Assembly: GCF_003570935.1 (NCBI RefSeq)
Contig: NZ_QXIU01000068.1
Span: forward strand, 16,353-49,027
Source of the DNA: Candidatus Cryosericum odellii
GTDB taxonomy: Bacteria > Caldisericota > Caldisericia > Cryosericales > Cryosericaceae
DNA: 32,675 nucleotides
Direction: 5' to 3'
Part shown: piece by piece, positions 1 through 32,675 of the stretch
How positions within the stretch are numbered: position 1 is the first letter of the stretch
Layout: each line of letters begins with the position of its first letter
The notes under the pieces: model-generated
The model's database searches: none
Seen by the model: only the letters and a program-made list of their open reading frames with translations
Told to the model about the DNA's origin: nothing
Position numbers and translations under genes: made by a program

Positions 1-318
1 CGCATGAAGCACCTGATGGACCGCCTGCGGGAGGAGTATGACGTGGTCATCATGGATACCCCGCCGATCCTCCCCGTCACCGATGCGGTCGTGGCTTCGT
101 CGCTGGCCGACGGGGTCATCCTGGTCGTCCAGGCCGGCAAGACCCGGGGCGGTGAGGTGCGCCACGCGCAGGAGGTTCTGGAGGAGGCGCACGCCAACCT
201 GCTGGGGGTCGTCCTCAACCGTGCCCGCCGCCGTGTCAACGACTACTATTACACCCGCACCTACGGCGCCTACAGCACCGAACCCGCCAAGCCCGAGGAG
301 ACACCGTCCCATCCATGA
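1..318 (+). CDS. cpsD: CpsD/CapB-type tyrosine autokinase (BY-kinase), C-terminal part
   Basis: C-terminal portion of a bacterial tyrosine kinase that controls polysaccharide polymerisation and export with a Wzc/CpsC-type membrane partner. The gene enters from the left edge; the frame is open from base 1, so the Walker A part is outside the window. What is visible is the Walker B-like segment VVIMDTPP, typical of the MinD-like P-loop fold of this family, then the conserved stretch around VVQAGKTRGGEV and the late LGVVLNRA motif. The tail contains a tyrosine cluster (NDYYYTRTYGAYS), the expected site of autophosphorylation. The stop overlaps the start of the phosphatase gene by ATGA, as expected for a coupled kinase/phosphatase pair. 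A Wzc-type fusion of membrane and kinase domains cannot be excluded because the 5' part is missing. Confidence 0.88.
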   Translation, partial: RMKHLMDRLREEYDVVIMDTPPILPVTDAVVASSLADGVILVVQAGKTRGGEVRHAQEVLEEAHANLLGVVLNRARRRVNDYYYTRTYGAYSTEPAKPEETPSHP

Positions 319-977
319 GCGTCGTCGACATCCATTGCCACATCCTGCCGGGACTGGACGACGGTGCGCCGGACATGCCTACCAGCGTTGCGATGGCGCG
401 CCTCGCCGCAGTAGCCGGCATCAGCACTGTCATCGGCACGCCCCACTGGATCGAGGACGAGCATGAGACGGACCCCGCCCAGGTGCGTCAGACCGCCAAA
501 GACCTGCAGGCAGAGCTCAACAGCCGGGCTATCCCTCTCACCATCCTGCCAGGTAACGAGGCCTTCATCAGCCCTGACCTGCCCGACCGGGTGAAGAAGG
601 GCGACGTCCTGACCCTTGCCGACCGGGGCACACACCTCCTGCTGGAGTTGCCCTACGAAGATCTGCCCACCTATGTGGACGATGTCATCTTCAAGCTGCA
701 GCTACAGGGCGTCACGCCTGTCCTTGCCCACGTCGAGCGCTACGCGTATGTCCGCAGCGACTGGCATGTCCTGGACCGCTGGGTTCAGCGCGGTTGTCTG
801 GCCCAGGTCAACGCGTCGAGTCTGGACCGCGCCAGGGGCGACGACCTTGCGCAGGACCTGATGGATCGTGGCCTGGTTGCCTGCACGGCAACGGACGCAC
901 ACAATGCAACACTCCGCGTACCACGCAGTATCTGGAATGATTCGAGTACGAGTCTCTCAAAGGAGGCATTGGAATGA
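315..977 (+). CDS. cpsB: CpsB/YwqE-type tyrosine-protein phosphatase (PHP domain)
   Basis: Metal-dependent phosphatase of the PHP superfamily that removes phosphate from the tyrosine cluster of the upstream autokinase. The start gives DIHCHILPGLDDGA, the signature metal-binding motif of this family, within the first 20 residues; GTPHW, GNEAF, LAHVERY and CTATDAHN supply the later conserved His/Glu/Asp metal ligands. At 220 residues it is slightly shorter than the usual 240-260. The ATG start overlaps the kinase stop (ATGA) and the stop overlaps the rmlA start (ATGA), so the three are probably cotranscribed and translationally coupled. The last ~30 codons, with the rmlA junction, occur again in decayed form at the right end of the window. 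Confidence 0.93.
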   Translation: MSVVDIHCHILPGLDDGAPDMPTSVAMARLAAVAGISTVIGTPHWIEDEHETDPAQVRQTAKDLQAELNSRAIPLTILPGNEAFISPDLPDRVKKGDVLTLADRGTHLLLELPYEDLPTYVDDVIFKLQLQGVTPVLAHVERYAYVRSDWHVLDRWVQRGCLAQVNASSLDRARGDDLAQDLMDRGLVACTATDAHNATLRVPRSIWNDSSTSLSKEALE

Positions 978-1726
978 AAGGCATTGTTCTTGCTGGTGGC
1001 ACCGGTTCTCGTCTGTCTCCTCTGACGGCTGTAACTAATAAGCACCTCCTGCCCGTGGGCAACTATCCCATGATCTTTCACCCCATTGCACGCCTCAAGC
1101 AGGCGGGCATCAAGGATGTTCTTGTTGTCACTGGTCGTGATCACATGGGGGATGTCATGGAACTGCTGGGTAGTGGTCATGACTTCGGACTGGACTTAAC
1201 GTACAAGGTGCAGGATCAGGCAGGCGGCATCGCCCAGGCTTTGGGACTGGCTCGTGGTTTCTGCTTGGGCGATAGCTGCTGCGTCATCTTGGGGGACAAC
1301 ATCTTTCAGGATGACCTCACACCATCGGTCGAGGCTTTCCAGCGCCAAGGACAGGGTGCCCGTGTCCTCCTCAAAGAGGTGCAGGACCCCGGGCGTTTTG
1401 GCGTGGCTGAGTTGTCCCAGGACGGACATATCCTGAGTATCGAGGAGAAGCCGGCCAGCCCCAAGAGCAACCTGGCCGTCACCGGCATTTACATGTATGA
1501 TGCTCAGGTCTTTGACATCATTCCGACCCTGGTCCCGTCTCATCGTGGTGAACTGGAGATCACCGACATCAACAACGCGTATATCCGCGCCGGTACCATG
1601 ACGTACGATGTCCTGCAGGGCTGGTGGACAGATGCTGGCACATTCCCCTCGCTGCGCACAGCCAATGATCTGGCGCAGAACGTTGAGCTTGGTCTCGACG
1701 AGACAAGAGACGAGCAGCATGACTAA
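974..1726 (+). CDS. rmlA: Glucose-1-phosphate thymidylyltransferase, short form
   Basis: Makes dTDP-glucose from dTTP and glucose-1-phosphate, the first step to dTDP-L-rhamnose. The N-terminus carries the nucleotidyltransferase signature GGTGSRLSPLT followed by K-HLLPVGNYPM; LGDNIF, VEEKP-like IEEKP and GWWTDAGTF are the later active-site segments. The protein is 250 residues, whereas the classical RmlA has about 290, so the C-terminal helical extension that forms the allosteric site is absent; this matches the short type of sugar-phosphate nucleotidyltransferase. A strong ribosome binding site (AAAGGAGG at 959-966) precedes the ATG, and the start overlaps the cpsB stop. It is followed by rmlC with an 8-base overlap. 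A TDP- versus UDP-glucose preference is inferred from the rml context. Confidence 0.9.
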   Translation: MKGIVLAGGTGSRLSPLTAVTNKHLLPVGNYPMIFHPIARLKQAGIKDVLVVTGRDHMGDVMELLGSGHDFGLDLTYKVQDQAGGIAQALGLARGFCLGDSCCVILGDNIFQDDLTPSVEAFQRQGQGARVLLKEVQDPGRFGVAELSQDGHILSIEEKPASPKSNLAVTGIYMYDAQVFDIIPTLVPSHRGELEITDINNAYIRAGTMTYDVLQGWWTDAGTFPSLRTANDLAQNVELGLDETRDEQHD

Positions 1727-2273
1727 GTTCACCTTTGAGCCGTTGGCTGTCCCCGACTTGATCGTCATCAAGCCGACCGTGCACGGTGACGCACGGGGGT
1801 TCTTTCTCGAGACTTACCGAGCAGACGAGTTTGCAGCGGCTGGTATCACGAACACCTTTGTGCAGGATAACCATTCGCATTCGACCCAGGGTGTCCTGCG
1901 TGGTCTCCACTTCCAGAAGACACGCCCCCAGGCCAAGCTGATCCGTTGTGTAACCGGTCGCATGTTTGATGTTGGCGTCGATCTGCGACGTGGTTCCCCT
2001 ACGTACGGCCAGTGGGCAGGTGTCGAACTCAGCAGTGACAATCACTGGTCGCTCCTTATTCCCAAGGGCTTTGCCCATGGTTTCTTGGTCCTGTCCCCGG
2101 AGGTCGATGTCGAGTACCAATGCGATGAATACTACCATCCTGAGGACGAAGGGGGCTTGCTGTGGAACGACCCCACTGTAGGTATCGTATGGCCTCTTCC
2201 TGTCGGCTCCATGCCTCTCTTGTCCGGCAAGGATCAGCAGTGGCCCACCCTGATACAATGGGAGAAGAGATGA
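1719..2273 (+). CDS. rmlC: dTDP-4-dehydrorhamnose 3,5-epimerase
   Basis: Epimerises dTDP-4-keto-6-deoxyglucose at C3 and C5, the third step to dTDP-L-rhamnose. It is 184 residues, the normal RmlC size, and shows the cupin-fold signatures HGDARGFFLETYR, QDNHSHS followed by GVLRGLHFQ with the catalytic His, DVGVDLRRGSPTYG, and LIPKGFAHGF. The start at ATG 1719 is chosen because it gives the canonical N-terminus (PLAVPDLIVIKPTVHGD); an upstream ATG at 1608 lies inside rmlA and adds unrelated residues. It overlaps rmlA by 8 bases and its stop overlaps rmlD by ATGA. Confidence 0.95.
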   Translation: MTKFTFEPLAVPDLIVIKPTVHGDARGFFLETYRADEFAAAGITNTFVQDNHSHSTQGVLRGLHFQKTRPQAKLIRCVTGRMFDVGVDLRRGSPTYGQWAGVELSSDNHWSLLIPKGFAHGFLVLSPEVDVEYQCDEYYHPEDEGGLLWNDPTVGIVWPLPVGSMPLLSGKDQQWPTLIQWEKR

Positions 2274-3181
2274 GTGTGATGAAGCTGCTCATTGTGGGCG
2301 CTGATGGTCAGCTGGGCACCGACATGGCGCGTCTCCTTGCCCCTCTTTCCGCTGTCACAGCGTTGACCTTCCATGACCTCGACATCACGGGCCGGGCCGG
2401 TGTCAAACAGGCCATCGAATCTGCCCGTCCCGACGTTGTGGTCAACTGTGCAGCCTATACCGCCGTGGACCGGGCTGAGACCGAACAGGATGCGGCGTAT
2501 CGTGTCAACGTCCTGGGCGCCCGCAACGTGGCCCAGGCGGCACAGCGTGTCGGTGCCCGCGTCGTGTACTTCTCCACCGATTATATCTTCGACGGTATGG
2601 CGACCGAGCCCTACGACGAGGAGGCCCCCACGGGTCCCCTCTCCATCTACGGCAGGACCAAACTGCAGGGCGAGCAGGCGACCCGGGAGGCCAACCCGGA
2701 TCATCTCATCCTGCGCCTTGCCTGGCTGTACGGCAGCACCGGGCACAACTTCGTCCGCACGGTCCTGCGCCTTTCCCATGAGAAGGACGAGCTGCGCATC
2801 GTGGATGACCAGGTCGGCAGTCCCACCTTCACCGAGGACGTCGTCCATCAGCTCTGGACAGCCATCGAGGACGGCTGTTCCGGGACGTACCACTGCGTGA
2901 ACGCGGGGCAGGCCAGCTGGCATGCCTTCGCCACCCGCATCGTGCACCGCCTGGGCCTGAATGTTCCCGTCATCGCCATTCACACTGTGGATTACCCTGC
3001 ACCTGCGCGCCGGCCCGTCTACTCGGTGCTGGCCAACCGCAAGTTCGAACTCGAACAGCTGGGCGGCATGCGTCCCTGGGAAGGCGCCCTCGACGACTGC
3101 TTGCTTCAGTACCGGGAGCAATTGTCCTCTGCTTCCTCCGAGAGCAATGCTAGCCTTGGTAAAGCAAGGATCGAGGAATGA
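2270..3181 (+). CDS. rmlD: dTDP-4-dehydrorhamnose reductase
   Basis: NAD(P)H-dependent short-chain reductase that completes dTDP-L-rhamnose. The 303-residue product begins MSVMKLLIVGADGQLG, the Rossmann dinucleotide-binding motif of RmlD, then NCAAYTAVDRAE, STDYIFDG and the catalytic YGRTKLQGE (YxxxK). The late DDQVGSPT segment is a family hallmark. The ATG at 2270 is preferred over the frame-open ATG at 2162 because it overlaps the rmlC stop (ATGA), has GGAGAAG just upstream and gives the standard N-terminus. The stop overlaps the next gene in the same way. Confidence 0.95.
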   Translation: MSVMKLLIVGADGQLGTDMARLLAPLSAVTALTFHDLDITGRAGVKQAIESARPDVVVNCAAYTAVDRAETEQDAAYRVNVLGARNVAQAAQRVGARVVYFSTDYIFDGMATEPYDEEAPTGPLSIYGRTKLQGEQATREANPDHLILRLAWLYGSTGHNFVRTVLRLSHEKDELRIVDDQVGSPTFTEDVVHQLWTAIEDGCSGTYHCVNAGQASWHAFATRIVHRLGLNVPVIAIHTVDYPAPARRPVYSVLANRKFELEQLGGMRPWEGALDDCLLQYREQLSSASSESNASLGKARIEE

Positions 3182-3837
3182 GCGCATTCGGCTTTGTGAA
3201 ACATAAGTTGATAGTAAGGGCGTTCAGGAAATCATTCGCGGCACGGTTTCCACGTCAGTACATGATACCTGTGTCGCTCTTCGACATCACCAAAGTAGAA
3301 GTGGGCGACTTCTCGTACGGTCCCCTGGATGCGATATGCTGGAACAATCCGGGGGAACATCTGTCAATTGGTCGTTTCGTGTCAGTTTCTCCAGAAGTCG
3401 TGTTCCTCCTGGGGGGGAATCACGATTACCGATTGCCCTCGACCTATCCGTTTGATTCGCTGGTTCTGAGAGACCGTGAGGATGTGCCAGCAACCAAGGG
3501 CGGGATAGTCGTCCATGACGATGTCTGGATTGGGCAGAAGGCGATGATTCTCTCTGGAGTCGATGTTGGCCAGGGGTCCGTCATAGCCGCCGGTGCTGTA
3601 GTTACTCGCGATGTCGAGCCTTACAGTATCGTTGCCGGTAATCCTGCCAAGGTAGTAAAGCATAGGTTCTCTGAGCATGTGACGCGCGACCTCATCGCGT
3701 GGGCAGACTATTCCCTTTTGGATGCGGAGACGATTCGGCAGTATCGCGACCTCCTGTATCAACCCGTCACTGAACAGAACCTGAACCAGCTACATGGCAT
3801 GTTCGAGAAGCTCAGAACGGCAGTGAAAGTCAGATGA
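3178..3837 (+). CDS. CatB-like hexapeptide-repeat O-acetyltransferase
   Basis: Probable acetyl-CoA-dependent O-acetyltransferase of the left-handed beta-helix (LbH, xenobiotic acetyltransferase) type, expected to acetylate a sugar of the repeat unit or its precursor in the cytoplasm. Hexapeptide-repeat features are VEVGDFSYG, LSIGRFVSVSPEV, the loop GGNHDYR with the likely catalytic His, VVHDDVWIGQKAMILSGVDVGQGSVIAAGAVVTRDV and SIVAGNPAKVVKHRF, the last being the typical end of the coil. The length of 219 residues fits the family. It begins by ATGA overlap with rmlD and sits between rmlD and rmlB. Base composition is slightly lower in GC than rmlD. The acceptor sugar cannot be predicted. Confidence 0.87.
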   Translation: MSAFGFVKHKLIVRAFRKSFAARFPRQYMIPVSLFDITKVEVGDFSYGPLDAICWNNPGEHLSIGRFVSVSPEVVFLLGGNHDYRLPSTYPFDSLVLRDREDVPATKGGIVVHDDVWIGQKAMILSGVDVGQGSVIAAGAVVTRDVEPYSIVAGNPAKVVKHRFSEHVTRDLIAWADYSLLDAETIRQYRDLLYQPVTEQNLNQLHGMFEKLRTAVKVR

Positions 3838-3885
3838 TTACGAATACGGTCGCAGTAGTACGTGTGAGTGCTGGAGGTGATCCTC

Positions 3886-4887
3886 TTGTTTGATACAATT
3901 CTTGTCACCGGCGGCTGTGGCTTCATTGGCTCCTGCTTCGTCCTCCAGCAGATGAAGCAATATCCCGATATCCACCTCATCAATCTCGACGCGCTGACGT
4001 ATGCCGGCAACCCCGACAATGTCAAAGAGGTTGCGGACGATCCCCGCTACACCTTCGTGCAGGCCGACGTCGCCGACCGTCCCGCCGTGGAGGCCGTCTT
4101 CGCCCAGTATCATCCCACCCAGGTCGTCCACTTCGCTGCCGAGTCCCACGTGGACCGCAGCATCGACGGCCCCGACGTCTTCGTGCGCACCAACGTCCTG
4201 GGCACCCAGGTCATGCTGGACGTGGCCCGCAAGCAGTGGCAGCAGGACGCCTGTATAGACACGGCCCGTTTCCTCTACATCAGCACCGATGAAGTCTACG
4301 GTGACCTCCCTCTGGAGAGCACCGAGAAGTTCATCGAAAGCTCGCCAATCAAACCCAGCAGTCCCTACAGCGTTGCCAAGGCAGCAGGCGACTTGATGGC
4401 CCAGGCCTATCACCGGACGTATGGCATGCCCACCCTCATCACCCGCAGCTCCAATAACTACGGTCCCCGCCAGTACCCCGAGAAGCTCATCCCCCTCACG
4501 ATCAAGAAGGCCTTGGCCGGTGAACCCATCCCTGTCTATGGCGACGGCCTCAACGTCCGCGACTGGCTGTACGTCGAAGACAACTGCCGTGCCATCGATC
4601 TCGTCCTGCACCAGGGCACCCCCGGTCAGGTCTACAACGTCGGCGGGAACAACGAGTTGAGCAACATCGACCTCATCCACCTGCTCCTCCACGCCCTCGC
4701 CCAGCAGACCGGCAACCCCGAGGAGACCTACACCAGGCTCATCACCTTCGTTCCCGACCGTCTCGGACATGACAGGAGGTATGCGCTGGACAGCGGGAAG
4801 CTGTGCTCTAGCCTGGACTGGGTGGCAGGCTCACCATTCATGGAGTCGCTAGCGCAGTCTGTTTCGTGGCTGCGAGGTACTTCGTGA
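3886..4887 (+). CDS. rmlB: dTDP-glucose 4,6-dehydratase
   Basis: NAD-dependent dehydratase that turns dTDP-glucose into dTDP-4-keto-6-deoxyglucose, the second step of the rhamnose pathway. The 333-residue protein has TGGCGFIGS at its N-terminus, AAESHVDRS, the catalytic STDEVYGDL, SPYSVAKAAGD (YxxxK) and RSSNNYGPRQYPEKLIP. The TTG start is chosen because a perfect GGAGGTGA (3873-3880) lies 5 bases before it and because two partial copies at 5890 and 8607 begin with ATG at the equivalent codon; upstream GTG codons at 3868 and 3877 overlap this ribosome binding site. This is the only full-length rmlB in the window. The stop overlaps the likely GTG start of the next gene. Confidence 0.95.
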   Translation: MFDTILVTGGCGFIGSCFVLQQMKQYPDIHLINLDALTYAGNPDNVKEVADDPRYTFVQADVADRPAVEAVFAQYHPTQVVHFAAESHVDRSIDGPDVFVRTNVLGTQVMLDVARKQWQQDACIDTARFLYISTDEVYGDLPLESTEKFIESSPIKPSSPYSVAKAAGDLMAQAYHRTYGMPTLITRSSNNYGPRQYPEKLIPLTIKKALAGEPIPVYGDGLNVRDWLYVEDNCRAIDLVLHQGTPGQVYNVGGNNELSNIDLIHLLLHALAQQTGNPEETYTRLITFVPDRLGHDRRYALDSGKLCSSLDWVAGSPFMESLAQSVSWLRGTS

Positions 4888-5858
4888 AAGAGACGCAATA
4901 TGCCATTGGAGGTCATAGTGAGCCTGTCCGCGCAGGAGTCAGCGGAAGTCAGGAGACTGTCGCGCCAGGTACTCGCAGTGTGGCTGCATGCATAGTCTCC
5001 TACAACCCGGGTCCAGAAGCGCGGTTGACCCTTTACAGTGTGTTGCCTCAGGTGTCGAAAGTGTTTGTCATAGACAACGCCTCCACCAGACAGAGCGAGA
5101 TGGCGCTTTCAGACCTCTGTGCAGAGCTCAGCGTTGCGCTGACGGTGAACAACGAGAACACCGGTGTGGCTGGTGCATTCAACCAAGCGGCCAGCATGGC
5201 GATTAGTCAAGGGTACGAATGGATGCTGCTGATGGACCAGGACACTGTTGCGCCGGTCGGACTGGTTCAACGACTCATGCGTGGTGTCGACAGGTGGGGA
5301 GGAATACGTCTCCCTGCAGTGTTGTGCCCACTGTCTTTAGAGAGTGACCCGTCTGGGCATCAGAGCGCGGTTCCAGACGCTGACACGGCGGTGGGAGCCT
5401 GCATGAGTGCTGGCAGTATGGTGAGACTGGCAGCATGGAAAGCTGTTGGTGGCTACGATGAGAGTTTCTTCGTGGATTACGTCGATCATGATTTCTGTTT
5501 TAGGTGCCGACAACATGGGTGGGAAGTTGTCCAAGTGTGTGGCGCCGTGATGGTGCACAGCCCAGGGAGCCCCATAAGGCATCGGTTTCTCTGGAAGCGG
5601 CCTGCAACTTCAAACCGCTCTGCCCTCAGAGGATACTACATGGCGCGAAATCGGATTCTCTTCTATCGGAAATACTGGCGCTTCGATACCAGATGGGTTC
5701 TTCGCGATGTATGCAATGCGGTCAAAGAAGTCGTGTTGGTCGTTCTGTTTGAGTCAAGCAAGCGTGAGAAGTTGAATGCTATTGGTGTTGGAGTACTCGA
5801 TGGTTGTCGGGGGTTGAGTGGCAAGACACAACGACAGTGGTTCGTGTCTAAGAGATGA
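4884..5858 (+). CDS. GT2 glycosyltransferase, rhamnosyltransferase-like
   Basis: Cytoplasmic family 2 glycosyltransferase that adds one sugar to the lipid-linked repeat unit. AACIVSYNPGPE opens the GT-A fold, followed by VFVIDNAST, NNENTGVAGAFNQ and the metal-binding DxD-like LLMDQDT; GGYDESFFVDYVDHDFCFR is the conserved acceptor-side segment. This pattern resembles the RfbF/WbbL-type rhamnosyltransferases, which fits the adjacent rml genes, but the linkage is unknown. The start is uncertain: GTG 4884 overlaps the rmlB stop (GTGA); GTG 4866 and an internal GTG directly before AACIVSY are alternatives. The first ~35 residues before the conserved strand do not look like a standard N-terminus. 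The C-terminus is basic and may touch the membrane. Confidence 0.83.
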   Translation: MKETQYAIGGHSEPVRAGVSGSQETVAPGTRSVAACIVSYNPGPEARLTLYSVLPQVSKVFVIDNASTRQSEMALSDLCAELSVALTVNNENTGVAGAFNQAASMAISQGYEWMLLMDQDTVAPVGLVQRLMRGVDRWGGIRLPAVLCPLSLESDPSGHQSAVPDADTAVGACMSAGSMVRLAAWKAVGGYDESFFVDYVDHDFCFRCRQHGWEVVQVCGAVMVHSPGSPIRHRFLWKRPATSNRSALRGYYMARNRILFYRKYWRFDTRWVLRDVCNAVKEVVLVVLFESSKREKLNAIGVGVLDGCRGLSGKTQRQWFVSKR

Positions 5859-5889
5859 TGAATGGTTGAGACGATGGAAGTGCTGTTCC

Positions 5890-6198
5890 ATGACTGAGAC
5901 CATGCTTGTCACCGGGGGCTGTGGCTTCATCGGCTCCTGTTTCATCTTCCAGCAGATGCAGCAGTATCCGGAGATTCACCTCCTCAACCTCGACGCGCTG
6001 ACGTATGCCGGCAACCCCGACAATGTCAAAGAGGTTGCAGGCGATCCCCGCTACACCTTCGTGCAGGCCGACGTCGCCGACCGACCGGGGCATGACCGGA
6101 GATATGCGCTGGATGCGGCAAAGGCACACAGGATGTTCGATTGGTTGACACAGGCCTCGTTCGAACGGCAGGTACAGCGCTGCCTGGCGTGGGGATAG
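5890..6198 (+). pseudogene. rmlB copy with an in-frame internal deletion of about 227 codons
   Basis: Second copy of rmlB reduced to 102 codons. Residues 1-66 match the N-terminus of RmlB (TGGCGFIGSCF through VQADVADRP) and the remainder (GHDRRYALD onward) matches its C-terminus. The missing middle includes the catalytic TDEVYG and YxxxK segments, so it cannot be an active dehydratase. The junction lies at a short homology, CGACCG, found in the intact gene at both 4074-4079 and 4755-4760; loss of 681 bases between them keeps the frame. Bases 5989-6038 are identical to 3985-4034 of the intact gene while the first 80 bases are diverged. The open frame survives, so a peptide could still be made. 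Confidence 0.85.
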
Positions 6199-6209
6199 AG
6201 GTGAAGGCG

Positions 6210-7223
6210 ATGGCCGGCCACGGAGATGGCCTAGCCAGTTACAAGGCGGCTGCCACGGACATATCGGTTGCCCTGTGCACGTTCAATGGAGCATTGTACC
6301 TGCAGGAGCAACTTGACAGCTTGCTACGGCAGACGTCGCGGCCCACCGAACTTGTGCTGTCGGACGATGGTTCCTCCGATGCATCGGTCAGCATCGTCAC
6401 GGAATTCGCCAGAGCTGTTGGAATGAGACTTGTCGTGGCTCCCACGCATGCGCGGCTTGGGGTGGGCCAGAACTTCAACCTGGCCCTCTTGCTGTGTTCT
6501 CGACAATATGTGGCATTGTCAGATCAGGATGACGTATGGCTGCCCGACAAGTTGGCCACGGCGCTCGCGGCAATGCATGAGGGGGAAGCCAGGTATGGAA
6601 CGAGTTGTCCTCTGCTGGTTTATACCGACCTGACGGTTGTGGCAGCTGACCTGCGCCCTATCAGTTCTTCGTTCATGAGGTCTAAAGGGTTATGCAATCC
6701 TTCTCCGCATGATGCGCTGACAATTCTACTTACGCAGAATTTTGCCACGGGCTGTACTATGCTCGTCAATCGTCAACTACTGGAGCGTGCGTTGCCAATT
6801 CCTAAGGAAGCTGTGTTTCACGATTGGTGGCTGGCTCTGGTGGCTGCCAGTTGTGGCCACGTGCTGTATGTTGACCAGCCGACTATCATGTATCGGCAGC
6901 ATGATTCAAACGTTATAGGTATCGACACCATGGCACTATCATTGAAGCGTATCATTGCCCATCCTGCTAGTCACTTGGAACATGGCATAGCCATGTGCAC
7001 GTCCTGCGCGCGTCAGCTCGACGTTCTTGAATCGCGGCTCACGGAATGCCATGCCGCAACTGCTGCAATAGAACACGTGCATCGTGTCAAGGAGGCAATT
7101 GCCTGTGGCGGTGTGAGAAGTGTAGGTCGTCTCCTGAGCCAGCATGTCCGACGACTGGGGCGGTTCAGAACAGCCACTTTGTACTTGTTGTGCATGCTGA
7201 AAGGTGCGGATCCTAGACCATGA
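6210..7223 (+). CDS. GT2 glycosyltransferase
   Basis: Family 2 glycosyltransferase of 337 residues, probably extending the repeat unit in the cytoplasm. Conserved segments are ISVALCTFNGALYLQEQLDS, ELVLSDDGSSD, LGVGQNFNLA, the metal-binding SDQDDVWLPDK, and HDWWLAL near the acceptor region. This set is typical of rhamnan and O-antigen GT2 enzymes related to RgpF-neighbour and WbbJ-cluster transferases. ATG 6210 is preferred because GAGGTGA (6198-6204) precedes it by five bases; GTG 6201 and the frame-open ATG 6141 inside the rmlB remnant are less likely. The stop overlaps the next gene by ATGA. Donor and linkage cannot be assigned. Confidence 0.86.
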   Translation: MAGHGDGLASYKAAATDISVALCTFNGALYLQEQLDSLLRQTSRPTELVLSDDGSSDASVSIVTEFARAVGMRLVVAPTHARLGVGQNFNLALLLCSRQYVALSDQDDVWLPDKLATALAAMHEGEARYGTSCPLLVYTDLTVVAADLRPISSSFMRSKGLCNPSPHDALTILLTQNFATGCTMLVNRQLLERALPIPKEAVFHDWWLALVAASCGHVLYVDQPTIMYRQHDSNVIGIDTMALSLKRIIAHPASHLEHGIAMCTSCARQLDVLESRLTECHAATAAIEHVHRVKEAIACGGVRSVGRLLSQHVRRLGRFRTATLYLLCMLKGADPRP

Positions 7224-7489
7224 CCGACATGTCTCGAGGACTCTTCATGGGAATCATAGTAGCCTTTTGTCTATGGCTAGTGGCACGCATGAGAATCAAG
7301 GCTGTATTCTCGCCTTGGGCTATGGGAGGCCTCTTTTCCCTCATCGCCATACTCATTGACGAGCTGGCGGAGCCTAATGTGTTCACCTATCGAGTTGACG
7401 CACTCTTGTGGATGGTAATAGGGATTGGATATGCTCTGTACAATGCTCATGGCAAGCCGTTAGTGACCCAGTCGATGCAGGAGGAGTGA
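7220..7489 (+). CDS. Small membrane protein of unknown function
   Basis: An 89-residue protein with three hydrophobic stretches: residues about 8-22 (LFMGIIVAFCLWLVA), about 33-47 (WAMGGLFSLIAILID) and about 62-74 (ALLWMVIGIGYAL). It is coupled by ATGA to the upstream glycosyltransferase and lies three bases before the next one. Small membrane proteins in this position, such as the DUF2304 family, are often found beside GT2 genes in polysaccharide loci, but the residues do not clearly match that family and no function is assigned. The tight coupling supports a real gene. Confidence 0.65.
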   Translation: MTDMSRGLFMGIIVAFCLWLVARMRIKAVFSPWAMGGLFSLIAILIDELAEPNVFTYRVDALLWMVIGIGYALYNAHGKPLVTQSMQEE

Positions 7490-7492
7490 GGA

Positions 7493-8392
7493 ATGTCTGA
7501 GTTGCCAACGCTGTCTGTTGTCATAGTGACATACCGAAGTAGCAGTGTCATCGTGCCCTGCCTTCAATCAATCCAGAAATTCAATGATATCGGAGATCAT
7601 TTGCAGGTAACGGTCGTTGACAATAGTCCGACAGGTGACTTGACATATGAACTCGTGTGCAATGGGTTCCCATGGGTACAAGCTGTTCGCAATCCCAAGA
7701 ATGGGGGCTATGGCCAAGGAAACAACGTGGGAGCACGATTGTCGACAGGCAAGTATCTGCTATTCCTGAACCCCGATACCGAGTTAGTCGAGCCCTTGTT
7801 TGACTTCGCCATCTCAGCGTTCGAGAGTGATTCGTGTCTGGCAGTGTTCGGCGTGCAACTACTGACGACTGATCATAGGCGTTCTCCCAGTTTCTTCCTT
7901 CGAGATCAACACGAGACCAAGTATCCGCACGGAATTGCCCGGTTGATTTCGCTAATGGGGCACTTCAACGCGGCAACAATGGCGTGTTTGGGTGCGGCCG
8001 TGTTCATTCGCCGGGATGTCTTCCAGCGCATTGGCTGCTTCGACGAAGAGCTGTTCCTGGGCTGCGAGGAATCCGACGTATGGAATCGCATTGACATGCT
8101 TTCTGAAGGCTGGCATGGACGCTTCTTTCGGCAGAAACGTTTCATTCATCTTGGCGGATCCAGCCAGGGAATACGAACGCCGGAGCCGTCTGCATTTCCG
8201 CACAGCGACTATGCAACCGTACATCACTTCTATGACAAGTACGGCCTAGACTTCCACCGCTTTCTCCACTATGAACGCGAGCGAGCCCAGCTAAGGGTAT
8301 GGTACTGGAGACTTAGAAGGAAGCAGAACTTGTGCCGTGAAGCGCAATTGCATGTTGTTGAACTCGACCGGATACTAAAGTTGGAGAAGTAG
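7493..8392 (+). CDS. GT2 glycosyltransferase, WbbL-like
   Basis: Family 2 glycosyltransferase of 299 residues. The N-terminus SVVIVTYRSSSVIVPCLQS, VTVVDNSPTG, the NPKNGGYGQGNNVGA donor-site loop, LFLNPDTE (DxD position) and GCFDEELFLGCEESDVWNR follow the order seen in rhamnosyltransferases of the WbbL type. A strong ribosome binding site, GAGGAGTGAGGA, lies immediately upstream of ATG 7493. The C-terminal 60 residues are rich in Arg and Trp and may bind the membrane surface. With two other GT2 genes nearby it likely forms part of the rhamnose-containing backbone machinery; donor specificity is inferred only from context. Confidence 0.86.
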   Translation: MSELPTLSVVIVTYRSSSVIVPCLQSIQKFNDIGDHLQVTVVDNSPTGDLTYELVCNGFPWVQAVRNPKNGGYGQGNNVGARLSTGKYLLFLNPDTELVEPLFDFAISAFESDSCLAVFGVQLLTTDHRRSPSFFLRDQHETKYPHGIARLISLMGHFNAATMACLGAAVFIRRDVFQRIGCFDEELFLGCEESDVWNRIDMLSEGWHGRFFRQKRFIHLGGSSQGIRTPEPSAFPHSDYATVHHFYDKYGLDFHRFLHYERERAQLRVWYWRLRRKQNLCREAQLHVVELDRILKLEK

Positions 8393-8606
8393 AAGTCAAT
8401 GTGGAATGAAAATCGGAGTCGCAGGCTTGAGCTATCTCTGGCGGGTATAGGGATTCCTTGGCTGAACTTCTTCTGCTATTGCGCTCTTCGAAGTCGGCTG
8501 ACCAGCTTGCTCGGGCCCACTGGATGCTCTTGGCTGGGCCGTCTGAAGAGGAGAGTGTGGCGTCACCATGACAATACGGATGCGGGATGATGGGAGGTAC
8601 TATCCC
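8393..8606 (+). other. Intergenic stretch with a possible gene remnant
   Basis: No confident gene. A frame open from 8431 to the stop at 8569-8571 encodes about 46 residues of coding-like character (for example LAELLLLLRSSKSADQLARAHW) but lacks an ATG; a TTG at 8458 is the only plausible start. A 14-codon ATG frame at 8407 also ends early. The stretch lies directly upstream of an rmlB 5' fragment, so it may be debris from a gene lost when that fragment arrived. The last bases, GGGAGGTAC at 8592-8600, are the ribosome binding site for 8607. Confidence 0.35.
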
Positions 8607-9614
8607 ATGACTGAGACGATCCTCGTTACTGGTGGGTGTGGTCTTATTGGCTCCTGCTTCGTCCTCCAGCAGATGGCGCAACGTCCTGACATCCATCTCA
8701 TCAACCTGGACAAGCTGACGTACGCCGGCAACCCCGACAGTGCCAAGGAAGTCGGAGACGACCCACGCTACACCTTCGCGCAAGCAGATGTTGCCAGCAT
8801 CCCGGTGACTGTCGTCATCCCTTGCTTCAACGCGGCCGATACTGTTGAGCGAGCTCTCCTGTCGGTGGCAGCCCAAACACGCTTGCCGTGCCAAGTCGTG
8901 GTTGTGGATGATGCGAGTGACGACGAGGGAGCTACGTGGAGTAAGCTGTGCGATGTTCGTGGGCGGCTTGCAGGACGTCTCAATGTGGAGCTTGTTCACT
9001 TGGACCACAACAGCGGACCCTCCGTCGCTCGGAATACGGGCTGGGATCGAGCCGTGGGCGACTTCGTGGCTGTCTTGGACGCTGATGACAGTTGGCATCC
9101 ATCGAAGCTGGCCATACAGTACGGCTGGATGCGGGCTCACCCCGACTACGCCATGTCGGGTACGGGCTATCACGTCGTCGACGATGATGACCAGACAGAC
9201 GAAAGCGTCTCGTCCAAGTCTCCTGCATTCTGGCAGGTACGACCCGTGTGGCTGTTGTGTCGCAATCCCTTCATTACATCGACGGTGATGGTGCGCCGAG
9301 GAGTCCAGCAACGGTTCTCTCCAGCCGAACGTCGGTGTGAGGACTACCTACTGTGGCTTCAACTCGCGCTTTCAGGCTCCCACATGGGGTATCTGCTCCC
9401 GTCTTTGACATATCTGCACAAGGCACCCTACGGGGTATCGGGACTCAGTGCAGACCTGTCGGCCATGGAGAGATCAGAATTGCACGTCTTGCGTCGAGTG
9501 CATGAGGAGAGACTGGTGGGCGTATCCCTTTGGGTATTGGCGACGCTGTTCTCACGGGTGAAGTACCTGAAGCGTTCGGTGCATGTCTTGGCACGCAGGA
9601 GGTTGTCGTCGTGA
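8607..9614 (+). CDS. Chimeric protein: RmlB N-terminal fragment fused to a GT2 glycosyltransferase
   Basis: A 335-residue open frame in two parts. Residues 1-63 copy the start of RmlB (MTETILVTGGCGLIGSCF to FAQADVA), including the Rossmann nucleotide-binding turn but no catalytic residues. From residue 66 the frame continues as a complete GT2 domain: VTVVIPCFNAADT, VVVVDDASDDE, GPSVARNTGWDRA, the metal-binding VLDADDSWHP, and ERRCEDYLLWLQLA. A GGGAGG ribosome binding site lies upstream of ATG 8607. A GTG at 8805 directly before TVVIPCFN could start a free glycosyltransferase, so fusion at the protein level is not certain. The RmlB part probably serves as a borrowed translation start or is a recombination scar. 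The stop overlaps the next gene by GTGA. Confidence 0.82.
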   Translation: MTETILVTGGCGLIGSCFVLQQMAQRPDIHLINLDKLTYAGNPDSAKEVGDDPRYTFAQADVASIPVTVVIPCFNAADTVERALLSVAAQTRLPCQVVVVDDASDDEGATWSKLCDVRGRLAGRLNVELVHLDHNSGPSVARNTGWDRAVGDFVAVLDADDSWHPSKLAIQYGWMRAHPDYAMSGTGYHVVDDDDQTDESVSSKSPAFWQVRPVWLLCRNPFITSTVMVRRGVQQRFSPAERRCEDYLLWLQLALSGSHMGYLLPSLTYLHKAPYGVSGLSADLSAMERSELHVLRRVHEERLVGVSLWVLATLFSRVKYLKRSVHVLARRRLSS

Positions 9615-10849
9615 TAGCGGCACGGTCACGGGTGGTGTCGGTTGATTGGAATCTCATGACAGGATGGCTGCTGGGGTTTGCATCCGGATTCGTGTTGTTC
9701 GAACCTAGTCCGTTCGAGTATTTGACCCTTGCCCTTCTCTTCGTGGGCGTGTTAGAAGGACGTTTACGCCGGTTGCAGCGGCCGGTGCTGGGGCCGCTCT
9801 CGCTATTGCTTACATATAATGCGCTGGCCATATTGTCGTGTGCCAATGCTGCGGATGTCACCATCGGCTTCAGGTTCCTCGGCATTACGATGCTTCTTGA
9901 GCTCGTGTGGTTTTTCATAGCCTCCAATGGCAGAGTAGCGCTTCGGGGGCTCGTGTACGGCTATCTAGCAGCGGCCGGGGCAACGGCAATCGCAGTCCTG
10001 TTGGCAGAGCTTACAGGATGGAGCCCGCTTGCAAGCAGGGTATTGTGGGGGGGCACGCGCGCACTGGGGTTCTTTAAGGATCCGAACGTCATGGGGCCTT
10101 GGCTCGTGCCCGCCATCTTGATTGCTCTTGATATGCTGGTCGGGACCGAGCGCAAACGTCGCAATATGAGTTGGGCAGTCTTTGGCCTGCTGGTCCTGGG
10201 AACTATCGTGTTGACTGGGTCGCGTGCCGGCTGGCTCAACGCCGCCGTCAGTCTTCTGGCGTGGGCGATGCTTCTCAGGCGGGACTTGCACGGGGCAAAA
10301 GCACGCATACGGGTACTCGGCCGGTTGGTCCTCTTGGGGCTGCTTTTCAGTTCCGTCCTGATTGGATTGTTGGTTCGGGATGGCAATCTGTGGTCCTCGC
10401 TTGTCGCACGTGTCAGCCTGCAGAGCTACGACACAGCACGCTTTTGGGCTCAGCAAGCTGCTTGGCGAACGGGGATGACCCATATCGTCATTGGCATCGG
10501 CCCGGGGCAGGCTGAGCTGTTGACGGGCATGTCCACCCACTCGCTGTACGCCCGTGCATGGGCGGAGACCGGTGTACTGGGCTTTATCGCACTGATGTCC
10601 TTCTTTGTGTACTGTGCAGGAAAGCGGAGAGTCGGGTTCAACGAAGATCCTGCTGCGACTCGCATCCGACGTATCTGCATGGCTGCGCTCGCAGGCATCG
10701 CGGTGAACAGCCTTTATGTGGACACGATCCATTGGCGGCATTTGTGGATTATCGCTGCGATACTGACATCGATTGCTAGCACCGCTAGGGGTCAAGCGAA
10801 CGCCACAGTATCGAGAACAGTTCAAACACGTCACATCAGCTGGCGGTGA
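9611..10849 (+). CDS. O-antigen polymerase/ligase-like membrane protein (Wzy/WaaL, PF04932 type)
   Basis: Integral inner-membrane protein of 412 residues with about ten hydrophobic segments. It shows FKDPNVMGPWL, LTGSRAGWLNA followed by a transmembrane segment, and the large periplasmic loop ending in THSLYARAWAETGVLGF, the pattern of the O-antigen ligase/polymerase superfamily. It probably joins lipid-linked repeat units (Wzy) or transfers the finished chain (WaaL); these roles cannot be told apart by sequence alone, and a second protein of the same superfamily is present at 20945. GTG 9611 is chosen for its overlap with the upstream stop; the upstream ATG at 9530 lies inside the glycosyltransferase. 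Confidence 0.85.
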   Translation: MIAARSRVVSVDWNLMTGWLLGFASGFVLFEPSPFEYLTLALLFVGVLEGRLRRLQRPVLGPLSLLLTYNALAILSCANAADVTIGFRFLGITMLLELVWFFIASNGRVALRGLVYGYLAAAGATAIAVLLAELTGWSPLASRVLWGGTRALGFFKDPNVMGPWLVPAILIALDMLVGTERKRRNMSWAVFGLLVLGTIVLTGSRAGWLNAAVSLLAWAMLLRRDLHGAKARIRVLGRLVLLGLLFSSVLIGLLVRDGNLWSSLVARVSLQSYDTARFWAQQAAWRTGMTHIVIGIGPGQAELLTGMSTHSLYARAWAETGVLGFIALMSFFVYCAGKRRVGFNEDPAATRIRRICMAALAGIAVNSLYVDTIHWRHLWIIAAILTSIASTARGQANATVSRTVQTRHISWR

Positions 10850-10932
10850 GTGCTGCACTCAGTAGGTGTGGTACTTGGTTGAACGGGAACTGCGTGGTGG
10901 GAGGGGGAGTAAGAGGTGGGCGAGGTGAGTAG

Positions 10933-12111
10933 GTGAGCGTACTGACGTTGAACGATGTTGATGTGCGGAACACGGCTCGAGTACTGTTCATCGCTACCGT
11001 CGACTCTCACATCTGGTATTTCCACATGCCATATCTGAGGATGTTGCGGGACATGGGGTTCCAGGTTGAGGTGGCAGCAGCGCCTGTTGGTTTCGCTGAG
11101 AGGGTTCGCGCTGAGGGGTATGAGGTTCACACCATTCCGTTCAGCCGGAATCCGCTGAACCTCCGGAACATCGCAGCCTATCGCGCGCTCCGAAGGCTTA
11201 TGCAAAGCCGACACTATGTCATGGTGCACGTGCATACGCCGGTGGCCGGATTCTTGGGGCGGCTTGCTGCTCGGCGACAAGGGGTGCCGCACATTGTCTA
11301 CACGGCCCACGGGTTCCACTTCCACAGCCACGGCAAGTGGTGGTTGAATCGCCTGTACTACGCCTTGGAGCGAACAGCAGCCCATTGGACAGATACCCTG
11401 ATCACGATCAACGGGGAGGACTTCGCTCTTGCCTCGCGTGCGTTCGCTCATGGCAGGACCAAGGTTGTGTATGTTCCAGGGGTTGGCACCGATTGTGGCA
11501 GGTACCAGATCCTTCCCGCAGCCGGACGCATTGTTGCACGTGCCTCTCTTGGGCTCCCTGGAAATGCTTTTGTGGTAGTCTGGGTGGGCGAGTTGGACCG
11601 GAACAAGCGACCGGAAGATGCATTGGCAGCTATCCGTTGTCTATCCCAGGAGGACCTTACAAGGATGGTGATGCTGGGAAGCGGCAGCAGAGACCGAGAG
11701 GTGGCAGATCTCACGGTTTGGCATGGCTTGGAAGGGATTGTGTCGCTGGCTGGCTGGGTGTCCAACGTGGCCGAGTATTTGTCTGCAAGCGACGTATTCC
11801 TGTCGACATCAAGTCGTGAGGGTCTTCCCAGAAATGTCATGGAGGCAATGGCCACGGGACTGCCCGTCGTTGCGTATGACATCCGAGGCTGCAATGACCT
11901 TGTGGTTGACGGAGAGACCGGTTTTCTGGTTCCATTTGGAGATGTGCGTGGTCTGGCTGACAAGCTGGCATGGTTAGCACAGCATCCAGATGAACGACAT
12001 CAGATGGGTGAAGCTGGCAGAAGGCGCATTGAGGAGACGTTCAGCCTTGAGGCCGTGCTGCCTCAGATGAAGACAATCTATCAGAATGAGCTTGGAAGGA
12101 AGGGGGTGTAA
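10933..12111 (+). CDS. GT4 glycosyltransferase, CapM/EpsD-like
   Basis: GT-B fold retaining glycosyltransferase of 392 residues. The N-terminal domain has VLFIATVDSHIWYFHMPYL, VHVHTPVAGFLGRLAAR and VYTAHGFHFH, characteristic of CapM/EpsD-type enzymes acting early in capsule and exopolysaccharide repeat synthesis. The C-terminal domain carries VWVGELDRNKRPEDAL and the donor-binding SSREGLPRNVMEAMATGLPVVAYDIRGCND with the E-x7-E motif. The GTG start has GAGGTGA at 10922-10928. An 83-base gap separates it from the upstream gene, where a G-rich leader is seen but no clear promoter. It probably adds the second sugar onto the primer made by the sugar transferase at 13044. Confidence 0.9.
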   Translation: MSVLTLNDVDVRNTARVLFIATVDSHIWYFHMPYLRMLRDMGFQVEVAAAPVGFAERVRAEGYEVHTIPFSRNPLNLRNIAAYRALRRLMQSRHYVMVHVHTPVAGFLGRLAARRQGVPHIVYTAHGFHFHSHGKWWLNRLYYALERTAAHWTDTLITINGEDFALASRAFAHGRTKVVYVPGVGTDCGRYQILPAAGRIVARASLGLPGNAFVVVWVGELDRNKRPEDALAAIRCLSQEDLTRMVMLGSGSRDREVADLTVWHGLEGIVSLAGWVSNVAEYLSASDVFLSTSSREGLPRNVMEAMATGLPVVAYDIRGCNDLVVDGETGFLVPFGDVRGLADKLAWLAQHPDERHQMGEAGRRRIEETFSLEAVLPQMKTIYQNELGRKGV

Positions 12112-12113
12112 CT

Positions 12114-13031
12114 ATGAACACGGTAGTAACGGGTGGCGCAGGCTTCATTGGCTCGCACGTTGTGGATGCGCTTCAGGCAGATGCCTCAGACGTGATTGTA
12201 TTGGACAACCTGAGCTCCGGGCATGCTGGGAATCTGAGCGAGAGGACACCGTTGCAGGTGGGTGATGTTCGTGACGAGCAGACCGCAAGCGCAGCAGTGT
12301 CGAGCGGTGTAGACTGCGTGTTCCATTTGGCTGCACAGATTGACGTTCGTCAGGCGGTCGAGGACCCAGTGCTCGATGCACAGGTCAATGTTGGTGGCAC
12401 CATCAACGTGCTCAACGCATGTGTGGAGGCGCACGTAAGGCGGTTCACCATGTCGTCGACGGGCGGGGCACTGTATGGCGAACCCTCCACGTTGCCAGCA
12501 ACCGAGCAGGCCACCATCCGGCCCCTGTCTCCTTACGGCGTGTCCAAGTACTGTGCAGAGCAGTACATCGGGTATTTCCACCGCGTCTCTGGGCTGGAAA
12601 CCGTGATCCTGCGGTATGCCAACGTCTACGGACCGAGGCAGGACCCCAACGGAGAAGCGGGGGTCGTCGGCATCTTTGCTCGGCGCATTCTGCTGGACCA
12701 AGAGTGCATTGTATATGGCGATGGTGAGCAGACGCGCGATTTTGTCTTCGTCGACGACGTCGCCCACGCCAACATACTTGCGATGCAGGGGCCTCTGGGC
12801 ACGTTCAACATCGGCACGGGGGTCGAGACCTCTCTGAATCAGCTCCTGGTCGCATTCGAGCACGTTGTTGGCCATCCTGTCGCTCGGAAGTATGAGCCGG
12901 CACGTTCGGGCGAGGTGCAGAGGATTGCGCTGGACGCAAGTGAAGCCGGGCGCAGGTTGGGCTGGTGTCCGACCGTTTCACTGGAGGATGGGCTCACCCA
13001 GACGCTAGCGTGGGTGCGTCAGACCCTGTAG
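12114..13031 (+). CDS. NAD-dependent epimerase, UDP-glucose 4-epimerase-like
   Basis: Extended short-chain dehydrogenase of 305 residues. TGGAGFIGSHVV at the N-terminus binds NAD; HLAAQIDVRQAVEDP, SSTGGALYGEP and SPYGVSKYCAEQY (catalytic YxxxK) follow, then RYANVYGPRQDPNGEAGVV and VYGDGEQTRDFVFVDDVA. This order is that of GalE-type 4-epimerases acting on UDP-glucose/galactose or the N-acetyl sugars, which would supply the substrate of the adjacent sugar transferase. The ATG follows the glycosyltransferase stop by two bases and has a GGGGGTG site. The precise sugar substrate cannot be settled from sequence. Confidence 0.85.
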   Translation: MNTVVTGGAGFIGSHVVDALQADASDVIVLDNLSSGHAGNLSERTPLQVGDVRDEQTASAAVSSGVDCVFHLAAQIDVRQAVEDPVLDAQVNVGGTINVLNACVEAHVRRFTMSSTGGALYGEPSTLPATEQATIRPLSPYGVSKYCAEQYIGYFHRVSGLETVILRYANVYGPRQDPNGEAGVVGIFARRILLDQECIVYGDGEQTRDFVFVDDVAHANILAMQGPLGTFNIGTGVETSLNQLLVAFEHVVGHPVARKYEPARSGEVQRIALDASEAGRRLGWCPTVSLEDGLTQTLAWVRQTL

Positions 13032-13043
13032 GGGGTCATGGTC

Positions 13044-14372
13044 ATGTCAAAGAAGATGCTTGACACTCTCGTTGGGTTTGCCCAGGCAGTGACCAACCTG
13101 CTGGTGCTGGTCGGGACGTATTGGGCAGTGTTTGCTATACGGGCCGCATTGGGCCACCCATATGGTACCGCGAATAGACTAGCGGTTGAGGCGGTGTTCC
13201 CCTACTTGGTCGCCCTCTACGTTGTGCTGTGGCTTGTCTATCGGCTGCCTGCCTACTATGAGACGGCCCCTTATGAGGGAGTGCTTAGCCAGGTCTTTGT
13301 TCAGCTTATCCTGGCACTGGCAAGCCTGGCAACGTCCTTCGTCGTTCGTGCGTTTGCGTTTCCACGCGGGTTGGTCGCCACGGCGTTTGCCCTGCAGGTG
13401 GCCGTGCTGGTGCCCCTGAACTACGCTTGGTACCGTTTCTACTCCCGCGTGAGGCCCAAGGCGCTCACCGTCTGCATCGGCACTGATGCCGCTACCGGTT
13501 CTGCTCTGGCACAGCAGCTTTCCACGACCACGGCGTACGTCGTGTCATCCGTGTCGACTGGTGACGTAACCGAGGAGTGGATGCATGACGTTCCAGAGGG
13601 GGCCAGTCTGACGCTGGACGGTGGCGTCCCCTCGCCCGAACGTGACAGGATCCTGAGACTGGCGGTGGGGGACAGGATCGCCGTGCAGCTGGTTGCGACC
13701 GTCAAGGAGACTCTGGCGCAGAATGCACACATGAAGGTCCGGGCCGACCACCTCGTCTTGACCGTAGAGCCGGACAATCACAGCCCTGTAGACCTGGCAC
13801 TGAAGCGCATGCTGGACATTGTTGTCTCTGTTGTCGCCCTTGCCCTTTTCTCCCCCGTGTTTCTGCTAGCTTCCATGGCGATCAAGCTGGAAGACGGGCG
13901 TCCTATGTTCTATCTGCAGCAGAGGCTTGGCTTCCACGGACGTGTCTTCAGAATGATAAAGTTCCGAACCATGTGCCATGACGCTGAGCGGCTGACGGGC
14001 GCTTGTCTGAGTAAGGGAGAGCTGGATCCGCGCATCACGCGTGTAGGTCGACTGCTACGCAGAACCGGGCTTGACGAGGTTCCGCAGTTTCTCAACGTGT
14101 TGCGGGGTGACATGAGTGTGGTCGGGCCACGGCCGGAACGTCCTGAGTTAGCTCAGAAGATTCTGGATGAGACACCGGACTGGAATCTGCGGCTTCTGGT
14201 GCGCCCCGGGATCACGGGCGTGGCTCAGGTGCTCGGGCGGTACGCTACGGCCCCGGAAGACAAGCTCGCGATGGACTTGTCTTACATCCGCTCGCGATCG
14301 CTGTTCAACTACGACCTCACGATTATCTTGAATACCCTCAAGATGTTCTTCATGCCAGAACGCAGGGACTAG
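13044..14372 (+). CDS. Polyprenyl-phosphate sugar-1-phosphate transferase (WbaP/EpsE family)
   Basis: Initiating enzyme that transfers a sugar-1-phosphate from a nucleotide sugar to undecaprenyl phosphate in the inner membrane. The 442-residue protein has four N-terminal transmembrane segments (about residues 10-37, 48-67, 80-105 and 110-128), a cytoplasmic CoA-binding-like linker, and the C-terminal bacterial sugar-transferase domain: a membrane anchor LDIVVSVVALALFSPVFLL, then YLQQRLGFHGRVF, the KFRTM motif, DEVPQFLNVLRGDMSVVGPRPERPE and RPGITGVAQVLGR. ATG 13044 is preferred over 13038 because GGGGG at 13031-13035 is better spaced. It is the last gene before the accessory island. The first sugar is likely the product of the upstream epimerase. 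Confidence 0.92.
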   Translation: MSKKMLDTLVGFAQAVTNLLVLVGTYWAVFAIRAALGHPYGTANRLAVEAVFPYLVALYVVLWLVYRLPAYYETAPYEGVLSQVFVQLILALASLATSFVVRAFAFPRGLVATAFALQVAVLVPLNYAWYRFYSRVRPKALTVCIGTDAATGSALAQQLSTTTAYVVSSVSTGDVTEEWMHDVPEGASLTLDGGVPSPERDRILRLAVGDRIAVQLVATVKETLAQNAHMKVRADHLVLTVEPDNHSPVDLALKRMLDIVVSVVALALFSPVFLLASMAIKLEDGRPMFYLQQRLGFHGRVFRMIKFRTMCHDAERLTGACLSKGELDPRITRVGRLLRRTGLDEVPQFLNVLRGDMSVVGPRPERPELAQKILDETPDWNLRLLVRPGITGVAQVLGRYATAPEDKLAMDLSYIRSRSLFNYDLTIILNTLKMFFMPERRD

Positions 14373-14393
14373 GTCCAGCTACTTCAATCACGG

Positions 14394-14558
14394 GTGACCG
14401 CGCCGAGCGGCGCCTTGCCAGTTGTGACCAGCATGATGCAGACTGCCCGGGAGCTGCGCCCGGCGGTCGGCGCTCTGCTGGAGGCTGCGCGCAGCCATGA
14501 CGCAAACGCCATGCGCGCTGCACTTCACGCCATCGATCCGTCCATCAATATCCCGTAG
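14394..14558 (+). CDS. Short open frame, possible remnant
   Basis: A 54-codon frame (GTG 14394; ATG 14433 is an alternative) in the same phase as the sugar transferase, directly after its stop. The predicted peptide is Ala-rich and helical (TARELRPAVGALLEAARSHD and onward) and looks like a protein C-terminus. No ribosome binding site or family match is seen. It ends where the repeat-rich island begins, so it may be the tail of a gene truncated when the island formed. A small hairpin (GCGCC-GAGC-GGCGC, 14400-14413) without a T-tract sits at its start. Confidence 0.3.
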   Translation: MTAPSGALPVVTSMMQTARELRPAVGALLEAARSHDANAMRAALHAIDPSINIP

Positions 14559-14692
14559 ACAGGGAGAAGACTGGATTCCCGCCTGCGCGGCGAAAGCACC
14601 CCTCAGAAGCGCCCCTCGCATGGGAATAAAGTGCTCGGGGGCATGGGAAAAAAGTGCTCGGGGAATGACAGAAGGTGGCGGGAATGACGGAG
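14559..14692 (+). repeat. Composite island repeat, inverted copy
   Basis: Inverted copy of the composite repeat seen several times between 14.5 and 20.9 kb. It contains GATTCCCGCCTGCGCGGCGAA, a CCCCTCAGAAGCGCCCCTCGC block, and two near-identical modules GCATGGGAAWAAAGTGCTCGGGG. Read on the other strand it matches 20709-20806 in the same order. It ends at the 58-bp inverted repeat. Confidence 0.7.
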
Positions 14693-14750
14693 CACTGCGG
14701 AATTATTCTACTGGAATAATGCTACAAGAATAAAACCACAGAACACGGCG
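14693..14750 (+). repeat. 58-bp inverted repeat, left copy
   Basis: Matches the reverse complement of 17730-17787 at 57 of 58 bases; the one difference is at 14748. It begins CACTGCGG and ends ACACGGCG. Within it is a small hairpin, ATTATTC-TACTG-GAATAAT (14702-14720). Together the two copies bound a 3,095-bp segment with the DUF4143 and first archaeal-type ATPase genes. Confidence 0.88.
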
Positions 14751-14769
14751 ATATGGGGTCAGCTGGTAA
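14749..14769 (+). repeat. 21-bp repeat, left-hand orientation
   Basis: Starts CGATATGGGGTCAGC and is present in inverted orientation at 16346-16366, 16442-16462 and 19344-19364. With 16346-16366 it forms perfect 21-bp inverted repeats around the DUF4143 gene. It abuts the left 58-bp repeat, just as a related sequence (ATATGGGATACGCTG) abuts the right 58-bp repeat. Confidence 0.75.
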
Positions 14770-14870
14770 TTCCAGCCCGAGTGGTACATATGCCGGATCA
14801 GCTTGATCTGGCAATCGACGTCTCATAGGCAAACAAGGACCAAGGGCCGGATTCCCGCATAAGCGGGGGA

Positions 14871-14916
14871 GTGTAACACTCTCGGGACGGTTCCGTTTTC
14901 TCCGAGACTGTTACAC
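14871..14916. promoter_or_regulatory. Long inverted repeat upstream of the DUF4143 gene
   Basis: Two 15-base arms, GTGTAACACTCTCGG (14871-14885) and CCGAGACTGTTACAC (14902-14916), are complementary at 14 of 15 positions with a 16-base spacer. It lies 50-100 bases before the likely promoter of 15037. It could be an operator, a transcription terminator without a clean T-run, or the end of an element. Confidence 0.55.
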
Positions 14917-14966
14917 CTTCGCTGACCCTTCAACACAAGGATGGATTTCCGCGGCGCCGGCCTGTA

Positions 14967-14994
14967 TTGTATTGTCTACGGGTCCATGTACAAT
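14967..14994 (+). promoter_or_regulatory. Candidate sigma-70-type promoter for the DUF4143 gene
   Basis: TTGTAT (14967-14972) and TACAAT (14989-14994) separated by 16 bases, 42 bases before the ATG at 15037. The region between contains TGTCTA and TAGACA in inverted order, a possible operator. Confidence 0.4.
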
Positions 14995-15036
14995 GCAGAC
15001 ATGACATGACGACACTATAGACATGAGGTGACGGTA

Positions 15037-16251
15037 ATGTACAGACAACGTTGGCTCACGCGTCAATTGCAGCTTTCAGAGACAATACTCCCTATCACCG
15101 TACTCACTGGAGCGCGGCAGACAGGGAAGAGTACTCTCCTTGCGAATGAACCGATGTTCGACGGCTATTCCTACACGACGCTCGACGATCCGGATTCCCG
15201 CGAGAAAGCACACACCAACCCTGTCGCATTTGTGGACAGGGCAGACAAATTGATCATTGACGAAGCTCATCGGGAGCCAGACCTGTTCCTCGCTGCCAAG
15301 GAAGCTCTGCGCAAGGACAAGACACGCCGGTTCGTGCTGAGCGGATCCGCCAATTTCCTGCTCCTCAGGCGAATCCAGGATTCCTTGGCTGGACGTGCCG
15401 CCTACCATGTTCTGCGCCAGCCTCTCTGGACCGAGTGGCTTCAGCAGCCGGAACCACTCTGGCTTCTCAGCATGTTTGACACACAACTTCCGGCGAGTGG
15501 TTCAGAACCATCGCCTGCACTGGACCTTCGCACGATCCTGTTCAGAGGTTTCCTGCCAGGCATCAGGGACGCAGCACCCGAACAGGCTGCCGTCTTCTGG
15601 CAGAGCTACGTGACCACCTATCTCGAACGTGACCTGCCGGACATCTCACCGACGACCTCTCTCTTCGACTACCGTGCCGTCATGCGTCGCGTTGCGCTGG
15701 CCACGGGCTCGCTCATGGAGTTCAGGAAGATCGCCGACGATACAAATGTCAACGAGAAGACAGTTGCGAGGTACATCGATGCGATCCAGAAAGCGTATCT
15801 TCTCTCCCTCCTTCCTCCGGCGCCCCTGACGAGCACGACCTCGGTCCGGCGGCAATGGAAGCCGTATCCATGTGACACAGGGCTTATCTGCTCGCTCCTT
15901 GGGATCAAGACCCCCGAAGCACTCGACGATATATTCTGCGGGCACCTCTTCGAAGACATGGTCTTTATGACACTGCAGACATTGTGTGATCTCTGGGATA
16001 TGGGCATGCATTTCGTGCGCACTCGTCGAACAGCTGAACTGCACGAAGTGGGCTTCGTCCTGGAACGCAATGGCAAGAGTGTTGCTGTTGAGGCCAAGAT
16101 GAGCGATGACGTGACCATGAACGACGCTACCCATATTCAATGGTTGATGGACGATGATCCATCTTGTGTCAGTGGCATCGTCGTCTATGGCGGATCTTCT
16201 ATCAAGAACCTTACACGCCGTATCGTTGCAGTCCCCTGGACGATGCTCTGA
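15037..16251 (+). CDS. AAA ATPase with DUF4143 domain
   Basis: Cytoplasmic P-loop ATPase of the AAA_14/DUF4143 type, 404 residues, common in bacteria and archaea but without an established role; proposed roles involve mobile elements or DNA processing. Walker A is TGARQTGKST (Lys 31), Walker B is KLIIDEAH, and SGSANFLLLRR is the sensor-like motif of the family. The middle has TYLERDLP and a winged-helix-like segment. The C-terminal DUF4143 region resembles PD-(D/E)xK nucleases: EVGFVLERNGKSVAVEAK keeps the final ExK, but the usual EVDF aspartate appears to be glycine, so nuclease activity is doubtful. ATG 15037 is chosen with GAGGTGA at 15025-15031; GTG 15028 overlaps that site. It faces the ATPase at 16438 tail to tail. 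Confidence 0.9.
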   Translation: MYRQRWLTRQLQLSETILPITVLTGARQTGKSTLLANEPMFDGYSYTTLDDPDSREKAHTNPVAFVDRADKLIIDEAHREPDLFLAAKEALRKDKTRRFVLSGSANFLLLRRIQDSLAGRAAYHVLRQPLWTEWLQQPEPLWLLSMFDTQLPASGSEPSPALDLRTILFRGFLPGIRDAAPEQAAVFWQSYVTTYLERDLPDISPTTSLFDYRAVMRRVALATGSLMEFRKIADDTNVNEKTVARYIDAIQKAYLLSLLPPAPLTSTTSVRRQWKPYPCDTGLICSLLGIKTPEALDDIFCGHLFEDMVFMTLQTLCDLWDMGMHFVRTRRTAELHEVGFVLERNGKSVAVEAKMSDDVTMNDATHIQWLMDDDPSCVSGIVVYGGSSIKNLTRRIVAVPWTML

Positions 16252-16259
16252 TTGGGGTC

Positions 16260-16472
16260 AGCCGCTCATTCCCGCATCTCTCCGTCATTCCCGCGAAGGC
16301 GGGAATCCATCCTTTCATCTTGTCGGATGTACCACCCTCGCCTATTTACCAGCTGACCCCATATCGTACAATGCGAGGGGCGTACTGAGGGGTGCTTCTC
16401 CCTGAAGGCGGGAATCCATCCCATGTACCACTCTGACCTATTTACCAGCTGACCCCATATCGTATTGAGCAG
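16260..16472. repeat. Two composite repeat units between convergent ATPase genes
   Basis: The first unit has a perfect hairpin ATTCCCGC-GAAG-GCGGGAAT (16287-16306), then CCATCCTTTCATCTTGTCGG, TGTACCACCCTCG and the 21-bp repeat (16346-16366). The second has ATGCGAGGGGCGTACTGAGG, GGCGGGAATCCATCCC, TGTACCACTCTGACC and another 21-bp repeat (16442-16462). The hairpin may end transcription from both sides. The second unit overlaps the 3' end of the minus-strand ATPase gene. Confidence 0.75.
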
Positions 16473-17604
16473 CTGACCCCAACGTGAGCCAACGCGCCAT
16501 GAACGGGTCAACGACGGAGTAGACGCCCCGCTGGTCCTCTTCGACGAAGTCGAGCTTGACCAGGGCCTTAACCGCTTTCTGGATGCCGCCTGATGACAGT
16601 TGGCGGTTTAGAGGATAGTCTGCGCCATAGAGGGACTTGGATGGCTGAGCAGCAAGCGCCCTGAGGACCGCCTTCTGGCCGGGGGACAACGCAGAGAGCG
16701 TCGCCTCAAATTCGGGCGACTGCATGCTGAGCATCGTCTGACAGGACGTTTCGACATGCTCTGCTGTGCACGAATGTCCAGGCTGCGTCTCGTTCCATGC
16801 GATCATCGCCAAGCCCTGAACATACCAGGAGAAGCCGTCTGCCAGCCGATAGATGGACGCGGCCACGTCGGCAGGGCAGTCCTTGCCCGTCGCAGCAAAT
16901 CGCTCCGAGATGAATGCGACAAACGCGTTCTCAGGGATCTTGCCAAGTGGATAGACAAGAGAACTGCGGTAGAACGGGCGGTTCTTGTCGGAGAACATGT
17001 CCGTGAGAATATGCCGCCTGCTGCCCAGGAACAGAAACGACACACTGCTGTGTTCCTGCACAAAGGATCTCAGAGTCCCTTCGAGGGTCTTGGATTGTTC
17101 CAGTGCAGCAATCTCCTGGAACTCGTCCAGGACGATGCACGCGCGCTTGTGCTGGCGTTCCACGTAACGGTAGAGACTGCTGAGCACATCGTCGATGACA
17201 ATAGTGGCCGGCACGCCAGGATCGATCGTCGCAGAAGCCTTCACCCCGTCACTGGTGATCTCCATGCGTGGCGATATCCTGGTGAAGAGACCGAGCAGAC
17301 GCTTCCCGATGGTGGTGGGATTCGCCCCACGGCCGATACCTCGAATGATCCCATCAGACAGCCGCTGGACAAAGTCGCGCTCGGACGAAACGGGATAGAC
17401 GTCGATCCTGGCTGTCAGGAAGTTCTCGGCCTCCAGGCATTCCAGCACTTTCGCAGCCAGAGATGACTTGCCCAGGCGACGCGCCGAGAGAAGCACGACG
17501 CTCTGACCGTTGCGAACATAGGTCAGCAGGTCATCCAGTTCATGTTCTCGATCACAGAATGCTTCATCTCGCGCGAGATGCAGCGTAAACGGATTGTCTG
17601 CCAT
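16438..17604 (-). CDS. Archaeal-type P-loop ATPase (ATPase_2 family), copy A
   Basis: ATP-binding protein of 388 residues of the archaeal ATPase family. NPFTLHL and AFCDREHELDDL open the protein, followed by Walker A SARRLGKSS (Lys 46), Walker B CIVLDEFQEIA and the GSRRHILTDMF segment; the C-terminal third is a predicted winged helix (LSPGQKAVLRAL through LVKLDFVEED and VVDPFMARWL). The cellular role of such proteins is not established. It is a diverged paralogue of 19412-20557. ATG 17604 is chosen because GGAGGC lies six bases upstream; an earlier in-frame ATG at 17622 overlaps that site. The last ~14 codons (GSAAQYDMGSAGK) are encoded by the repeat, so the natural stop seems to have been replaced by repeat insertion. 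Confidence 0.87.
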   Translation of the reverse strand: MADNPFTLHLARDEAFCDREHELDDLLTYVRNGQSVVLLSARRLGKSSLAAKVLECLEAENFLTARIDVYPVSSERDFVQRLSDGIIRGIGRGANPTTIGKRLLGLFTRISPRMEITSDGVKASATIDPGVPATIVIDDVLSSLYRYVERQHKRACIVLDEFQEIAALEQSKTLEGTLRSFVQEHSSVSFLFLGSRRHILTDMFSDKNRPFYRSSLVYPLGKIPENAFVAFISERFAATGKDCPADVAASIYRLADGFSWYVQGLAMIAWNETQPGHSCTAEHVETSCQTMLSMQSPEFEATLSALSPGQKAVLRALAAQPSKSLYGADYPLNRQLSSGGIQKAVKALVKLDFVEEDQRGVYSVVDPFMARWLTLGSAAQYDMGSAGK

Positions 17605-17655
17605 CTCAATGCCTCCAAGCAACGACCGTCACTTGTGTCCAACGTTGCTGCTCGT

Positions 17656-17685
17656 AGTATATCACATTTTATTCCACTAGCATAA
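17656..17685 (-). promoter_or_regulatory. Candidate promoter for ATPase copy A
   Basis: On the minus strand, TTATGC (17685-17680) and TATACT (17661-17656) are separated by 18 bases, and the -10 is preceded by TGTGA. The start codon lies about 50 bases downstream. No other strong candidate is seen here. Confidence 0.4.
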
Positions 17686-17729
17686 TCCTCACAGAGAGCG
17701 ACGTATAAGTGGCTACAATAGAAGAATTA

Positions 17730-17787
17730 CGTCGTGTTCTGTGGTTTTATTCTTGTAGCATTATTCCAGTAGAATAATTCCGCAGTG
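17730..17787 (-). repeat. 58-bp inverted repeat, right copy
   Basis: Reverse complement of 14693-14750 with one mismatch. It lies in the upstream region of ATPase copy A and directly next to the MITE-like element. The placement suggests that 14693-17787 may move or have been duplicated as a unit. Confidence 0.88.
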
Positions 17788-17791
17788 GATA

Positions 17792-17928
17792 TGGGATACG
17801 CTGCTCATTGCTTACCGGGTGGTACATTCGCCGTCCTTACGCCGAAGTTCTGTCATTCCCCGCAGGCGGGAATCCATCCTTTCATTTTGTCGGATGTACC
17901 ACCCTCATCGATTGAGCAGCGTATCTCA
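17792..17928. mobile_element. MITE-like element, 137 bp
   Basis: Bounded by 16-base terminal inverted repeats, TGGGATACGCTGCTCA (17792-17807) and TGAGCAGCGTATCTCA (17913-17928), which pair at 15 of 16 positions. The interior has the common module TGTCATTCCCCGCAGGCGGG, then AATCCATCCTTTCATTTTGT and TGTACCACCCTC, shared with other island repeats. Single copies of the right end occur at about 19388-19401 and 20837-20852. No coding capacity; a transposase would have to act from elsewhere. Confidence 0.65.
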
Positions 17929-17945
17929 AAGGCAGTTGTTGCCTG

Positions 17946-17973
17946 TTGACATATGCTGCACATGTAATACAGT
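17946..17973 (+). promoter_or_regulatory. Candidate promoter and operator of the first toxin-antitoxin operon
   Basis: TTGACA (17946-17951) and TACAGT (17968-17973) with 16-base spacing. The region carries a loose inverted repeat, ACATATG near 17950 and CGTACATAT near 17977, which would suit binding by the RHH antitoxin for autorepression. Confidence 0.5.
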
Positions 17974-18005
17974 GTCGTACATATAGAACGAGAGGAGGCT
18001 ACACC

Positions 18006-18224
18006 ATGGCGATTGAAGAAGTTATCTCTCTCCGCGTCGAGGGAGACTTGAAGAGACGAGTCGATGAAGTTGCTCGCCATACAGGACGGTCGAAGGCATG
18101 GGTCATCAGGAAAGCTGTCGACTTGTATCTTGAGGATATCGAGGACATCGAGATGAGTGAGCAGCGCCTTGCTGATCCGAAAGACAACGTCATCTCCTCT
18201 GATGAGTTGATGTCGCGTCTATGA
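18006..18224 (+). CDS. Ribbon-helix-helix (CopG/RelB-like) antitoxin 1
   Basis: DNA-binding antitoxin of 72 residues. The N-terminal half is a ribbon-helix-helix domain: the strand EEVISLRVEGDL, helix A KRRVDEVARHTGR, then SKAWVIRKAVDLYLEDIED. The C-terminal tail (MSEQRLADPKDNVISSDEL) is acidic and would wrap the toxin. ATG 18006 has GAGGAGG upstream. The stop overlaps the toxin start by ATGA, the usual coupling in such operons. It is expected to repress its own promoter, which is seen at 17946. Confidence 0.88.
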   Translation: MAIEEVISLRVEGDLKRRVDEVARHTGRSKAWVIRKAVDLYLEDIEDIEMSEQRLADPKDNVISSDELMSRL

Positions 18225-18469
18225 CCATCTCTGCGAAGGAGAGCGTCAGGAAAGACCTGGAAGACCTTTTCGATAAGTCCGAGGACAGGCTCCGTGTATG
18301 GTCTGCGGTTGTAAAGGCGATAGAGGCTGGCAAGTATGAGCACCTGAAAGGCAACCTGCGGATGTTCTATCGTGTCCGCGTGGGCAACTACCGTGCAGTC
18401 TTCACCCGGATCACCGGCGGTGTACTCGTTACTCGCATTGCCGACCGGAAGGACGTATACAAGGAGTGA
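18221..18469 (+). CDS. RelE/ParE-superfamily toxin 1
   Basis: Small toxin of 82 residues. The pattern KESVRKDLEDLFDKSEDR, GKYEHLKGNLRMFYRVRVGNYR, AVF and the C-terminal VTRIADRKDVYKE is that of RelE-type mRNA interferases, with the basic and Arg residues (LKG, YRVRVGNYR, RKDVY) at conserved places. It is coupled to the antitoxin by ATGA. It would inhibit translation by ribosome-dependent mRNA cleavage if RelE-like; a ParE-like gyrase action is less likely given the intact RelE-type end. Confidence 0.87.
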   Translation: MTISAKESVRKDLEDLFDKSEDRLRVWSAVVKAIEAGKYEHLKGNLRMFYRVRVGNYRAVFTRITGGVLVTRIADRKDVYKE

Positions 18470-18477
18470 CTTTTCTG

Positions 18478-18590
18478 TCATTCCCCCCCGAGCATTTCTT
18501 TCCAATGCGAGGGGTGTAGTTCCCGAATGTTTCTGTCGGGGACGGGAATCCAGTCTCACGACGTATGGGTCCCCGCATCCGCGAGGACGA
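18478..18590. repeat. Composite repeat between the two toxin-antitoxin pairs
   Basis: Contains TGTCATTCCCCCCCGAGCAT, TTCTTTCCAATGCGAGGGG and GACGGGAATCCAGTC, followed by a block starting ACGACGTATGGGTCCCCGCA that recurs at 19211-19244. Parts are decayed relative to the copy at 20709. Confidence 0.65.
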
Positions 18591-18630
18591 CGGAAGCGCG
18601 CAGCCAACAGCATCGTGAAGCTGGTGTGCC

Positions 18631-18658
18631 TTGAACACATGAACGTCCTGCATATAAT
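18631..18658 (+). promoter_or_regulatory. Candidate promoter of the second toxin-antitoxin operon
   Basis: TTGAAC (18631-18636) and a consensus TATAAT (18653-18658) separated by 16 bases. Just downstream, ATTGCATTGTATTGCACTGT has a repeated TTG-TATTGCA motif that may be the antitoxin operator. Confidence 0.55.
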
Positions 18659-18697
18659 TGCATTGTATTGCACTGTATGGCAACCGGGAGGTGTATG

Positions 18698-18922
18698 ATG
18701 TCAGCAAGCGAGACCCTGGCGATACGTATCACTCCAGAACTCAAGGAGCGTCTGGAGAATATGGCCAAATCATGCAGAAGGTCGAAGGCATGGGTAGTGA
18801 GCAGGGCTCTCCAGCTCTACCTGGAGGACTTGGAGGATGTTGAGGTGGCTGATTCACGCGTCATGGATACGTCCGACGAAATCCTGTCTGTCGACGAATT
18901 CCACAAACGCCATGGTCTATGA
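18698..18922 (+). CDS. Ribbon-helix-helix antitoxin 2
   Basis: Antitoxin of 74 residues, a paralogue of the one at 18006. ETLAIRITPELKERLENMAK forms the ribbon and first helix, SCRRSKAWVVSRALQLYLEDLED the second helix, sharing the RSKAWV and LYLED motifs with antitoxin 1; the tail (DTSDEILSVDEFHKRHGL) is acidic. ATG 18698 is chosen because GGAGG at 18687-18691 is better spaced than for ATG 18695. The stop overlaps the toxin start by ATGA. It should repress the promoter at 18631. Confidence 0.88.
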   Translation: MSASETLAIRITPELKERLENMAKSCRRSKAWVVSRALQLYLEDLEDVEVADSRVMDTSDEILSVDEFHKRHGL

Positions 18923-19173
18923 GAGTTCTTGTCAAGGACTCAGTGTACAAGGACCTGTCGGCACTGGAGAAGGACAGGAAACGCCAAGGTGCGCTGCTTG
19001 ACGCCGCTATTCAAGGCATATCCGAGCAGCACAGCGGCGCCATCAAGAAGTTGAAAGGCGGACTCAAGAACTACTACCGTCTTGAACTCGGCAACATCAG
19101 GGTCATCTACTACCGCCGGGGAGACGAAGCCATCATCGTTCGCATCGGTAATCGCAAGGACGTTTACCGTTGA
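18919..19173 (+). CDS. RelE/ParE-superfamily toxin 2
   Basis: Toxin of 84 residues, coupled to antitoxin 2 by ATGA. KDSVYKDLSALEKDRKRQ, AIKKLKGGLKNYYRLELGNIRVIYYRRGDE and the end VRIGNRKDVYR fit the RelE fold, with the same core and end (LKG, Y-R, GN-R, RKDVY) as toxin 1. Toxin 1 and 2 clearly share ancestry but are well diverged, so cross-neutralisation is doubtful. Confidence 0.88.
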   Translation: MRVLVKDSVYKDLSALEKDRKRQGALLDAAIQGISEQHSGAIKKLKGGLKNYYRLELGNIRVIYYRRGDEAIIVRIGNRKDVYR

Positions 19174-19204
19174 TAGCACCCGTCTGCGTGATTGGCTTCG
19201 TTGA

Positions 19205-19401
19205 TGAGAAACGACATATGGGTCCCCGCATCCGCGAGGACGACAAGACAGTTAATCCGTCCTTCCCCCCGAGTATGTCAGTCCAATACGAGGGGTGCTT
19301 TCGGCGCAGGCGGGAATCCATCCCATGTACCACCCTCGGCTAATTACCAGCTGACCCCATATCGTAGAACTTACCATTTCCAAGTCTCTTGAGCAGCGTA
19401 T
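19205..19401. repeat. Composite repeat downstream of the second toxin and ATPase copy B
   Basis: Holds the block beginning ACATATGGGTCCCCGCATCC (second copy of 18550-18585), CCCCCCGAGTATGTCAGTCC, AATACGAGGGGTGCTTTCGG, GGCGGGAATCCATCCC, TGTACCACCCTCGGC, the 21-bp repeat at 19344-19364, and a TTGAGCAGCGTATCACAAAG end next to the stop of ATPase B. No gene is present between 19174 and 19411. Confidence 0.72.
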
Positions 19402-19411
19402 CACAAAGAGC

Positions 19412-20557
19412 TCAAATAGTGTTGGATCGTGTGTCCTTGATCCATGCTGCCATGACAGGATCCACGAGGTGCCATTCCTTGCCGTACTCAACAAGGTCCA
19501 GCATCTTGAGTGCTTCGATGGCTTTCTGCATACTCGAGGCTGGCACGTGATACCGCTGTAAATACTCATAAGCCGACGGTTGCGACGTCGGTTCGACAGC
19601 AATGCTGGTCAGTGCACGCCGCTCAATAGGGGAAAGTCCGGTCCATGTTGCTTCAAAGAGAGCTGTAGTATCGTCGAGAAGCGCATTCCATGATGCTTCG
19701 ACAATATCCTTGGTACACACAGTCTCGGTCATGCCCCAGGCGAAAGCTGCCAATCGCTGGACGTACGACGGATAACCGGCGACGTGATCGTAGATCAACA
19801 AGGCTATGTCAGGACTACATGTTTTGCCACTCTCCGAGAATTTCTGGACAATATAGGGAACGAAATCGTCGCTGCTGATGCTGCTTAGTGTCATGAACCC
19901 GCAGCTTCCGTAGAAGGGGCGGTTCTTGCCGAACATGTCCATGAGCAGTTGTCGTCGACTTCCCACATAGATAAAAGAGATGCTCTTATGCATCTGGATA
20001 TGCGAACGTAGCGTCCCCTCAATTCTCTTCGATTCTGGGAGCGTTGCGATTTCCTGAAATTCATCGAACACGCAGCACGCTTTCCTGTTGTGTTTCTCAA
20101 CATAGTTAAAGAGGCCTTCCATAACATCATCAAGTCCTGCAGCCGGCGATGTTCCCGGTGCCAATGCTGTAGAAACGACAATTCCTTCCGGGCGTGCTTC
20201 GAAGGTCACGGTAAAGCTTTTGAACAGGCTGGCAAGACGATTCCCGAAATTGTCCGGAGACGCTCCACGTCCAATCCCTGCGACAACCGCTTTCGCCAGC
20301 TTCGTAACAAAGTCCTGCTCGGAAAGGACAGAGAAGAAGTCGACATACACAGTTAGGAATTTTTGCTCCCGGAGACGTTCTTGGAGATGAAGAGCGAGAG
20401 AGGTCTTTCCATAACGGCGAGGGGAGCTGAGGACAATGCTCTGCCCATCCTGGACAAGGCGCTCTAATTCGGCGAGTTCCTGCCTTCTGTCGCAAAAATC
20501 AGAACCACCGGCAACACTGGTAGTAAATGGATTACTGGCTGCTGCACTTCTCTTCAT
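19412..20557 (-). CDS. Archaeal-type P-loop ATPase (ATPase_2 family), copy B
   Basis: ATP-binding protein of 381 residues, paralogue of 16438-17604. SNPFTTS and DFCDRRQELAELERL open the chain, then Walker A SSPRRYGKTS (Lys 51), Walker B CCVFDEFQEIA and GSRRQLLMDMFGKNRPFY; a winged-helix-like C-terminus ends LVDPVMAAWIKDTRSNTI. Unlike copy A, this stop is placed before the repeat, so it probably shows the natural end of the family. ATG 20557 is preferred over the in-frame ATG 20572 because GGAGG lies between the two at normal spacing from the former. The leader contains four 14-bp iterons. Function unknown; association with toxin-antitoxin pairs suggests an accessory or defence role, which is inference. 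Confidence 0.88.
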   Translation of the reverse strand: MKRSAAASNPFTTSVAGGSDFCDRRQELAELERLVQDGQSIVLSSPRRYGKTSLALHLQERLREQKFLTVYVDFFSVLSEQDFVTKLAKAVVAGIGRGASPDNFGNRLASLFKSFTVTFEARPEGIVVSTALAPGTSPAAGLDDVMEGLFNYVEKHNRKACCVFDEFQEIATLPESKRIEGTLRSHIQMHKSISFIYVGSRRQLLMDMFGKNRPFYGSCGFMTLSSISSDDFVPYIVQKFSESGKTCSPDIALLIYDHVAGYPSYVQRLAAFAWGMTETVCTKDIVEASWNALLDDTTALFEATWTGLSPIERRALTSIAVEPTSQPSAYEYLQRYHVPASSMQKAIEALKMLDLVEYGKEWHLVDPVMAAWIKDTRSNTI

Positions 20558-20573
20558 AATGGATTCCTCCATA

Positions 20574-20635
20574 ACACCAAACGTGTTACACCAAACGTGT
20601 TACACCAAACGTGTTACACCAAACGTGTTACACCA
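20574..20635. repeat. Four 14-bp iterons upstream of ATPase copy B
   Basis: Four perfect tandem units of ACACCAAACGTGTT (20574-20587, 20588-20601, 20602-20615, 20616-20629) and a partial fifth, ACACCA. Each unit has the partial symmetry ACAC-GTGT. They start just 17 bases before the ATG at 20557, and lie between it and the likely promoter, so they are probably in the transcribed leader or at an operator. Confidence 0.9.
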
Positions 20636-20637
20636 CA

Positions 20638-20665
20638 AGTCTAGCAACAACAGTAACTCGTGCAA
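20638..20665 (-). promoter_or_regulatory. Candidate promoter of ATPase copy B
   Basis: On the minus strand TTGCAC (20665-20660) and TAGACT (20643-20638) are separated by 16 bases. The predicted start of transcription falls at the edge of the iteron array, so a protein bound to the iterons would block transcription or its elongation. Confidence 0.4.
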
Positions 20666-20704
20666 GCTGTCGTATTCTTTGTGGTCAATCGCTCATTCCA
20701 GCCA

Positions 20705-20865
20705 CCTTCTGTCATTCCCCCCCGAGCATTTCTTTCCAATGCCCCCGAACATGTTGGTTCAATGCGAGGGGCGCTTCTGAGGGGTGCTTTCGGCGAAGGC
20801 GGGAATCCATTCCCTGTCTATGTACCACCCCGGTCCCTTGAGCAGCGTATCACAAAGCGCCTTGA
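20705..20865. repeat. Composite repeat, longest copy, at the right end of the island
   Basis: Order of modules: TCTGTCATTCCCCCCCGAGC, TTTCTTTCCAATGC, CCCCGAACATGTTGG, TCAATGCGAGGGGCGCTTCT, GAGGGGTGCTTTCGGCGAAG, GCGGGAATCCATTCCC, TGTACCACCCC, TTGAGCAGCGTATCACAAAG. It matches, in inverted order, 14568-14660. The remaining bases to 20944 hold no gene and no strong promoter; the 5' region of 20945 starts at about 20870. Confidence 0.72.
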
Positions 20866-20944
20866 CCCAGGCGACGTTGGTTCTATCCTGTGAATTGGTG
20901 AATTGTCGTTGGCCACAAGTCGATGGCAGAAGGGGTGAGCACGC

Positions 20945-23443
20945 GTGAAGAAGAACCTGATGACTGGAGGTTTTGCCGCCAGAAGTCACGATTGGCAATT
21001 GTGGTACTTGTCACTGACCATTGTCGCATCGATCCTGCTGGTCGGTGCGTGGACGCGCTGGTTTCCGCTGGAGCAGCTGTCCACGGCGTGGCTGGGTCTT
21101 GTTGCGCTGTGCATGATTGGTGTTCCCTGGCTGCGTCGCCGTTTCACGGCTGCGTCGCCGGTCATCATGTCTCCTCTTGCCTGGTTGCTCATTGCCGTTG
21201 CCGTGTTCGGTCTGGTATCATTCGCAGTCTCCGTACACCGTGGTGTGACTCTGCAGGAACTCCTCAAGTTGATGGGGCTCCTGGGTATGTTTCTGTTTGC
21301 CTTGGCCTTTGCGGGGTCCGAAGACCGTCTGCATACCCTCAGCTGGGTCGTGTTTGGTGCGAGCGCCGTCGCCATGGCAGGAAGCATAGTCCTCTATCTG
21401 TTGTCACCCCGGGTTGCGACAGGACCCATCGCGTCGCTGGCTCATGCGCTGGTCGTACGCGACCCCAACGGACGGCTCTCTGCCTTCTTCAGCTATCCCA
21501 ACGCGCTGGCTGGCTTCCTCATCCTGCCTATCTGCATTGGTGTCGGGATGTTCGCCTTCGGTCGCGCTGGTCGCGAGCGCTTGCTGGGGCTGGCTGGCAC
21601 CATTGTGCTGATGAGCGCGCTTGTACTGACCGGGTCGCGCGGGGGCATGATCGTGGCGGCAGGCGTGCTCTTGCTGCTCCCCGCTGCGGGCTGGCTGTGC
21701 AAGTATGTTTCGGGTCGTCAGATGGCGCATGTCGCCGTCGCCTATGGGGTCGTCGCTGTCATGGCAGCGGTCAGCATCGCCGTTCCCGTTTCCCGCAATC
21801 AGATATGGAAGCCCCTTGTCCAGCGATTGGTTGCCGTTGTCCAGAATGTTTCACAGGGACAGGCAGCGACGGACGTGAGCCTTGGAAGTCGGCTCCAGAT
21901 GTTCCGTGACCTTGGCCCCTATCTGCGGGCATATCCGGTCCTGGGCAGTGGCCTTGGCACCTACTCCAGTGTCTACATGAAGTTCCGGTCGCAGTTCTTC
22001 TTTGCCACCGATCCCCACTCGCTGGTGGTCAAGACTCTGGCGGAGGGTGGCATCCTCGGATTTGTCCTGGAGTTCGCCATGATTGCCGTTCTCCTTTGGA
22101 TGGGCTTCCGTGCCGCGCGTCTCTCCACTAACAAAGCTCTCACGTTCGCTGTCGTGGTGGGTATAGCTGGTACGCTGCTCCATTCCTGTTTCGACATCGA
22201 CTCCATCTTCTACGTCTTTGGTGCCGTTTGCGCCGTTTTGCTGGGCTCGTGCGCTGGGCTGACCATGCAGGCTGGGGCCTCGTTCTGGGCCCTGGGCCGG
22301 CCGGTGCGCAGGGTAGTCGGTCCTGTTTCAGGCGCGAAGCACGTGAAGAGTTCTCGTCCATGGGTGCCCGTGACAGGACTCGTGGTGCTTGGTTTGGTGG
22401 CTGTCGTGTTCATTCTGGCCACGTTTGCCGAAGCATATTGGGTGGGAGGGCAGCGAGCACTCAGCACGACGTTGGCTGTCACCGTACAAGATGAATATCA
22501 AGCTGCAGAGGTATTGAACCCGTTCAATGCGCGCTATCCGCTGGCGCTGGCGGGTCTCTCTGCGGGCCGGCTGAATGTAGTGCCAAAGGATCTCCAGCCT
22601 GCCCTCTTCGACCAGGCCAAGGGTGCATATCAGCGTGCGGTGGCCCTGGACCCGCTCAACCCAGTAGTCCAGATCCAGTATGCGCAGTTCTTGTACCAGC
22701 ATGGGGACAAGGATGCGGTCGAGGTATTCCAGCGGCTTACCACAGTGGACCCCATCGACCCTGGCACTTGGACGTCGCTGGCACATGCGCAGATCACGTT
22801 CAACCACAACACGAAGCTAGCTGAGCAGGTACTCGACCAGGCACGGCATCTGGATCCCACGTACTCTGAAATTGCCAACGTGAACAGTGACATTGCCAAC
22901 ATGAACGCTAAGATTGCTCTGGACAAAGGCGATGTAACAGCCGCCGAGGCAGCCTTCCGGCAGTCCATCAAGGCCAACCCGGCGCAACCGGCAGGTTGGT
23001 CTGGTTTGGCGAATATATACCGCACGAGCGGGCAGCAGGGCAAGCTCGTCGCAGCTTTGTTTGATGCTTCTGCGAGTGTGCTGGATGGGTCCGCGTTTTC
23101 CGCTGAGTTGCAGCGTCTGGCCCCAGTGGCACAGTGGACGTCACCAGCAACCGGCACGTCTGTTGTTCCTGGTGGCACTGTTGTTTTGGCATGGAATGTG
23201 ACTGGTGCAGCGGGTAAGCTGGAGTGGCAGACCGTCTATGCTGTTCCTGCGACTGGTAACTCGATGCTGGTAGCCGACGGTGTCAAGCCTTCGGTTCGCG
23301 GCCTGACATGGCAGGTACCCACCACCGTGCCCGCGGGTTCTTATCATTTCTATGTGTATCTTCAGGCCCCCAAGCTCATGGCGGGATCGGACAGAACATG
23401 GGCATCCTCTGCCGTCAGTTTGCCAGTCCAGGTGGGGCAATGA
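20945..23443 (+). CDS. O-antigen ligase/polymerase-like membrane protein with TPR and C-terminal Ig-like region
   Basis: Large inner-membrane protein of 832 residues. The first ~480 residues hold about twelve hydrophobic segments with the Wzy/WaaL hallmarks FFSYPNALAGFLILP, LTGSRGGMIVAAG and, in the big periplasmic loop, GSGLGTYSSVY and DPHSLVVKTLAEGGILGF. About residues 520-720 are TPR-like repeats (AKGAYQRAVALDPLNPVVQI, AEAAFRQSIKANPAQPAGWS, ANIYRTSGQQGKLVAALF). The last ~100 residues (WTSPATGTSVVPGGTVVLAW to the end) look like a beta-sandwich. It likely polymerises or ligates glycan, with the TPR part binding partners or substrate in the periplasm. GTG 20945 has AAGGGGTGAG upstream; ATG 20960 is an alternative. 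The stop overlaps the next start (ATGA). Confidence 0.87.
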   Translation: MKKNLMTGGFAARSHDWQLWYLSLTIVASILLVGAWTRWFPLEQLSTAWLGLVALCMIGVPWLRRRFTAASPVIMSPLAWLLIAVAVFGLVSFAVSVHRGVTLQELLKLMGLLGMFLFALAFAGSEDRLHTLSWVVFGASAVAMAGSIVLYLLSPRVATGPIASLAHALVVRDPNGRLSAFFSYPNALAGFLILPICIGVGMFAFGRAGRERLLGLAGTIVLMSALVLTGSRGGMIVAAGVLLLLPAAGWLCKYVSGRQMAHVAVAYGVVAVMAAVSIAVPVSRNQIWKPLVQRLVAVVQNVSQGQAATDVSLGSRLQMFRDLGPYLRAYPVLGSGLGTYSSVYMKFRSQFFFATDPHSLVVKTLAEGGILGFVLEFAMIAVLLWMGFRAARLSTNKALTFAVVVGIAGTLLHSCFDIDSIFYVFGAVCAVLLGSCAGLTMQAGASFWALGRPVRRVVGPVSGAKHVKSSRPWVPVTGLVVLGLVAVVFILATFAEAYWVGGQRALSTTLAVTVQDEYQAAEVLNPFNARYPLALAGLSAGRLNVVPKDLQPALFDQAKGAYQRAVALDPLNPVVQIQYAQFLYQHGDKDAVEVFQRLTTVDPIDPGTWTSLAHAQITFNHNTKLAEQVLDQARHLDPTYSEIANVNSDIANMNAKIALDKGDVTAAEAAFRQSIKANPAQPAGWSGLANIYRTSGQQGKLVAALFDASASVLDGSAFSAELQRLAPVAQWTSPATGTSVVPGGTVVLAWNVTGAAGKLEWQTVYAVPATGNSMLVADGVKPSVRGLTWQVPTTVPAGSYHFYVYLQAPKLMAGSDRTWASSAVSLPVQVGQ

Positions 23444-24843
23444 ACCATGCTCGGCGTCGGTCGCTCCGATGGCAACTGCATTGGGTATCCATTCCTCGTG
23501 TATGGCTTGTCTTATTTGTTGTAGCTTCTTTAGTTGCCTTAATGGTGCAGCTTGTGATATTGCCGTACATTTTCCCTCGCTGGGACGCTGGACACGGCCT
23601 GCTGGCAGGAGGAGATTGGGTTCTTTTCCACCAAATGGCTGTAGATCAGGCGAATAAAATAGTCAGTCAAGGATGGCAGACGTGGGAGCTCCAACCCTCA
23701 GGGCAGGCTCCGGCCGGAATAATGGGAGCTGTTTATGCCTTGACCGGTGTTCACGAGCCTTGGACAGTTATTCCTGTTTATGCCGCACTTTATGCTACTG
23801 CTGGAATACTTCTCTGGTTGATAGTAGATCTTTTCCTCGAAGATCGTCACCGAAGTCTTTTATGTCTAATACCATATATATGTCTACCTTCAGCGGCCAT
23901 GATTCTCTATTCCCAACCGAACAAAGACATATGGCAGATAGTTGGTTTCTTTTGCTTTGTCTATGGGTGGAGCATTCTTTTACGCTCTACAACTTGGAAA
24001 GATCTATCCAAGGTAACAAGAGCTTTTCTTATAGTACTTGTCGGGGCCATTTTTTCGTGGATAGTTCGGCCCTATTGTGTACAAATAATGCAAGCAATAG
24101 CTGCTTTGTTGGCCGTGGTTCTTACATTGATCCTTATTTACTCAATATTGAAGAAGAAACTCGCATGGTTTAGAACCTGTATCCTGATAGTTCTTGTCTG
24201 GATGTCGGTAGCAACCTTCACCCCTTTTACTTCGTTTTCTCTTACTGTTCCCAAATTCAACTTTCCAGGTTCTGTGACGGCACCTCCAAGTTCTGTGACG
24301 GTACCTATCCAAATAAACCCCAATTGGACTAACACCAATTGGTTGCCATCTTTACTAGACCAGAAACTGGCCGGCGTTGCGGCGGCCAGAGATACCTATA
24401 CCAAAACTGCGGGTAATGGTAATATAGACGACACAATTACGTTTCATTCTGCTCGCGACATGTTCTTGTACTTACCACGAGCGATAGAAATTGGTTTTCT
24501 TAGCCCTTTTCCACGACAGTGGTTTGAGTCTGGAAGTACGTCCTATAATACTCTTTTTCGTCGTGTGTCGGCCATGGAAATGATAATCACATACCTCAGC
24601 GAGTTGTTGCTGGTGTGGGGAGTTATAAAGTTTTGGCGCAGATCAGAGATATGGGTAATTTCCATCTCTTCAATTACTATGATCATGCTTTATGCTCTTA
24701 CGATTACTAATATTGGTACACTTTATCGCGAGAGATGGGGATATATGGTCCTCTTGATTACCTTGGGATTCGCCATTCTTTTAAAGAGCCATAGTCAAAA
24801 CAAAACTAAGACAAAGCAACAGATAATTGCCAAGAGTGATTGA
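23440..24843 (+). CDS. AT-rich polytopic membrane protein of unknown function
   Basis: Integral membrane protein of 467 residues with about ten hydrophobic segments, coupled to the upstream ligase-like gene by ATGA (start ATG 23440). After a first membrane segment (VWLVLFVVASLVALMVQLVI) comes GGDWVLFHQMAVDQANKI, and a large loop sits at about residues 285-365. The layout recalls GT-C glycosyltransferases or lipid-linked glycan transferases, but the motifs are not conclusive and it is not a recognisable Wzx flippase. The DNA is clearly richer in A and T than its neighbours from about 23,480 onward, indicating later acquisition. No function is assigned. Confidence 0.7.
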   Translation: MNHARRRSLRWQLHWVSIPRVWLVLFVVASLVALMVQLVILPYIFPRWDAGHGLLAGGDWVLFHQMAVDQANKIVSQGWQTWELQPSGQAPAGIMGAVYALTGVHEPWTVIPVYAALYATAGILLWLIVDLFLEDRHRSLLCLIPYICLPSAAMILYSQPNKDIWQIVGFFCFVYGWSILLRSTTWKDLSKVTRAFLIVLVGAIFSWIVRPYCVQIMQAIAALLAVVLTLILIYSILKKKLAWFRTCILIVLVWMSVATFTPFTSFSLTVPKFNFPGSVTAPPSSVTVPIQINPNWTNTNWLPSLLDQKLAGVAAARDTYTKTAGNGNIDDTITFHSARDMFLYLPRAIEIGFLSPFPRQWFESGSTSYNTLFRRVSAMEMIITYLSELLLVWGVIKFWRRSEIWVISISSITMIMLYALTITNIGTLYRERWGYMVLLITLGFAILLKSHSQNKTKTKQQIIAKSD

Positions 24844-24934
24844 ATAAAATGATTGGGGAAAGGCAAGTGAGTTTTGAGTATATTGTAGTATCGTCAAGTA
24901 GTGTTTATTGTATGTTATGTAGGGAGTCGTGAGT

Positions 24935-25009
24935 ATGTCCAAGATGAGTAGAGGAACCTCAACTCTCCTGGTGTCGGTTCTGCTGATGTGCCTGACGCTG
25001 GGTGGATGA
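24935..25009 (+). pseudogene. Orphan signal-peptide-like fragment
   Basis: A 24-codon frame with the design of a lipoprotein or secretion signal: MSKMSRGTST followed by the hydrophobic core LLVSVLLMCLTLGG and then a stop. The start has AGGGAG nearby. The sequence ends exactly where a signal peptidase site would be expected and is followed after 29 bases by rfbF, so it looks like the 5' stub of a lost secreted-protein gene. The bases from 24844 to 24934 are AT-rich and show nothing else. Confidence 0.45.
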
Positions 25010-25038
25010 GGGGCAGCTGTGAAGGCAGGGGAGGAGAC

Positions 25039-25812
25039 ATGAAGGCAGTCATTCTTGCTGGTGGAATCGGTTCTCGGCTGAGTGAGGAGACGACTCTGCG
25101 CCCGAAACCTATGGTCGAAGTCGGTGGCAAGCCTATCCTGTGGCATATCATGAAGACGTATGCAGCGTATGGCATTCAGGATTTTGTCATCTGTCTCGGG
25201 TACAAGGGGTATGCCATCAAGGAATACTTTGCCAACTACGTCCTGCACATGTCCGACGTGACCATCGATCTCGAACACAACAAAGTGGAATGGCATGACT
25301 CACGTGCCGAGAACTGGCGTGTGACCCTTGTCGACACAGGCGAGGAGACGATGACGGGTGGGCGCATCAAACGTATCCAGCCGCACGTAGATGGGGAGTC
25401 CTTCCTGTTGACGTATGGCGATGGCGTCGCCGACATCGATATCGCTGCACTTATTGCCTCTCACAAGCGGGCGAGCACTTTAGCAACGCTGACCGCTGTC
25501 CGGCCTCAGGGACGTTTTGGTGCCCTGGACCTTGGAGACGACAACACGGTGACGAGTTTCAGCGAAAAGCCTCCCGGTGACGGTGGCTACATCAACGGCG
25601 GCTTCTTCGTGCTCGAACCCGGCATCTTCGACTACATTGAGGACGATGCGACTGTCTGGGAGCGCGCGCCGCTCGAACACCTGGCGACCGATCATCAGTT
25701 ATCGGCGTATGTGCATGATGGTTTCTGGCAGCCGATGGACACCCTGCACGACAAGAACTTGTTGGAGAAACTGTGGTCCGAGGGACACGCGCCCTGGAAG
25801 GTCTGGAAATGA
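25039..25812 (+). CDS. rfbF: Glucose-1-phosphate cytidylyltransferase
   Basis: Makes CDP-glucose from CTP and glucose-1-phosphate, the first step to CDP-linked 3,6-dideoxyhexoses (equivalent to DdhA). The 257-residue protein begins MKAVILAGGIGSRLSEETTL with RPKPMVEVGGKPILWHIMK, the RfbF-type variant of the nucleotidyltransferase signature; YKGYAIKEYF, LTYGDGVADID, EKPPGDGGYINGGFFV and HDGFWQPMDTLHDK complete the family pattern. GGGGAGGAG precedes the ATG. An in-frame ATG at 24988 starts in the leader and adds unconserved residues. The stop overlaps rfbG by ATGA. Confidence 0.95.
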   Translation: MKAVILAGGIGSRLSEETTLRPKPMVEVGGKPILWHIMKTYAAYGIQDFVICLGYKGYAIKEYFANYVLHMSDVTIDLEHNKVEWHDSRAENWRVTLVDTGEETMTGGRIKRIQPHVDGESFLLTYGDGVADIDIAALIASHKRASTLATLTAVRPQGRFGALDLGDDNTVTSFSEKPPGDGGYINGGFFVLEPGIFDYIEDDATVWERAPLEHLATDHQLSAYVHDGFWQPMDTLHDKNLLEKLWSEGHAPWKVWK

Positions 25813-26957
25813 CGGAGCCCGAGATGACTCAGTTGTTCGATAGCTACTATGCCGGCAGGCGCGTCTTCGTCACGGGGCACACCGGGTTCAAGGGTTCCTG
25901 GCTTACGCAATGGTTGCTTCTGCTGGGGGCGGAGGTGACCGGATACAGCATCGGCGTGCCAACACAGCCATCGCTGTATGAGCCCCTTGGCTTGTCGGGG
26001 CAGATTCAGGATGTGCGGGGCGACGTGCGGAGAAGTCAGGACGTACAGACGGCAATGGCGAAGGCTGCGCCGGAGGTGGTTATCCACATGGCTGCACAAG
26101 CCCTAGTACTGCCCTCGTACGCCGATCCTCTGACAACGTTCGAAACCAATGTGATGGGCACAGCCAACGTGTTAGAGGCGGCAAGGCACTGTCCTTCGGT
26201 ACGGTCGGTCGTCATTGTGACCACCGACAAGTGTTATGCCAACAACGAGTGGCCGTACGGCTACCGCGAAGCGGACGCGCTGGGGGGCCATGACCCGTAC
26301 AGCGCCAGCAAGGCAGCAGCTGAAATGGTGGTTGCTTCGTATCGGTCATCGTTTTTTGATGCAGGGAATGCATCAGGGAAGAGGACTGGTGTAGCTTCAG
26401 TCCGGTCTGGCAACGTCATCGGTGGGGGTGACTGGGCCGCCGACCGTCTCGTGCCGGATTGCATACGCGCGCTGGCAGAGGGGCACCCCATTATCGTGCG
26501 CAATCCCGGTTCAGTGCGCCCGTGGCAGCACGTACTGGAACCGCTGTCCGGGTATCTGTGGCTGGGCGCCCTGCTGGCGCGAGATCCCGCAACGTATGGT
26601 GGAGCATGGAACTTCGGTCCGAACCCCGAAAGTGCCGTGTCTGTGGAGCAGGTGGTCAGCCAAGTGTGTCAGGTGTGGGGAGGTGCAGCGCGGTTTGAGA
26701 CAGCTACTTCTGCGCAGGCCTTGAGCGAAGCAGGCATTCTGCGGCTGGATTGCACCAAGGCCCGCTCCCAGCTGGGCTGGCATCCGGTGTATGACATGGG
26801 CGAAGCCGTTCATCAGACGGTGACGTGGTACCGCTCGACAATGGAAGATGCTGGACGGGCTGTCCCTCTCACGGTGCGGAATATCAGTGACTACGTCCAA
26901 GCTGCACGCGCCAAGGGCGTCTCTTGGGCACCGATGGATCGGGGAGGCAGGGTGTGA
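25809..26957 (+). CDS. rfbG: CDP-glucose 4,6-dehydratase
   Basis: NAD-dependent dehydratase that makes CDP-4-keto-6-deoxyglucose (equivalent to DdhB). The 382-residue protein shows [18 protein letters not shown], the typical RfbG start, then [26 protein letters not shown] with the catalytic Thr-Asp-Lys, [12 protein letters not shown] (YxxxK), [12 protein letters not shown] and [14 protein letters not shown]. The ATG overlaps the rfbF stop, and the stop overlaps rfbH. Codon use is like that of rfbF and rfbH. Confidence 0.95.
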
Positions 26958-28321
26958 GTATGGGTGTCTTGGACAACCTGTTGCCAAATCCTGCGCTTGA
27001 TACGGACCCCCGCGCTGCCGAACTGCGCTCACAGATGCTTTCCCTGGCCGCAGACTACGCAGGCCTCGTCCATGCCCCGGTGCCATTTATCCCTGGGGTG
27101 TCACCCGTGCCGGTGTCCGGCAAAACGGTCGGCGTGCCCGAAGTGCAAGCGCTGGTCAGTGCATCGCTCGACTGCTGGCTGACGACAGGGCGCTTCAACG
27201 ACGCGTTCGAGCAACAGTTGGCGAGCTACCTTGGTATCACACATGTGCTGACCGTCAACTCGGGCTCGTCGGCGAACCTTCTCGCCATCGCTGCACTCAT
27301 GACGCCGGAACTGGGCGACCGGACACTCAAGGCAGGCGACGAGGTGATCACCGCCGCCGCTGGGTTCCCCACGACGGTCAACCCTATCCTGCAGAACGGT
27401 CTAGTACCCGTTTTCGTCGACGTATCATTGCCAACATACGACGTCAATGCTGAACTGCTGGAGCAAGCTCTGTCCTCACGCACACGAGCCGTGATGCTGG
27501 CCCATACGTTGGGCAACCCGTTTGACGTGGAGGCAGTCGTCCAGTTCGCGAAGCAGCATGGGCTGTGGCTGATCGAGGATTGCTGCGACGCGCTTGGTTC
27601 TGAGTACAAAGGGCGACGTGTTGGTACCTTTGGTGACATCAGCACACTCAGCTTCTACCCCGCCCACCATATCACCACGGGTGAGGGAGGGGCGGTCTTT
27701 ACGAACAATGCGCTCCTGGCCCGTTCACTAGCATCATTGCGCGATTGGGGCCGCGACTGCTGGTGTCAGCCCGGCCACGATAACACGTGTGGCAAGAGAT
27801 ACGACTGGGAGTGGCCCGGTCTGCCCCACGGCTACGACCACAAGTACGTGTATACGCAGTTGGGATACAATCTCAAGATGACCGATATGCAGGCAGCAGT
27901 AGGTCTGGCTCAGATGGGGCAGCTTGACGATTTCGCTGTGGCAAGACAGCGCAATTACACGTTCCTGCACGAGGGTCTGTCCGGACTGCAGGATCTGTTG
28001 CTCCTTCCCGAGCCGACGCTTGGCAGCCTGCCCTCGTGGTTTGGCTTCCCGACCACGTTGCAAAGATCGGCCGCAGGCCACCGGCCTGAGCTTCTGCGCT
28101 TCCTCGAGTCACGTCATATCGGCAATCGTCTCCTGTTTGGCGGCAACCTGATACGTCAGCCCTACATGCAGGGACGAACGTACCGCGTGGCAGGGTCGTT
28201 GGCGGCCACGGACACTATCCTCGAGAATACGTTCTGGCTGGGTGTGTGTCCCGCTGTCACACTGGGAATGTTGACGTATGTCATCGAGTCTCTTACCGCA
28301 TGGGGCGCGGGGATCACATGA
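26954..28321 (+). CDS. rfbH: CDP-4-keto-6-deoxy-D-glucose 3-dehydrase (E1)
   Basis: PMP- and [2Fe-2S]-dependent dehydrase that removes the C3 hydroxyl of CDP-4-keto-6-deoxyglucose (equivalent to DdhC). The aspartate-aminotransferase fold is seen in [24 protein letters not shown] and [14 protein letters not shown], in which the usual PLP-binding Lys is His, the hallmark of this dehydrase. The iron-sulfur ligands follow the known spacing: Cys in EDCC, then 57 residues, then CWC (C-x-C), then 7 residues, then Cys in NTCGK. The length is 455 residues with GTG 26954, which has GGGGAGG six bases before it and overlaps the rfbG stop; ATG 26960 is an alternative. Its reductase partner (E3, DdhD-type) is not in the window. 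Confidence 0.95.
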
Positions 28322-30087
28322 AGGCGTCAGACTACATCGTTGAATTCCTCGCAGCGCATGGCGTCAGTATCTGCTTCGGCTATTCTGGGGGCGCGATAAC
28401 TCATATCATGGATTCTCTGCAACGGGCAAAGGGTATATGCTTCATCCAGACCTATCATGAGCAGACGGCCGCGATCGCCGCCGAGGGAGTTTCATGGTTT
28501 GGCCATACGGTCGGCGTGGCTATCGCTACGAGCGGACCAGGAGCGACGAACCTATTGACGGGGATCGCTGATGCATATTTCGATTCGATCCCCTCACTGT
28601 TCATCACTGGACAAGTGAACACCTATGAATACAAGAATGATAAGCCCATCCGTCAACAGGGATTCCAGGAAACGGATATCGTTTCGATAGTTAAGCCAAT
28701 AATCAAATATGCAGCGCTCGTCGTGGACGCGACGAGACTGCGGTACGAGTTGGAGAAAGCTTGGGCAATTGCGAAATCCGGCCGCGGGGGACCCGTATTG
28801 CTTGATATTCCGATGGATGTGCAACGGGCGGATGTCACCCCGGATGATCTTGTACCATATGATGGGAACGAGGCGGCGTGCAGCGCGAGCATCAAGTATA
28901 TGGGCGGTTTCTCTGAGGAGAAGCTGAAGAGTCTCATCGCGAATGCCGAACGGCCTATTGTCTTGCTCGGAAGCGGCGTTTTCCTGTCGGGTTCCGTAGC
29001 TCAGTATAGGGCCTTCATCCAGAGCAATGGCCTTCCAGTTGTAACATCTTTGCTGGGTAAGGGAGCCTACCCCGAGGATGATCCGCTGTGTGTCGGGATG
29101 ATTGGAAGCTATGGAAATCGGTGCGCGAATATCGCTGTAGCCAACGCGGATCTAGTATTGGCCGTAGGTACGCGGCTTGATACGCGGCAGACAGGGACAA
29201 ATCTCGCTTCTTTCGTTCGGGAAGGCCGTATTGTCAGGATCGATATCGACGAAACGGAACTAACGAACCATCGGCTGAAGAACGTCGATTCGGTACTTGG
29301 TGATGCCGGAGAGGCTCTTCATAGGCTGGTCGATATGCCTTGGGCGAGGAAATCTGATTCCTGGTCGCGCTATATCGCTCGCTTAAAGAGTGAGTATGGA
29401 CAGGAAGCGGAGATAGCGCGGAATGTCGAGAATAGGATGCCGTATAGCATAATGAAGGCGCTGAATAGGTTCTCGGCTGGCAACCATATTTACACAGTCG
29501 ATATCGGGCAAAATCAAATGTTCGCCGCGCAGATGATCCGGATACGGGAGGGTCAAGAGTGGAAAACCAGCGGCGGATTGGCTCCTATGGGCTTCTCTCT
29601 TCCCGCGGCGATTGGCGCGGCATTCGCGACAAATATGGCTCGCCCCATTTTCGCGATCGTCGGGGATGGCGGCCTCCATATGTCCATGCAGTCCTTGCTC
29701 TTGATATCGCAGTACCGGTTGCCGATCAAAATTATCCTCTTGAATAATCACTCTTTAGGCATGATAACGCAATTCCAGGATCTGTATTTTGACAAGAGAA
29801 AATCGGGGACGACGAAGGAAAGCGGCTACCTTGTACCCGAATTCTCCCTAATCGCTCGGGCCTGCGGGCTGCCTTACGCGCTTTTTACGGGCGATGATTT
29901 CGATGTGGGGGATGCTCTCGGCGATGTGATCACAGCCCCCGGGCCGGGATTGATCGAATTTGATGTCGGCGAAGATACTGCGGTATATCCGAAACTCGAA
30001 GTGAATATGCCGATAGAAGACATCGGCCCGAAATTGTCTCCGGAAGAGCTACGTTCGGCTATGATCATCGATGTGTTGAAACAATGA
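28318..30087 (+). CDS. yerE: ThDP-dependent carboligase, YerE-like (acetolactate synthase family)
   Basis: Thiamine-diphosphate enzyme of 589 residues, probably attaching a two-carbon acetyl unit from pyruvate to the 4-keto carbon of the CDP-3,6-dideoxy sugar, as YerE does in yersiniose A synthesis. It has the three domains of the acetolactate synthase family: the N-terminal pyrimidine-binding part ([26 protein letters not shown] with the catalytic Glu, [17 protein letters not shown]), the central part (IVLLGSGV) and the C-terminal diphosphate-binding part ([12 protein letters not shown] ending in NNHSLGM). Its place directly after rfbH, with a reductase following and no regulatory subunit gene, supports the sugar role over amino-acid synthesis. 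Codon use differs from the rfb genes. Coupled by ATGA on both sides. Confidence 0.82.
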
Positions 30088-31073
30088 AAATCGCCATTCT
30101 CGGCGCGACGAGCCATATTGCAAAGAACCTCGTCTATTACTTTCGTAGAGACTCGCATTACGAGCTATTTCTCTTTGCGCGCAACCAAGGAGCCGTGTAT
30201 GAATTCCTGAAGGCAACCGAGGGTGAGCTATCCCCCAGCGTCGCGGGCTTTGATTGTTTTCCAGGCGGGGATTACGATGCGGTTATAAACTGCGTGGGCA
30301 TAGCGGATCCTCAAAAGCAGAAGAACGCCGGTGTTGAGCTCTTCCGCCTCACTGAGCGCTTCGACGACCTCGTCCTCGACTATCTGGCGGTGCACGAGAA
30401 AACAGTCTACATCAATGTCTCGAGCGGGGCGGTGTACGGCACTGCTTTCGACTCAGGAGTCGAGGGCAACGCTGTCGCGTCTATAGCTGTAAACGGTATT
30501 ACGCCCGCCGATTACTATCGCATCGCCAAACTGAACGCCGAGGCGAAGCATCGGGCAATGGCCGATCGTAACATTATCGATCTCCGTGTATTCAGTTTCT
30601 TCAGCCGTTTCATCGATCTCGAATCGGGGTTCCTGTTGACAGAAATGATGCGTTGCGTGATAGAACGGCGACCTTTCTATACAAATGCCGTCGACATCGT
30701 GCGCGATTATGTGGCGCCAAGCGATCTGTTTTCGCTTGTGAAATTATGCGTCGCGAGTAATGGAATCAATCAACCGGTCGATGTATTCAGCGCGGGGCCA
30801 GTACGAAAAAGCGAGCTCATTGCCCTCTTTTCTCGCGATTTCGGTCTTGAGACGCGGATCGACGAAGAAGCCCACGTCTCGACGACTGGCGCGAAGCTCG
30901 CTTATTACTCCGCGAACCATGTCGCAAGGAGTCTGTTGAACTACATCCCAGCGCTGACATCTCGCGACGCGGTACGTGATGAAGCCAATGTGATCATCGC
31001 CGGAATGGCAACCATGCATCAGTCTGAAGGATTGTCTAGTGGCCATCGAAGTAGAAGCTTAGGAGGGTGCTGA
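30084..31073 (+). CDS. yerF: NAD(P)-dependent reductase, YerF-like
   Basis: Extended short-chain dehydrogenase of 329 residues. The dinucleotide fold opens IAILGATSHIAKNLVYYF; NCVGIADPQ, NVSSGAVYG and the catalytic YYRIAKLNAE (YxxxK) follow, then RVFSFFSRFIDLESGFLL. In yersiniose A synthesis YerF reduces the acetyl branch installed by YerE to a hydroxyethyl group, and this gene has the right type and position. It overlaps the yerE stop by ATGA and shares its codon habits. The last ~14 residues (GLSSGHRSRSLGGC) look foreign to the fold and contain the ribosome binding site of the next gene, suggesting a recombination junction. Confidence 0.78.
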   Translation: MKIAILGATSHIAKNLVYYFRRDSHYELFLFARNQGAVYEFLKATEGELSPSVAGFDCFPGGDYDAVINCVGIADPQKQKNAGVELFRLTERFDDLVLDYLAVHEKTVYINVSSGAVYGTAFDSGVEGNAVASIAVNGITPADYYRIAKLNAEAKHRAMADRNIIDLRVFSFFSRFIDLESGFLLTEMMRCVIERRPFYTNAVDIVRDYVAPSDLFSLVKLCVASNGINQPVDVFSAGPVRKSELIALFSRDFGLETRIDEEAHVSTTGAKLAYYSANHVARSLLNYIPALTSRDAVRDEANVIIAGMATMHQSEGLSSGHRSRSLGGC

Positions 31074-32059
31074 TGGCAACCGTTGATGTGTTGGTCCCGA
31101 CCTACAACCGGTCGGCTATGCTGCGCCAGTGCCTGGAGTCCATACAGGCACAGACGTACACGGACATACGGGTTATCATCGGCGACAACTGCTCTGACGA
31201 CGACACGAGGACGGTGGCACAGGATTTCTGCGGCAGGGATGGTCGATTCGGCTACGTACGCAATGCAGCGAACCTTGGCGCATGGGGCAATATGAACGCG
31301 CTGTTCACGCGGGTTACGGCGCCGTATGTGCACTTCATGCACGATGATGACTGGCTGGAACCCTCCTTCTACGAGCGAATGATCGCTGGGCTGGAGGAAT
31401 CGCCAGAAGTGGGCCTTGCTTGGCCGAGAGTCATTCTGTCTGAGGGAGAAAACGAGACTGCAATCAGACTGCCGGAAAGGTTCAGTCATGATCAAGTTTT
31501 GCCTGAGGATGCTGCGTTCGAGGAGTTGCTGCATAGCGATTTCGTCCCATGTCCCGCAGTAGTTCTCCGCACATCGGTACTGCGGGAATTGGGCCCGTTT
31601 TCCGAATACCTGAGCGCGGACTGGCTGATGTGGCTGCGCATAGCTCTCCATCATGATCTGAAGTTCATCGACGCTCCGCTGTTTCACTACCGCTTACATG
31701 AGGGGCAAGAAAGCGCAGACAACTTTCGAATGGGCAGAGACGTGATCGATATGTTCGAATTTGCCTGCGGGCTCGAGGAATTCTCTGGCAGGCAGGCTGA
31801 GATCGCGCTGGCTCGGTTTGGGGGTGTTCGCGACCATATGATATCGATAGGAGTGAAGGGGAAGCCTCAGGCTCCTCACTTGATATGCGAGCTGACTTCG
31901 TACTTCTTGGGACACGTGCCTGATCACCACAATGCAATACGGAGAGTCGAGATGATTGCGCTGGCATATGCAATGGTTCCCCCTTGGTTCAGACCGCGCA
32001 AAGGAAGTAGACTTCGGCATTGGCTCCGACGCCTATTCCTGCCTTGGAGCAGGAGATAG
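31073..32059 (+). CDS. GT2 glycosyltransferase
   Basis: Family 2 glycosyltransferase of 328 residues. VDVLVPTYNRSAMLRQCLES, VIIGDNCSDDD, NLGAWGNMNALF, the metal-binding MHDDDWLEPSF and LSADWLMWLRIAL are the ordered GT-A motifs, and a basic Trp-rich C-terminus (RHWLRRLFLPW) suggests membrane association. ATG 31073 is preferred (AGGAGGGT at 31061-31068; the stop of yerF overlaps as TGATG); GTG 31067 overlaps the ribosome site. Lying directly after the branched-sugar genes, it is a candidate for adding that sugar to the repeat unit, which is inference from position. Confidence 0.87.
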   Translation: MATVDVLVPTYNRSAMLRQCLESIQAQTYTDIRVIIGDNCSDDDTRTVAQDFCGRDGRFGYVRNAANLGAWGNMNALFTRVTAPYVHFMHDDDWLEPSFYERMIAGLEESPEVGLAWPRVILSEGENETAIRLPERFSHDQVLPEDAAFEELLHSDFVPCPAVVLRTSVLRELGPFSEYLSADWLMWLRIALHHDLKFIDAPLFHYRLHEGQESADNFRMGRDVIDMFEFACGLEEFSGRQAEIALARFGGVRDHMISIGVKGKPQAPHLICELTSYFLGHVPDHHNAIRRVEMIALAYAMVPPWFRPRKGSRLRHWLRRLFLPWSRR

Positions 32060-32160
32060 TGCGGTTTATCGTGCCACATCGGTATGCGATATTGAGCGCC
32101 GTTGCTCCGGCGAATCCCTTGCCTTCAACTCGGGACTTGTTGGGACGTGGCTCGGTGGTC

Positions 32161-32255
32161 TGCACGCGACGGATGCGAATGGTAAAGCGCTTCGCATGAT
32201 ATGTAGTATCTGCGATCATTGGCGTGCGAGTCTTTCAAAGGAGGCAATGGTATGA
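32161..32255 (+). pseudogene. Decayed copy of the cpsB 3' end
   Basis: The frame ending at the TGA 32253-32255 reads ATDANGKALRMICSICDHW then RASLSKEAMV, matching the CpsB end ATDAHNATLRVPRSIWNDS then STSLSKEALE. The bases TCAAAGGAGGCA before the next start are the same as in the original, and the ATGA overlap with the following rmlA-like frame is kept. The match fades before about 32,160, so only the last ~30 codons remain. No start codon is left. Confidence 0.75.
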
Positions 32256-32512
32256 AAGGTATTGTTCTTTCTGGTAGTACTGGTTTACGTGTGCCTCCCC
32301 TGACGGCGGTGACCAACAAGGTCCTTTTGCCCATGGGCCAGTATCTCACGGTGTTTCAGTCCACCGAACGTCTCAAGCAGGCTGGCATCAGGGATGTTCT
32401 GGTCGTTACAGGTCGTGACTACATGGGAGACGTCATAGAATTGCCAGGCAGTGGGCACAATTTCGGGTTCACGTACAAGGTGCAGGACGCTCAGCACCTT
32501 GGCGTGGGCTGA
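32252..32512 (+). pseudogene. Truncated, decayed copy of rmlA
   Basis: An 86-codon frame matching the first third of RmlA (MKGIVLSGSTG, then RLKQAGIRDVLVVTGRDYMGDVIEL and TYKVQDA), ending early at a stop. Key residues are damaged: the nucleotide-binding GGTGSRL is now GSTGLRV, and the conserved LLPVGNYPM is LLPMGQYLT. It retains the strong ribosome site, so a short peptide could still be translated, but it cannot be a nucleotidyltransferase. Confidence 0.85.
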
Positions 32513-32529
32513 TCATTCCAGGAGCCGGT

Positions 32530-32675
32530 ATGTACATAGGGTTCTTCAACTACTATGAGTTTTACAATAGGAATAGGATGTTTACAGACAAATCCTCGCC
32601 AATAGGTGATGATTTAATGTATCCCTTTGTGTATTTGGGAGAGTATTTGGCAAAGAGAGGGCATAGGGTAAGTAC
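32530..32675 (+). CDS. Start of an AT-rich gene, possibly a glycosyltransferase (partial)
   Basis: The frame is open from ATG 32530 to the window edge (48 codons) with AGGAG at 32520-32524. The product starts MYIGFFNYYEFYNRNRMF, followed by SPIGDDLMYPFVYLGEYLAKRGH. The style recalls the N-terminus of some bacterial GT10-like or other sugar transferases that begin with a short strand and a helix ending RGH, but the fragment is too short to be sure. It is richer in A and T than the neighbouring genes, so it may be a recent import. The ribosome site abuts the stop of the rmlA remnant. Confidence 0.55.
   Translation, partial: MYIGFFNYYEFYNRNRMFTDKSSPIGDDLMYPFVYLGEYLAKRGHRVS

Follow-up and report, generated by a model that had tools for sequence, protein, structure and literature searches.

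Loci that pair a constant upstream part with a variable downstream part are known from Vibrio cholerae, whose T6SS effector-immunity and Rhs loci change by sequential displacement, for which homology-facilitated illegitimate recombination has been proposed (PMC5361080). The locus of Candidatus Cryosericum analysed here resembles them in this layout, in displaced remnants that stay in place and in the proposed route, with homology at an upstream anchor and illegitimate joining at the opposite end. However, what stays behind in V. cholerae are orphan immunity genes or 3' regions, maybe kept for protection (PMC5361080), whereas the Cryosericum remnants are mostly 5' ends of a metabolic gene and have no evident use. 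A similar likeness holds for the galactose-initiated O-antigen clusters of Salmonella, which were assembled by recombination and whose remnants decay by serial deletion near glycosyltransferase genes; there the remnants are fragments of wzy and of insertion sequences, in contrast to the ends of rmlB, rmlA and a PHP gene found here (PMC3715488). In the pneumococcal cps recombination hotspot, conserved regulatory and rhamnose genes likewise flank the serotype-specific genes, and recombination is elevated there. That case comes from a population-scale recombination analysis, whereas ours concerns duplicated remnants in few species of an uncultured phylum (PMC5850285). For truncated or partially duplicated rmlB, our literature search found nothing directly comparable.

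In an uncultured phylum that has been little studied, we describe what are probably fossil traces of glycosyltransferase exchange next to a conserved gene for rhamnose. The case is clear yet fairly ordinary as bacterial surface-sugar remodelling goes, and it comes from a permafrost-associated genus. With scar-bearing and scar-free states both present in related species, the tails of rmlB and its 5' scars may provide a handle for ordering surface-polysaccharide changes from genomes alone.

A polysaccharide locus with three rmlB starts

The window, by which we mean the whole stretch of 32,675 nt that was analysed, corresponds to C234:16353-49027, a contig of a Candidatus Cryosericum MAG (G000) with 75% completeness and 9% contamination. 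Judged by RmlB, its nearest named relatives are Candidatus Cryosericum hinesii, Ca. C. septentrionale and a Lake Pavin Caldiserica MAG. The window holds a long polysaccharide locus with the order PHP-rmlA-rmlC-rmlD-acetyltransferase-rmlB, followed by GT2 glycosyltransferase genes, a wzy-like gene and further sugar genes. The 3' end of the PHP gene is found again, in decayed form, at the window's right end. Conserved sugar-precursor genes lie beside variable glycosyltransferase genes, and homology is lost sharply within or at the end of the gene at the border. We read the locus as an exopolysaccharide superlocus of mosaic make-up from a Candidatus Cryosericum species: the conserved rml block ends with rmlB, and this gene marks the border to the variable glycosyltransferase region. 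The features are as follows:

315-977, +, PHP-type (CpsB-like) gene, a conserved anchor upstream of rmlA (blastn against the superloci)
974-1726, +, rmlA, intact
1719-2273, +, rmlC, intact (putative start)
2273-3181, +, rmlD with altered C-terminus (Pfam RmlD_sub_bind)
3178-3837, +, hexapeptide-repeat acetyltransferase, at the rmlD/rmlB junction in the window only
3886-4887, +, rmlB copy 1, intact dTDP-glucose 4,6-dehydratase (TIGR01181, Pfam)
4866-5858, +, GT2 glycosyltransferase GT4866 (Pfam), its first ~39 residues from a post-rmlB leader common to contig C126
5890-6198, +, rmlB copy 2, codons 1-66 continuing in frame into the rmlB 3' end (102 codons plus stop)
6211-7223, +, GT2 glycosyltransferase behind copy 2 (GT6211), 89% (nt) and 86% (aa) identical to the glycosyltransferase directly behind intact rmlB in genome G010
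7493-8392, +, GT2 glycosyltransferase GT7493 (Pfam)
8607-8798, +, rmlB copy 3, codons 1-64, preceded by about 12 nt of rmlB leader and fused in frame to GT2
8799-9614, +, GT2 domain of the fusion (Pfam)
32133-32487, +, decayed PHP 3' end and rmlA 5' end, 74% identical to window positions 854-1215

The acetyltransferase at 3178-3837 resembles xenobiotic acetyltransferases of the Vat/CatB type, with scores far under their cut-offs; a polysaccharide O-acetyltransferase is more likely than an enzyme of the xenobiotic type.

The first-pass annotation had reported three rmlB starts (3886, 5890 and 8607), each ahead of a GT2 gene or fused to one, and both blastn and Pfam confirm this arrangement. The first 192 nt of rmlB are present at 3891-4082, at 5895-6086 (91% nt identity) and at 8612-8803 (78%), with blastn E values of about 1e-72 and 1e-42 for the repeats, which is far beyond chance. 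Full-length copy 1 passes the curated TIGR01181 cut-off of 365.1 bits with a score of 423 bits. Copies 2 and 3 reach 95.4 and 58.6 bits, both below the cut-off, and are therefore remnants. Both retain the rmlB leader of about 12 nt, further upstream of which similarity to the end of rmlD is at background level. The MTET start, which had been noted as shared by copies 2 and 3 and unlike that of the intact gene, is no shared derived feature but turned out to be ancestral: the intact rmlB of contig C126 also begins with MTETM and other species with M(S/R/A/D)E(T/V). It is the LFDT start of copy 1 that is, by comparison of alleles, the odd and derived one.

rmlB as border to changing glycosyltransferase genes

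This type of rmlB is present in just six genomes, and the known rmlB scars number three. Over the first ~302 codons, RmlB shows 84-92% identity between species, and beyond them its tails are unrelated. One tail is common to copy 1, C126 and G010, another to G001 and G008, while G013, G004 and copy 2 each have their own. Tail similarity exceeds that of shuffled sequences only within these groups and is at shuffle level between them.

The genes behind rmlB mostly differ from species to species. By blastn against the other superloci, the rml genes recur, unlike most glycosyltransferase, wzy and related genes of the window: for GT4866, GT7493, GT8805, wzy9587 and epi12114 no nucleotide homologue was found there, and the sole match of GT10933 and the sugar-phosphate transferase at 13038 is a fragment of ~69% identity in G004. 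The exception is GT6211, whose nucleotide homologue occurs in G010 only, behind intact rmlB. Copy 1 and C126 have ~90 nt in common behind rmlB and then run into different GT2 genes, so that the leader shared with GT4866 precedes a different, truncated GT2 in C126.

Upstream of rmlB, the junctions differ as well. rmlD leads directly into rmlB in G010, G013, G004 and C126; in the window the acetyltransferase gene lies between them, and in G001 and G008 a GT4-family gene. In G008 (Ca. C. septentrionale), a 62-nt rmlB 5' end, not fused to a gene, is left between rmlD and the GT4-family gene, with intact rmlB on the other side. G001 has no rmlB scar at its rmlD/GT4 junction, although the flanks align.

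In the comparison with related genomes, the glycosyltransferase genes beside rmlB are mostly unshared and the rml genes recur. Together with the tail switch at codon ~302 and the GT4-family insertion in G001 and G008, this supports rmlB as a recombination border with turnover of the adjoining glycosyltransferase genes. The further proposal that rmlB serves as a homology landing pad holds as far as the border role goes; an active role in receiving DNA, as opposed to merely flanking it, would go a step beyond the comparison.

Some apparent scars in these genes were set aside: the internal deletions of rmlC and rmlD in C126 are apparent only and reflect Ns in the scaffold, and an rmlD 5' fragment at G008:C3 was rejected as a scar, since it lies at a contig end. 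An rmlD-like fragment is present in G004 at C38:46856. A second rmlD lies on the contig of the window, upstream of it (C234:4296-5143); it is 92% identical to the window rmlD and is followed by a MurJ-like gene instead of rmlB.

Copy 2 and its internal deletion

Copy 2 aligns with copy 1 from 5895 to 6086 (3891-4082) and then from 6072 to 6113 (4749-4790), which amounts to a forward jump of 681 bp, or 227 codons, within rmlB. Its product reads MTET...VADRP-GHDRRYALD, adds a 27-aa tail of its own and stops at 6198, before GT2 follows as a separate gene. In line with this, NCBIfam matches the 102-aa product in two stretches, an N-terminal one (5-65) and a C-terminal one (62-101, profile 291-330). 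The deletion endpoints lie at similar sequences coding for VADRP and VPDRP, and in the G001 allele the repeat pair GTCGCCGACCGTCC and GTCCCCGACCGTCC is spaced exactly 681 bp, the size of the deletion. A short direct repeat is thus a likely source of the copy 2 deletion; because the repeat is less perfect in alleles other than G001, this account is graded as likely and not as proven. From the stop codon of copy 2 onwards (TGGGGATAG), the window is again similar to G010.

Copy 3 and its glycosyltransferase

A true rmlB::GT2 fusion is present in copy 3 alone, joined after codon 64 and 335 residues long. The nearest homologue of its GT2 domain within the genus, in G007, is 45% identical and has its own N-terminus of ~22 residues. 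The GT2 of the fusion probably still takes its ribosome-binding site and start codon from copy 3.

This raises the question of whether rmlB 5' fragments are selected as translation-start modules, which would drive the downstream glycosyltransferase through their ribosome-binding site, start codon and well-translated N-terminus. We regard this as quite unlikely. Copies 2 and 3 are indeed open and in frame behind their ~12-nt leader, copy 3 has a good Shine-Dalgarno-like motif (GGGAGG) ahead of its start, and in pairwise comparison with intact alleles dN/dS is mostly 0.05-0.2 (near 0.1 for copy 3). However, the low values may date from before the fragments arose, which for copy 3 means before the fusion, and copy 3 has eight residues absent from the intact alleles, including the changes F13L and V58A at invariant sites, against one to five in controls. 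Besides, the G008 scar is fused to no gene at all. A bolder form of the idea, in which the 5' end of rmlB, with its ribosome-binding site and ~64 codons, would be a portable module through which incoming start-less glycosyltransferase genes become expressed by in-frame fusion, as in copy 3, appears to us doubtful and of low probability; if true, it would make the rmlB scars adaptive and not debris.

The first-pass annotation had also placed a single shared recombination point at codon 64. Copies 2 and 3 do both leave rmlB at codons 63-66, with endpoints within about 10 nt of each other, a coincidence that we would roughly put at ~2% under uniform choice over ~1 kb, but the two events differ in kind, one being an internal deletion between short repeats and the other a fusion to GT2. 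The other scars end elsewhere, at 62 nt in G008 and near 240 nt in the rmlA remnant of the window. Junction positions thus differ and indicate no site-specific motif near codon 64. No recombinase was found among the window proteins scanned, and neither the recombinase gene nor the constant core site of integron-like cassettes appeared among these proteins and the junctions compared. Movement of glycosyltransferase cassettes through a site-specific or motif-driven recombination point around codon 64 is therefore extremely unlikely.

How the remnants may have formed

The best explanation, and one we consider quite probable on comparative sequence grounds, is recombination at the rmlB border that imports glycosyltransferase DNA, with redundant rmlB then decaying to remnants. 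DNA with rmlB and different glycosyltransferase genes would enter by homologous recombination anchored in the conserved rml/PHP sequence; the import itself we infer. Joining may sometimes be additive, homologous at one end and illegitimate at the other, and would then leave partial duplicates. The redundant rmlB would decay, copy 2 via the repeat-associated deletion of 681 bp and copy 3 via truncation and in-frame fusion to GT2. Part of the pattern could stem from vertical divergence and deletions. ComEC is present in 13 of the 15 genomes of the genus and DprA above its cut-off in 14 of 15; both families are also widespread among bacteria for which transformation is not known, and their presence in the genus does not show competence.

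The extra copies could also go back to local tandem duplication by unequal crossing-over followed by decay, without DNA import at rmlB. Copies 1 and 2 are nearly identical at positions 100-191, with two differences in 92 positions against 14 in the preceding 91, which suggests exchange between them. In tests of such exchange, the longest shared run gave p = 0.04 (uncorrected) and third positions p = 0.33, which argues weakly for gene conversion or recent exchange between these two copies. Against tandem duplication, copy 2 (91.3% identical to copy 1) resembles copy 1 no more than do the alleles of G001 and G008 (90.7 and 90.2%), and copy 3 is just 75-80% identical to every rmlB allele, so that divergence from copy 1 is about equal to that of alleles of different species for copy 2 and greater for copy 3. 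Besides, copy 2 has a different 3' tail and a glycosyltransferase neighbour common to G010. Duplication in place thus seems unlikely to us.

In a MAG with this level of contamination, an assembly chimera between strains has to be weighed as well. Two contigs of the same bin, C126 and C127, hold other rmlB alleles, that of C127 being nearly identical to G001, and stretches of 50 and 42 nt are exactly the same in copies 1 and 2. Yet there is no long shared word at the junctions of the 681-bp deletion or the copy 3 fusion and no N in the window, G010 shows an adjacency matching that of copy 2 and its glycosyltransferase, and the separate genome G008 bears a comparable scar. We therefore hold a chimera to be very unlikely.

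Further remnants and minor observations

No insertion sequence was found at the remnant junctions. The decayed PHP/rmlA stretch at the window's right end has a counterpart junction in G008, behind which rmlA is intact, and fragments of the PHP gene occur at three places on contig C35 of this genome.

Between 24988 and 31073, the window contains genes resembling a CDP-sugar pathway (nucleotidyltransferase-like, dehydratase, DegT aminotransferase family and an acetolactate synthase-like TPP enzyme), which are partly common to G008 with 87-88% nt identity. Dispersed short repeats of 35-135 nt, some of them inverted, surround AAA-ATPase genes at 14300-21000 and also occur upstream of the window at C234:6900-9900. 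Given the Y1 (IS200-like) transposase gene at C234:7030-7989, likewise upstream of the window, the repeats could be REP-like elements. G010, G013 and C126 have short within-contig repeats, too.

Follow-up and report, generated by a model that had tools for sequence, protein, structure and literature searches.

A putative yersiniose-type branched-sugar operon and the scar of a cassette exchange in a polysaccharide locus of Candidatus Cryosericum odellii

The genes for yersiniose A in Yersinia pseudotuberculosis are arranged as ddhDABC-yerE-yerF, and homologues have been reported in Pseudomonas WCS417 (PMC4509608). In the same species the sugar-specific genes for abequose, paratose/tyvelose, ascarylose and yersiniose follow one general pattern, in which they are combined with ddhDABC and a transferase (PMC3715488). 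The substrates of YerE are pyruvate and CDP-3,6-dideoxy-4-keto-D-glucose (PMC12247030). Here, we describe five genes from another phylum that can be read along the same lines, and a same-genus relative in which a different pair stands in the place of two of them.

The window, by which we mean the whole analysed stretch of 32,675 nt (contig C234:16353-49027), comes from a 2.0 Mb draft genome (MAG) that is 75% complete and 9% contaminated, and its right end coincides with the contig end. Parts of its first 12 kb are matched in 9 of the 14 other genomes of the genus, and hence the contig fits the genus. The five genes lie in a polysaccharide locus with rmlA, rmlD, rmlB, several glycosyltransferases, Wzy_C (O-antigen ligase-like) proteins and an initiating sugar transferase, in agreement with the rhamnose-locus setting given in the first-pass annotation. 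That annotation had also named rfbF, rfbG and rfbH, followed through ATGA- or GTGA-type overlaps by genes for a ThDP carboligase and an SDR reductase, and this description stands in full. All five ORFs (25039-31073) are intact, on the plus strand and overlapping, with ATGA at 25809 (rfbG), GTGA at 26954 (rfbH) and ATGA at both 28318 (ThDP) and 30084 (SDR); the junction between the SDR gene and the following GT2 gene reads TGATG (31071-31075). The first three products all score above their NCBIfam cut-offs (Table 1). On motif inspection, RfbH has the SFYPAHH signature, with His for Lys, and exactly the iron-sulfur spacing noted before, C-x57-C-x-C-x7-C, beginning at Cys209 if numbered from ATG 26960 (the alternative start is GTG 26954); its best PDB matches, 3bcx/3bb8, are of solved E1.

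Table 1 Features of the operon, the exchanged cassette and the adjacent transferase gene (window coordinates).
Feature	Coordinates	Strand	Basis
rfbF, glucose-1-phosphate cytidylyltransferase	25039..25812	+	TIGR02623 436 bits, cut-off 300
rfbG, CDP-glucose 4,6-dehydratase	25809..26957	+	TIGR02622 473 bits, cut-off 278
rfbH, PMP/iron-sulfur CDP-4-keto-6-deoxyglucose 3-dehydrase (E1)	26954..28321	+	NF011936 666 bits, cut-off 423
Exchanged ThDP-SDR cassette	28313..31006		flanks common to same-genus G025; L093 homology stops at 28312, restarts at about 31007
YerE-like ThDP carboligase (predicted)	28318..30087	+	clade with PpYerE 100/99; best PDB match 5ahk
YerF-type SDR reductase (predicted)	30084..31073	+	clade 100/100 with SDR behind PpYerE-like genes; native part to about codon 306 (about 31001)
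Scar: what is left of the displaced reductase gene (its 3' end), read in another frame as the final 22 codons of the SDR gene	31007..31073	+	L093 alignment
GT2 glycosyltransferase, possible transferase of the sugar	31073..32059	+	PF00535; 78% aa identity to the L093 copy

The ThDP protein has the motifs Glu48, GDG at 449 and NN at 476-477. Among solved structures it matches 5ahk best (374 bits), which we take to be PpYerE, with lower scores for plant AHAS (315) and 8rph (264), and a profile built from 24 relatives gives 603 bits for 5ahk vs 469 for AHAS. Residue 479 of 5ahk, the position mutated in PpYerE (PMC12247030), is Val, consistent with that identity; 8rph is JanthE (PMC12188165). In three trees with PpYerE as the YerE reference, the window protein groups with it and with every sampled relative in a single clade that leaves AHAS outside, with a support of 98 SH-aLRT in one tree and 100/99 in the two others. 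The phylogeny thus groups the 28318 product with YerE, as first suggested, and not with acetolactate synthases. Within the clade, the window protein (41% identical to PpYerE) falls in a subclade without a characterised member, together with sequences from Brevinematales, other Spirochaetota, Moraniibacteriota, WS2 and one Bacteroidales genome, while PpYerE and its Burkholderiales homologues form a separate, strongly supported subclade (100/100). The stretch TGQVNT...RQxGFQE, six residues longer than in AHAS, is common to the relatives and PpYerE, although part of it served as a genome-scan pattern and is not independent proof. The scan with its patterns returned 404 relatives, the best 80 of which come from more than ten phyla, archaea included, and have rfbF, rfbG or rfbH homologues nearby in 71 cases. 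Together with the more than 200 predicted YerE-like enzymes of a 2025 review (PMC12247030), this speaks against the initial view that such sugars are rare and described from few organisms, in that the enzyme family is not rare.

The SDR has the glycine motif, SSG and YxxxK, and Pfam assigns it only the general Epimerase domain. Its homologues recur in 12 of the 80 related loci (Spirochaetota, Bacteroidota, Bacillota, Nitrospirota and others), always 15-86 nt behind the ThDP match, which places the gene arrangement far beyond chance; mapped on the ThDP tree, the pairing needs six changes. An order-wide sample of 399 genomes around one Burkholderiales genome (G054) gave eight PpYerE-like matches at 49-51%, and in a class-wide sample of 369 genomes only the Burkholderiales genome at the sample centre matched. 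In five Burkholderiales loci (L121, L122, L124-L126), the gene for a ThDP protein approximately 50% identical to PpYerE has directly behind it an SDR gene, the product of which shares 37-41% identity with the window SDR, and three of these (L122, L124, L126) have the full order rfbF-rfbG-rfbH-ThDP-SDR. The window and Burkholderiales SDRs form one clade (100/100), outside which lie the other YerE-adjacent SDRs and the reductase of the same-genus genome G025. This supports a YerF position and type for the window SDR, the reference being the SDRs directly behind PpYerE-like genes in Burkholderiales. The closest fold to the SDR model (pLDDT 85.5) is an NADP-dependent CDP-glucitol-synthesis reductase (8v4g/8v4h, TM about 0.8, 14% identity), which as weak evidence would fit a reductase acting on CDP-sugars; by sequence, the SDR had no match in plasmids or in the PDB.

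We consider it likely that the five genes are a YerE/YerF-type operon making a yersiniose-type CDP-3,6-dideoxy-4-C-(1-hydroxyethyl)hexose for a surface polysaccharide. RfbF would form CDP-glucose and RfbG CDP-4-keto-6-deoxyglucose, from which RfbH would take off the 3-OH with PMP, its iron-sulfur cluster and electrons from some donor. The ThDP protein, which as a YerE-like enzyme would bind FAD, would then decarboxylate pyruvate as the most likely 2-oxo acid and put the resulting acyl anion on C4 of the CDP-4-keto sugar; the SDR would reduce the new acetyl branch, and the adjacent GT2 may transfer the finished sugar. Yersiniose A itself, 3,6-dideoxy-4-C-[(S)-1-hydroxyethyl]-D-xylo-hexose, is a plausible exact product, with its stereochemistry presumed. 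The YerE/YerF logic on a CDP-3,6-dideoxy-4-keto sugar outside Yersinia, as first proposed, is thus upheld by phylogeny, synteny and the exclusion of AHAS, while the claims of a complete core and of rarity are not.

The nature of the branch depends on the donor, which varies among YerE-like enzymes, and ErwE takes longer ones (PMC12247030). If the window enzyme were YerE-like with an ErwE-like donor (a longer or hydroxylated 2-oxo acid), the SDR would reduce a longer branch of the erwiniose or caryophyllose type, and its place outside the PpYerE subclade and the Ile that it has in place of PpYerE Val479 would agree with this. We regard such a donor as unlikely, however, given that no dedicated donor-making gene (e.g. 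an aldolase) was recognised among the families beside the cassette and that the partner SDR shares its clade with the one found behind PpYerE-like genes.

In the ascarylose arrangement, an epimerase plus a reductase stand behind RfbH. Among the other genomes of the genus, only G025 has rfbH (89% aa identity), and its locus (L093) has the order rfbF-rfbG-rfbH, RmlC-like epimerase (TIGR01221 160.6 bits, cut-off 155.75), SDR of another subfamily, GT2 and rmlA, which from pathway knowledge we infer to be ascarylose-type. The two loci are 87% identical in nucleotides over 25015-28312, up to within the last rfbH codons, and homology restarts inside the 3' end of the G025 reductase gene. The restart falls within the end of the window SDR gene, and in its last 22 codons 50 of 66 nt are identical to L093 in another frame, compared with 29 in the best of 2000 shuffles. 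The resulting 22-residue tail is absent from all SDR homologues compared and is predicted to be disordered and outside the fold (pLDDT below 50 for residues 309-329). GC3 is 0.70 in rfbH vs 0.60 in the ThDP and SDR genes. Since a fragment of the epimerase-reductase allele survives in the window allele, the simplest order of events is that the ThDP-SDR pair came in as a cassette and displaced an ascarylose-type epimerase-reductase pair between rfbH and GT2, and not the reverse. A misassembly of the draft MAG at the two junctions is a formal possibility. The exchange is the new element of the locus: a well-resolved and, judged from the alignment, unusually clear cassette replacement with a readable scar and direction.

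The GT2 gene has the same place in G025 as in the window. Further downstream, at 32252-32512, lies a truncated rmlA-like copy with a frame that stops after 86 codons, which matches residues 1-96 of the full rmlA (974-1726) at 66% identity; its G025 counterpart is full length (250 aa), and homology to G025 gives way to AT-rich sequence at about 32488. On the other side, just 5' of rfbF, 23308-24843 encodes a 511-aa membrane-like protein (GC 0.45) without a Pfam or NCBIfam match, and the gene preceding rfbF in G025 is homologous instead to the CpsB/CapC-like gene at 315-977 of the window.

Electrons are normally fed to RfbH by E3 (CDP-6-deoxy-glucoseen reductase, RfbI/DdhD). The core had been called complete-looking, which does not hold in this respect: no dedicated E3 was found in the window, in its genome (75% complete) or in the genus. 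The sole PF00175 protein of the genome is one found genus-wide, apparently NfnA/SudA-like, and G025 (91% complete) has rfbH yet only this same protein. A motif scan for E3-like proteins across the 80 related loci returned none. An FNR-like gene does lie between rfbH and the YerE-like gene in one of the loci (L007:2753-3439), and L005 has a gene from that cluster at 6302-6991. In a Pfam run on L007 only, the FNR-like gene had NAD_binding_1 with no ferredoxin domain reported, and it is a candidate short E3 for RfbH in these two relatives; the L007 protein has no match in the window's genome and only weak matches in two other genomes of the genus. A tentative and somewhat doubtful explanation is that RfbH in this genus carries out C3-deoxygenation without a dedicated E3, on electrons from a general carrier. 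Five genes would then be enough for a branched 3,6-dideoxy sugar, and the tailoring pair (ascarylose-type for yersiniose-type) would be all that species exchange.

The lack of an E3 candidate, the 22-residue scar tail and the truncated rmlA copy just downstream could also mean that the locus is decaying after a recent cassette insertion, with a foreign-tailed SDR, and that no branched sugar is made. This is improbable, given that all five ORFs are intact with their catalytic motifs and the SDR tail would lie outside the fold, and that the missing E3 is common to G025 and hence not decay of the window copy alone. A housekeeping acetolactate synthase that lies in the locus by chance is an extremely improbable identity for the ThDP protein: TIGR00118 gives its top NCBIfam score and no other PF02776 protein in the genome is above the cut-off, but the score (455.8 bits) is below the curated cut-off (538.35), the trees and the AU test reject a grouping with AHAS (p-AU 2.8e-7), no regulatory subunit was recognised beside the gene, the other 14 genomes of the genus have no AHAS-like protein at E 1e-25, and the relatives recur in an rfbF/rfbG/rfbH context.

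Across the 15 genomes of the genus there is no AHAS-like protein (E 1e-25) besides the YerE-like enzyme of the window, and the usual route to branched-chain amino acids may be missing from the genus. In the phylum (54 genomes including that of the window), only the window's genome has either the ThDP or the SDR gene at the thresholds used. With the ThDP protein as tblastn query, nothing in plasmids or phages matched at 60% identity or above, the annotated matches listed being acetolactate synthases, and a PpYerE search in plasmids gave only AHAS among the matches listed. Two Bacteroides fragilis loci (L018, L019) have an rfbH-rfbF-rfbG-SDR-ThDP block in a polysaccharide locus, with a YerE-like enzyme of 52% identity and an SDR of a different subfamily placed before the ThDP gene. 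YerE-like ThDP genes also lie beside rfbH homologues in Methanoregula and other Methanomicrobia (L038, L057, L058, L080; mostly draft genomes), and the pathway core thus appears to reach archaea.

The enzymes of the five-gene operon belong to a known kind spread over many phyla. Here, we place a probable yersiniose-type operon in a small, little-studied phylum and find that YerE-like enzymes are repeatedly paired with this SDR family in different phyla. The locus is a clear natural case of a sugar-tailoring cassette exchanged in place, parallel to the serotype diversity of Y. pseudotuberculosis. It also supplies biocatalysis on ketones with a distant YerE-like enzyme, and it prompts the question of what reduces RfbH when there is no E3.

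As in Y. pseudotuberculosis, CDP-3,6-dideoxyhexose genes are followed by those for a YerE-like ThDP enzyme and a reductase, and the sugar-specific genes occupy one exchangeable position before the transferase (PMC3715488); unlike in that species, no E3 (ddhD) gene was found in the window, the phylum is another one and the ThDP enzyme is in a non-PpYerE subclade. With PpYerE and the Burkholderiales loci the window has in common the YerE-like clade, the SDR family directly 3' and, for three of the loci, the gene order, although its ThDP enzyme forms part of a separate subclade. JanthE (8rph) and ErwE are likewise YerE-like, ketone-accepting ThDP enzymes (PMC12247030, PMC12188165), but JanthE has CDG where the window protein has GDG, and it scores below AHAS against the window protein. 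The G025 locus has the same rfbF-rfbG-rfbH genes and downstream GT2, but where the window has the ThDP-SDR pair it encodes an RmlC-like epimerase and a reductase from a different SDR subfamily.
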